The notes under the pieces: model-generated
The model's input: the letters and a program-made list of their open reading frames with translations, nothing else
Database searches by the model: none
Told to the model about the DNA's origin: nothing
Program-made: the position numbers and the translations under genes
In this document: piece after piece, positions 1 through 44,681 of the stretch
Position numbering within the stretch: position 1 is the first letter of the stretch
Layout of the letters: the number at the start of each line of letters is the position of its first letter
NCBI GenBank assembly: GCA_020850945.1
Contig: JADZDR010000092.1
Span: 1-44,681 of the forward strand
Direction: 5' to 3'
Origin: Acidimicrobiia bacterium
GTDB lineage: Bacteria; Actinomycetota; Acidimicrobiia; UBA2766
Length of the DNA stretch: 44,681 nucleotides

Positions 1-607
1 AGACGTCTGTGCCGGCTACCAGGGCCATGAGAGTGGCCACTGTTGAGAGCACCTTGAACCCGCCCACGGCCAACACGATGGGCGCCGGGTCAGGCCCGTT
101 CGTCAGCAGGCGAGCCAGGAGCTCGCACAGGTTCGCGAACCCTTCGGACTCGAGGGCTGCCATCGTCGGGTCGATGCCCTGCACTCCACAGCAGTCGACG
201 TCGATATCGACACTTTCCTCTTGCCAAGTTTTACATAGCCCCGTGGCGAGCAGATGCGCCGCCCTGTCGCTTGCGGGATTGGCGCCGTGGACGAGGACGA
301 CGTGAAGTCCGTCGGCGTCTTCCCCGGACTCCTGGAGTCTGCGCCGCAACAGGTTCAGCGCCGACGCGACGGGGTCGCGCTGCCATGCCCAGCGCTTGGT
401 GTCCCGACCCATAAGGAACTCATCGATGAACGGCTTGGTTGCGGGACGTTCCAGGTACTCGATCGCGGCGTCTTCTGCGTCGGGCCAGCCGCGAACGAGA
501 CCGTCTTTCAGGCGCAACTTAGCGACGGGCTGGTCCTTCTTCGTTTCGAGGAAGCGTACGAACTTCCCGTGAATGCCCGTCCCGGTCGTGGCGACGATCG
601 TGCGCAC
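1..607 (-). CDS. CARF-like (APE2256/Csm6-type) protein, 3' end off window
   Basis: Reading leftward from a GTG at 607 gives at least 202 codons with no stop before the window edge. An in-frame TGA lies four codons upstream, so the start cannot be much earlier. GAGGGAGG sits just before the GTG, with short spacing. Seen: an N-terminal beta-strand followed by T-x-G-T (IVATTGTG, residues 4-11), and near residues 180-190 the run IVLAVGGFKVLSTVATLMA. Known: CARF domains of the APE2256/TIGR02619, Csm6 and Can/Card families have an S/T-x-G-T loop near the N-terminus and a late [TV]GG[FT]K strand-loop, preceded as here by an acidic helix with an F-x-x-x-L-x-x-L pattern. Inference: a nucleotide-sensing Rossmann domain, perhaps for cyclic oligoadenylate. 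Any effector domain would lie beyond the edge. No CRISPR array or cas gene is visible, so it could serve another signalling system. The family call is from memory of motifs, not a search. Confidence 0.5.
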   Translation of the reverse strand, partial: MRTIVATTGTGIHGKFVRFLETKKDQPVAKLRLKDGLVRGWPDAEDAAIEYLERPATKPFIDEFLMGRDTKRWAWQRDPVASALNLLRRRLQESGEDADGLHVVLVHGANPASDRAAHLLATGLCKTWQEESVDIDVDCCGVQGIDPTMAALESEGFANLCELLARLLTNGPDPAPIVLAVGGFKVLSTVATLMALVAGTDV

Positions 608-839
608 GAGCCTCCCTCACGGTTGCGGCATTGAGCAGCATACCGGGTTGGCCAGGGAGCGTCCTTCCACGACGCGGCCTCTGATGATTCCCTGCTGTCG
701 AATCCCATGTTCTGAGCGGAGCCTCGGGGTCGGAGCGGCGTCTTCGCTGTCGATTCCGCAGATCTCCGTCACCGCTGTCTTCACACGCTGCCGGAACCGT
801 TCTTGCACACCTCGCTTGGCATCTATCGGAGGAGGAGAG
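608..839. promoter_or_regulatory. Divergent intergenic region between CARF-like and vWA genes
   Basis: The 232 bases separate two divergently transcribed genes and must carry both promoters. I see no convincing -35/-10 pair. The clear elements are the two Shine-Dalgarno stretches at the ends: a GGAGGAGGAGA run at 828-838 for the rightward gene, and GAGGGAGG (complement of 611-618) for the leftward gene. No coding sequence with the local codon bias is apparent. Confidence 0.4.
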
Positions 840-2807
840 GTGGCAGGAACGAAGCGAGCACAACGAGGCCGCAACTTCCGTCGGATCGTCGTCGCTCTGG
901 TCATAGGTCTGGCATGCGCAGCGGTCGTTCCCGCTGGGCATGCAGCGGAGACGCCCCCTTGCGTCACGCCTGCAGGCCGGGGTCGCCTCGTCGAGTTGGA
1001 CGTGGTCGCGCCGCTCGACGACTCTGTGAGCGCCCCGGAGAACGATCCCGAGGCGGTCCGCTATCAGGCGGCGGAGGTCCTGCGAGGCTTCCTCGAGTCG
1101 GTGTCGACGTGCGGACTCGACCATCGGTTGGCGTTCGTGCACTACGGCACCTCCGCTCCCGCCGAGCTCGCCACGCCGTTGGTTCCGGTGTCTGACCCCG
1201 GTGGGGTCCTTGCGGCGTCGTTGGTGCCTCTTCAGCTCGGCTACACCAACTTCGTTCCGGCACTCGAGCGTGTCGCCGAGATCCTGAACGGCGCCGAGGA
1301 AGACGGCCGGCAGCGGATCGTCGTCTTCTACACCGACGGCCTGCCCGACGACGGATCAGGCCGTCCGCTCGCCGAGCAATTCGCCGACATCGCGGCTGCG
1401 CTCGGGCGTCTCGGCCAGGTTCGTGTCCACCTACTCGCGAGGATCGCGGACGATGCCGCGTGGGCGAGCGTCGAGCCGTACTGGTCGGAGCTGGGACTCG
1501 CCTCGGTGCAGCGTCTTGGCTCGGTCGATGAGCTCGGCGCCCGGTACCTGGGGATCCTGCGGAGCGAGCTCGGGCTTGGCCGCGGAGACGAGGCTGAGCT
1601 CGTCCGGCGGGGCGACGAGATGCGGATCGAGCTGCCTCCCTACCTCGAGGGACTCACTGTCACCGCGCTGGCCGCCGAGTCCGGTGCGGAACTCGAGATC
1701 GTCGGGCCCGACGGCGCTGTCGATCCGGACATGCAGACCGAGTCGGGCAGGGCGCAGGTGCTCGGAGTGCGCGATCCGGAGGCCGGCGAGTGGAGGGTGC
1801 GGCTCGTGAGCGGCGGACCTGTTGCCGTAGCGCTCGACAGGGTGCCCCTGGTCGCCCGTCTCGTCTCGCCGCCGGCAACGGCACCGCAGGGGCGGCCCTT
1901 GCGGATCGAGGCCACCTTCCTCACTTCGGATGGCCGTGCCCTACCGGCGATAGACGACAAGCCGCGCTTCCAGGGCGCCACCGTAGTCCGCCCCGATGGC
2001 AGCAGCGCGCGTGTCGAGCTCGAAGAGATCGACGCCGGCCGGTTCAGGGCGACCGAGACCGTGCCGACACCGGTCCCGGGGCGGTACGAGGTGACGTTGA
2101 CACTGCGTGGCGCGACCGAGGCCGCTGCAGCCGAGACCACCGTTCCGGTCGACGTGGTGGCCGTGCCCTACCTCGAATCGATGGCTCCGCGCCGTTGGGT
2201 GACAGCGGGACAACCGGTCGTTGCCGAAGCCGACCTGCTCCTGGGGGGCGAGCCCGTAGAACCTGCTGCCGCGTTCGCCGAGGACCCGCGGGGAGTCGCC
2301 GTCGCCCGTCTCTTCTCGGACGGAGCCCTCCTCGAGACGCGCAGCATGCAGCCGTTCGAACATGCGGGCTTCCGGGTCGAGTTCCACACGCGCGCACAGC
2401 CGGGGACCAGCTATGAGGTCGAGACGGAGCTCGGCGGGCTGCTCGTGGACGGGACAGCTGTCGCCGAGACCTGGCGCGGAGACCCCTTCGATGTGCGCCG
2501 CACCCTCTGGCAGCAAATCGAACGAGCACTGGCATGGACAGGGCTAGCCCTTGCAGTGGGAATTGTGCTCCTCCTCCTGGCCGCCACAATCGCCTTCTTC
2601 CGCCTCGAGCGGGTGCATCGGCGCGTCGACCTGGAGACCGGTCCGGTGTTCATGGCCGGCAGGCGGCTTAGACGCGTCCGAGTCACAACAGGCGGTGACG
2701 GGCGCCTGTGGATCTGGCAGGGCAGCGACGGGATCGTTCGCACAACCCGCCGTCTTCTCCCCATCCCCATCGGGGCGACTGCTCACCCGCGAGCCCGCGT
2801 CAAGTGA
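840..2807 (+). CDS. Secreted/membrane-anchored von Willebrand factor A protein
   Basis: 655 residues from GTG 840, chosen because a strong purine-rich RBS (828-838) precedes it and it places a signal peptide at the N-terminus: basic residues 4-15, a hydrophobic core at 17-31, and a likely cleavage after AGHA-A near residue 36. The vWA domain follows. It has a MIDAS-type D-x-S-x-S at D60-S62-S64, a threonine in GYTNF (T136), and YTDGLPDD (D166), so metal binding looks intact. The middle (about 260-550) reads as repeated beta-rich, Ig-like segments. One membrane helix at about 563-587 precedes a basic cytoplasmic tail of about 68 residues. The topology therefore puts the adhesion-type domain outside. 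It is 78 bases upstream of the tubulin-like gene; vWA genes are known partners of divergent FtsZ-like genes. The ligand is unknown. Confidence 0.8.
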   Translation: MAGTKRAQRGRNFRRIVVALVIGLACAAVVPAGHAAETPPCVTPAGRGRLVELDVVAPLDDSVSAPENDPEAVRYQAAEVLRGFLESVSTCGLDHRLAFVHYGTSAPAELATPLVPVSDPGGVLAASLVPLQLGYTNFVPALERVAEILNGAEEDGRQRIVVFYTDGLPDDGSGRPLAEQFADIAAALGRLGQVRVHLLARIADDAAWASVEPYWSELGLASVQRLGSVDELGARYLGILRSELGLGRGDEAELVRRGDEMRIELPPYLEGLTVTALAAESGAELEIVGPDGAVDPDMQTESGRAQVLGVRDPEAGEWRVRLVSGGPVAVALDRVPLVARLVSPPATAPQGRPLRIEATFLTSDGRALPAIDDKPRFQGATVVRPDGSSARVELEEIDAGRFRATETVPTPVPGRYEVTLTLRGATEAAAAETTVPVDVVAVPYLESMAPRRWVTAGQPVVAEADLLLGGEPVEPAAAFAEDPRGVAVARLFSDGALLETRSMQPFEHAGFRVEFHTRAQPGTSYEVETELGGLLVDGTAVAETWRGDPFDVRRTLWQQIERALAWTGLALAVGIVLLLLAATIAFFRLERVHRRVDLETGPVFMAGRRLRRVRVTTGGDGRLWIWQGSDGIVRTTRRLLPIPIGATAHPRARVK

Positions 2808-2885
2808 GACGTCGGAACCGGTCTTGCTGATCGTGCATGAAGCCGCGCCCAGTTCGGGTCGGCCACGAACCAAGGAGCCACGAAC

Positions 2886-5800
2886 ATGTCGGCAATGATC
2901 ATCTCCGCCGGTGGCGGGGGGAAAGAGACCATCACCCTCGTCACCCGCGACGTCACGCGCCGCGAGGGTCTCACCGACGCGGGGCTCATTCCCCTCGTCG
3001 GGGACGGACCTGTGTATGAGGGCTACGCCCAGATCCCCGACGGAACCCCACCCGAGGGCTGGGACCTCGGACTCGAACCGGGTGACCCGGGCTACGTGCA
3101 GTTCACGGCAGACCAGCGAGGCACGATCGAACGCGCCAAGGACGGCGCACGTACCGAGATCCCCTGGCTGGTCCAGTCGGACGCGAAGACCCTCCCGACC
3201 GGCGACGACGCGGCACCCGAGGCAGGCTTCGGCGGCATCCGCGTCTCTGCCGCGATCTCGGCCGACCTCGCTGAACGCGACCTCGAGCGCGAGCTTATGC
3301 CCGCGGTCGCCGCGCTCGAAGAAGCGACCCCGGCAGGCCGATTGCCCCTCGTCGTGCTCGTCTACAGCACGGCAGGCGGTACCGGATGCGGCTACGGTCC
3401 CAGGCTCGGCCGGGTGATACGGCGGGCAATCGACGGCGACGTGCGGATCGTCGAAGTGATCATCACACCACTCGCCTTTCGCAAGCTCGCAGAGGACGGT
3501 CTCGTCGCCGCCAGTACCGTCGCGGCGCTACGTGAGGTCGTGCGTGACGGTCACTCCGGTCGCGGCGGGGGGATCACGATCCCTGTCGGCGTCCCCCCAG
3601 AGGCCCTGAGAACGGCCAATGCCCGCGAAGGCACCCTGGCGACGGTCTCCGGCTTCATCGCCTTCCTCGCCCGCGACCACCAGTTCGCCGAGCCTGAGTT
3701 CGTCGACTGGACCGCCCGGCTCGCGAACCGGCCCGCCGATGCAGCCTTCGTCGTACCCGGCTACGCCGAAGCCGGCCTCCCCGTCGAGCAGTACGCCCGC
3801 ATCTTCTCCGCGCACGTGGCTGCCGAGGTCTATGAGATGCTCGTACCCGACCACGTTGATGCCGAAACGCTCGCCCGGACGACAGAGGGAATGTTGAGCG
3901 GTGACGGTCTCCTCGGTCAACTCGCACCGATCAGTGCGGTCGGCCCGACGCACGATCTCCCGAACTTCATCTACGACGGTCCGAGCCACCGCGAGATCAT
4001 CGAGTCACTCGACCCCGCACGGCAGGTGGAGCTGCCCACCCTGCCCGACCTGGCCCAGATGTTCACCCCAGGATTGTTGGCCCGCACGAATCCTGAGGAG
4101 ATCATTTCCGCTGCGACCGCAGAGGTCATCCGATACCTCGGCGCCGCCGACCGGACCGGCGCGACAGGGACTGCCTTCGACAGCCTCGACGGGATCCTCG
4201 ACGACCTCGGTGCGCGGATCGTCGCCCACGTGAACAGCCACATCTTCGACCGCTGTGTGGCACTGCTCGACAGCGACGACGCCCCACGGCCACTTTCCGT
4301 ACAGCCAAGCGTGGGCGTGCTGCTCCAGCGCGCACTCAAGAACGCCGCCGGTGTCGGCGACGCCGCCGCCGACCGTCTCGAGATCGAGCGTGACAAGCTG
4401 AGCGGCCAGCCACTGCAGAACGCGCGAGAAGCACGCGAAGACGCCGCCGCCGACCTGCGAAACGCGCCGAGCCGCAAGCGGGCAACCGTCTACCTGCAGG
4501 CAGCACAGGACGAGATGGAACTCTCCGCGTGGGTCGCCACAATGGAAACCGCCGTCACGGCGGCACGCAAACAAGCGGGCGTGTACCGCCGGATCGCAGC
4601 TGAGTTCGACACCTGGCTCACGACACTGCGATCGGCCCGAGACTACGCCCGAGAGGAAGAGAGAGTTGCGACACGTCAACTCGAGTACGACGCCTCCCGA
4701 CCCGTCACCACCGTCCTGCCCACCGAGGAGGTCGCTCGCCAGCAGCTCCGGGCTCGGCACACCGAAGGGCAGGCGCGAGCGATGCTCGAACACATCGCAC
4801 TCCGTCCAGGACGACGTGAGGACGGCCGCTTCGAACTGCACATCCGCCACGACGAGATCCAGGACTTCATGCCCGTCGTGCAGGCAATCGACTCCGACGA
4901 TCCACTGTTCTCTCCCGTCCTTGCCATGGCCGGAGTGCGAGAGCGGATCGTTCCCGGCCTTCGCCGCCTCTCACTGGTCGACGCGCTCTGCCTCGACCTG
5001 CGTGCCTGGCTTGCCGACAGAGGCGGCAACGCCACCAACGAACTCATCGACGAGTTCCTCACCGACCGGCTAGCCGAGCTCGAACGCAACGCCGTGCCGG
5101 TGTCCGAGACGACTCGCGGTGATGGCGTCTTCGCACACACCTGGGGACGGCTTCTGTACGACGGCCGGCCCCCGACAGACCGCTCAGGAGACGGGCTTCC
5201 CGCCCGTGTGGCGGAACGGCTGCGAGCTGCTGTCGGACGGCAGTACTCTCACGTCGGCGCCGTGCCAGACGTGTACGGAGCAGGAATCGTCCGGGTGAAT
5301 GTCGGTGTCGGGGTTGCGCTCTCACACCTCGAGGGCTTTACGCCACTCGTTGCCCGCTACTTCGCACACCACAGTGCCGAGTCGCGCCAGGATCCTTCCT
5401 TCAGGGCCGTCCACGCGAACCTGGGGGACCGGACTGCCCACATGATCGAGCAGTTCCTCCACACAGAGGCCGGCCGACTCGACGGCGGCCGCCTCCTCGC
5501 CCCGTCCGTGGTGGATCTGCTCGAGGACGTCGAGGCCGTACGGCTCGTCGCCCGTCTGTACGCCACCGCCAATCTGCCGGTGGCGGTTCCCGACGACCCC
5601 AACGACCCGGCCCGCGTCGTCATCGAGGTCGAAGTCGCCTCCGGACGCCGTTCGTTCGACCTCGGGGAGGATTGGAACCTCGGCGCGGTCTGTGCAGAAG
5701 CGGTTTCGGGTCCAAATGCCGCAATCGTCAAGCGTGAGCTCAAGGCGCGCTGGGAGGACTACGTCGAGAAGCTCCGCGGGACGGAAGGCAACGACGTACG

Positions 5801-5966
5801 TCCCGTGATCCACGAGCAACTGCGCACCGCCGCCGACACGCTCACACTCCCGCCCGTCCCCGCTGGACAGGCCGGCACAGTCGACCGCGGAGACCTCGAA
5901 CTCGTCTTCTGGACCCTGCTAAAGGCCACAGACCGCCAACTCGGTATCGAACACCCCCCGGCATGA
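2886..5966 (+). CDS. Tubulin/FtsZ-superfamily GTPase-like protein (Tubulin_2 type)
   Basis: 1026 residues; ATG 2886 is preceded by AAGGAG at good spacing. Residues 156-176 read VVLVYSTAGGTGCGYGPRL: the GGTG[ST/C]G tubulin/FtsZ phosphate-binding signature is at 164-171, after a hydrophobic strand. The opening strand ends in a Gly-rich loop (SAGGGGKE, 7-14), which fits the first nucleotide loop of the fold. FtsZ is about 380 residues. The extra 600 or so here include a helical, Arg/Glu-rich and probably coiled-coil stretch (about 490-650). Known: large divergent families (FtsZl, Pfam Tubulin_2) were predicted to remodel membranes and are encoded next to vWA proteins, exactly as here. Inference: a cytoplasmic nucleotide-dependent scaffold working with the upstream vWA and downstream CAP proteins. 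Polymerisation is not demonstrable from sequence. Confidence 0.72.
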   Translation: MSAMIISAGGGGKETITLVTRDVTRREGLTDAGLIPLVGDGPVYEGYAQIPDGTPPEGWDLGLEPGDPGYVQFTADQRGTIERAKDGARTEIPWLVQSDAKTLPTGDDAAPEAGFGGIRVSAAISADLAERDLERELMPAVAALEEATPAGRLPLVVLVYSTAGGTGCGYGPRLGRVIRRAIDGDVRIVEVIITPLAFRKLAEDGLVAASTVAALREVVRDGHSGRGGGITIPVGVPPEALRTANAREGTLATVSGFIAFLARDHQFAEPEFVDWTARLANRPADAAFVVPGYAEAGLPVEQYARIFSAHVAAEVYEMLVPDHVDAETLARTTEGMLSGDGLLGQLAPISAVGPTHDLPNFIYDGPSHREIIESLDPARQVELPTLPDLAQMFTPGLLARTNPEEIISAATAEVIRYLGAADRTGATGTAFDSLDGILDDLGARIVAHVNSHIFDRCVALLDSDDAPRPLSVQPSVGVLLQRALKNAAGVGDAAADRLEIERDKLSGQPLQNAREAREDAAADLRNAPSRKRATVYLQAAQDEMELSAWVATMETAVTAARKQAGVYRRIAAEFDTWLTTLRSARDYAREEERVATRQLEYDASRPVTTVLPTEEVARQQLRARHTEGQARAMLEHIALRPGRREDGRFELHIRHDEIQDFMPVVQAIDSDDPLFSPVLAMAGVRERIVPGLRRLSLVDALCLDLRAWLADRGGNATNELIDEFLTDRLAELERNAVPVSETTRGDGVFAHTWGRLLYDGRPPTDRSGDGLPARVAERLRAAVGRQYSHVGAVPDVYGAGIVRVNVGVGVALSHLEGFTPLVARYFAHHSAESRQDPSFRAVHANLGDRTAHMIEQFLHTEAGRLDGGRLLAPSVVDLLEDVEAVRLVARLYATANLPVAVPDDPNDPARVVIEVEVASGRRSFDLGEDWNLGAVCAEAVSGPNAAIVKRELKARWEDYVEKLRGTEGNDVRPVIHEQLRTAADTLTLPPVPAGQAGTVDRGDLELVFWTLLKATDRQLGIEHPPA

Positions 5967-7048
5967 CCGGCTCACGACCTCCAGGTGCCTGCGTCGCCTC
6001 GCGGCGCAGGCACCACCTACCTCGTCGGTCGGTGCCCGCACGCCGACGCCACAACCGGATCGGCACGTACTCCAACCGGAGGCGTCGGCGTGCGCCGACC
6101 TTCAGCCACGTGGCAATTGCCATAGGCCTGCTCGCCGCCGTCGCTGTCGCGGTCGTCACGGCCATGGCCGCACGGACGAGCGGGAACGTGCCGGGAACGG
6201 CACCACCACGAGACACGGCGGTAGCAGACGACACGAGTCGCGGGAATGCAGCCACAGAAGACATGGCGCTCGCCCTCGACCGGCTCAACACCGTCCGGGG
6301 CGACCTTGGCCTGTCGCTCGTCTCGGAAGACCCCACCCTTTCGGCACACGCCTTCGAAGCTGCCCGCTACATGGTCACGAACGAGACTCTCACACATCAC
6401 CCCGAACCCGGCCGACCTGCCTACACCGAGTCGGCGGCGTACGGCGCAAGCCACAGTGTGCTCAGCTACCGATGGTCGAGTGCCGCCGGCCAAGCCGGAA
6501 CGGCCACCGACGCAGTCAACCGACTCCTCAACGCTCCCTACCATGCCCTCGCCATGCTCGAACCGCGCCTCGGCGACGTCGGCATCGGCTACCACACCGA
6601 TGGCTACGCAGCGGCCACCGCGATCGACGTCATGACAAACCGCGAGAGCACCAATGACGCCGACTCTGACCGCACCCGGATCATGTTCCCCACGATGAAC
6701 GTTCCACCGACCGCCCTCACCTTCGACGGCGAGACACCGAATCCGCTCGTGAACTGCCCCGGCTACCTGCCCGGCCAGACCGGCTCGGCGATTCTCTTCG
6801 GCGCCGCTGTCGACGAGCATGCCTCGATCTCGAACGCGGTCGCCACACTCACAGTCGCTGGGACGGCAACCGAGACGTGCGTGATCACCGCTGCAGACGA
6901 CCGGAACGGCCCGTACCTCTCGGATAACCAGATCATGGCCTTCCCGGCGCAACCACTCCAGGCCGGCATCACTCACACGGTTGAGATCCGTTGGACCGAC
7001 TCGGCAACCGGCCAACCGACCACCGTGCAGTGGACGTTCATCCCGTGA
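5963..7048 (+). CDS. Membrane-anchored CAP (SCP/PR-1) domain protein
   Basis: 361 residues. The ATG overlaps the tubulin-like gene's stop by four bases (ATGA), so the two are co-translated. The first 45 residues are very basic, followed by one membrane helix (about 48-68, AIAIGLLAAVAVAVVTAMAA); the rest is outside. Residues about 95-215 match a CAP domain: ALDRLNTVRGDLGLSLV, LSAHAFEAARYM, a histidine pair in LTHHPEP, then later helices. The C-terminal 120 residues are beta-rich, with paired cysteines in VNCPGYLPG and ETCVITA that could form a disulphide. CAP proteins act extracellularly in bacteria; their chemistry is mostly undefined. Context makes it the third component of a vWA/tubulin-like envelope cassette. 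The domain call is fairly secure; the role is unknown. Confidence 0.7.
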   Translation: MTGSRPPGACVASRRRHHLPRRSVPARRRHNRIGTYSNRRRRRAPTFSHVAIAIGLLAAVAVAVVTAMAARTSGNVPGTAPPRDTAVADDTSRGNAATEDMALALDRLNTVRGDLGLSLVSEDPTLSAHAFEAARYMVTNETLTHHPEPGRPAYTESAAYGASHSVLSYRWSSAAGQAGTATDAVNRLLNAPYHALAMLEPRLGDVGIGYHTDGYAAATAIDVMTNRESTNDADSDRTRIMFPTMNVPPTALTFDGETPNPLVNCPGYLPGQTGSAILFGAAVDEHASISNAVATLTVAGTATETCVITAADDRNGPYLSDNQIMAFPAQPLQAGITHTVEIRWTDSATGQPTTVQWTFIP

Positions 7049-7407
7049 TGCACGTGCCGTTCCCCTTCTGGTCTGGTGCTGTAGGTCGGCAGCGTCGCTT
7101 CCACGGCTCCAGCAGGACCTACTGGCGTGTCGACGAGCGATGGAGCGTGGAATCGGAACTCTGGTGCGTTGTCATGCGTCTCATCACAGGCAACCCAGAT
7201 GACACAATCCGCTTCGAGATATCCGTTGACATCGTGGCCAAGGAGCGGTGCGCCACACCCCGGCGGAGCAACTGGGCGCCCATCACACGGACTTGCCTAG
7301 CCAATCACGCGTGGCGGCCCAACGTCCTCCCGGCGAGGATCACCGAGGCACCCACGACACAAGTGCGCTCACGGCAGTCCTATCTTCGGCTCGCTTCGGG
7401 CGAGTGA
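7048..7407 (+). CDS. Small hypothetical protein coupled to the CAP gene
   Basis: 119 residues from an ATG sharing one base with the preceding stop (TGATG), a typical re-initiation junction. The product is basic and aromatic-rich (YWRVDERWSVESELWCV near residues 27-44) without a signal peptide, membrane helix or known motif. Third-position GC is clearly lower than in its neighbours, so this may be a recently acquired or decaying gene, or chance. If it is not coding, 7049-7474 is an uninterrupted 426-base gap containing only the regulatory elements noted near its end. Confidence 0.4.
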   Translation: MHVPFPFWSGAVGRQRRFHGSSRTYWRVDERWSVESELWCVVMRLITGNPDDTIRFEISVDIVAKERCATPRRSNWAPITRTCLANHAWRPNVLPARITEAPTTQVRSRQSYLRLASGE

Positions 7408-7451
7408 CCGGCGCGCGATGCTGCAGATAGCCTTAAAAGCAACTAAAGTCG

Positions 7452-7484
7452 GATAATGCGGGTACACTCTGGTTATGACCAGAG
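7452..7484 (+). promoter_or_regulatory. Putative promoter -10 and palindrome over first start codon of the transfer operon
   Basis: An AT-richer patch (7431-7460) contains GATAAT at 7452-7457, five of six matches to the -10 consensus. No good -35 is seen. Immediately after it, CTCTGGT (7467-7473) and ACCAGAG (7478-7484) form a perfect 7-bp inverted repeat around TATG, with the ATG of the next gene (7475) in the loop. With transcription starting near 7464 the leader would be only about 11 bases, so no Shine-Dalgarno is available. The repeat could be a repressor operator or an RNA hairpin that presents or hides the start codon. Confidence 0.45.
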
Positions 7485-8473
7485 ATTCCCTGCGGCGGAC
7501 CGTGGGCTGCGATGGGGAGAAGGCTCAAGGCCGGCGCCCCCTGTTCATGTTCACTGGCTGGCTCGCGTTCCTGGGGGCGATCCTGGCCGTCGCCCTGTGG
7601 GCGGGGCGGTTCCCGGCGCTACAGGTGGAGTGGGGGAGTCTGGAACTGTGGCTGGCGACGGCGGCGCCGGGTGACATAGCGGCTGCGATCCTCCGCCAGG
7701 CGGTGATCGTGTGCGCGGGCTTTCAGCTCCTTATGTCGTTCCTGTATCTCGCTGCGAAGCTCTCGCGCGTCCCGGCGGCGATCCGGGCTGTGGAGTGGGC
7801 GACGCTGCCGATCACGCGGCGCCTGGTGCATCGGGTTGTGGCGGTCTCGATGGCCGCCTCGATGGTCGGGCCAGTGGGGACTCGGGTGGGATCCATCTCA
7901 ACGGTGCGTGCGTCATCGGTCGTGGCGGACAGACCGCCGATCGGGGTGATCATCGACGAGGAGACCGACTCCGAGGTGCCGTCGCCGAATGACTCTCCGG
8001 CAGAGGATCTTCCGGTCGTCCCCGAGGTGCCGCCGATCACGGCTCCTGCGTCCGAGACGCCGCCCACAGACGCCGCAAGTGAGTTTGAGGAACCCGATCA
8101 GCGAGAGGAGGTGAGCGCAGGGGAAGCGTCGGAGCTCGATCCCGACCCGGTATCGCCAATCACATCCACGCCTGAGACGGACGAGAACGCCGGGCCGGGA
8201 TCGGCCGACGCAGCTGGAACAGCAGGCGCCACGACATACGTCGTGGTGCGCGGCGACAACCTGTGGACGATCGCCGCCACCCACCTCGCCTCGCACGGGG
8301 GCGCCGACCCGTCGACGTCGAGTGTCGCCCGCTACTGGCGTGCTGTGATCGACGCCAACCTTGCCGGTCTGCGATCGGGGAACCCGAACCTGATCTATCC
8401 CGGCGAAGTCCTCACGCTGCCGCCGGTAGGCACCCTTGCCGAGGGCCTGGCCGATGAGGGGGCGTCGCAATGA
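7475..8473 (+). CDS. LysM-domain membrane protein, first gene of transfer operon
   Basis: 332 residues. The N-terminal part has two to three hydrophobic helices (about 24-46, 70-92 and a weaker one near 118-135). Residues 150-245 are a Pro/Glu/Asp-rich linker. The C-terminus (about 252-318) is a LysM module: TYVVVRGDNLWTIAATHLA opening and NLIYPGEVLTLPP closing, the usual start and end of peptidoglycan-binding LysM. Many actinobacterial LysM proteins of this form carry a longer first loop, as here (GGADPSTSSVARYWRAVI). It probably anchors the secretion channel to the cell wall. It overlaps the next gene by four bases (ATGA at 8470). The start is the ATG enclosed by the inverted repeat; no RBS is visible. 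Confidence 0.75.
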   Translation: MTRDSLRRTVGCDGEKAQGRRPLFMFTGWLAFLGAILAVALWAGRFPALQVEWGSLELWLATAAPGDIAAAILRQAVIVCAGFQLLMSFLYLAAKLSRVPAAIRAVEWATLPITRRLVHRVVAVSMAASMVGPVGTRVGSISTVRASSVVADRPPIGVIIDEETDSEVPSPNDSPAEDLPVVPEVPPITAPASETPPTDAASEFEEPDQREEVSAGEASELDPDPVSPITSTPETDENAGPGSADAAGTAGATTYVVVRGDNLWTIAATHLASHGGADPSTSSVARYWRAVIDANLAGLRSGNPNLIYPGEVLTLPPVGTLAEGLADEGASQ

Positions 8474-9648
8474 CCTCTCTTGTCCGCGGGCGGCGCAGGC
8501 GATCCGAAGACCCCGAGGACGACCTGTACCGCGACGACCCGTACGAGAAAGATGACTACGAGTTTCGCGTCCGACGCCCACGGAGAGATCGGCGTCGCTG
8601 GTCACCCCGGCGGAGCAGGCGACGGGCCCGGAGAGAGTCCTCACTGCGCCGCGTGGCACGCGACCTGCGCGGGGACGTGCCCCCGCTGGAGTTGCAGACG
8701 CCCCTCCTCGCCAGAGCGGTCGGCTGGCTGCTCGTCCTCGGCGTCGCTGCAGGCTTCGCTGCCCTGGCCGTCACGATGTGGACGCATGGCAGCAGCGAGA
8801 CCGCGACGGTCACTTCACGAGGAGCCGAGGACATCGCAGCGGAGACGGGTCCGTCCGGATGGGCAGAGCTGTACGTGAGCGAGTTTCTCGCCGCGGGGCA
8901 GGGGACCGAGCATCGCCTCGACCCTTACCTCGAGGCCCAGAGCAGGCCGGCGCTCGCGGCGACGCCGAACAGCCTCTACGCCTCGGCGGTCTCGACACTC
9001 TCGGCCGAGGAGGTCGAGGACCGCTACTGGGCGGTTGTCGTCGCCGCCCACGTTCTCGCCCGCAACGGCGAAGCTGACGGGTACCGGTCGGCAGGAACCC
9101 GCTACTACGCGGTGGGCGTGCACGAACTGGACGGCGGTGACGGCTGGTACTCCCTGACCCTTCCTGCCGAGGTGGCCCCGCCCCGCCAGGCGACGCCAGA
9201 CGACGTGCGCGCCTCGGTGTTCGAGGCGAATCCCCCGGCCCACGACGAGGCCGCGTCCGCGGCTGTGAAGCAGATGCTCGCCGCCTACCTCACGGGTGCC
9301 GGCGAGCTGGACAGGTACGTGAACACCGCCGCGGGGCTGCGCCCGCTCGAGGTGCCGATGCGAACACCGGACGGGAAGCCCACCACTGGAGCACCCTTCT
9401 CGGCCCTGGACGTGACGCAGGTCCGCCTCACGGCCGACCCTGACGAGCGGGACGGGCTCTTCGCCTGGGCCGAGCTCCGCGCACAGCCCGTGCATGCCCC
9501 GGACCAGTGGCAGGTGTTCCAGTACACGCTGCGGCTGCAGCGCCGCGCCGACCGCTGGGAGGTCACAGACCTCCTCCCCGCCGTCCCCCTCGCCGAGCGC
9601 AGCGACCCGTTCTCGACCGTCTCAGGCTCCGGAAGAAGTGAGGAATGA
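8470..9648 (+). CDS. TcpC/VirB8-like conjugation channel protein
   Basis: 392 residues. The first 70 are highly charged and Arg-rich (cytoplasmic), then one membrane helix (about 84-106, VGWLLVLGVAAGFAALAVTMW region) and an external domain. It shows two NTF2-like halves typical of TcpC: the first with GWAELYVSEFLAAGQG and a central beta region, the second opening KQMLAAYLTGAGELDRYV, close to the FLxAYLxGxGxLxRY pattern of TcpC C-terminal domains. TcpC is the VirB8 counterpart in Gram-positive conjugation systems, a trimeric scaffold in the envelope. Its place between the LysM protein and the TcpE/VirB4 genes supports this. Family assignment is by pattern and gene order. Confidence 0.68.
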   Translation: MTSLVRGRRRRSEDPEDDLYRDDPYEKDDYEFRVRRPRRDRRRWSPRRSRRRARRESSLRRVARDLRGDVPPLELQTPLLARAVGWLLVLGVAAGFAALAVTMWTHGSSETATVTSRGAEDIAAETGPSGWAELYVSEFLAAGQGTEHRLDPYLEAQSRPALAATPNSLYASAVSTLSAEEVEDRYWAVVVAAHVLARNGEADGYRSAGTRYYAVGVHELDGGDGWYSLTLPAEVAPPRQATPDDVRASVFEANPPAHDEAASAAVKQMLAAYLTGAGELDRYVNTAAGLRPLEVPMRTPDGKPTTGAPFSALDVTQVRLTADPDERDGLFAWAELRAQPVHAPDQWQVFQYTLRLQRRADRWEVTDLLPAVPLAERSDPFSTVSGSGRSEE

Positions 9649-9655
9649 ACTTCAG

Positions 9656-9994
9656 ATGGAGCACATCCCGCACGCCGGGCACGTCCTGGCGGCCTCGTTC
9701 ATCCAGTTCACGCTGGACAAGTTCGCACAGCTGAAAGAGGTGTTCGGCACGGGCAGCGGCATCGCCGCCATGGCCGTCATCCTGATCGCCTACCTGAAGT
9801 ACCGGACGGCGAAGGCACTGGTCGTCGCCGGCATCCTCGGCGGCCTCGCCGCCTGGCTCGTCAACAACGTGGTCTGGGTGCAACAGCGCGTCGACGAGGA
9901 GACCAACTCGATGGCCCCCATTGAGCGGCTCGTCGACATCCCGCCGCACAACCTCGAGCTCGACCCGGATCTCCATCTCGCCGGGTGGTCGTGA
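9656..9994 (+). CDS. Small two-helix membrane protein of the conjugation operon
   Basis: 112 residues from ATG 9656, with AGGA about 11 bases upstream; an in-frame GTG at 9638 is an alternative start. Two hydrophobic segments (about 33-52 and 58-75) flank a short basic loop (KYRTAK), and the C-terminus is acidic. Size, topology and position between TcpC-like and TcpE-like genes are those of small integral subunits in Gram-positive type IV systems, or of a two-helix VirB2-like pilin subunit. No sequence motif decides between them. Its stop overlaps the next ATG (TGATG). Confidence 0.6.
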   Translation: MEHIPHAGHVLAASFIQFTLDKFAQLKEVFGTGSGIAAMAVILIAYLKYRTAKALVVAGILGGLAAWLVNNVVWVQQRVDEETNSMAPIERLVDIPPHNLELDPDLHLAGWS

Positions 9995-10464
9995 TGGACA
10001 CGGCCGGAACACAGGACCGGGCAGGCACCGTACACCGTGCCGGCTTCGAATGCCGCTCCTACACGCACGCGCGGCGCTTCCCGTGGATGATCGGCAAGAT
10101 CGGCGACTGGTCGATCCCGTTCGGGCCCTTCACGCCGACCCAGGCCGCAGCCGGGATCGGCTCGCTCGCCCTGCTCTGGCAGACACGCGAATCCTGGACA
10201 CCGACGTTCGGGCTCTGGGGATCGCTCGCAGCGTTCCTCGCCGTCCCCCTCGCCGGAGTCGCCCTCACGCGCCGCGCCAAGATCGAGGGACGCTCGCCCC
10301 TGTTCGCCCTCGCCGGCTGGACACGGTTCCTGACATCTCGGGGTCAGGGGCGAAGCGCCGGCGGGTCCTGGCGCGAACCCCGCGAGCGGCACCTCGCCCG
10401 GTACCGCTACTGGATCGCCGCTCGGCCCGCCGCCGGGGCCAGGCACGAGGACCGGGCAGCGTGA
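9994..10464 (+). CDS. TcpE-like conjugation membrane protein
   Basis: 156 residues from ATG 9994 (TGATG junction). The N-terminal pattern RRFPWMIGKIGDWSIPFG (about residues 28-46) fits the TcpE family signature, in which a short aromatic/basic stretch precedes K-I-G-D-x-x-[IL]-P-F and two adjacent membrane helices. Here the helices are about 50-66 and 72-90, followed by a basic C-terminal half. TcpE is a VirB3/PrgI-type inner-membrane subunit that works next to the VirB4 ATPase, and the VirB4 gene is only one small gene downstream. Confidence 0.62.
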   Translation: MDTAGTQDRAGTVHRAGFECRSYTHARRFPWMIGKIGDWSIPFGPFTPTQAAAGIGSLALLWQTRESWTPTFGLWGSLAAFLAVPLAGVALTRRAKIEGRSPLFALAGWTRFLTSRGQGRSAGGSWREPRERHLARYRYWIAARPAAGARHEDRAA

Positions 10465-10625
10465 CCGCGCCGCCGACGGGTCCCCACACGCCCCAGCCCG
10501 ACACCCGCGTGGGCGTGCCCACGGCCAACATGTCGAGCCTGGGCCGCCGCCATACGAGCACGCTGCGCGTGCTCGCCGTCCACCGGAGGCGCCGCAGGCG
10601 CAGCAGCAGGAGAAGAGGGCGCTGA
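10461..10625 (+). CDS. 54-residue Arg-rich small protein tiled between TcpE and VirB4 genes
   Basis: GTG 10461 overlaps the TcpE-like stop by four bases (GTGA), and its own TGA overlaps the VirB4 ATG by one base (TGATG). Both junctions match the operon's style and the codons keep the G/C-ending bias, so it is probably translated despite its size. The C-terminal quarter is almost entirely arginine with serine (about ten Arg in 15 residues); the N-terminus is Pro/Thr-rich. Possible roles are nucleic-acid contact, a membrane-surface anchor, or simply a coupling peptide for VirB4 translation. No family is recognised. Confidence 0.5.
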   Translation: MTAPPTGPHTPQPDTRVGVPTANMSSLGRRHTSTLRVLAVHRRRRRRSSRRRGR

Positions 10626-13378
10626 TGGACGTGCTCCTCGTCCTCGTGCTCGGCGGATTCCTCTTCGTCCTGATCGGCTACGCCAACTCCCGCAAGGGCG
10701 GCGTGCGCCAGATCGTCGGCAACCTCGCCTGGCTCCTCGACGGACGCGTCCTCGCCGTCTACCACGTCGACCCGATCGACTACGCCTTCCGCTCCGACGA
10801 GGAGAAGATCACGCGCCACCGCATGGTGACGGACCTCGTCGCCGCCCTGCCCAGGCGGTCCCGCATCTACTCGGTGTGCGACGCCCTCGACCCCGACGCC
10901 GTGCACGACGCCACCCTCGCCGGCGTCGATCCGGACCTCGTCCATCCCGGCTACCACGAGATGGCGGACGGATGGCTCGACTGGCTCGAGACGCACGAGC
11001 TCTACCGGCGCCTCTCCTACGTCGTGATCGAGCTCCCCGACGACGGCATCGACCGGCTGCGCCGCGCCGGCGCCGGTGCCGTCTCGTGGTTCAGTGGGCT
11101 CATGGGCGGCCCGCCCGTCCCCGTCCGGGCAGAGGAGCTCGCCGACCGCTCCGCCCGTGCCCGCACCTGCCTGCAGCAGATGAAGCTCTCGGCGCTGCGC
11201 GTCCGCCCCGCCCACGCCGGCGAGATCGACTGGCTCGAGAAGCGCCACCCGTGCCGCGGCCACGTCCACGAACCGCGCCTCGACCCCGGCTGGGAACCGC
11301 CCAACAGGACGATGCGCGGCGCCCGGGGCGAGGTGATCGTGAGCCCTTCCCTCGCGACAAGGGTCAGGGAGATCATCAAGGAGGGCGGCAGCGCGGAGGA
11401 CCCGGACCGGCCGCCGAACCCGTTCCAGCGCCAGTACCTGAGGGTGCGCACACCCTTCGGCGAGGGCTACCAGGTGAGCCTCGTCTGGTCGCAGATGCCC
11501 AAGCGCTTCTGGTTCCCCGGCGGTCTCGGCGAGGCCTTCGTGCGTGCCGACTCCGTCCCCTTCCCCGTCGACTACTGCGTCGACATCCACGCCGTCGACA
11601 ACGAGGCGGCGCGCTCGGCGGCGAAGCGATCCGACCGCACCGTGGGCGGCCAGTTCGAGGAGTGGGAGGACGACCCCTCCGGCGCGCCCCAGGAGGTGTA
11701 CGACGCCAAGGAGGCGAGCACGCACGAGCGCGACACGCTCGCCGCCAACCCGGCCGAGCGCGAGCTCCAGACGCTGATCACGTTCACGACCTGGAGCACG
11801 CGCCAGGACCCGAAGGAGACCCTCGACCAGGCCCGTGCGATCCAGCGCATCTACCGGGCGGCCGAGTACGAGCTGTCGATCCCGACCGGCGACCAGGACA
11901 AGCTCTACGAGTGGACGAAGCTGAGCGGCCGCGCCGACCGCGGGCTCGCCCGCGAGTTCACCCAGTACCTGCTCACGCGGGATCTCGCCGCCCTCATGCC
12001 CTTCGTCGACGTCGAGGTGGGCGACCCCACCGGCACGCTCATCGGCTACACGCTCGCCGGCGGGACCTGCAAGCCGGTCTTCGTCGACCTGCGCCGCGCT
12101 CCCGTCGAGCTCGACGCGAGCGGCTGCGCCTACTTCTCGGGCGTGCTCGGGCAGGGCAAGTCGTACCTGCAGAAGCTGCTCATGGCGGCAGAGCTCGAGC
12201 GCGGCGACACGCGGGCGTTCACGTTCGACCGCACCAAGGACGGCGAGTACGTGCGCTTCGCCGAGTCGCTCACGTGCCCGACGCGTGTGGTCTCTGCGAC
12301 CGACGAGCGGGCTGGCGCGATCTGCATCGACCCGATGCGCGTCTTCGGCGGGCACGCCCGCGTGACGCACACCCGCGACTACCTGATCCTGCTCTGCCAG
12401 GCGTCCCCGCAGGAGCCCGACGGCCGTGCGATCGGCGCCGCCGTGCGCGAAGCGGCCCGCGAGCCGGAGGCGACGATCCGCGACGTCGTCGACAAGCTCG
12501 ACGAGCTCGCCGCCGCAGACCTGCCCGGTGCGCGCACGGTCGTGCAGGCGCTCGCCTCACACGTCGGTGACATGGGCGGGGGCTTCGCCGGGGAGGGCGA
12601 GAACCCCCTCGTCCGCCTCGTCTTCGGCGACGGCGAGGTGCTCGACCTCGACGGCGGCACCGACGGGCCCGCCTATGTTGTGCTGCACGCCCCCTACCTG
12701 CAGCTGCCCAGGAAGTCCGACCGGGCGAACTCGCACCGCGCCCGCCAGATCCCCCTCCCGAAGCTGCAGGGCGAGGCCCTGTTCCACCTGGGTCTCATGA
12801 TCGGCAAGGAGTTCATCAACCAGGGTCTCGAACGCGGCCTGTTCGGGATCCTCCACACCGACGAGCTCGCCGAGTTCATCCGCTCCGACGTCGGCCGCGC
12901 CGAGTACGAGCAGTACGTCCGGGACAGCCGCAAGGAGCGCAAGATCCTCATGTCGGGCTCGCAGCTCGATGACGACGCCGCGCTCGCTCTCACCGACGAG
13001 GAGGGCGACATCCGGGCCCTGCTCGGCTGGCGCTTCGCCGGCCGCCAGGACGACGCCTCGCAGGCGGCACGCACGATCCGCAACATGGGCCGCAAGCCCA
13101 CGGGCGAGCTCGTCGAGTTCGTGCAGAGCCTGAACCGCTGGGACGACGACGAGCTCACCGGCCTCAACGACGAGGAGCGCCGCAACCTGCCCCGCGTCTT
13201 CCTCGTGCGCGATCCCCAGGACCGCGTGGGGCCCGTCGTGCTCCTGCCCGCACCGACGGACCGGCTCCACCGCGGCCTTGAGACCAACCTGGACCGGCGC
13301 CGCGCCTACGACACCGAAGACGCCCCTGCCGACGATGCCGGCAGTGAGCTCGGCGGCGGACCCGTGAGGTACGCGTGA
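10625..13378 (+). CDS. virB4: VirB4-family conjugation ATPase
   Basis: 917 residues. An N-terminal membrane helix (about 2-20) precedes a long VirB4 N-domain. The Walker A is GVLGQGKS at 506-513 and the Walker B is GILHTDELAEF at 741-751 with acidic D746-E747. Sections such as FTFDRTKDGEY (after Walker A) and SRKERKILMSGSQLDDDA (after Walker B) are typical of the TraC/VirB4 fold. The enzyme is the cytoplasmic motor that energises assembly of the type IV channel. ATG 10625 shares one base with the preceding stop. GTG 13375 of the next gene overlaps its end by four bases. Family and role are secure. Confidence 0.88.
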   Translation: MDVLLVLVLGGFLFVLIGYANSRKGGVRQIVGNLAWLLDGRVLAVYHVDPIDYAFRSDEEKITRHRMVTDLVAALPRRSRIYSVCDALDPDAVHDATLAGVDPDLVHPGYHEMADGWLDWLETHELYRRLSYVVIELPDDGIDRLRRAGAGAVSWFSGLMGGPPVPVRAEELADRSARARTCLQQMKLSALRVRPAHAGEIDWLEKRHPCRGHVHEPRLDPGWEPPNRTMRGARGEVIVSPSLATRVREIIKEGGSAEDPDRPPNPFQRQYLRVRTPFGEGYQVSLVWSQMPKRFWFPGGLGEAFVRADSVPFPVDYCVDIHAVDNEAARSAAKRSDRTVGGQFEEWEDDPSGAPQEVYDAKEASTHERDTLAANPAERELQTLITFTTWSTRQDPKETLDQARAIQRIYRAAEYELSIPTGDQDKLYEWTKLSGRADRGLAREFTQYLLTRDLAALMPFVDVEVGDPTGTLIGYTLAGGTCKPVFVDLRRAPVELDASGCAYFSGVLGQGKSYLQKLLMAAELERGDTRAFTFDRTKDGEYVRFAESLTCPTRVVSATDERAGAICIDPMRVFGGHARVTHTRDYLILLCQASPQEPDGRAIGAAVREAAREPEATIRDVVDKLDELAAADLPGARTVVQALASHVGDMGGGFAGEGENPLVRLVFGDGEVLDLDGGTDGPAYVVLHAPYLQLPRKSDRANSHRARQIPLPKLQGEALFHLGLMIGKEFINQGLERGLFGILHTDELAEFIRSDVGRAEYEQYVRDSRKERKILMSGSQLDDDAALALTDEEGDIRALLGWRFAGRQDDASQAARTIRNMGRKPTGELVEFVQSLNRWDDDELTGLNDEERRNLPRVFLVRDPQDRVGPVVLLPAPTDRLHRGLETNLDRRRAYDTEDAPADDAGSELGGGPVRYA

Positions 13379-15483
13379 GGCCAGGCCGGCTCCTGCTGCG
13401 GGGCGCCGGCGTCCTCGCCGCCGCGCTCGCGGTTGTCGCTGTTGGGCCGGGACCGCTCGGTCCGGCACCCGCACTGGCCCAGGTAGAGGACTGCAAGGTC
13501 ACCGGCGAGCGCCCCGAAGCGCTGCAGAAGACGATCAAGATCAAGGCGAGCGACTACCAGAAGCTCGTCGAGACCGGGAACCTCGACGCCCTCGAGAACC
13601 CCAGCTCGGTGCTCGACGGCTCGATCGGGACGGTGGACGGCCGCTGCAGCCTCACCAAGTATGACATCGGCTACGACTCCGGCGCCTGGAACGAGGTCGA
13701 CCGCAAGATCTACGGCATCCTCACCCAGTTCTTCTTCGGGATCACCCGCTGGATCGTCGGGATCGGCGCCGCGATCATCCGCTGGGCATACGGCTTCGAC
13801 ATCGCCGGCCTGCTCGCCAAACCCGTCCTCGACCTCTACACAGCGTTCCGGGACGACGTCTCGACCCCGCTCGACCTCGCCGGCATCGCCCTCTTCGCCA
13901 CCGCCGTAGCAGCCGCCTGGTACCTCCTGCGCGGCCGCCTCGGCCGCGCCTTTGGCGAGCTCGGCCTCAGCTTCCTCGTCTACCTCGTCCTCACCGGCTT
14001 CGTGATCGCCAACCCGGTCGGCTTCGTCACAGGTGCCCTCGGCGAGGTGGGGTCGATCTCGGCCGGCATCGCCGAGACCGCCTGCAGGAGCAGCGGCGAC
14101 GCGGAGCAGTGCCCGCAACAGGACACGGCCGCCGCGCAGCCCGAGACCGGGACGGAGCAGGTGGCCGGACCGCTCGTCGCCAAGCTCGAGGACTCCCTCG
14201 TCGTCGACAGCTACGACCTCCTGAACTGGGGCACGCTCATCCCAGCCGACCATCCCTGCTTCGACCGCAAGGAGGCGATCGTGGCCACCGGTCCATGGGG
14301 CGAGCTCGACGGACCGCGGGACTACATGGGCGAGCAGGCCGAGTGCGCCGGGCTGGCGGCGTTCAACCACGAGCCCTCGATCGACCGGCTCATGGGCGCC
14401 ATGTTCCTCATCCCCGTCACTGCCGTGATCGTCGTCCTGCTCGTCCTCGTTGCTCTCACGATCATCACGAGCCAAGCCGTCGCCGTCGGCATGGTCGTCA
14501 TCCTGCCCTTCGCCGGGCCGATGGGCATGCTCCCCGGTCGGTCCCGCAGCGGGCTGTGGCGCCTCGTCAGCGTCTTCCTCGCCGCCCTCCTGACAATCGT
14601 CGCCATGTCGGTCGTCCTCTCCGGCCTGCTCATCGCGCTCGGGGCCCTCAACGAGCTCACGGCCGGCCGGTCGCTGTTCCTGCGCTCGATGGCGCTGCTC
14701 GCCGTGGTCCTCGCCGCCTTCATGCTGCGCAAGCGCATCCTCAAGGGCTTCCAGGCGGCGGGCCGTTCCGTGGCATCCCGCCTCGGTCAGGTCCAACCCG
14801 GCGGCGGATCGGGCTGGCCCGCCCTCGCCGGGGGAGGGGCAGGCATCGGGGCCGGTGGCGTCACGGGCTTCGGCATACGCCGTGCTCTCGCGGAGGACCG
14901 GGAGGAGGTGGCCGGTGCCGTGCGGCCCGCCACCCGGTTCGTGAAGCGCAACTTCACCGAGACGTACCGCCACGGCGACGGGGCCGCTGCCGTGCGGCGC
15001 GGGATGCGCGGCACGGGCCGGCCCGGACAGACCGCCACCCGCCGGGCGCAGGGCTCGATGCCGGGAGCGGGGAGCGCGAGCGCTGAGAGGGGAATGTTGC
15101 GACGCGCGGCAGAACGCGTGGGAGTCGAAGTCTCAGGCAGCCGGGCGGGAAGCGCCGCGCGGGCGGGCGGACGCGCCGCGCGCGGCGTCGGCCGGGCCGC
15201 TGTGGCGGCCACTCGCCTCGCCGTCACCCCCCATGTCGCTGTCGCCGGTACTGCCGGGAAGACCGCAGCGAAGCTCGCTGCCCGCAAGGCCGCTGCGAGG
15301 GCTGCCGCGCGCCGCATGCAGGCCGGCGTGCGGCGCACCACAGACCAGATCCGTGATCCCCGCACGTCGAGCCGGGACCAGTTCCGCCGGGCTCGCGCCG
15401 ACCAGACCCGCCGGGAACGGCGCCGCCAGGTCGAGCGTGACGAGCGGCGAGACGCCCGGAGGCACGAAAGGAGACGGCGATGA
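13375..15483 (+). CDS. VirB6/TrbL-like polytopic channel protein
   Basis: 702 residues from a GTG overlapping the VirB4 stop. A signal peptide (about 1-36) ends at PAPALA-QVEDC. Hydrophobic helices follow at roughly 118-140, 165-182 and 196-225, then 340-385, 395-425 and 440-455 after an external cysteine-containing loop (AETACRSSGDAEQC and EQAECAGLA regions). The last 230 residues are soluble, Ala/Gly/Arg-rich and very basic, ending RRDARRHERRRR. This architecture (signal peptide, 6-8 helices, long disordered basic tail) is that of VirB6/TrbL-type proteins that form the membrane channel in actinobacterial conjugative elements. The basic tail may touch DNA or the coupling ATPase. Family is assigned by topology and position. 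Confidence 0.68.
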   Translation: MRPGRLLLRGAGVLAAALAVVAVGPGPLGPAPALAQVEDCKVTGERPEALQKTIKIKASDYQKLVETGNLDALENPSSVLDGSIGTVDGRCSLTKYDIGYDSGAWNEVDRKIYGILTQFFFGITRWIVGIGAAIIRWAYGFDIAGLLAKPVLDLYTAFRDDVSTPLDLAGIALFATAVAAAWYLLRGRLGRAFGELGLSFLVYLVLTGFVIANPVGFVTGALGEVGSISAGIAETACRSSGDAEQCPQQDTAAAQPETGTEQVAGPLVAKLEDSLVVDSYDLLNWGTLIPADHPCFDRKEAIVATGPWGELDGPRDYMGEQAECAGLAAFNHEPSIDRLMGAMFLIPVTAVIVVLLVLVALTIITSQAVAVGMVVILPFAGPMGMLPGRSRSGLWRLVSVFLAALLTIVAMSVVLSGLLIALGALNELTAGRSLFLRSMALLAVVLAAFMLRKRILKGFQAAGRSVASRLGQVQPGGGSGWPALAGGGAGIGAGGVTGFGIRRALAEDREEVAGAVRPATRFVKRNFTETYRHGDGAAAVRRGMRGTGRPGQTATRRAQGSMPGAGSASAERGMLRRAAERVGVEVSGSRAGSAARAGGRAARGVGRAAVAATRLAVTPHVAVAGTAGKTAAKLAARKAAARAAARRMQAGVRRTTDQIRDPRTSSRDQFRRARADQTRRERRRQVERDERRDARRHERRRR

Positions 15484-15983
15484 TCCCTTCATCCTGGGAG
15501 CAGTGGGCGGAGCGGGCCGAGCGCCTGGTCCGGACCTTGCTCGAGGTCGCTGTCCGCATCGTCCAAGACTGGGCCGTTGCGATCGCGATCCTGGCCGCCG
15601 CGGCAGCGGTGGCAGGGATGGTGGCGAGCATCGTGCTCACGCGCCGCGCCCTGGCACGGCGCGTGACCTACGTCGTCGTCCCGGCAGAGGACTTCGCACC
15701 GACGGGTGACGAGCTGCGCAGCCACGCCGCCGAGCTCATGCGAGCCAGGCGACGCACCGGCTCCATCCTCACACGCCGTGCTTCCGCGATCCGGATCAGC
15801 CTCGCATCGGAGCCGGGCGGCTACCTCACCTACTGGCGGTCCGGACCGCGCTGGGCCGATCCGATCCTGCGCATCCCGGGCTACGCCGGCGTCGAGCTCA
15901 TCCCCCTCGCCGAAGTCGACCTCGACGAGCTGCTCCAGCGCCCCCACACCGCCCCCACCGGAGAAGCAGATGCCGTTACGTAA
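15480..15983 (+). CDS. Small membrane protein preceding the coupling ATPase
   Basis: 167 residues from ATG 15480 (ATGA overlap with the previous stop). An amphipathic N-terminus is followed by one membrane helix (about 32-54, rich in Ala/Val/Ile), then a soluble domain with alternating strands (RVTYVVVPAEDF, AIRISLASEPGGYLTYWR). It overlaps the coupling ATPase gene by 14 bases. The soluble part, with a long Arg-rich helix, may be the membrane-tethered N-terminal portion that VirD4 proteins usually carry on one chain; the ATPase that follows lacks membrane helices. That split is an inference. Confidence 0.6.
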   Translation: MIPSSWEQWAERAERLVRTLLEVAVRIVQDWAVAIAILAAAAAVAGMVASIVLTRRALARRVTYVVVPAEDFAPTGDELRSHAAELMRARRRTGSILTRRASAIRISLASEPGGYLTYWRSGPRWADPILRIPGYAGVELIPLAEVDLDELLQRPHTAPTGEADAVT

Positions 15984-18177
15984 GCGGAAGCACGGCGGGC
16001 AGCGCCGCACGCACAAGGCCCGGGCCGAGCTCACCCTCGGCCGGGACAGCGCCTGGCCGCTCGAAGACATCCCCGCGACCAGCGATCCCCTCACCGCGTT
16101 CGCCGACGTCTGCGCAGGCCTCCGCGACGACCTGCACGAGACGATCGAGATCGCGATCGACCTCGTGCCCCTGTCAGGCAGGCAGAGACGCCGCTGGCAT
16201 GTACAGGCAATGCGCGACGACCGGGACGGAAGCTCCGACGCCGCCGGGCTCCTCAGGGGGCTGGCCCGCAGCCTCTGGTACGGAGACACAACGAGCCGTC
16301 CCGCCCGGCGCCCGCAGCGGCTCCGGACCGACGGCGAGGCGCTGCAGATGATGCAGCGCCGCCAGGACCTGCGCGCCCGCCATGGCAAGCTCAACGACCA
16401 CACCGCGGCGTTCGCCTGCCAGGTCCTCGTCATGGCCGAGTCCGACGTGCGCGGCCGCGCCAAGGCGCACTTCCAGGGGATCATCGCAGCCTTCAACCAG
16501 TGGAGCGGCCACAACCACTTCAGGGTCGTCGGTCTCGACCTCGGCCTCGCCTTCCTCGGCTCGGACCGGTTCGGGCGGCGCCGCCGCTTCGACAGGCGCC
16601 TCGACCGCGGCATCTTCGCCCCGGCCGGGCGCAACGCGGCGATCGTAAGCGCGAAGGACGTGGCGGCCTTCCTGCGGCCACCCACGAAGCACTGCGCCAG
16701 CCAGAACGTCCTGCGCGGCCCGGGCAGCTTCGCGCCACCCCCTCTCGGGCTGCCCGACTACGCGTACCAGCCCGGGGTCCTGCCCCTCGGCACCGTGCGC
16801 GGCCGGGACGGAGCGCGCCGCCTCGTCGGCGTCCGCGTCGAGGACACGCTCTTCGACCTGCACGGCGGCAAGTCCGGGTTCGGGAAGACCAACAGGTCGT
16901 TGAACATGTTCCTGCACGTCGCCCTGCGCCTGGGGGAGGGCGGCTGCTTCGTCGACCCTCACAAGGACGCCCTCCGCAAGGCCATGGTCCACCTCACGGA
17001 TCCCGGCGTGTGCGACCGCGTCGAGCTGCTCGACTTCTCCCGCCAGCCCGACGGCCACGACGCACACGTCATGACGTGGAACGTCATGTCCATACACGGC
17101 TGCCCCCGGCACGCGCTCGAGGCCAAGCGCGCGGCGATCGTCGACAGCTTCGCCACGGCGACCGGATGGGGCCGGCGCAACCAGCGGGCGATGAACCTCC
17201 TCGAGCAGGCCACGACGGCTCTCCTCGAGCTCGGCATGCGCCTCCCCGCCCAGGTCCAACCCACCCTCTTCCAGCTCACGACCTTCCTCAGCAACGAGAC
17301 GTGGCGCCACGCCGTGCTGCCCCACCTCTCGCCTCGCTCCCGCGACTTCTGGACCAACCGCTTCCCGCACCTCGCCGACGAGGCGATCACGCCGATCACC
17401 AACGTCGTCGACCGGCTGCGCAGCAACGACATGGTCGCCGCGATCCTCGGTGCGTCGACGTCGACCTTCGACCTGCGCCGCTCGATGGACAGCCGGCGAC
17501 TCGTCCTCGTCTGCCCGAAGGGACCGGGCCGGCAGGCCACCCAGCTCATCGCGAACTTCGTCCTCAACGAGACCGTGAGGGCGTTCCTGTCCCGCGAGGA
17601 CATAGAGGACGAGGCCGCCCGCCCCCGGTTCTGGTGCTGGTTCGACGAAGCCCAGCAGTACGAAGGCGGATCGTCGGACAGCCTCGCCGTCCTCTTCGAG
17701 CAGTGCCGCAAGTTCGGCGCCCGCGTCTTCATGCTCACCCAGAACATCAACCGCCTCTCCCCCGACAACCGAGAGGCCGCAGCCACGAACCGGTCACACC
17801 AGGGCAGCTTCGCCGTGAGCCGCGAGGCCGCTACCCGCACGGTCGGCGAGCTCGGCAGCCTCAAACCCGAGCAGCTCCTCCGCCTGCCCGAGTACGTCTA
17901 CGCGCAGTCGGTCAAGGTCGGACCGGCGATCTCTGCGCCCTTCCTCGTTAGGGGTGTCTCCGTCGACGATCTCTGGGGCGAGCACGCCAAGCCCGAGGAC
18001 ATGCCCCGCCTCGTGGCGGCGCTCGACCGGCGCCGCCGCCGCGTCGGTGACGTCCTCGACGAGCTCGACACGCTCGACGACCGCATCGTCGCCGCCCTCG
18101 GCCACGGCCGGCCCGGAGGCGGCAGCGCCGTGGACGACGGTACGGGACCCCGACCCCACTCGATCCGCCATGCCTGA
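15970..18177 (+). CDS. VirD4/TraG-type coupling ATPase
   Basis: 735 residues from ATG 15970, preceded by GGAGAAG. Walker A is GKSGFGKT at 300-307 and Walker B is FWCWFDEAQQ, with D559-E560. FVDPHKDALR (just after Walker A) and FGARVFMLTQNINRLS (after Walker B) match the HerA/VirD4 class. There is no obvious membrane helix; the first 240 residues form a separate soluble domain. Membrane attachment may therefore come from the 167-residue protein whose gene overlaps this one. The protein would recruit the DNA-protein substrate to the VirB4/VirB6 channel and pump DNA. The next gene, a replication-relaxation protein, overlaps by eight bases, in keeping with a DNA-processing role. Confidence 0.82.
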   Translation: MPLRKRKHGGQRRTHKARAELTLGRDSAWPLEDIPATSDPLTAFADVCAGLRDDLHETIEIAIDLVPLSGRQRRRWHVQAMRDDRDGSSDAAGLLRGLARSLWYGDTTSRPARRPQRLRTDGEALQMMQRRQDLRARHGKLNDHTAAFACQVLVMAESDVRGRAKAHFQGIIAAFNQWSGHNHFRVVGLDLGLAFLGSDRFGRRRRFDRRLDRGIFAPAGRNAAIVSAKDVAAFLRPPTKHCASQNVLRGPGSFAPPPLGLPDYAYQPGVLPLGTVRGRDGARRLVGVRVEDTLFDLHGGKSGFGKTNRSLNMFLHVALRLGEGGCFVDPHKDALRKAMVHLTDPGVCDRVELLDFSRQPDGHDAHVMTWNVMSIHGCPRHALEAKRAAIVDSFATATGWGRRNQRAMNLLEQATTALLELGMRLPAQVQPTLFQLTTFLSNETWRHAVLPHLSPRSRDFWTNRFPHLADEAITPITNVVDRLRSNDMVAAILGASTSTFDLRRSMDSRRLVLVCPKGPGRQATQLIANFVLNETVRAFLSREDIEDEAARPRFWCWFDEAQQYEGGSSDSLAVLFEQCRKFGARVFMLTQNINRLSPDNREAAATNRSHQGSFAVSREAATRTVGELGSLKPEQLLRLPEYVYAQSVKVGPAISAPFLVRGVSVDDLWGEHAKPEDMPRLVAALDRRRRRVGDVLDELDTLDDRIVAALGHGRPGGGSAVDDGTGPRPHSIRHA

Positions 18178-19144
18178 CCGGACAGAGGGCGGGCTGGGTG
18201 TCTCGGGCGCACCCCTGCGCAACCAGATCCTCGAGTGCCTCTACTGGCACCGTCTCCTCGCCACCCGCCACATCGCCGCCCTCTACTACGGCTACGACGA
18301 GACCGCGCCCGTGTCCCAGCGAGATCGCATGCGAGCGCTGCGGCCCGCCCAACAGCTCCTCAACCGGTTGCGCAAGGCGAGGCTCGTCGACAAGGTCCAG
18401 ACATCCCCCAAGATCCCGCCGCCTGGCAGCGAGGCCGTCTACTTCCTCACCCAGGAGGGCACCGCAGTCGTCGAGGCAGCCCTGGACGAGCTCGGCCACC
18501 GCTACCCCAGAGCGGTTACCCCCGAGATGGCCCGGGGACCGATGCAGACCCACAACCTCGAGGTCGCCGATGTGGGCGTCGCGTTCGCTCGCGAAGCGCG
18601 GCGGCGCGGCGACGCGTTCGGGCCGCTGGGCTGGCGCCGCGACGTCCTCCACCGCATCTCGGACGAGGCCGCCGGGCCCCGCTCGGCGGTCATCGCCGAC
18701 GCCGTGCTCCGGTACCTGCACCATGCCCCGGACGGGCCGGTGCAGATCACGCGGTTCGTCGAGCTCGACCGGGCAACCATGGACCTCCAGCGCCTCCTCG
18801 ACAAGATCCGCAACTACGCGAGCCTCCACGGCTACAGACGCAAGGGCGAGACAGGCCCGGCCTGGACCCGGACCTACACATCGTTCCCGAAGCTCCTCGT
18901 CGTCCTCAGCGGCGGCACGAACAGGAACCGGAAGGACTCCCGAAGGGAAGCGCTGCTCCGCATGGCTGCCGGGGAGCCGGCCCTCGCCGCGCCAGGCCCA
19001 CCGCTGGACGTCAGCGTGACAAGCCTCGACGCCCTGATGGTGCAGGGACCCTTCGCGCCGATCTGGTGGACACCCCACCAACCGGACGGACCTCCCGTGA
19101 CGATCCTCGGCCGGCCGCACGCGAGAGGGAGCGACACCGGATGA
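18170..19144 (+). CDS. Replication-relaxation family protein
   Basis: 324 residues from ATG 18170, eight bases inside the coupling ATPase gene. The N-terminal half is a winged-helix domain (ILECLYWHRLLATRHIA; LLNRLRKARLVDKV; VYFLTQEGTAVVE). The second half has the conserved pattern of the Replic_Relax family: HNLEVADVGVAFAREARR, then IADAVLRYL and FVELDRATMDLQRLLDKI, which resembles a degenerate nuclease-like core (D, E-L-D, K). Such proteins are found in actinobacterial plasmids and conjugative elements and are linked to plasmid replication or relaxation. Here, next to a VirD4-type ATPase and with no canonical relaxase visible, it is the best candidate for the DNA-processing protein, though nicking activity is unproven. 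Confidence 0.75.
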   Translation: MPDRTEGGLGVSGAPLRNQILECLYWHRLLATRHIAALYYGYDETAPVSQRDRMRALRPAQQLLNRLRKARLVDKVQTSPKIPPPGSEAVYFLTQEGTAVVEAALDELGHRYPRAVTPEMARGPMQTHNLEVADVGVAFAREARRRGDAFGPLGWRRDVLHRISDEAAGPRSAVIADAVLRYLHHAPDGPVQITRFVELDRATMDLQRLLDKIRNYASLHGYRRKGETGPAWTRTYTSFPKLLVVLSGGTNRNRKDSRREALLRMAAGEPALAAPGPPLDVSVTSLDALMVQGPFAPIWWTPHQPDGPPVTILGRPHARGSDTG

Positions 19145-19352
19145 CCAACGCGACACAAACAACAGTCCAAGGTGCGCTCCATCGCGTGGTCCATGGGCGA
19201 CCGCATCGTGAGCCCCAACGCGGCCACCAGCGAATCGCCCTGCGCGGAAGGACGCCACGTCAGAGCCCATGTGAGAAGGCGACATCTCTGTGTACGGATG
19301 CCAGCGCCACAGCCGATCAGTGCGTTCCACGAGATGAAGGGCACGGATCACC
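19145..19352. other. Atypical 208-base gap inside the operon; possible non-coding site or 71-aa ORF
   Basis: This is the only real gap in an otherwise overlapping operon. A 71-codon frame (19141-19356) would tile it with ATGA and GTGA junctions, but only about 40 of its 71 codons end in G or C, far below its neighbours, and the peptide has no recognisable features. The stretch contains an imperfect hairpin: CAGAG (19261-19265) and ATGT (19269-19272) pair with ACAT and CTCTG (19282-19290). Lying just after the replication-relaxation gene, it is a candidate transfer origin or regulatory spacer. The evidence is thin. Confidence 0.3.
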
Positions 19353-20474
19353 GTGACGGGCGAACCGAGTGGAGGCCAGACCGGCAAGAGAGGATGGAGG
19401 ATCGCCGTGATCGTCGCCGTCACGTCGATCCTGATCACCTGGGTCGTCCCCATCCTCGTGACCGTCTTCGCCGTGTATGCGGTCATGGCAGCCGGCGCCG
19501 AGTGCCAGCCGGCCGCGGCCCAGCAGGCTCCGAACGCGGGGGATGCATCGTCGCCGTCCGGGGCGCCGCCCGACGACGCGATCCTGCCCGCGACCCGCGG
19601 GAGGATCAGCGTCTTCGGCGGTCGGGGCACCGGCGACGCCGCGGGGCCCCTTCCCCTCGGCTACCCCGGGGAGCACGGGGATGCTCCCGTCGACGGCTTC
19701 TACGTCGCCATGCGCTGGCCGCTCCCGTACGCCAGAGGCGGAGCCGAGACGCCCGGCTCGACGGAGTGGCTGAGGCATCGCCGCATCGTCGTCACGTTCC
19801 GGGGGCGCTCGGTCGTGGGGCGTGTCGCCGACTGGGGGCCCGCCGCCTGGACGGGCCGCGTCATCGACGTCGGACCCGACCTCATGGCGGCGCTGGGGAC
19901 GCAGACCGACGACACCGTCGACATCGCGTGGGCTCCGGGCAACGACGTGCCGCTCGGCCCGATCGACGCCGGGACGGCAGAGATGCCGGCAGACCCTCCG
20001 GCCGGCTGCCCGGGACCTGGTGAAGGCGGGGCGGGTGTATCCGCGGACGGCAAGTACTGCCCGGTCGCGCCGCCACCGGGAGGGAAGATCTCCTTCGCCG
20101 ACGACTGGCACGCCCCGCGCAGCGGCGGGCGCGTCCACAAGGGCAACGACCTCTTCGGCGAGATCGGATGGGACCTCGTCGCCGTGACAGACGGGGTGAT
20201 CAGCCGCGTCACGAACACCGACACCGGACTGTCCGGCCTCGACGTCTACCTCGACGGAGTCGACGGCAACACCTACGTGTACCGGCACAACAGCCGCAAC
20301 GCCGTCAGCGTGGGACAGGAGGTCCGAGCCGGAGAGAAGGTCGCCGAGCTCGGCAACAGCGGCAACGCCAAAGGCACACCGCCGCACCTCCACTTCGAGA
20401 CCAAGCCGGGCGGAGGCGAGCCCGTGCCGCCCTATCCCTTCACGAGCGCAGCATGCGCCGAGGTCCGCTCGTGA
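19353..20474 (+). CDS. Membrane-anchored DPBB + M23 peptidoglycan hydrolase
   Basis: 373 residues from GTG 19353. One membrane helix (about 15-40) places the rest outside. Residues about 80-190 look like an RlpA-type double-psi beta-barrel: HRRIVVTFRGRSVVGRVADWGP followed by RVIDVGPDLMAALG, the usual solvent-exposed Asp region. The C-terminal domain is an M23/LytM metallopeptidase with H262-x3-D266 (HKGND) and HLHFE, giving H345 and H347, so all zinc ligands are present. Conjugative systems of Gram-positive bacteria need a VirB1-like enzyme to open the wall for the channel; this is the obvious candidate. Having both modules on one chain is less common than CHAP or SLT combinations. The downstream gene overlaps by four bases. 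Confidence 0.8.
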   Translation: MTGEPSGGQTGKRGWRIAVIVAVTSILITWVVPILVTVFAVYAVMAAGAECQPAAAQQAPNAGDASSPSGAPPDDAILPATRGRISVFGGRGTGDAAGPLPLGYPGEHGDAPVDGFYVAMRWPLPYARGGAETPGSTEWLRHRRIVVTFRGRSVVGRVADWGPAAWTGRVIDVGPDLMAALGTQTDDTVDIAWAPGNDVPLGPIDAGTAEMPADPPAGCPGPGEGGAGVSADGKYCPVAPPPGGKISFADDWHAPRSGGRVHKGNDLFGEIGWDLVAVTDGVISRVTNTDTGLSGLDVYLDGVDGNTYVYRHNSRNAVSVGQEVRAGEKVAELGNSGNAKGTPPHLHFETKPGGGEPVPPYPFTSAACAEVRS

Positions 20475-21700
20475 CTGTCTCAGGACCCCGCCGGCCCGCC
20501 CCGCCCCCCCAGGACGACCAGGCCCTCGACGACCGGCAACCCGGGAGGCACCCGGTGAAAGGAAGTACGACCCCGCGCACGACCATGCATCTCGTCGAAC
20601 GTCTCGCCCAGAGCGACAAGCTGAGCCGGCGCCGCTACGAGCTCCTGCCCGTCACCGGACCGGACGCCGCCTTCACAGAGCCGCAGGCCCGCGGCCCGGC
20701 GGAGTCCATGGCACCCGCCAGCCTCGAGGACCTCGTCTCCAACATCGGCCAGGTCGGCGTCCTCCAGCCCATCCTCGTCGAAGAGCTCCCCAACGGCGAC
20801 CGGCGCATCATCGCCGGCGAGCGCCGCATGCGCGCATGCCGGTTCGGCGCCCTCGCTCAACCCGGCAACCCCCATTTCCAGAGCATCCCCGCGGTCGTGT
20901 GTCCGGGCCCCCTCGCCGAGGAGGAGTGGCGCGTCTGGCAACTCGCAGAGAACCTCGCACGCGAAGACCTCCAACCCGGCGAGCTCGCCGCCGCGCTGCT
21001 CTTCGAACGCTGCGCCCTGCTCACCCAGCGCCTCCTCGACGCCGGAACCGACGTCCCCGGAAGCATCCGCCACCTCGAGGACCCCGTGGAGCGCTTCGCT
21101 GCCCTCGACCGCCTGCGCCGGGATCACCGTCTCCACCAGACAGGCGCACCGTGGGCCGACGTCCTGCGCCGCCTCGGTCTGGCGCTCTCACCCACGAAGG
21201 CCGAGCGCGTCGTCCGTGCCTTCCGCCAACTGCCCGGGGAGATCAGCGCCGACATGGACGCCCACAAGATCGCCCTCACGACCCGGCTCGGCTTCTGCGA
21301 CCTCCACAGCGGCCAGGCCGAAGCCGCCGAGGGGATCTGGGAGGCCGTCAAGGCCCGCAACCGCACCGACCTCCTCGCCCGCGCCGTCGACGAGCAGAGG
21401 AGCCACCCGCACATCGACGCCGAGAAGGCCGTCGACCTCGCCGCCGAGTACCACGTAGACGCGGACGAACGCCGCACAGCCACGTGCCGCGCGAACCGGC
21501 ACGGCCAAGGGGTTGATCCGGGGTGTCCGGGCGTCTCCGACGAAGTCGTCGACGCCGCGACCCGCGCGCTGCACGCGTTGCTCAAGGAGCTGCGCAGCGG
21601 GAGGCGACCGAGCACTTATCTCGCCGGCTCGCTCCGCCTGCACGCCCGCGAGCTCCTCGACCTCCTTGACACCGGGACACGCGAGGACACGAACGCATGA
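20471..21700 (+). CDS. ParB/Spo0J-like DNA-binding protein
   Basis: 409 residues from GTG 20471 (GTGA overlap); an in-frame GTG near 20555, after GGGAGG, is an alternative start. The ParB N-domain is clear at about 75-165 from the first GTG: LEDLVSNIGQVGVLQPILVEE, GDRRIIAGERRMRACR (the GERRxRA box II) and WQLAENLAREDLQPGE (box III). A helix-turn-helix region follows (APWADVLRRLGLALSPTKAERVVRAF), then a longer C-terminal half. GERR marks it as a possible CTP-binding member. No ParA gene accompanies it and no canonical parS motif was noticed, so it may regulate the element rather than segregate it. Confidence 0.8.
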   Translation: MTVSGPRRPAPPPQDDQALDDRQPGRHPVKGSTTPRTTMHLVERLAQSDKLSRRRYELLPVTGPDAAFTEPQARGPAESMAPASLEDLVSNIGQVGVLQPILVEELPNGDRRIIAGERRMRACRFGALAQPGNPHFQSIPAVVCPGPLAEEEWRVWQLAENLAREDLQPGELAAALLFERCALLTQRLLDAGTDVPGSIRHLEDPVERFAALDRLRRDHRLHQTGAPWADVLRRLGLALSPTKAERVVRAFRQLPGEISADMDAHKIALTTRLGFCDLHSGQAEAAEGIWEAVKARNRTDLLARAVDEQRSHPHIDAEKAVDLAAEYHVDADERRTATCRANRHGQGVDPGCPGVSDEVVDAATRALHALLKELRSGRRPSTYLAGSLRLHARELLDLLDTGTREDTNA

Positions 21701-22815
21701 CAGCGACCTCTTCTCTCGGCGGCCGGAACGGGCCGACCGCCCCCGCCCGGGGCTGTGACTGCTCCGCATGCCCCTTCTTCTCGGAGAATCCCCAGGCCCG
21801 CGAACCCGTGTGCAGCGGGACCAACACGGACTGCTGGTACTGCGGCTGCGCCCGTGCCGACGGCGCCGCCGGCAACACGACCAAGTGCGGCCAGTGTCCC
21901 GTGCGCTGCGGCAGCCGGGTCGACATCGACGCGTGGATGGCCGACATCGGCGACACGGTCACCTTCGACGACGTCGACCTCGCAGGCCAGCACGAGCTCC
22001 TCGACGCAAGCGTCCTCAGGACGCGGTTCATCCCGCAGGTCGACACCCGGGAGCTCGCCGGCCTCGACCACGGACTCCACTGGCCTGCCTACGCGATCGG
22101 GCTGCGCCGCATCCTCTCCGCCGAGACCGGGGCCATGCTGCCCGGCTGGTCACGCAACACCGCCCACGCCGCCCTCGGACTTCGCAGCGACCAGCGTGCA
22201 GTCCTCGTCTGCTACGGCACCGACCCCGACGTCGAGTGCTTCTGGACGCGCCGCCACCGGCTCATCGCCCAGCTCGCCGAGCACGAGTGGGACCTCGTCC
22301 TCGCGCCCAACTACAGCCAGTACGGCAACCACCCCCGGGCCGAGATGCTCATCAACTACCGGCGCAACCTCCTCGTCTGCCAGGAGATGCTCGACGCCGG
22401 CATCCCCGCCGTCCCCAACCTGTACTGGTTCCGGATCGAGGACCTGCACCGCTACCAGGACTGGCTCGACTGCTACCGGCCCCGCGCGATCGCGAAGAAC
22501 CTCCAGACGCTGAGGCGCGACACGTCCTGGGACGACATCGCCCGCCCCGGCCTCACCTACCTCGCGGGGACCATGCCCCCGGAGACGCTCTTCTACGCGT
22601 GCGGCGCGTCCCGCGCCGACCGCATCGGTGAGCTCAGGGATCTCTTCGGTGACCGCCTCCGCCTCGTCAGCCAGAACCCGATCATGTACGCCCGGCACGG
22701 AGCGGTCATGACATCCCACGGACGGGACGACGTCCACGCCCGAACCCCCGACGCCTTCGCCGCCAACGTCCGCCACTACGCGGACCTCGTCGCCGGCGAC
22801 ACCAGAAGGGCATGA
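21697..22815 (+). CDS. Cys-cluster protein with DUF4417-like domain
   Basis: 372 residues, ATGA overlap with the ParB-like gene. The first 72 residues carry ten cysteines (20, 22, 25, 39, 46, 49, 51, 64, 67, 71) in CxC/CxxC groups, which fits an iron-sulphur cluster or zinc knuckles. The body resembles DUF4417: a strand pair, then DLVLAPNYSQYGNHPRAEM, INYRRNLLVCQEMLDAGIP and VPNLYWFR, the usual order of an Asp/Tyr-containing loop, a long helix and an I-P-x-x-x-W strand. DUF4417 is found in phages and mobile elements without a known reaction. The cluster plus a TIM-barrel-like strand/helix periodicity hints at a redox or nucleotide-modifying enzyme; that is speculation. Confidence 0.55.
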   Translation: MTATSSLGGRNGPTAPARGCDCSACPFFSENPQAREPVCSGTNTDCWYCGCARADGAAGNTTKCGQCPVRCGSRVDIDAWMADIGDTVTFDDVDLAGQHELLDASVLRTRFIPQVDTRELAGLDHGLHWPAYAIGLRRILSAETGAMLPGWSRNTAHAALGLRSDQRAVLVCYGTDPDVECFWTRRHRLIAQLAEHEWDLVLAPNYSQYGNHPRAEMLINYRRNLLVCQEMLDAGIPAVPNLYWFRIEDLHRYQDWLDCYRPRAIAKNLQTLRRDTSWDDIARPGLTYLAGTMPPETLFYACGASRADRIGELRDLFGDRLRLVSQNPIMYARHGAVMTSHGRDDVHARTPDAFAANVRHYADLVAGDTRRA

Positions 22816-22821
22816 AGACGC

Positions 22822-24372
22822 ATGGGGGAGGACCGGAGCCGCCGCCATCAGGCCATCAGCCTCCAACCGGCGCATCCTGCGGCCGCCGGTGCAGGACTGG
22901 GCACGCTCACCGAGTCGGACGCTCCCTCTGTCGACGTGGACCCGGCGAGCGACGGTGACGGACACCCTGACCGGTACGGCGAAGGCTGGCGCCGCTACCG
23001 GGGGCCGGACACGGACCTCCACATGCCCAACGTCACGAACCTCCGAGACCACCTCGCCGCGCACGGCACCGCGGTCGTCCCCTTCGAGGTGCACACCGAC
23101 GACGGCGACGTGACCGGTGAGGCGCGCATCACGCGCCTGGGGCCGCTCACCTTCGACGTCGATCCTGCGCAGATCGGCGCCGGCGCGCCGGAGCAGACCG
23201 ACCATGCCCTCGAGGTCGTCCGTGCTCAGATCGAGGCGCGGCGCATTCGCCCCGCCCTCGAGGACTTCGACCGGGCTCGCCGGCGAGCCGCAGGCGCACT
23301 CGAGGAGAGCCGGGACGCGTCGATCGCCGCCGAGCTCTCCCCACCAGACCATCTGCCTGACGGGGCGAGCTGGGCGGAGGACCCCACGGCTTTCCAGGCC
23401 GCCTACCGTGGCGCCCAGGAACGCCGCCGCAACGGCGAGCAGGTCGTCCCCTACATGAGAGAGGACGCGACCGGGGGCCTCGGCGGGCGGGACGGCGGAC
23501 GCGCATTCGGTGTCGAGATCGAGTTCGACATCGAACCGGGCCGCGACCGGAGGGAAGCCCTCCGCGCGATCGGGCGCGACCTGCACGCTGCCGGCATCAC
23601 ACCCCAAGCCGACCAGACTCACTACCACGAGGGCCGGCGCGGCTACAGGAACTGGCGGTTCGAGAGGGACGCCACCGTCGACGGCGAGATCGTCTCACCG
23701 ATCATGTACGACACACCCGAGACGTGGCGCCAGCTCGCGACCGTCTGCGACATCGTGCGTCGCCACGGCGGCAGAGCCACGGCCCGCACGGGCCAGCACG
23801 TCCACGTGGGAGTGGGCGACTACGACCACACCGTCGAGAACCACAACCGCCTCCTCGACGTCTTCGACAGCTACCAGGATGTGATCTACCGGCTGGCACA
23901 GAACCCCGAGCGGCGCCGCCACCGTGGCACGCACTGGTGCACGCCGAACCGGGTGCCCGCTTCGGGCTACGCCAGCACGACACACGTGCAGAACAGGAAC
24001 TACGGGCATCACCTCGGCCTCAACTTCCAGTCCGTGAACGGCCGCCAGACCGACCACGTCGAGTACCGCATGTGGGACAGCAGCCTCGACCCGGGCGTGA
24101 TCCAGGCCCAGGTCAACTTGTCTCTGGGCATGACAGAAGCCGCCTTCCGCACCTCGGGGCAGCGCACTGGGCGCCCGGAGCGGATCGGCACGCACCGCAG
24201 TCGCAATCAGGATCTCCGCCAGCGCCCGGAAGGCCGGCGTCGCCTGCGCGGCGACGAATGGCGCGAGGACACGCGCTCCTTCCGCGAGCTCATGGACCTC
24301 GTCTTCCACCGCCAAGCCAACCGCGAACAGGCCACCGCCCAGTTCGCCCAGACCCGATGGACACGCCGATGA
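22822..24372 (+). CDS. Putative amidoligase
   Basis: 516 residues. The first 220 residues are a low-complexity, charged region. The catalytic part starts with FGVEIEFDIEPG (about 229-240), where the Glu residues are the metal-binding EIE motif of the COOH-NH2 amidoligase family (Amidoligase_2). GQHVHVGVGD (about 322-331), HHLGLNFQSVN (about 396-406) and HVEYRMWDSSLDP (about 413-425) follow in the family's order. Known: these glutamine-synthetase-fold enzymes are ATP-dependent ligases that join amines to carboxylates on peptides, wall fragments or small metabolites. Encoded in an element tail after ParB and a DUF4417 protein, it might modify envelope peptides or an element-specific metabolite. 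Substrate unknown. Confidence 0.75.
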   Translation: MGEDRSRRHQAISLQPAHPAAAGAGLGTLTESDAPSVDVDPASDGDGHPDRYGEGWRRYRGPDTDLHMPNVTNLRDHLAAHGTAVVPFEVHTDDGDVTGEARITRLGPLTFDVDPAQIGAGAPEQTDHALEVVRAQIEARRIRPALEDFDRARRRAAGALEESRDASIAAELSPPDHLPDGASWAEDPTAFQAAYRGAQERRRNGEQVVPYMREDATGGLGGRDGGRAFGVEIEFDIEPGRDRREALRAIGRDLHAAGITPQADQTHYHEGRRGYRNWRFERDATVDGEIVSPIMYDTPETWRQLATVCDIVRRHGGRATARTGQHVHVGVGDYDHTVENHNRLLDVFDSYQDVIYRLAQNPERRRHRGTHWCTPNRVPASGYASTTHVQNRNYGHHLGLNFQSVNGRQTDHVEYRMWDSSLDPGVIQAQVNLSLGMTEAAFRTSGQRTGRPERIGTHRSRNQDLRQRPEGRRRLRGDEWREDTRSFRELMDLVFHRQANREQATAQFAQTRWTRR

Positions 24373-24944
24373 CCGAGAAGCCCCCACTCATCTTCCGCAA
24401 TGCCCCGGCAGCAGACCCGAGACCCCCGACCGCCCCCGTCAAGGCGGACGGATCCCCCTACCGGTTCGAGATGCTCTACGACGGCTTCACACGGCGTGCC
24501 TACGCCGACACACTCACCGACCTCTGCCGCGCCCTCATCCCGGACTACGACCCCGACGCCGGCGACGAGGACCTCGCCACCGCACGGATCCTCTACGCCG
24601 TCCGTGCCCAAGTCGAGCTCCAGGCTGAGATCTGCGCAGCAACGGATCTGAGCGGGTGCAGCTCGGCCGAACGGTCGATCCTCCTCGGCAACCGCACCGA
24701 GCAGCCCCATATCGCGATATGGACTGCCGACATCCCCCTCGTCCTGGTCGACATCGACTACGAGCCCCTCGGCACCAGGCCCCGGCCCACCGGCAACATC
24801 ATCTGGCTCGAACCCATCGACGAGCACACCTTGCTCACCTCCCTGCACCGTGCCGGGATCATCCACCTCAACGAGGCCCGCGGCTCATATAGGGGACGTT
24901 GTCGATCGCAAGACGAACCTCGACACGGCGTTGGGACTCCCTGA
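24369..24944 (+). CDS. Hypothetical protein, C-terminus probably replaced at a junction
   Basis: 191 residues, ATGA overlap with the amidoligase gene. The protein begins with a Pro-rich stretch, then MLYDGFTRRAYADTLTDLCRAL and ARILYAVRAQVELQAEICAATD, and a beta-rich second half (IAIWTADIPLVLVDIDYEPL). No family is recognised. Codons are almost all G/C-ending up to the Arg-Gly at about 24884. After that the remaining 19 codons are mixed (TCA, TAT, AGG, GGA, CGT, TGT, CGA...) and the peptide turns irregular. The original C-terminus was probably lost when the sequence to the right was joined. Confidence 0.55.
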   Translation: MTEKPPLIFRNAPAADPRPPTAPVKADGSPYRFEMLYDGFTRRAYADTLTDLCRALIPDYDPDAGDEDLATARILYAVRAQVELQAEICAATDLSGCSSAERSILLGNRTEQPHIAIWTADIPLVLVDIDYEPLGTRPRPTGNIIWLEPIDEHTLLTSLHRAGIIHLNEARGSYRGRCRSQDEPRHGVGTP

Positions 24945-25183
24945 CGCCGCTCCTGGATGACCAATCGAGCTCGATCGAGTGCGAACCGGGTGATGCCGAC
25001 GACGACCAGCCGTCGGGGCGGGAGGCCCGTCGCCACGGCTGTGATCGACCACCGGAATCGCGCCAGCGCAGACCTCGCGATCCGAGCCGCCGATTGACCG
25101 TACAAATGGTGCTCGACGAAGAAGGAGGGCGGTCAGCTCGGATGGAGACTGAAGCTCGATCGAGCCGGTGACACCCCTGCAGC
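24945..25183. other. Non-coding junction with two related palindromes
   Basis: These 239 bases lie between the rightward transfer operon and the end of the leftward defence operon. They hold ATCGAGCTCGAT (24964-24975) and GCTCGATCGAGC (25154-25165), both perfect 12-base palindromes. The first overlaps another copy of GCTCGATCGAG (24969-24979), so that 11-mer occurs twice, 185 bases apart. Short leftward stretches here read like protein in shifting frames (for example LRVAIDN-type segments near 24900), possibly a gene remnant. No terminator with a T-run is seen. Confidence 0.4.
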
Positions 25184-27130
25184 TCACTCCCCGAGCCCCC
25201 CAACGTACGTACGCAGGTCGACGAGGTCCTCTGGGGGCACGACCTCGGCCGAGTTCCATAGGGCCACGACTTGGCGCTCCAAGGCGTCGCCAGACTTGAA
25301 GTCGAGCGCCGCCGCCGCCCGCCCGAGCGTCTGTTTGCCAAGGCATCGCCGAAACCAGTCGGGCGTGTCCCGATCGCTCATGTAGTCGGTCCATGCGGCC
25401 GCGAGCAGCTCTTCCCACATTTCGGCAAGGGTCGGATCGACGGCCGAGACGGACGCGGCGCGCCGACCGGCCCAATCGGCGTTCAGCTCGGCCATCGTGG
25501 CGTTGCCCAGTGCCGACACGGCGCTCTTCGGGAGGTCATGCTCTGCCGGGAATCTGGAGGCGGCGTTGTGTGCGACCCACAAGCCAGCGAAGTGGTCGCC
25601 CGATTCGCGAACGACAGTCGCGGCTTCGTCCCGATGGCGTCCCGCTCTTTGGAGCAGGATAGATATGGCATCGGGTTGCAGGTAGAGGTGGCGGTTCTCT
25701 ACCTCATGGCAGCCGAGTACGTGGACACCGGCATCAGATTGGAGCTGCATGCGCTCGTGGTCATTCTTGAAGTCGCGATCGATTACGCCGCCGACATGGA
25801 GCTGCTCGTCGGTCTCGTAGGCGAGTGTCCTGACGTCGCGCAACCGGCGAATCACCTCGTTGCAGCTACCACCCTCCAGAAACCGATTGACGTCCGGATT
25901 CCCACACACGGCGTAGAAGCGCTCGCGCTCGCGACTCTGACGGTCTCCTTCGATGTAGACGAAGCGAAGACGGCTAAGCGCGAACGCCGGAGACCCGACA
26001 GCTGCCGACAAGGCAGAAAGCACTGGGCGACCTTCCAGTCGAGTGGGCGCGGTGACCGTGCGTGACTCCGGATCGCGTTCGAAGACGAATGTCGAGGTCG
26101 GTCCAGCAACCTCAACGGCCTCAAGCGAGTGAGTGGCGATCCAAACCTGCCCGTCCTTCACGGTGTCTCGGAGGAAGGCGAGCCAGTTGCGAAGCAGGTC
26201 GGAGTTCAGATGCAGCTCGGGCTCATCGATGAGTAGGAGACCGCGCTGCAGTCGGAAGCGGTCGACTTGGCCGATCAGAAACGCGACCTCGCGCTCCCCA
26301 CCGCTGAGCCGAGAGAAGGCGAGTTCCAAGCCAGCGCTGTCGAAGAGTGGCGTCCGGCGCTGCCCGGACGACTCGACCCCAACGAAGTGGAGATGCGGCA
26401 GAACCTCATGCAGAGTGGCGCGGTAGCTGTCGAACGGATCAACGAACACAGGCTCAGGTTCGCCGGCGTCACGGGCTCGGCGGATGCCCGTCACGTGTTC
26501 GGTAGCGCACCTCTCCTCGACTCCCAAGAAGTACTTCATCCACTCCTCGTAGAGGGTGCGCGTCGGCCTGTACGCCCACTGGCGGGTGAACTCAGGGCTT
26601 TCCCATTCCTGCTGCCAGATCTCGCCGTAACGATGCGGTTCAATCTGCATCGGTGGGTACGCGCGATCCGCATCCAGATAGAGGTGCTGTGTCTCTTTGC
26701 GCTGGCGGAGAAGCTGGACAACGGTCTGTCCGAGCTGCTGTGACAGCCCCTCGTCGAGACCTGGAGCCGTGATCGTTTGCTGCGGGCCGCCATCGGGCGT
26801 ACGGCGGCTTACGAAGCTGAGTTCGCCATTCCAGGGCCCACCGGCTTCCTCGATCTGGGTCATGAGAGGCACGGGCAGTTCCAAGTCCGTTGATGGCACT
26901 TGAACGACTACCTCGATCTCGTGTGGTTCATCCAGAGGATTGCCTCGTGCGATCTCGACGCCCTGAGCGATCCCCAATTGGTGCGCTGCTGCCGACAGCA
27001 GCTCGAGAACGGCGCTCTTGCCAGTGCCATTTTCGCCCACGAGGCACACCAGCGAGGCGTCCGGGTCTACATGGAGGTCGACTTGACGCAGGTTCCGCCA
27101 GTCCTTGACTCTGAGTCGGGTCACCCTCAC
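25184..27130 (-). CDS. ABC-type ATPase fused to DUF4435 Toprim-like domain (PARIS/OLD-like)
   Basis: 648 residues from GTG 27130, overlapping the upstream gene's stop by four bases. The N-terminal ATPase half is an SMC/AAA15-type domain: FRN-like WRNLRQVDL, Walker A GENGTGKS (32-39), signature LSGGE (275-279), Walker B GLLLIDEPE (297-305) and a switch histidine in ATHS (334). The C-terminal half matches DUF4435: FVYIEGDRQ (E394), HVGGVIDRDF (D451, D453) and GCHEVEN (475-479), the acidic set of a Toprim-like nuclease. Known: in the PARIS defence system AriA is an AAA15 ATPase and AriB a DUF4435 Toprim nuclease, and fused forms exist; OLD nucleases share the plan. Inference: an anti-phage sensor-effector on one chain that senses phage counter-defence and kills or stalls the cell. 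A generic OLD-like nuclease is the alternative. Confidence 0.7.
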   Translation of the reverse strand: MRVTRLRVKDWRNLRQVDLHVDPDASLVCLVGENGTGKSAVLELLSAAAHQLGIAQGVEIARGNPLDEPHEIEVVVQVPSTDLELPVPLMTQIEEAGGPWNGELSFVSRRTPDGGPQQTITAPGLDEGLSQQLGQTVVQLLRQRKETQHLYLDADRAYPPMQIEPHRYGEIWQQEWESPEFTRQWAYRPTRTLYEEWMKYFLGVEERCATEHVTGIRRARDAGEPEPVFVDPFDSYRATLHEVLPHLHFVGVESSGQRRTPLFDSAGLELAFSRLSGGEREVAFLIGQVDRFRLQRGLLLIDEPELHLNSDLLRNWLAFLRDTVKDGQVWIATHSLEAVEVAGPTSTFVFERDPESRTVTAPTRLEGRPVLSALSAAVGSPAFALSRLRFVYIEGDRQSRERERFYAVCGNPDVNRFLEGGSCNEVIRRLRDVRTLAYETDEQLHVGGVIDRDFKNDHERMQLQSDAGVHVLGCHEVENRHLYLQPDAISILLQRAGRHRDEAATVVRESGDHFAGLWVAHNAASRFPAEHDLPKSAVSALGNATMAELNADWAGRRAASVSAVDPTLAEMWEELLAAAWTDYMSDRDTPDWFRRCLGKQTLGRAAAALDFKSGDALERQVVALWNSAEVVPPEDLVDLRTYVGGLGE

Positions 27131-28860
27131 TGATCACCCCCGTCACCCCGGCGGTTGCGACCTTTGCGTTTCTGCTTGGGGAACTTGGGGCCCGGTCCAT
27201 ACTCGACTGCGGGCCCGCGTTGCTGTTCAGAGGTCTTGACAAGGATCTGTCGCTGCTGAAGGTCACGCAGAAGGTCCCGCGCCCGGAAGACGTCAAGGTC
27301 GAGGAGATTCTGCAGCGTTCGGTTGCTGATCCGTCCGTACTCGTTCACGTGGGCGATCACCTTGCGGTCAGTGTCGTCGACACTTCGTCGGCGATAGGCA
27401 ACGGCGCCACCGAGGGTGCCCAGTGCAGATGATCGAAGCCGGTACTCCGACTTCTTCAGTCGTCGGGACTCTCGAGTCGCTTCCAGAATGCCCGGTTTGT
27501 CCGCGGCGAGTCGCGACAAGACGGATTCGGCCTCGGTTTCGCTCTTCTGGATGGTCCCGGCCAGCTCCTCGGCGGTAATCGTTCGCGAGGTCAACATGCT
27601 GAAGATGACGAGGAGTGTGTCAACGTCGTCGCGTTCGACGTCGTCCAGCCCGGCGATGAACTTGACGACCTGAGTACGTGGAGCTCCTCCCACGAAGGCG
27701 ACACGCGTTGTGTCGGTGGTCTGGGTGATCGAAGGAGTGTCGTGACCGGATCGGAGCAGCTCTCGGTACATGCGGTCGACCCCACGACCCGTCTCTTCGG
27801 ACAGGCGGAGCTTGCGAGCCGCCTGGAAGAGGCAAGGGTTCCGGGGTTTCGACGGATGAGTCAGAATGTTCTGCTCGGTGACTCCTGCTACGAGCGGTCC
27901 CGGTGACTCGACGACAAAGACGGTCGGTGAATGCTCGATCGTGACCGGAGCAGTCAGGCGGAACTCGCGGTGGAAGAGTGCATTGCCGATCACCTCACGC
28001 ACGGCCCCCTCTGGGAAGTCCGCCACTTCGATCTGGCTGCCATCCGGAAGGTTCAGCGATGTGACGTGGCGTCTCGCCCACGCGAGCTCGACAAGTTGGT
28101 CAAGAACCATCAAAAGGGGTCCGGCCAAGCGTTCAACGAGCGTGGCCTCCCCTCCTGGCGTCGGTCGATACTGGTAAAGCACCCAAGGCGTGGATCCGCT
28201 GCCGGCGCAGAACAAGACCTCACCCCCGCGCAGGAGGCGACCGCGTTCGTCAACAACGCCGAGTCCACGCAGGAGATCAGCATCGGACAGGTCGGCGAGC
28301 TTGCTGACCTCATCCGAGTATTGGCGGAGCCGACGTCGCGCCGCCGACAGAGCGTCCGGATCCACATCCCCCATTCCGACATCGGAGACCTCGGCGGACC
28401 AGTCCACACCACGACGCTCCTCTCGCAGGGCAGCCTGATCCTGAGGACTCATCGGGAGGCAGGCAGAGCCGACGCGGCGTTTGGCCCTGCCCTGCGGGTC
28501 GGCGTGGATTTCGAAACTGCGGGGAACCGTCAGGACGAGGACGCGTCGATCCTCGAACCTGAGCTCATCGGCCTGAACGAGAAGCGCAGGGGTTGTGAGC
28601 TCGTAGATGCGTCGCTGCACCTCTTGAGGGTCGAGCTCGGTCCCAATCAAGGCATCCGGCCCACTTACGTCGTCATTCACACCGACAACGACCGTGCCGC
28701 CGTCGGCGTTGGCAAAGCAGACGGCTGCGTCGGCGAGCAGCCTGGCGGTCTCGCGTGGCGACCGCGCGTCCTCCTTGAAGTCCAGCCTGACATCTTCGAG
28801 ATCCCGTGGACGTGCACCGTCGAAGATGTGGCGGAGCTGAGCTTCGATGTCCGATTCCAA
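27127..28860 (-). CDS. AlbA_2/Schlafen-like protein with HATPase_c_4 domain (copy 2)
   Basis: 577 residues from a TTG at 28860, with AGGT six bases before it. AlbA_2 (Schlafen-like) domain at about 20-135: RLDFKE (25-30) and ANADGGTVVVGV (50-61). The HATPase_c_4 domain follows: AVREVIGNALFHREF (286-300), ESPGPL (318-323), RNPCLF (340-345) and EETGRGVDRM (355-364). C-terminal winged-helix segments (about 400-550) end in a Lys/Arg-rich tail. Such proteins are often annotated as ATP-binding transcriptional regulators and recur in defence loci; some AlbA_2 proteins are nucleases. The gene overlaps the ATPase-DUF4435 gene by four bases, so the two are probably made together, perhaps as regulator or partner. 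A palindrome CCTGA-AAG-TCAGG lies just upstream (near 28884-28896), a possible autoregulatory operator. Confidence 0.75.
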   Translation of the reverse strand: MESDIEAQLRHIFDGARPRDLEDVRLDFKEDARSPRETARLLADAAVCFANADGGTVVVGVNDDVSGPDALIGTELDPQEVQRRIYELTTPALLVQADELRFEDRRVLVLTVPRSFEIHADPQGRAKRRVGSACLPMSPQDQAALREERRGVDWSAEVSDVGMGDVDPDALSAARRRLRQYSDEVSKLADLSDADLLRGLGVVDERGRLLRGGEVLFCAGSGSTPWVLYQYRPTPGGEATLVERLAGPLLMVLDQLVELAWARRHVTSLNLPDGSQIEVADFPEGAVREVIGNALFHREFRLTAPVTIEHSPTVFVVESPGPLVAGVTEQNILTHPSKPRNPCLFQAARKLRLSEETGRGVDRMYRELLRSGHDTPSITQTTDTTRVAFVGGAPRTQVVKFIAGLDDVERDDVDTLLVIFSMLTSRTITAEELAGTIQKSETEAESVLSRLAADKPGILEATRESRRLKKSEYRLRSSALGTLGGAVAYRRRSVDDTDRKVIAHVNEYGRISNRTLQNLLDLDVFRARDLLRDLQQRQILVKTSEQQRGPAVEYGPGPKFPKQKRKGRNRRGDGGDQ

Positions 28861-28982
28861 GTTTGACCTACTTTGGCGGAGCCCTGAAAGTCAGGATGAC
28901 ATCAAACTAGCGCCAAACGCCCGCCGTGGGTGGACCCTCCGCCACTCCGTCACACGCACCACGTAAGACCCGTCGGCTTGGG

Positions 28983-29458
28983 TCACAAGAGGCCCCGCGC
29001 CTTGAATTCCGACTTGAGCAGAGGGATCTTCTCACCGGCCGCGAACAGCTGCTCGAGTATGGCCCGACCGCCTCTCGGATCCGCATCGTTCTTCTCCATG
29101 GCCGGTTTGCCGACGGCCTCCTCGACGAAGACGGCATGAGGGGCCCACTCGTACAAGCCGCAGACGATGACTGGGCCGCCCGATCTGCGCCAGGTCGCCA
29201 GGTAGAGGGGATCCGGATGCACGCTGGCGACACTGGGCTTCTCGTACTTGCCCTTCCAATTCAGAACTGGCGCGCGCCGCTCCCTCCGAAGAGGGCATTC
29301 TCGAGCGAGCGGAACTGTTTCCGCCCTTGGGGCCGCTTTTTGTTGCCGGTCGCTGCGCCACCGGCGCGTCTTGTCGCTCGTGCTCACGAGTCGAACGACA
29401 CCTTGACACGTAGGGGAACGGCTGTCGCACCGCGGCGTGTGCGATACAGGTTGTCCAT
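28983..29458 (-). pseudogene. Disrupted small gene downstream of the DUF499 gene
   Basis: A strong RBS (GGGGAGGAC, complement of 29465-29473) stands six bases before ATG 29458. The frame stops at TGA 29386-29384 after 24 codons. The same frame then reads sensibly again (KKRPQGRKQFRSLENALFG) to a TGA at 29263-29261. From about 29270 a different frame, open from GTG 29387 to the stop at 28983, becomes convincingly protein-like (LNWKGKYEKPSVASVHP, PVIVCGLYEWAPHAVFVEE, ILEQLFAAGEKIPLLKSEF) with good G/C-ending bias. A run of A bases near 29338-29342 is a plausible slip site. The simplest reading is one gene of about 135-160 residues broken by frameshifts; sequencing error or programmed shifting cannot be excluded. 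The family is not recognised. The position after DUF499 is where DUF1156/DUF499 loci often carry another component. Confidence 0.5.
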
Positions 29459-29483
29459 CGGGCAGTCCTCCCCAGTCGACTCA

Positions 29484-32400
29484 TCACCGCTCTTCGAACC
29501 CGTGGGTCTCGAACTTCAGGTTCGCGGCGTTCTCGGTCACCTTTCGGATCGTCGCCTCGTCGAAGCCGGCGTCGGCCTCGGCCTCGATCTCGATGTGCAC
29601 GCAGAGCCGGCTTGCTCCTGCCTTGGCGAGCTGGGCTGTGATGAACTCGGCGATGTCACCGGCCTTGGTGCCAAGGCGTAGCGGGTCGAGCTCGACTCGA
29701 CCGTGAAACCGCCGATATACGGCCGGCGCTTCCTCGTCCTCCCCGACGACGGTGGGCGTCTGGGCGGTCGCGCCGGCGCCTGCGGGCTCGGGTTCGACGG
29801 CGACGTCGGCGCTCTCGGCCTTCTGTTGGGCGAGGGCGAAGTCGGCTTTCACGAGTAGTCCTTCGAGGGTCACGGTGGCCTTGTGCGAACCTGCCTGAAG
29901 TCCCCGGTACCGTCCCGCTTCGTCGTCGCGGCTCTCCGCGTAGGCGAACGTGTCGATGTTCCACGAGGTCGACGCGAGCCCCGAGGCGATGCTGCGGCGC
30001 AGCACGTCGAAGTCGCAGAGCCGCTGCAGATACGGGTACTGGGCGAAGTCTTCCCAGAGCTGCCGGACCGAGACATCGTCGTTCCGCCAGAGAGGAACCC
30101 TGTCGAGGTCGAGCCGTAGGTTCGTCGCGCCATAGTCGGTGACTAGGAGGCCGTCGCCCGTGAGCTTGCGGAAGGCGCGCTCGGGGATCGGCTCCGAACC
30201 GCGGATGCGGATCGTCTCGATCTCGATCCCGCCGGTGGGGTCCGGCTGCACGGGAACCAGGAGCCACTGGTACGTGTCGGGCAGACGCTGGCTGACGGTG
30301 TCCCTGGCCTGTTCGAGCTTGGCCTCGGTCTGCTTGATGCCGAACTGGTCGAGGTTGAGGGTTTCCCGGTCGGAGGAGATGCTCGCCCAGGCCAGCTGCT
30401 GGCGGACGGCCTGTTCGAGCTCCTCGAGGCGGGAGGCATCGGCAGCGGCGAAGACGAGCATGTTCCGGAAGCGACGCGGGCTGCTTCCCCGCTCGTCGAG
30501 CAGCTCCCTCGCTCTCGTGATCGCTGCGCTGTCGGCGGTCTTCGACGAGTGAGGCTTCTCGGGACCCAGCACTACGAGTCGCACTTGTTGCTCGTCGGGG
30601 ATGTCGCCGCTCGTCCCGCGATCGATCTGCAGGGCCGGAAAGCCGGCTTTGCCTTTCGTCGCGTCGAGCCGGCTGAGGATCTCCGTGTACACATGCTCGT
30701 CGGTGTCGAACTGCTCTGCTCTGTCTCGGGCTAGTTGCGCGACGCTCGGCTGGGTCGCGAACCAGTACCGGCCGGATTCGTCGACGTAGATGTGTGTGGC
30801 GCTGTCGGTCAGGCGGCGCAGGGCATCCCCGTATGTCGCGGGGCTCTCACCGGGGAGTGCCGAGCCGAGCTTGATGCGCCGGTCGTTGATGCCACGGTTC
30901 TCCGACTTCAGTGTCGGGGCCGACCCGAGGAAGATCGTCCGTGCGACCCGTCGGCACGCCTGGTACTTGCCGAGGTTCGGGTATTCGGCATCGAGGCGTC
31001 GCGGTGTCGAGTTCGGACCGTCGACGTCGGTCTCGATCACGGGCGGCCAGTTCTCTTCCAGGTAGTTGTTCAGCTCCTCCTGGACAGTGGGGGCGGCGAT
31101 CGGCACGGACGCGGGCATGATGAGAGGCGACTGGTCACCGGACTCCCACAACTGATGGATCACACCCGCCATAAGGCGCAGCACGCCCCGCGTGCGCTGG
31201 AAGCGCTCCAGCGACGACCAATCGCCGTAGAGGCGGTCGAACAGTTCCGGATGGATCGGGTATGCGGCCTTGATGCGGTCCTCGTACGAAGCTTCCTTCG
31301 TCCCTGCCGGGAACTCACCCTCGTTCGCCTTGTAGAACTCGACGAAGGCCCGTGCCGTCGCATCCCGGCGTGTGTGCGCGTCCGTGCCTGCAAGGTCCTT
31401 GAAGAGGCGACGTCGCACGATCTCGAACGACTCCTCCGCCGTCGCCGGCTGCCACGGGGACTCGATGCGACCGATGACGTTCTTGAGCCGCTTCAGCGCC
31501 TGACGGCCGCCCTCGCCGCCGATCTCGATCTCGGAGCCGATCGTCTCCCCCGCGGGCCCGCTCGGTCCGGCCGAGGCCGGTATGGAGACGACGAGCAGGG
31601 TACGCGGCGCCGCCCGCGCCGCTTCAGTGAGCGACTGGGCGAAGGTGAAGTGGGAATCGAACGTGCCACCAGGCAGATCGTCCTTTCCCCACAGCATCCT
31701 CGCATACGCGACCCATTCGTCGATGAGGATCAACGTCGGTCCGTCTCCCAACAGCGACCGGATCGCCGCTGCACCCGGGCTCGTGCCTGTCCTGTCTGCC
31801 TCCGCGATCGAGTCGTACGCCGCCTGCCCGCCCACTTGCCAGGCGAGCTCACCCCACAGAGTGTGGATCTCCGGTCCGCCGTCGGGCCGGTGGGTTTGCG
31901 CAGGGGACAGCCACGTGCCGACGAGCACGGCACGCCGCACATCCTCGGCGGGAAGATCAACCGCCGCGTCGGCGAGTAAGGCCTCCACGCCGGCGAGGCC
32001 GGTCGCCTCGGCACCGGAGAACATGTGATACAGGGCCAAGAGGCTGTGCGTCTTACCGCCCCCGAAGTTCGTCTGAAGCTCGATGATCGGCGCCCCGCCC
32101 ATGCCGTCGAGCCGAGCGGCCGCACCCCGCAGGAGCCGGCGCAGTCCGTCCGTCATGTAAGTGCGGCGGAAGAACTCCCGAGGATCGCGGTATTCGCTCG
32201 ACCCCTCCCCACGATGCACCTGCGCCAGATCGGCTGCGAACTCAGCCTGGCTGTACCGGCCCGTCGCGACGTCGTCGTGGGGTGCGATCACCTCCCGCCA
32301 GGGCACCGCGCCGCCGGCGGGCTTGCCCTCGACAAGGAGATCGCCGACCGCCTTCGCCGTCTTCTTCGTCTGCTCCTCGTACCTGACCCGCATGAGATCG

Positions 32401-32822
32401 TGCTTGCGGCGAGCGATCTCGGCGGCCTCCCCGGCCGACACCGCCGTGAGAAGTCGCTCCATGGTGTCGAACGCGCGGTACGTGTCGTCTGTGGAGAACG
32501 GGTCCTGGTGCGCCCACGCATTGCGCACAGTGAGTAGCTCGTTCGCATAGCTCCGGTGCTCCTTGGCGAGAACGTCGCGGAACACCCCGTCCCAGAGCAC
32601 CTGCATCGCCCTGAGCTGGAACTGCACATCCGCCGGGGAATACTCGTACGGCGTCTTGCCCGGCGGTGTCATGGCATGCACCGCGAGATCGAACCAGTCG
32701 TCCGGATTTCCCTGACCCTGCCGCTTCACCCACGCACGCAACTCAGCCTCGACGAAGGGGGCCAGCCCATCCGACAGCGCCTCGAGTGCGGAGCCGATCC
32801 GTTCACGATTCGTCTTGGCCAT
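29484..32822 (-). CDS. DUF499 P-loop ATPase with N-terminal Swt1-type HEPN domain
   Basis: 1112 residues from ATG 32822, preceded by GAGAGGGG. Residues 5-135 form an all-alpha HEPN domain of the Swt1 type: RIGSALEALSDGLAPFVEAEL, then RSYANELLTVRNAWAHQDPFS, with the catalytic-type Rx4H at R100-H105, and YRAFDTMERLLTAV. The DUF499 ATPase follows: a Walker A-like NFGGGKTH (252-259) and Walker B LILIDEW (364-370). The middle and C-terminus (about 640-1110) have winged-helix-like segments and a beta-rich end. Known: DUF499 proteins are paired with DUF1156 methylases in defence islands, and HEPN Rx4-6H domains are commonly metal-independent RNases. Inference: the ATPase couples foreign-DNA sensing to RNA cleavage. 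An RBS-masking hairpin precedes the gene, as would suit a toxic product. Confidence 0.82.
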   Translation of the reverse strand: MAKTNRERIGSALEALSDGLAPFVEAELRAWVKRQGQGNPDDWFDLAVHAMTPPGKTPYEYSPADVQFQLRAMQVLWDGVFRDVLAKEHRSYANELLTVRNAWAHQDPFSTDDTYRAFDTMERLLTAVSAGEAAEIARRKHDLMRVRYEEQTKKTAKAVGDLLVEGKPAGGAVPWREVIAPHDDVATGRYSQAEFAADLAQVHRGEGSSEYRDPREFFRRTYMTDGLRRLLRGAAARLDGMGGAPIIELQTNFGGGKTHSLLALYHMFSGAEATGLAGVEALLADAAVDLPAEDVRRAVLVGTWLSPAQTHRPDGGPEIHTLWGELAWQVGGQAAYDSIAEADRTGTSPGAAAIRSLLGDGPTLILIDEWVAYARMLWGKDDLPGGTFDSHFTFAQSLTEAARAAPRTLLVVSIPASAGPSGPAGETIGSEIEIGGEGGRQALKRLKNVIGRIESPWQPATAEESFEIVRRRLFKDLAGTDAHTRRDATARAFVEFYKANEGEFPAGTKEASYEDRIKAAYPIHPELFDRLYGDWSSLERFQRTRGVLRLMAGVIHQLWESGDQSPLIMPASVPIAAPTVQEELNNYLEENWPPVIETDVDGPNSTPRRLDAEYPNLGKYQACRRVARTIFLGSAPTLKSENRGINDRRIKLGSALPGESPATYGDALRRLTDSATHIYVDESGRYWFATQPSVAQLARDRAEQFDTDEHVYTEILSRLDATKGKAGFPALQIDRGTSGDIPDEQQVRLVVLGPEKPHSSKTADSAAITRARELLDERGSSPRRFRNMLVFAAADASRLEELEQAVRQQLAWASISSDRETLNLDQFGIKQTEAKLEQARDTVSQRLPDTYQWLLVPVQPDPTGGIEIETIRIRGSEPIPERAFRKLTGDGLLVTDYGATNLRLDLDRVPLWRNDDVSVRQLWEDFAQYPYLQRLCDFDVLRRSIASGLASTSWNIDTFAYAESRDDEAGRYRGLQAGSHKATVTLEGLLVKADFALAQQKAESADVAVEPEPAGAGATAQTPTVVGEDEEAPAVYRRFHGRVELDPLRLGTKAGDIAEFITAQLAKAGASRLCVHIEIEAEADAGFDEATIRKVTENAANLKFETHGFEER

Positions 32823-32823
32823 C

Positions 32824-32868
32824 AGGCCCCTCTCGCTCTGTCATCTCGATTGGCCGCGAGGGGGGCCT
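32824..32868 (-). promoter_or_regulatory. Hairpin sequestering the RBS of the HEPN-DUF499 gene
   Basis: Within the 70-base spacer after the methylase gene, the transcript 5' arm AGGCCCCCCTCGC (complement of 32856-32868) can pair with the 3' arm GCGAGAGGGGCCT (complement of 32824-32836) at 12 of 13 positions, across a 19-base loop. The 3' arm contains the GAGAGGGG Shine-Dalgarno and ends one base before the ATG at 32822. Folded, it would block ribosome entry; there is no T-run, so a terminator is unlikely. This is read directly from sequence; regulation is inferred. Confidence 0.6.
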
Positions 32869-32892
32869 CGACGTTTGACATAGCGGATCCCG

Positions 32893-35658
32893 TCACAGCA
32901 TGCCCTCCTGCGCGAGACGACAAATCTCGGGCCAGGCGATAACGAGTGCGTTATACGCTTGCGCTTCCTCTGAACGTCCCTTGCGGTCGCAGATCACGTA
33001 GAGCCGATAGGCGAGCTCCTTGGCTACCTCGCCCAAACCGCCGATGCGGGCGGCGAGGTCAGACGCCGCCCGCTCCCCTCCGACTTCGAGCGCGCGTATC
33101 AGGTGTTGCGTGACCTCCCATATGGGCAGGCGATCGTCGGTTCCCGGATCCCAAACCTCGGGGAGCTCATTCCGGTGAAGCAGACGCACGCTCCCCTTGC
33201 CGGACCGGACGATCCCGGCACGCGCCAAGCCGTCGACGGCCGTGTTCTTGGCCCGCGCGAGGTTGTCGGCGTCGCCGAAGGAGCCCTCTGCCAGACCATG
33301 CTGCTCGAACCAGGCGATCGCCCAACGCGTGTCCGAGTCGAACTCACTCTCTTGCTCGGCCAGGATCTCGTCCAACACCTGGTTGATGAGAACCAGCGCT
33401 GTGCGTACGGGCATGCGCGAGCCGTCGGGCTCCAGCACCCTGGCATACCTGGAGAAGACGGCCATCCCCGGACCTATCGAAGCCTGTGCGAGATCAACCG
33501 GAGCAACACTGCCCTCCTGAAGCCTTCTTAAGGCACCCGGCAACTCCGATTTCAACTCCGCCAGGAAGTCCCGGCGAGTGGCGATGGGTGCGTCCTCTGG
33601 ACGCAGACGGCACGCAAGGACGATCGAAGACGCCAGAGCGTTCGTACCGCTTGCCGTAGGTCGGTTGGACAGCTCACTGCGCATCGGCCACGTCGCCGTG
33701 ACACAGAAGCCCGCGGCCAGCAAACCTTCTAGCATCGTGTCCCAACCCGTCGACGCCACGCTCCCGTTGGCCCCGTCGGTCTCGGCCTGCTTGAACGCAT
33801 AGAAGAGCGTGAGCGGGAACGACGGGTCCTGCACCTCGCGCATGGACTCGAACGCCTTGCGCAGACCCGACTCGAAATGCTGCTCGGCCTCCCTCTTCCC
33901 CCCGTGGCGGTAGGGACTCGCGATCAGCTCCTGAGCCTTGGGAGTCAGGACGGTGCTGAAGAGGTCCGGGTACACGTCCTTGAGCGTGCGTCTGACCCAC
34001 ACGTAGAAGAAGTCCGACAGATCGGCGTACCCGATGTTGTCGTAGTAGGGCGGATCCGTCGCCACGACGGCTCTTGGTCCCGCCACGGCGGACGCATCCA
34101 GTTGGTTTACAACGCCCATTTGAGTGGCAGGCACACGTTCGACGGCCTTCGCGACCCAGTCAACACAGAAGGCCCAGTTCCCTGAGGAGTCGCTGAAGGG
34201 ATTGCTTTCGGCGAAATCCCACACCATCGGTATCGCCTGTCTGGCAAAGGTGTTCCGTGCCCCCTCCATCTTGACGCTGGAATCCCAACTGCAGATGGAC
34301 GAGTGGCGATCAGCGAGCTTGTCGACTGCCAGGCCGAGGTAGGTCACCACAGCATCGGCATACGCCAGAGCACCCATGCCATCCACGACGAGAGGAGTGG
34401 TGTCGTCCGTCATTCCGGCGGCGACGGCGTCCTTGTGGACCTGCTCGCGGACCTCGTGGACGAGATCGCTGAACGTCGTAAGCGCCACGAGCTGCCGATC
34501 GGTGAACAGGTCGCCCCACCCAGTCAGGCCGTATCCGTAGCACGTGCCGCCCGTCAGTCGTGCGGGAACGTCACCGTCTGGCCGCCAGCTGGGTTCGGCC
34601 AAGGCGGCGGCTTCCGCCTGCGAGCTGGTCGCGGGCAGGTAGACACGCTGCCTCACGCCCTCGGCGACGACCGCAACCAGTTGAGCGTCCATACGCCCAT
34701 GCATGCCTTCGCTCTTCACGTGGGCATCGTCGGCCGTCTGCCCGCATGCCAGACATCGGAAGTTCGCACCCCTGCCGATCTTGGGAGGAGGCGGTGGGTC
34801 TCCCGCGCCTGTCCGGGTCTTGAACCTCACGGTCATCGACTCATCGTCCACATGTGGTTCGATCCATGTCCTCCTGTCCTTCTTCTTGGAGAGCCAGAAC
34901 GTCGAGATGAGCGGCATCGTGGCACCGCACGCCGGGTTGGGACAGGTGACCGTCCTCGCCCAGATCCAGGCGACGACTGTTGCCTCGCCGCCGCCTTGGT
35001 CTTCGGGAAGCTCCACCTTGGGATAGAGGTGTCCGATCCGCTCCCATGCCTTGTCGCGCATCCATTGGCCGTACCATCTAACGTCCTCGGCGAGGCCCCG
35101 GGTCCCAGTCCATGTGGCGCCCAGCGCGCGCCCCGGATGCACAGCAGCAGCACCAGCAAAGCGCGGAGGGACCTCGATGAGCGCCTTCGTGATCAGGACG
35201 GGGACAGGGTTGAGGTCCGACGCGTGCGCTTCCAAGCCGAGGCGCTGCGCCTCCAGCGGTATCGACCCGCCGCCGCAGAAGGGGTCGAGGATCGCCGGCG
35301 GTTCCCCGTCACAGGAGGCGAGGATCTCCGCACGCGCATCTGCCAGTACAAAGGGATCGTTCGAGCTCTCCCAGGGAACAAGTCGCTCGATGATCTCGAA
35401 GAGCCGCTGACGTTCCTTCGCCTGCGCCTCCTCGTCCGGGAAGCGATCCGGATGCGAAGACGGGTCGTCGACGAGCTGGGCGAACAGAACAGCCCGGCAG
35501 GCCGCGAGCGGACGCCGTGCCCACCACAGATGCAGCGTCGAGGGGTGTCCGTGCCGGATTGACTTCTCCCGCGCAGCCTCGCGATTGATCGCCTCGAGCG
35601 GCAGCGCCACCTCGATCAGCTTCTTCCTTGCCGAAGCTTCAGGGGTTATGGAGCTCAC
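32893..35658 (-). CDS. DUF1156 adenine-specific DNA methyltransferase
   Basis: 921 residues from GTG 35658; the RBS is weak (AAAAGA in an AT-rich spacer of 33 bases). The N-terminal DUF1156 segment (10-60) has KSIRHGHPSTLHLWWARRP. SAM motif I is ILDPFCGGGSIPLEA (123-137, DPFCGGG at 125-131) and the catalytic motif IV is TDPPYYD (534-540). Between them lies a four-cysteine zinc ribbon (C239, C244, C302, C305). The C-terminal 200 residues are helical. Known: these are large adenine-N6 methylases found beside DUF499 ATPases and helicases in defence islands. Likely role: marking host DNA as self. The recognition sequence is unknown, and no separate restriction endonuclease gene is present apart from the nuclease-like domain on the helicase. 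Confidence 0.85.
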   Translation of the reverse strand: MSSITPEASARKKLIEVALPLEAINREAAREKSIRHGHPSTLHLWWARRPLAACRAVLFAQLVDDPSSHPDRFPDEEAQAKERQRLFEIIERLVPWESSNDPFVLADARAEILASCDGEPPAILDPFCGGGSIPLEAQRLGLEAHASDLNPVPVLITKALIEVPPRFAGAAAVHPGRALGATWTGTRGLAEDVRWYGQWMRDKAWERIGHLYPKVELPEDQGGGEATVVAWIWARTVTCPNPACGATMPLISTFWLSKKKDRRTWIEPHVDDESMTVRFKTRTGAGDPPPPPKIGRGANFRCLACGQTADDAHVKSEGMHGRMDAQLVAVVAEGVRQRVYLPATSSQAEAAALAEPSWRPDGDVPARLTGGTCYGYGLTGWGDLFTDRQLVALTTFSDLVHEVREQVHKDAVAAGMTDDTTPLVVDGMGALAYADAVVTYLGLAVDKLADRHSSICSWDSSVKMEGARNTFARQAIPMVWDFAESNPFSDSSGNWAFCVDWVAKAVERVPATQMGVVNQLDASAVAGPRAVVATDPPYYDNIGYADLSDFFYVWVRRTLKDVYPDLFSTVLTPKAQELIASPYRHGGKREAEQHFESGLRKAFESMREVQDPSFPLTLFYAFKQAETDGANGSVASTGWDTMLEGLLAAGFCVTATWPMRSELSNRPTASGTNALASSIVLACRLRPEDAPIATRRDFLAELKSELPGALRRLQEGSVAPVDLAQASIGPGMAVFSRYARVLEPDGSRMPVRTALVLINQVLDEILAEQESEFDSDTRWAIAWFEQHGLAEGSFGDADNLARAKNTAVDGLARAGIVRSGKGSVRLLHRNELPEVWDPGTDDRLPIWEVTQHLIRALEVGGERAASDLAARIGGLGEVAKELAYRLYVICDRKGRSEEAQAYNALVIAWPEICRLAQEGML

Positions 35659-35691
35659 TTTTGGATCTTTTCAAATAGCATTGGGAAACGC

Positions 35692-37383
35692 TCATAGCTT
35701 TGGGCTTCGTTCATAACGGGCACCTCGCTTTTCCCCCACCAGGCCCAGATCACCCCGCTCGGTGAGCCGTTTCAGGACGCGGCGCGCCTGTTCGGGCTTC
35801 ACTCGACACAACTCAGCGGCTTGACCGCGTGTGATCGAACCGTACGCTTCGACATACTGAAGGATCATCTGTTCCTGTTGGATGGCGTCGAAGCCGCGTC
35901 CTCGGACGTAGCCTGATCCTTCGCCGATAGCTTCGTACAATGCCGGTGCGAGCATCCAGACGCGCCCCTTCCTTTCACCGCGCGCTTCCAGAAGGCCGGC
36001 GTCGACCATTCGGTTCAGGACCCCCCTCACCGAACCCGTGTCCTCCTGCAGCAGCGTCGCTGCTTCGGCCGTGGTGATGCGCCTTTCGTGCGCGAGCTCG
36101 TTCAAGACGAGTAGCTGCTCAAATCCCATTTGGCGTCCGGCTTCGGACTCCTCGGTCAGAAACCGTACGAGGGCCAGGTTCGCGGGACCTCCCGGGATGA
36201 CGACCGTGACATGCTCGCGGGTCGAGCGGTGATAGTCGGGGAGAGCCCGGCCGTATCGGGCTTGCCCGCCGAAGATCAGGTTGACACCTCGACCCGTGCG
36301 TTCGACGAGGCCAGCGCGCTTGAACGCGTCGGCGAGCAAGGGGTTGCGCGGCGTCGGGGGCGCTACGAGCAGGTTGCCGGGATCGAGGCCGGGCATGAAC
36401 CCTCCCGGGTTGGAGATCTCCACACGGTCCGCATACCACTGCACGTGAACCGATCCGAGCTTCGTGAAGTCGCGGTGCACGAGGGCGTTCATCGTCGCCT
36501 CCCGTAGCGACGCTTCTGGGTAGGCCGGGACGGCGACCCGCAGCAGCCCCACTTGTAGTTCATCCTGGGTATTCCGTGCTCGAAACCGGCTCAGGAGTTC
36601 GTCAGCGACTCGGAGGAGCGGCCAGCAGAAGAAGTCGTTCACTTCTGCAGTGAGATCGGGGCGCAACGCCTGGAAGGCCACCTCGTGTGTCGGGATGTGC
36701 TTCGCAAGCGCTGCCTCCGAGCCAAAGAGGAGCAACGCGCCAGCACGTATTGCAGGGTCGCGTCGTGTACCGCTGACACATCCCAATGCCACGGCGATGT
36801 CGAAGTCGGACAACTCGAGTAGGGAGGGATCACCACGCCCTTCGGTCTCCCGTACCAATCGGCGAATGCGGTCGAATTCGAGCGGATCGAGATCTGTGAA
36901 CTCGGCCTCGGGGACGTCGAGGGCGGCGAAGTCCCGTGCCCCCCGGTCGATCTCTGCAGCCAACAGCTCAGCGGAGTGCATCGGGGCGCACTCCGGACGC
37001 CCATCACTCCCGATCGCACGCCGGACATACTTGCCGTCTGTCGTTCCGACGAGCCGGCCGCCAGCCGGCACCGTTACGGCAACGACGTCAACGTCATCGA
37101 CGTCGACAACTGTGACCTCCGTCCGCACGGGTGGCTGCGTTCGAGCCGCGATCAGCGCTGCGAGGCGGCTTGGGTCCGTGCGCTCACCGTGCCGGCGTCT
37201 GGCGCCGGTGATCTCACCGTCGTCCTCGATTCCGACAAGAATCGTGCCGCCTTCGGCGTTGGCGAGACACACGACGGCATGGACAAGCTCACCATCAGAC
37301 AGCGCAGCGCTGGTCTCTCCCTTGAGTTCGACCGTGAACTGCTCACCTGATGCCGCCAAGCGCTTGACTTCCCGGGCATCCAT
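35692..37383 (-). CDS. AlbA_2/Schlafen-like protein with HATPase_c_4 domain (copy 1)
   Basis: 563 residues from ATG 37383, chosen because AGGGAG precedes it and it starts 28 bases after the helicase stop; the frame is open 27 codons further up but would overlap that gene. AlbA_2 at about 10-125: FTVELKGE (16-23) and ANAEGGTILVGIEDDGEI (41-58). HATPase_c_4 at about 290-370: SLREATMNALVHRDF (292-306), NPGGF (325-329), PRNPLLADAF (345-354) and RTGRGVNLIF (362-371). Two winged-helix modules follow (about 415-560): ITTAEAATLLQEDTGSVRGVL and ITRGQAAELCRVKPEQARRVL. It is embedded between the helicase and methylase genes, so it is part of this defence operon. It could be its transcriptional switch or a nucleic-acid-cleaving component. 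It is a distant homologue of the gene at 27127-28860. Confidence 0.8.
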   Translation of the reverse strand: MDAREVKRLAASGEQFTVELKGETSAALSDGELVHAVVCLANAEGGTILVGIEDDGEITGARRRHGERTDPSRLAALIAARTQPPVRTEVTVVDVDDVDVVAVTVPAGGRLVGTTDGKYVRRAIGSDGRPECAPMHSAELLAAEIDRGARDFAALDVPEAEFTDLDPLEFDRIRRLVRETEGRGDPSLLELSDFDIAVALGCVSGTRRDPAIRAGALLLFGSEAALAKHIPTHEVAFQALRPDLTAEVNDFFCWPLLRVADELLSRFRARNTQDELQVGLLRVAVPAYPEASLREATMNALVHRDFTKLGSVHVQWYADRVEISNPGGFMPGLDPGNLLVAPPTPRNPLLADAFKRAGLVERTGRGVNLIFGGQARYGRALPDYHRSTREHVTVVIPGGPANLALVRFLTEESEAGRQMGFEQLLVLNELAHERRITTAEAATLLQEDTGSVRGVLNRMVDAGLLEARGERKGRVWMLAPALYEAIGEGSGYVRGRGFDAIQQEQMILQYVEAYGSITRGQAAELCRVKPEQARRVLKRLTERGDLGLVGEKRGARYERSPKL

Positions 37384-37411
37384 CAGCAGAACTCCCTGGC
37401 GGCATCGGCCA

Positions 37412-40400
37412 TCACATGGGCTCCCGTCCGCGTGCCCAGTATGTCTGCCAGGGGCAGTCGACACGTGTGATGTCGAAGGCGACGTTCTCGTTTCCGAAGG
37501 GTTGGGTGAGGTACCGGAGTGTGGTCGTGTCGTCTGGGGCGACCTCGACGAGGGCGAGGCGGTAGTCGTCGCCGCTGTTGAAAGCGTGCAGGAGCTCGTT
37601 CTTTGTGATGGTGAAGCTAGGTGCGCCTGTCACGCGTCCTTTCACCTCGATGACGACGAGACCGCCGGACTTGGGATCGCGACTGCTGATGTCGAACCCG
37701 GGGTGGTTGTGCGGCTTCTCCTCGGGGTCTCGGCCGAGATGGCGCTCGGCGGCGAGGACGGCGTCAACGGCGAGCCGCTCGATCCTCTGCGTTTCCTTCG
37801 CTCTCGCGGCGATCTCGTCTGCGGGAAGAGGTGATGGCTCCAGGAGCGAGGCGGAAACGACAAGTGCGGCCCCGACGACCACGGGCGCCTGTGGGTGGAG
37901 CTGTCGTTCCTCTTCGAGCTCGAGGGTGCGCCGCTGTAGTCGCGCCTGCAGGTCGTCGGCGCGTTGGCGAGCCTTGCCGGAGTTGAGCCGGGGCTTCTTG
38001 CCGGCAAGCTCCTGCTCTTTGAGTTCCGCCGCCCTGTGGTCCCAGTACGTGATCTCCCGGGTGAGTCTGTCCGTGACGGCTTTCAGTGTCTTGTCGACAC
38101 GGTCGATCGTGCGTCTTCGGACTTCCCCGAGATGCTGCGGCACGACGTCGGAGACCGCGAAGTCCAAACCGATGCGCTCGGGTTCAGCAGACCTGAGCCA
38201 GTCGAGATCGAGATCGCCCAACCGCGGTCGCTCCTCGTCGGTCGGCGGCCGATAGTCGAGGAACGGGGCGTATCCGGCATCTCGCGTCTTGCCGTCTTGC
38301 GTGACTTCGACGAACTGGTAGCGCCGCGAGACGACCCGGCGGTTGCCGTGCGCGTCGGTGCGGGCGTCCGTGATCGAGTGCTCGAGATAGACGAGCAGTC
38401 TCGGTGTCGGGTCGACGTCGGGTCTGTCGTCGACGAGCACCGCGCCATGACGCAGCAGCGAGCCGTACCGCTCCAGAAGAACGTCTACGGTCACGTCGAG
38501 GAGTGGGTGGCCGGGGCAGAGGAACTCGGCCTGAACGTGTCCCGTCGGGGCAAGGTGCTCCTTCTCGAAGGCGACGCGCTCGTAGCGGCGCAGCAGGGGC
38601 GCGCCTACGCCGATCTCACGGTCACGGCTTCTCAGGTCGGCAGGCACGTAGGTGATCTCGAAACGACCCGGTTCACGCTCGACGATCCGCCCGCCGAGTT
38701 GCCTGAAGGCCTTGAGGAAGAACGCCCGAACGTAGTGCGGCTGAAGCTTCCTGGCGGCGGCCTCGGCCATGGCCACGCGGACTTCCTCGACATCCGTCGG
38801 TGTCATGACATCGGTGATGACGGCCCTCTCGTCGAGGACCTCCTTCAGGCCCTCGCCCGCGTTGTGATCGACAATGAGCTCGAGTTGCTTCTTCGTGACG
38901 GGGTCGTCGCTGTAGCGGATTGCCTTGATGAGCAGGTGGCGCAGGGACTCATCCGCGAAGGTTTCCCCGAGGACGTCGAAGACCTGGTCACCGAGTGCTT
39001 GACGCATGGAGTCGAGCTTCTCGAAGAGACGATGGAACACGTGTCCCTCGCGGGTCTCGTGTGCCACGAGGTTCCAGAGGTGACACACCTCGTTCTGGCC
39101 GATGCGGTGGATGCGTCCGAAGCGCTGCTCGATCCTGTTCGGGTTCCAGGGGAGGTCGTAGTTGACCATGAGGTGTGCCCGTTGCAGGTTCACGCCCTCG
39201 CCCGCTGCATCGGTTGCTACGAGGATGGACGTGTCCTTGTCGACTGTGAAGGCCCCTTGGATCTTGCGGCGCTCCTCCCGCTTCGTCCCGCCGTGGATCA
39301 TTACGACGGCGTCGTCTCGGCCGATCAGGTTCCTGAGCCGGCCGGCGAGATAGTGGAGCGTGTCCCTGTGCTCGGTGAAGATGATGAGCTTGCGGCGGTT
39401 GCCGTGGGCGTCGAACATCTCCTGCTGCTCCTGGAGCAGACCGGCGAGCTCCTCCCACTTGCGGTCGCGGCCGCTCGCCCGCACCTTGGCGGCCAGGGAC
39501 TCGAGCTCGGTGAGGGCGGAGATCTCGGCTTCGAGCTCGGCGATCGTCTGAGCCGCTGACGCTTCGTCGATGAGCGCGTCGCCGATCTCCTCGGCTTCGG
39601 CATCGGGGACGTCCTCGAGGTCGGTCTCGAAGTCCTCCTCGTCGAGCCCTGCCGCGGCAGCAGGCAAGGCGGTCTCGAGGGCTGCGTCCTTGGCCCGCTT
39701 TGCGAGCTTCTCCTCGCGGAGGCGGTCCTCGAGTCTCTTCCGGCGCCGTTTCAGAGACTGATAGATGGCCTCGGGACTCGACGCGAGCCGCCGTTGCAGC
39801 AGCGTCAGGGCGAAACCTACGACGCTGCGGCGGCTGCCCTGGCCGTCGGCGAGGCGGTCGGCACGGTTCATCTCCTCCCGGACGTACTCCGTCACGCGCT
39901 CGTACAGGATCGCCTCTTCGTCGCTCAGCGTGTACGTGACGGAGTAGGCCCGCCTCTCCGGGAACAGGCGAGTACCGTCGAAGCGGAGCAGGTTCTCCTT
40001 CACGAGACGGCGCATGATCCCCATCGTGTCGACGGTGTGGACCCCGTCGGAAGCCCTCGGCCGGCCCTCGAACCGGTCCGAGTCGATGAGCGACAGGAAG
40101 AGCTGGAAGTCCTCGTCCTTGCCCGAGTGTGGGGTCGCCGTCATGAGGAGGAGATGGCGTGTCAGCCCGCCGAGGAGCCTGCCGAGCTTGAACCGCTTCG
40201 TCTCGGTGACCTCGATGCCGTACCCGTGGGCTGCCATCTTGTGCGCCTCGTCGACGACGACGAGGTCGAAGTCGCACTGGGCGAGCTTGGCCTGGGCCTC
40301 GTCGTTGCGTGACAGGGCGTCGAGACGGGCGATCAGGCGAGGCTTCTCCAAGAACGGGTTCCCGGTGCGGGACGCCTCGAACGTCTCTCTGGTAGCGATG

Positions 40401-40963
40401 TCGAAGTGGATGCCGAACTTGTCCCACATCTCGTCCTGCCACTGCTCGACGAGACTTCCCGGCGCGACGATGAGGCAGCGCTGCACGTCACCCCTGACCA
40501 TGAGCTCCTTCAGGAGGAGCCCGGCCATGATCGTCTTGCCCGCTCCCGGGTCGTCGGCGAGGAGGTAGCGGAGCGGATGGTGCGGCAGCATCTCCACGTA
40601 CACCGCCTCGATCTGGTGCGGCAGCGGCTCCAGGTTCGACGTCGTCACCGCCAGGTACGGGTCGAACAGGTAGGCGAGATTGATGCGACGTGCCTCGCTC
40701 ACGAGCATGAACAGCGTGCCGTCGGCATCGAACGCCCACGACGGGCCCGACTCCTCCAGCGACAGGGCGGGTTCGCTGTCCCGGTAGAGGAGGGTGTGAT
40801 CGGAGCGACCCGAGTCGTCCTTGTAATGGAGAGTGATCGCCGCCTGCCCATGCCACTCCACCTGCACGACCGTCACCGGCCCAGAAGGCACGATCCCCGA
40901 CACCCGGGCGCCCGGCGTCAGATACTCCAGCCGCACCGCTGTGATTGTGTCCTCTGACTCCAC
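37412..40963 (-). CDS. SNF2/SF2 helicase with C-terminal DUF3883 nuclease-like domain
   Basis: 1183 residues from GTG 40963, selected because the family-typical opening (TAVRLEYLTPGARVSGI) begins there and GGAGGG is just upstream; the frame is open further but reads as non-coding. Helicase motifs: Walker A ADDPGAGKT (136-144), DEAH at 238-241, TATPHSGK soon after, and motif VI QRFGRIHRIGQ ending at 623. A charged coiled-coil insertion lies at about 400-460. The C-terminal DUF3883 has GFDISSRD (D1091) and VVIEVKGR (E1106, K1108), a PD-(D/E)xK-like triad. Such helicases head DISARM-like and DUF1156/DUF499 defence loci. Likely role: translocation on unmethylated incoming DNA, with DUF3883 cutting or binding. 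First gene of the leftward operon. Confidence 0.87.
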   Translation of the reverse strand: MESEDTITAVRLEYLTPGARVSGIVPSGPVTVVQVEWHGQAAITLHYKDDSGRSDHTLLYRDSEPALSLEESGPSWAFDADGTLFMLVSEARRINLAYLFDPYLAVTTSNLEPLPHQIEAVYVEMLPHHPLRYLLADDPGAGKTIMAGLLLKELMVRGDVQRCLIVAPGSLVEQWQDEMWDKFGIHFDIATRETFEASRTGNPFLEKPRLIARLDALSRNDEAQAKLAQCDFDLVVVDEAHKMAAHGYGIEVTETKRFKLGRLLGGLTRHLLLMTATPHSGKDEDFQLFLSLIDSDRFEGRPRASDGVHTVDTMGIMRRLVKENLLRFDGTRLFPERRAYSVTYTLSDEEAILYERVTEYVREEMNRADRLADGQGSRRSVVGFALTLLQRRLASSPEAIYQSLKRRRKRLEDRLREEKLAKRAKDAALETALPAAAAGLDEEDFETDLEDVPDAEAEEIGDALIDEASAAQTIAELEAEISALTELESLAAKVRASGRDRKWEELAGLLQEQQEMFDAHGNRRKLIIFTEHRDTLHYLAGRLRNLIGRDDAVVMIHGGTKREERRKIQGAFTVDKDTSILVATDAAGEGVNLQRAHLMVNYDLPWNPNRIEQRFGRIHRIGQNEVCHLWNLVAHETREGHVFHRLFEKLDSMRQALGDQVFDVLGETFADESLRHLLIKAIRYSDDPVTKKQLELIVDHNAGEGLKEVLDERAVITDVMTPTDVEEVRVAMAEAAARKLQPHYVRAFFLKAFRQLGGRIVEREPGRFEITYVPADLRSRDREIGVGAPLLRRYERVAFEKEHLAPTGHVQAEFLCPGHPLLDVTVDVLLERYGSLLRHGAVLVDDRPDVDPTPRLLVYLEHSITDARTDAHGNRRVVSRRYQFVEVTQDGKTRDAGYAPFLDYRPPTDEERPRLGDLDLDWLRSAEPERIGLDFAVSDVVPQHLGEVRRRTIDRVDKTLKAVTDRLTREITYWDHRAAELKEQELAGKKPRLNSGKARQRADDLQARLQRRTLELEEERQLHPQAPVVVGAALVVSASLLEPSPLPADEIAARAKETQRIERLAVDAVLAAERHLGRDPEEKPHNHPGFDISSRDPKSGGLVVIEVKGRVTGAPSFTITKNELLHAFNSGDDYRLALVEVAPDDTTTLRYLTQPFGNENVAFDITRVDCPWQTYWARGREPM

Positions 40964-41128
40964 GGCCCTCCGCAGATGCCCGCCGTCGCATCCTCCCTGC
41001 GTCTTGCCGAATCTACCCGCCGCCTGGGACAGTCGCCCCGCCCGTACACACGTCGGATGTGCCCGGGGGTCGCGGGTTGGCGTCCCCAGATGTCGGGGTC
41101 GGTATCTGCACCTCATGTAGCGTGCTCG
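40964..41128. promoter_or_regulatory. Divergent promoter region of the defence operon
   Basis: These 165 bases separate the helicase gene (leftward) from a rightward gene and must carry the main promoter of the 16-kb defence operon. A CCCC-agatgtc-GGGG inverted repeat is at about 41084-41098, and a Gly-tract palindrome (GCCCGGGGG) at 41061. No -35/-10 pair is convincing on either strand. Confidence 0.3.
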
Positions 41129-42085
41129 GTGTACGGCGGTGTCATCGCCGTCGATGACGAACACCGAGTGACGAGCGTGGAAGAAATAGCGGAGCTGCAA
41201 GCTGTCCTCGACGGTTTCCAGCGCAACCTCGACAGCCAATCGCGGGAGTATGGCTGGGGTCCGACAGCGGATTCGCGCGCCTACCGAGAAGGTTGGGACG
41301 GTGACGAGCCACTGCAAGCGATTGTCAGGATGTCCTACGAGCTGGCCGGTATCTCGTTGCTGTCGGCCACACAGCACCTGGCGGCGATCTCACGGATCCT
41401 TGCCACGAGCCAAGATGACCAACTCCTCTATCCCATCTACACGCTCGCTCGCGGCGCGATCGAGGCGGCAGCATCGGCGTATTGGCTGCTTGCTCCCGAC
41501 GAACCAGGTGAACGCGCGCGCCGAGGACTTGCTGCGCGTCTGAAGGGCCTTGACCATCAGATGCAGGCCGTGGGCCACCTCAAGGACCACCCAGATGACC
41601 CCACCCAGGCCGCGACTGCACACCTCGCCGACCGAAGGACCCAGGTCGCCCAGGCAGCAGCGGCGATCGGCGAGGAACTGCATCCCTCCGCGTTCGCACT
41701 GAAAGGCAGAGCCGGATACCCGCGACTGCGAGACCTCGTCACCGCGCTCTACCGGGACTACGAGCAGTTCTTTCCGAACATTGGGCCTCTGCTCTATGCC
41801 TTCTTCTCTGAACGAGCGCATGGGTATCCGTCCGCGCTCGGCGGGATGCTTGTCCCTGTGACTGACGCCGACGAGTTCGGGACCCAACTCGCTCAAGCGG
41901 CCGCAGACATCGGAGAGGTCGCCTTCGCGTGCAACGTCGCTGCAACGGGAGTCGCCGTGGCGGCCGAGAGACGAGTCGAGCTGTTCGGCTGGAACTTGAC
42001 GCTGTGGCGACAATGGCGCCAACACGCGAACAAGAAGCTCTTGGAGGCTTCCGGTTTCTTCGACGGTCATGCCAGGGACGGGTAG
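41129..42085 (+). CDS. Hypothetical alpha-helical protein beside the defence operon
   Basis: About 318 residues. The start is uncertain: GTG 41129 is listed because TAGCGT lies five bases before it, which would suit a leaderless message, but GTG 41168 is as likely; neither has a Shine-Dalgarno. The protein is helical and soluble, with ISLLSATQHLAAISRIL, LYPIYTLARGAIEAAASAYWLL and a following ERARRGLAARL. The pattern L-x-R-[AG]-x-[IL]-E-[AT]-A-x-x-x-x-W-L-L recurs in uncharacterised HEPN-like proteins of bacterial accessory regions, often next to defence genes. No catalytic motif can be assigned. It is transcribed away from the helicase, so it could be an accessory toxin or immunity factor, or unrelated. 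Confidence 0.6.
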   Translation: MYGGVIAVDDEHRVTSVEEIAELQAVLDGFQRNLDSQSREYGWGPTADSRAYREGWDGDEPLQAIVRMSYELAGISLLSATQHLAAISRILATSQDDQLLYPIYTLARGAIEAAASAYWLLAPDEPGERARRGLAARLKGLDHQMQAVGHLKDHPDDPTQAATAHLADRRTQVAQAAAAIGEELHPSAFALKGRAGYPRLRDLVTALYRDYEQFFPNIGPLLYAFFSERAHGYPSALGGMLVPVTDADEFGTQLAQAAADIGEVAFACNVAATGVAVAAERRVELFGWNLTLWRQWRQHANKKLLEASGFFDGHARDG

Positions 42086-42138
42086 CGTCACCCCAGTCCC
42101 GTCTCTGAGACGTCTGAGCCGCGCCCGTAGGGGAACAT

Positions 42139-42927
42139 GTGAAAGAAGCCCAGGACAACGGAGACGAGCCACGCCTGTACGACATCATCGGTGATGTCCA
42201 CGGCTGCAACGACGAGCTTCGCGACCTGTTGGAGACGCTCGGCTACGAGGACTCGCAAATCGGCTTCCGCCACCCATTCGGACGAGTTGCCGTGTTCCTC
42301 GGAGACCTTGTCGATCGTGGCCCGGGGATCGTCGAAGTGCTACGGATCGTCATGGCGATGATGGCCTCGGGCTCCGCCCTGTGCGTACTCGGCAACCACG
42401 AGGACAGGCTTGCTCGCTGGCTCGCAGATCGCTCGGTAGGGGTCTCACCCGGCTTGGCCGTGTCGCTCGAGCAACTTGCCGAGGTGCCCGAGGAGTTCGT
42501 GACAACCGCCCTCGACTTCCTGACATTGTTGCCGGATCGACATCTCCTCGACGGTGGACGGCTGGTGGTAGCCCACGCCGGCCTGCCCGAAGAGCTGCAG
42601 CACGAGCAGTCGAGCCTTGCCCGAAGCTTTGCCCTCTACGGCGACCCGACTGGCGAAACCGATGACCTCGGCTTCCCAGTCCGCCGCAGATGGGCCGAGC
42701 GTTATGCCGGTGAGGCATTCGTCGTCTACGGGCACACCTTCGAACCGGAACCCTTGTGGTGCAACAACACCGTCAACATCGACACCGGTTGTGTCTTCGG
42801 GGGGAAGCTCACCGCGCTGCGCTACCCGGAGCTGGAGACCGTCTCAGTCTCGGCGAGGCGCTGCTACTACGGACAGGCGCGATCAACTTCGAGCGGAGCC
42901 CAATGGGCGCGGGGGGATGGGCAATGA
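42139..42927 (+). CDS. Metallophosphoesterase (PrpE / PNKP-phosphatase type)
   Basis: 262 residues from GTG 42139, preceded by GGGGAA. All calcineurin-like metal motifs are present: DIIGDVHGC (D19, H21), GDLVDRG (55-61), GNHED (85-89), VVAHAGLP (H146) and VYGHT (H199). This subgroup includes diadenosine tetraphosphatases (PrpE, ApaH-like) and the phosphatase domain of bacterial RNA-repair enzyme Pnkp, which shares the HPxGRxxVFLGDLVDRGP wording seen here. No kinase or ligase domain is fused. Possible roles are Ap4A or cyclic-phosphate hydrolysis, or a protein phosphatase. The next gene overlaps by four bases. Confidence 0.8.
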   Translation: MKEAQDNGDEPRLYDIIGDVHGCNDELRDLLETLGYEDSQIGFRHPFGRVAVFLGDLVDRGPGIVEVLRIVMAMMASGSALCVLGNHEDRLARWLADRSVGVSPGLAVSLEQLAEVPEEFVTTALDFLTLLPDRHLLDGGRLVVAHAGLPEELQHEQSSLARSFALYGDPTGETDDLGFPVRRRWAERYAGEAFVVYGHTFEPEPLWCNNTVNIDTGCVFGGKLTALRYPELETVSVSARRCYYGQARSTSSGAQWARGDGQ

Positions 42928-43292
42928 CGACGAGGGCAGAGCGCGAGTTTCACGCCGACATGGTGAATGGCGCTGACAGGCTGAAGCGCGAGATCGGGTA
43001 CAACCCGACCCGCTTCAATCAGATGGTCGGTGAACTCGGCGGTCCGGAGGCGGCTCGCCGACTGCTGACCGGACGCGACACGTCCGACGGGTTCACGACC
43101 CTATGGGAGAATCATCGTCTCGACATGACCGTCGAGGCGTTCGCTCTCCTGCCGTGGTACGCGGAGCTGTTCACCGACGAGCAGCGCGGCACCGCCCGCC
43201 GCCGGTTGACCGAGCATGGCTTCGACGTCGACTCGTTCTTGCGATCACGGTCGGTGACACACCCAGACTGGGCGGCGGACGGAGCGGACTGA
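42924..43292 (+). CDS. Small conserved protein coupled to the phosphoesterase
   Basis: 122 residues from ATG 42924 (ATGA overlap); ATG 42903 in the same frame is an alternative. The protein is a compact helical unit: RLKREIGYNPTRFNQMVGEL, GPEAARRLL, GFTTLWENHRLDMTVEAFAL, and YAELFTDEQRGTARRRL. I recall this wording in many bacterial accessory proteins, alone or fused to other domains, without a function. Translation coupling suggests it works with, or regulates, the phosphoesterase. Confidence 0.65.
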   Translation: MTTRAEREFHADMVNGADRLKREIGYNPTRFNQMVGELGGPEAARRLLTGRDTSDGFTTLWENHRLDMTVEAFALLPWYAELFTDEQRGTARRRLTEHGFDVDSFLRSRSVTHPDWAADGAD

Positions 43293-43331
43293 GGACGGCA
43301 CGCCCGACAGTTGTCTGCGTGTGCGGTCTGT

Positions 43332-44525
43332 TCAGCTCTCGGAGGGGTCCGCCTCGTTCTCGGGCTCCGAGCCTCTCGGTGCGTATTCGACCGTGAGGGA
43401 TGTCGCGAGCATCACGGCGATGAGCGCCGAGCGCGGTGTGAAGACGCCCACGTGCCCGACGGCGTGCGACGTCGCGTGACGCGCGAAGTGCTCGGGTGGC
43501 TCCGTCCCGGTGTGCGGCCACCACCCGGTGAGGGCGCGGAACAGGGGGCGTAGCGTCAGGTTCTCGGCGGCGAGCTGCAGCGGGAGGTCATCGAACTCCT
43601 CTTGGGCGCGCTCCGTGGCGTGACCGCGCCCGTTCTTGCCGTACCGTGCGAGGACGAGGCTGTCGACGATGTTCGATGCGTGGGACTGAGCCGGCGCCTC
43701 GAACCCTGCGCGGAGCGCCATGATCGCCGCCCGGCACTGCTCTCCCCACTCGTGGGCGATCTCCGTGAGTGCGATCTCGCAGTCATCGAGGACGTCGTGC
43801 AGGCGAGCGTCAAGGATCCCGCAGCGCGCCTCCGAGTCCGGGGCTTCGATGATCGCCACGACGATCTCGGTTCGCGGCACCCAACTCAGGGGGAGACCCT
43901 CCTCAAGCGCGATGGTCGCTACGGCGTCGAGATCGTCGACGCCGTGGAGGTTGATCGGGATCCAGCGGTCGGACGCGGCGATCAGCGCCGCGAAGTCGAT
44001 CGTCGGGACCTTGAAGGCCAAGCCCTCGGTGATCCGCGAGAGCATCTCGGTCTGCTGCAGGAGGGATCGGGCAATAGCGGTGTTGGCCTCCGTGAGCTCC
44101 GTGATCGCGGCGGTCGATGCGAGCGCATCAGTGATCGCGGAGGAGTCGATCGACTTGGAGAGCGCCTCAGCCCACCGCGTCTGGACGCCAAGACCCTGAG
44201 TTTCGCGGGCGGCGACCATCACCTGGCGGTAGCTCTCGGTCAGGTGGGAGAAGTCGATGGACTGGGCGAAGTGCTTGGCGATCGTGTCCTGCGCGGCCAC
44301 GATCTGCGGGATCTTGAACGCCGTGAACTGCGAGATGGAGCGCCGCGCCGCCGTCAGGGCAAGGAAGTCGAGGCCGGCAAGCTGGCGCTGAATTCCTGCG
44401 AAGGCATCCAGGCGCGGGAAGAGCCGGGACAGTCGTCGGGCGCTCTGTTCTCGGGCGTCCGCAACCTCGTCTCCGGCGGCATCCTCGCGGTCGTCGTTCT
44501 CCTCGGGCACTTCGGCGTCAGGCAT
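43332..44525 (-). CDS. Hypothetical protein with C-terminal HEPN-like RHxxxH motif
   Basis: 397 residues from ATG 44525; GTG 44576 in frame, with AGGG eight bases before it, would add 17 residues. A GATACT hexamer six bases before ATG 44525 could be the -10 of a leaderless transcript. Acidic N-terminus, then long amphipathic helices (about 60-190) rich in Ala/Ile/Leu with repeated FKIPQI/FKVPTI units. The C-terminal domain contains FARHATSHAVGHVGVF (R349-H354, an Rx4H motif with polar second residue as in HEPN RNases), followed by SALIAVMLATSLTVEY. Plausibly a toxin- or abortive-infection-like protein, as many actinobacterial proteins with this ending occur in variable regions. This is inferred from one motif. 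Confidence 0.55.
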   Translation of the reverse strand: MPDAEVPEENDDREDAAGDEVADAREQSARRLSRLFPRLDAFAGIQRQLAGLDFLALTAARRSISQFTAFKIPQIVAAQDTIAKHFAQSIDFSHLTESYRQVMVAARETQGLGVQTRWAEALSKSIDSSAITDALASTAAITELTEANTAIARSLLQQTEMLSRITEGLAFKVPTIDFAALIAASDRWIPINLHGVDDLDAVATIALEEGLPLSWVPRTEIVVAIIEAPDSEARCGILDARLHDVLDDCEIALTEIAHEWGEQCRAAIMALRAGFEAPAQSHASNIVDSLVLARYGKNGRGHATERAQEEFDDLPLQLAAENLTLRPLFRALTGWWPHTGTEPPEHFARHATSHAVGHVGVFTPRSALIAVMLATSLTVEYAPRGSEPENEADPSES

Positions 44526-44681
44526 CTGCCCAGTATCGCGCCCGGGTGTGACACCAACGACGAGGTTTGCCGGCACGACAAGGACCCTGTGCTGTCGAAT
44601 CCGAGGCCGGCATGCGAGGGCGACTTAAAACCCATCGAGATCGACGAGTTCTCTCCAGGTGAGACCAGCGAGGGTGTGGAA
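44526..44681. other. Right edge, no feature recognised
   Basis: The last 156 bases contain the upstream region of the leftward gene, including its candidate GATACT element and an alternative GTG start. I see no further gene with the local codon bias. Confidence 0.4.

Follow-up and report, generated by a model that had tools for sequence, protein, structure and literature searches.

An intact HEPN-DUF499 fusion in an Hma (Type-1 BREX-related) locus of an Acidimicrobiia bacterium

The fusion of a Swt1/Abi2-type HEPN domain to a DUF499 AAA+ ATPase was described as the Ava_2192 family (Anantharaman et al. 2013, PMC3710099), which occurs in restriction-modification operons with an SNF2 helicase-DUF3883 protein and whose HEPN was predicted to be active; the HEPN of eukaryotic Swt1 was described in the same study as inactive. 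The operon was named Hma (HmaABC) by PADLOC (Payne et al. 2021, PMC8565338). A 2026 survey of Type-1 BR systems (PMC12839542) recorded the HEPN-DUF499 fusion in 1370 of 2446 taxa, about 44% being without HEPN, and counted at least 1017 taxa with a linked accessory protein of the Schlafen-HATPase-wHTH type. In that survey the main effector is taken to be the HmaA nuclease, which the HEPN is proposed to back up as a last-resort suicide RNase. As summarized there, the helicase-fused nuclease confers antiphage defence (the survey's ref. 112); the experimental HmaA paper (PMC11232893) is likewise considered here through the survey's account. BrxC, a homologue of HmaC, forms dimers and DNA-promoted multimers (PMC13326643). 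No RNase test of a HEPN-DUF499 protein was found in the literature surveyed.

The window, i.e., the whole stretch of 44,681 nucleotides that was analysed, carries an Hma, alias Type-1 BREX-related, system in which HmaC is ordinary and intact. The genes hmaB and hmaA and a Schlafen-type gene lie upstream of hmaC on the same strand:

29484-32822, reverse strand: hmaC, HEPN plus DUF499 AAA+ ATPase, 1112 aa, ATG start; PADLOC HmaC.
32436-32789, reverse strand: Swt1-like HEPN domain, aa 12-129 of HmaC, with R100 and H105; Pfam PF18731.
32893-35658, reverse strand: hmaB, DUF1156 plus N6-adenine methyltransferase, 921 aa; PADLOC HmaB E 0, 1205 bits; DUF1156 E 1.8e-32.
35692-37464, reverse strand: Schlafen/AlbA_2 plus HATPase_c_4 plus winged-helix accessory gene; Pfam SLFN_AlbA_2 E 1.4e-15, HATPase_c_4 E 1.2e-17.
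37412-41377, reverse strand: hmaA, SNF2-type helicase plus NOV_C/DUF3883-type PD-(D/E)xK nuclease; PADLOC HmaA E 0, 1542.6 bits, from aa 148; NOV_C E 7.9e-17.

All three Hma proteins match the PADLOC models at E 8e-298 or below, and the operon order is that of the relatives; the locus differs from Hma as modelled by PADLOC in the Schlafen-type gene between hmaA and hmaB and in the HEPN, since the PADLOC HmaC model starts after this domain. No essential difference was found from Type-1 BR (PMC12839542), with which the locus shares an N-terminal HEPN on a DUF499 ATPase, a DUF1156 N6-MTase, an SNF2 helicase with an active C-terminal REase and the Schlafen-HATPase-wHTH auxiliary gene described there. 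The Ava_2192 family (PMC3710099) has the same fusion, a HEPN predicted to be active and the same operon context with SNF2-DUF3883, and is set apart only by its hosts and by the Schlafen gene added in the window. The fusion is real and intact, but every one of its features has already been described.

The sequence-only reading had placed a Swt1-type HEPN at the N terminus of HmaC, within an interval (32400-32822) that corresponds to aa 1-141 of the protein and thus to the HEPN domain. This assignment is borne out by Pfam, in which HEPN_Swt1 (PF18731) matches aa 12-129 at 102.9 bits (E 1.6e-29; cut-off 27.5 bits) over profile positions 2-115 of 115, i.e., at full length. The domain searched alone gave E 1.4e-30, and a search of the whole 3.9-Mb genome returned it at the same place (E 2.0e-30) as the sole domain of this kind. 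The HEPN region was modelled (19 sequences) as an all-helical bundle with a mean pLDDT of 91.9, mostly above 90, in which R100 lies near the end of helix 87-104 and H105 follows immediately after the helix. The top structural match of the model in the PDB is the yeast Swt1 C-terminal domain (4pqz), at a level below significance (E 0.7, probability 0.47, TM 0.34/0.43); this modelled fold appears to be in line with the Pfam assignment but does not prove it. Sequence searches of the PDB found no relative with the single HmaC protein, and none with the profiles, which returned coiled-coil-like off-target matches only.

The intact Rx4H motif that had been claimed for the domain is present as R100-N-A-W-A-H105. 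Shuffling the first 182 aa of HmaC at constant composition yields a bare Rx4-6H string in 72% of cases; such a string is common by chance, so that the motif is meaningful only through its conservation. In the HmaC alignment, whose rows come from many phyla, R100, A104 and H105 are each invariant (98/98) and W103 (96/98) and N101 (95/98) nearly so; of these 98 rows, 17 were preselected for 'WAH', 80 came from a scan of genome contigs and were not so chosen but rank closest to a query that itself contains a HEPN, and a few are duplicated, the same contig having been found twice. A chance origin of the R100/H105 motif was rejected on the basis of this conservation among HmaC relatives. HmaC also contains a second string of the Rx5H type (R176/H182), which was rejected as a catalytic pair because its histidine and the PH-x-D signature recur in DUF499 proteins that have no HEPN.

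The same residues bear on the reading that grants the HEPN little catalysis and sees in it chiefly a module for RNA binding or dimerisation in HmaC assembly, as proposed for the HEPN of eukaryotic Swt1. The eukaryotic domain, which belongs to the same Pfam family and provides the top, though weak, structural match, is described as catalytically inactive (PMC3710099), and one further relative from the phylum retains the domain with its arginine lost (L022, HmaC N terminus on the reverse strand, motif TANAAHH), while its histidine and all other parts of HmaC are kept. However, the HEPN of the window keeps both R and H, near-total invariance falls on exactly the catalytic-motif residues (R, N, W, A and H), and the bacterial Ava_2192 branch is predicted to be active (PMC3710099). 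We therefore regard a mainly non-catalytic role as unlikely, although it deserves some consideration. L022 offers a natural test case for a non-catalytic HEPN. Together with L013, the one close relative in which HEPN was not detected, it implies that some systems can do without HEPN catalysis.

The P-loop ATPase had been read as following the HEPN directly, a description that needs correction: between the two are found a low-confidence linker (roughly aa 157-167) and the N-terminal signature of DUF499, W175-R-x4-PH-x-DV, and Walker A is not reached until aa 253-258. Both Walker A (F253-GGGKTH259) and Walker B (L366-IDE369) are invariant or nearly so in the HmaC alignment. DUF499 (PF04465) was matched by Pfam on aa 315-704 (E 9.5e-25), and PADLOC HmaC on aa 174-1111 (E 8.3e-298). 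The latter model, PDLC00662, comprises 941 positions and omits the HEPN, so that annotation based on such profiles hides the HEPN-DUF499 fusion. In the full-length HmaC model (mean pLDDT 82.8, pTM 0.54) the HEPN and the ATPase are split by the low-confidence linker, and the C-terminal part, where an RRM-like domain would be expected in the DUF499 ATPase of an Hma / Type-1 BR system, is of low confidence from about aa 1008. Compared with the PDB, the full-length model gave generic AAA+ matches only, with E 0.01 or worse and the top match lying in an ORC-Cdc6-MCM complex.

An HmaC/DUF499 match at E 1e-30 or better was found in 35 of 396 genomes of the phylum. Among the loci read from this phylum sample, the HEPN was found in 20 of 21 close HmaC proteins with an ATPase identity of about 48% or more (the window's protein counted), and in none of nine more distant DUF499 proteins (ATPase identity 30-34%). 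Pairwise distances of HEPN and ATPase are correlated across 95 sequences (r = 0.76), as would be expected for joint inheritance. A single-sequence scan of genome contigs with the window's HmaC returned no relatives, and an alignment-based scan returned at least 583. The best 80 of these come from many bacterial phyla and include one archaeal record, and the hmaA-hmaB-hmaC order recurs among their loci; where the locus exceeded 15 kb (n = 42), hmaB was nearby in 40 and hmaA in 34. In seven other loci (L047, L053, L060, L062, L081, L098 and L104) hmaA and hmaB are separated by a Schlafen homologue, as they are by the Schlafen gene of the window, whose ORF as listed overlaps hmaA. Translation of this Schlafen ORF probably begins at the Met at aa 28, and hmaA probably starts near aa 139-148 of its own ORF.

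The methylase motifs DPFCGGG and DPPY of HmaB are intact and conserved, and the HmaA nuclease residues D1229, E1244 and K1246 are each identical in 47 of 47 homologues. A candidate RNA-cleaving arm on the ATPase of a helicase/methylase set, as the sequence-only reading proposed, is supported by the domain match, the motif conservation and the model. Its further step, a replacement of DNA restriction by RNA shut-off, claims more than the evidence supports: as the DNA-cutting and methylation arms are intact, any RNA cleavage is most probably a backup added to them. The locus encodes a restriction-like Hma (Type-1 BR) system of the common HEPN-HmaC variant, and we consider it reasonably probable that the HEPN serves there as a backup, suicide-type RNA-cutting arm beside HmaA. 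In the course of events that we infer, from trigger and dimerisation to RNase activity, RNA target and the order of the effectors, HmaB would methylate host DNA as a self mark, HmaC would sense or assemble on unmodified foreign DNA via its ATPase and winged-helix regions, and HmaA, a putative translocating helicase-nuclease, would cut the foreign DNA. HmaC would multimerise, driven by ATP or DNA, and unite the HEPNs in composite dimer active sites (R100, H105), which would cut RNA if the infection were not contained. Assembly of HmaC is plausible because the homologous BrxC forms dimers and DNA-promoted multimers.

The roles could be reversed, the HEPN being the main effector, in line with the sequence-only reading: DNA sensing by HmaC would lead to RNA cleavage and growth arrest, and HmaA would mostly translocate or aid sensing. 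R100 and H105 are as strictly conserved as the ATPase motifs, and the domain is retained in nearly all close HmaC proteins. Nevertheless, the HmaA nuclease residues are invariant too, the helicase-fused nuclease is credited with antiphage defence in the survey's account, and the roughly 44% of Type-1 BR taxa without HEPN indicate that the system works without it (PMC12839542); we hold this arrangement to be rather improbable. A related proposal, in which HEPN RNA cleavage triggered by HmaC on unmodified DNA would be the decisive protection and the Schlafen RNase-type gene would add a second RNA-directed arm, seems more doubtful still. Fusion to a DNA-bound ATPase would localise the HEPN, and it might then cut phage or host transcripts only near restricted DNA, as part of ordinary restriction that the host survives. 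Bulk RNA cleavage, however, is the usual outcome for defence HEPNs, and such local cutting is very improbable. A backup role beside HmaA remains the preferred reading.

Further genes of the window lie on the far side of hmaC. Two genes on the reverse strand, at 25184-27130 and 27127-28860 with a 4-nt overlap, make up another defence-like pair, composed of a PARIS-type, AriAB-like ATPase (PADLOC AriAB E 7.7e-27; also matching DUF4435) and a second Schlafen/AlbA-HATPase gene. A putative amidoligase is encoded at 22822-24372 on the forward strand (PF12224, E 9.3e-13). The forward-strand region 573-22815 carries TcpC, an AAA_10 VirB4-like ATPase, a weak match to a T4SS coupling protein, ParB_N, LysM and CAP; with these conjugation and partition-like genes, the defence island adjoins a mobile-element module. 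No terminal overlap was found in the 44681-base contig.

The present locus exemplifies, in clean and intact form, a widespread system with an RNase arm that was predicted as early as 2013; it is a useful test case rather than a discovery. The practical point is that the PADLOC annotation of HmaC conceals the RNase-type arm. If the HEPN does cut RNA, DNA restriction and abortive RNA cleavage would be joined in one machine.

Follow-up and report, generated by a model that had tools for sequence, protein, structure and literature searches.

A predicted hairpin over the hmaC ribosome binding site may gate translational coupling to hmaB in an Acidimicrobiia Hma operon

Introduction

Hma has been named as a candidate defence system (PMC8565338), and operons of this kind have also been described as type-1 DUF499-centred BREX-related systems, in which the HEPN domain is considered a possible last-resort RNase (PMC12839542). 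Such systems bring together a helicase, a DUF1156 methylase and a HEPN-DUF499 ATPase in one operon, and the locus described here has the same composition. Compared with the systems as they appear in excerpts of these two reports, it differs in carrying a Schlafen AlbA_2 gene between hmaA and hmaB, and a hairpin together with a small open reading frame (ORF) at the junction of hmaB and hmaC.

Several described examples bear on how such a junction might function. Coupled genes can be silenced by a structure that covers the ribosome binding site (RBS) of the downstream gene and is opened by an upstream ribosome, as reported for phage f1 VII-IX, MS2 coat-lysis and Escherichia coli rpmI-rplT (PMC12548453). 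Our locus is similar in that a predicted structure lies over the downstream RBS, preceded by a frame whose ribosomes would meet it. It is unlike these examples in that the upstream frame is a candidate small ORF of 24 codons and not the preceding gene, and in that the arrangement is known here from sequence alone.

The axe-txe toxin-antitoxin operon carries a two-codon minigene that raises txe expression in cis (PMC8708949). In both cases a very small ORF precedes a potentially harmful gene, whose translation it would raise in cis. However, the axe-txe minigene has just two codons, its proposed route of action is through mRNA stability, and the abstract of that report states no RBS hairpin for axe-txe.

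A more sobering example is provided by the PvuII restriction-modification genes, where neither the hairpins predicted at the pvuIIR RBS nor the overlap of the C and R genes proved to have a regulatory role on testing (PMC2997769). The PvuII C-R pair resembles our junction in being part of a restriction-like operon with protective and harmful genes, a gene overlap and a predicted RBS-hiding hairpin, although the upstream gene there encodes a transcription regulator. We consider this outcome to be the fairest prior for a restriction-like operon.

An Hma operon with an additional Schlafen gene

The DNA analysed here, termed the window, is a stretch of 44,681 nt from an Acidimicrobiia bacterium (UBA2766; GCA_020850945.1) that covers positions 1 to 44,681 of contig JADZDR010000092.1, forward strand. 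On the minus strand, the gene order is hmaA, a Schlafen AlbA_2/HATPase_c_4 gene, hmaB and hmaC (Table 1). The genes for the HmaA helicase, the HmaB methylase and the HmaC ATPase thus lie together on one strand and in order. A HEPN RNase domain at the N-terminus of the DUF499 ATPase is a part of the type-1 DUF499 system, and it is present in HmaC as a HEPN_Swt1 match to residues 12-129 (Pfam, 1.6e-29). The domain includes an RNxWAH stretch, unchanged in all 15 aligned relatives, that we take to be the HEPN RNase motif. These matches place the operon among Hma / type-1 DUF499 "BREX-related" defence operons.

By ORF coordinates, the junctions of the four core genes are, in order, a 53-nt overlap, a gap of 33 nt and a gap of 70 nt. 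The last of these had been singled out in a preliminary description as the longest spacer in the core operon. This is true of the four core genes when measured in this way, but an open frame occupies this spacer, as described below.

Table 1. Features of the Hma operon and of the hmaB-hmaC junction, in window coordinates
Feature	Coordinates	Strand	Description	Basis
hmaA	37412..41377	-	SNF2-like helicase, 1321 aa	Pfam; PADLOC HmaA E 0
Schlafen AlbA_2 / HATPase_c_4 protein	35692..37464	-	between hmaA and hmaB	Pfam
hmaB	32893..35658	-	DUF1156 DNA methylase, 921 aa, C-terminus QEGML	Pfam; PADLOC HmaB E 0
hmaC	29484..32822	-	Swt1-like HEPN fused to DUF499 ATPase, 1112 aa	Pfam, NCBIfam, PADLOC HmaC 8.3e-298
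Small-ORF Shine-Dalgarno AGGAGGG	32903..32909	-	inside hmaB 3' end	duplex -10.8 kcal/mol, reached by 1.3% of random 16-mers
Candidate small ORF, 24 codons	32822..32896	-	GTG 32896, internal ATG 32881, TGA 32824-32822	translation
Hairpin 5' arm AGGCCCCCCTCGC	32856..32868	-		read directly; folded
Hairpin 3' arm GCGAGAGGGGCCT	32824..32836	-		read directly; folded
hmaC Shine-Dalgarno GAGAGGGG	32827..32834	-	within 3' arm	anti-SD duplex -7.4 kcal/mol, reached by 9% of random 16-mers

A second protein combining Schlafen AlbA_2 and HATPase_c_4 is encoded at 27127-28860 (minus strand), so that, together with the one that separates hmaA from hmaB in the Hma core, one defence cluster holds two of them. 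Adjoining the operon is a gene for an AAA_21-DUF4435 fusion protein (25184-27130, minus strand), which matches PADLOC AriAB (7.7e-27) as a PARIS-like defence gene. At another hmaC-type locus (L068), an AAA gene and a DUF4435 gene likewise lie beside hmaB-hmaC.

A hairpin covers the hmaC ribosome binding site

The two arms of the hairpin, AGGCCCCCCTCGC and GCGAGAGGGGCCT, form 12 of 13 possible pairs and enclose a loop of 19 nt (minus strand), and a single base (32823) separates the 3' arm from the hmaC ATG at 32822-32820. Direct reading of the sequence therefore agrees with the preliminary description in every respect, including the placement of the RBS within the 3' arm. The hmaC start codon is also secure because this ATG is the sole in-frame start downstream of the preceding stop, and because homologues begin at the same residue. 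The possibility of a true start elsewhere, on which the proposal might have foundered, is not borne out.

Folding gives a more qualified result. The 45-nt hairpin on its own is stable, with a minimum free energy of -23.3 kcal/mol and a z-score of -3.0, but the z-score shrinks as flanking sequence is added, to -2.0 at 81 nt and -1.2 at 101 nt. The predicted probability of the stem averages 0.70-0.79 over contexts of 70-120 nt. In longer stretches of naked RNA it drops to 0.46 (150 nt) and 0.31 (200 nt), because the end of hmaB and the start of hmaC offer other pairing partners. The existence of the stem in the cell would depend on ribosome traffic.

A candidate small ORF bridges hmaB and hmaC

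The hairpin lies within an open frame that crosses the whole spacer and that the preliminary description missed. From GTG 32896 to TGA 32824-32822 (minus strand), the 70 nt between hmaB and hmaC contain no stop codon. The GTG of this frame overlaps the hmaB stop (GTGA), and its TGA overlaps the hmaC ATG (TGATG). The Shine-Dalgarno sequence preceding the GTG is among the stronger ones to be expected (Table 1), and the internal ATG at 32881 has none comparable (-4.1, a value reached by 39% of random 16-mers).

A comparable frame, defined by at least 10 codons, an early start and an end at hmaC, occurs in 3.6% of random spacers of the same composition. The codon score of the small ORF falls between those of true and false frames: it is in the bottom 5.5% for in-frame windows and the top 2.6% for off-frame windows. 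Among Markov shuffles of its letters, 23% score at least as high. Because codon usage is ambiguous as to coding, we regard the small ORF as a candidate coupling ORF and not as a proven gene. Translational coupling through RNA unfolding calls for an upstream frame that enters the structure and has its stop close to the start of the downstream gene; the candidate ORF (32896-32822) does both, terminating within TGATG. Relative to other members of the family, hmaB stops early here, and the small ORF restores a stop at the hmaC start.

The best reading of these features, which we put forward tentatively, is that the hairpin serves as an RBS-hiding element in a translational coupling, bridged by the small ORF, that ties the HEPN-ATPase to the methylase. 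A ribosome ending hmaB would be positioned on GTGA, shortly after a strong Shine-Dalgarno, and could reinitiate on the 24-codon ORF. In traversing this ORF, it would melt the hairpin. On terminating at TGATG, with the hmaC Shine-Dalgarno beneath it, the ribosome would then either reinitiate on hmaC or expose its start. Independent entry of ribosomes at hmaC would be held low, and thus the HEPN-ATPase would be made mainly where the methylase had just been translated.

Ribosomes were simulated with an assumed footprint of 15 nt on either side. With a modelled ribosome at the hmaB stop, pairing of the stem stays at 0.89 and the RBS is still hidden, whereas one placed at the small-ORF stop abolishes the stem. 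These results suggest that a ribosome terminating hmaB would not open the stem by itself, but that one continuing through the small ORF would.

We consider it rather unlikely that the small ORF evolved as a licence for translation, with its start fused to the methylase stop, its stop fused to the HEPN-ATPase start, and the hairpin blocking free entry. Under such an arrangement, the RNase-ATPase would come only from ribosomes fresh off the methylase.

The junction in other hmaC-type loci

Collection of hmaC-type loci yielded 158 entries, from which copies of the window's own locus (L001, L064) and five duplicates (L080, L091, L111, L112, L143) were removed. A further 23 loci with no N-terminal HEPN match near residue 1 were left out, which gives 128 distinct hmaC-type starts, including that of the window, from bacteria of many phyla as judged from record titles. 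No full-length relative above ~55% identity was found, the best partial match being 62% over 562 residues.

An hmaB gene lies within 200 nt upstream of hmaC at 69 of the 128 loci; at the other 59, hmaC is directly preceded by another gene or hmaB is not detected. The stop of hmaB and the start of hmaC lie 20 nt apart or less in most adjacent pairs (58 of 69; median 10), which makes tight spacing a habit of the family. TGATG overlaps occur at six of the 128 starts, the window included. Nine other loci have gaps of 25-200 nt and present a mixed picture. At two of them (L073, L129), a frame with its end 1 nt upstream of hmaC extends back past the 110 nt examined. At a third (L056), the upstream frame ends 3 nt before hmaC, and its gap of 74 is overestimated since the hmaB match breaks early. 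At the remaining long-gap loci, frames are shorter, more distant or absent, and bridging frames are thus not a rule among them.

Two side observations concern these loci. The hmaC relative at L056 (G572:C45) contains 12 in-frame TGA codons and one TAG in one matched stretch, spread over several pieces, and represents either a decayed copy or assembly errors. The hmaB-hmaC junction is also often an insertion site, with genes for four-helix-bundle, HTH and HicB-like proteins and transposases lying between or near the two genes (L066, L067, L068, L071, L075).

Placement of the hairpin and the possibility of chance

The RBS of hmaC in the window is the most hidden of the 128 starts, with a mean unpaired probability of 0.15 against a median of 0.51, and the repeat is the strongest among them. 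Overall folding energy at this start is unremarkable, however, since 7 of the 127 other loci are as low or lower. The same pattern holds within the genome. Among 34 start/stop overlaps from a sample of this genome plus the window, none has an RBS as hidden as that of hmaC, although nine fold overall at least as strongly. It is thus the placement of the hairpin that is notable and not its stability. The preliminary description had suggested that translation may be low until the structure is opened, for instance by a coupled ribosome or by infection. The predicted occlusion of the RBS, relative to the 127 homologous starts and the 34 junctions, is consistent with the first part, and a coupled ribosome could plausibly open the structure; opening by infection is not supported.

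Conservation points the other way. A hairpin or repeat as strong is found at none of the 127 other hmaC-type loci, and a search of 28800-43500 against Rfam at gathering scores gave no match. The structure is therefore not kept across this set, which offers no second stem in which to look for the compensatory changes that would mark a conserved cis-regulatory RNA.

We give about equal weight to the reading that the hairpin is a GC-rich inverted repeat that arose by chance and regulates nothing. On this view, hmaC is translated by ordinary initiation or simple reinitiation while ribosome traffic keeps the region open. GC-rich DNA gives rise to such repeats, and they are common in this genome. 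In a sample of 341,664 bases, 48 repeats of this grade (collapsed by centre) were counted, twice the Markov mean of 23. The window contains 10, when repeats of 12/13 or better with loops of 3-30 are counted and overlapping ones are taken separately; 60 Markov runs gave a mean of 3.1 and a maximum of 13. Across the 128 hmaC-type loci, about 0.2 such repeats are expected by chance and one is seen. The competition from other folds in long contexts and the PvuII precedent also favour a repeat without function.

Against a fortuitous origin stands the position of the repeat exactly over an RBS that ranks as the least accessible in both comparisons. Shuffling of positions -60..-1 of the hmaC start yields an RBS hidden to the same degree in 5 of 1000 sequences, and a repeat of equal quality in 2 of 1000. 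By local shuffling the hairpin is therefore rare, but with some 20 gene starts in the window this rarity is not compelling, and chance could account for it.

Less probable explanations

It is improbable that reinitiation through the small ORF proceeds with a hairpin that has no role, the GTGA and TGATG overlaps alone passing ribosomes from hmaB to hmaC. The overlapping signals and the strong Shine-Dalgarno speak for such a route, tight spacing is the family habit, and overlapping starts are common in the genome, as the 34 found attest. Nevertheless, this explanation leaves the unusual occlusion of the RBS unaccounted for.

Even less probable is that an indel broke the tail of hmaB, creating an early stop and leaving the spacer as the former tail in another frame. 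Most relatives do have a longer tail past a conserved WPE..RLA stretch, and the distance from the Trp of this stretch to hmaC is 112 nt here compared with 64-94 in most. However, HmaB already ends in a motif characteristic of the family. The pattern Qxx[LIM][FL] occurs within the last 15 residues of 46 of 106 distinct HmaB tails, a count that includes an artefactual row from L056, compared with a mean of 1.58 (maximum 6) in 500 shuffles; in HmaC proteins it is present in 7 of 3278 windows of 15 residues. The HmaB of the window carries the motif once, as its last five residues QEGML (residues 917-921; 32893-32910, minus strand), and one relative (L012) has a nearly identical tail, QETML. The peptide in the spacer frame lacks the motif. 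Since HmaB already carries the family's tail motif at its end, we rate a broken tail low, and the hmaB stop at 32893 is argued to be genuine.

The HmaB tail motif invites a separate remark. Being QxxLF-like, it is similar to QL(S/D)LF, which PMC9690074 quotes as the bacterial sliding-clamp motif, and is a candidate binding motif for the sliding clamp (DnaN). Such binding, if it occurs, would tie the Hma methylase to replication forks. Literature searches combining the sliding clamp with DUF1156 or with restriction, and passages of PMC12839542, gave no mention of a clamp motif in HmaB.

That the repeat acts as a protein-bound operator in the DNA, or ends transcription in the manner of a terminator, is scarcely credible: although its arms lie 32 bp apart centre to centre, or about three helical turns, the repeat (with loops of 10-30) occurs nowhere else in the genome, no U-run follows either arm, Rfam yields no match, and the element sits in mid-operon at a start codon. 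An intrinsic terminator was rejected because no U-run stands directly 3' of the stem, which is followed by GATGGCC on the minus strand and by CGACGTTTG on the plus strand. A 14-base pattern that covers some of the 5' arm, searched with a tolerance of three mismatches, shows no clear enrichment in the window (21 occurrences versus 15.1 expected, with as many in 9 of 100 shuffles).

Implications

The hairpin may be a local, unconserved case of a known kind of control, for which an origin by chance is conceivable. Because it is found at a single locus, it has little bearing on Hma systems as a whole; a broader regularity is that hmaC usually begins within ~20 nt of the stop of an adjacent hmaB. 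If coupling gated by the hairpin and bridged by the small ORF is real, then the HEPN-ATPase, a possibly self-toxic component of a widespread defence system, would be kept in step with the protective methylase without the need for a dedicated regulator.
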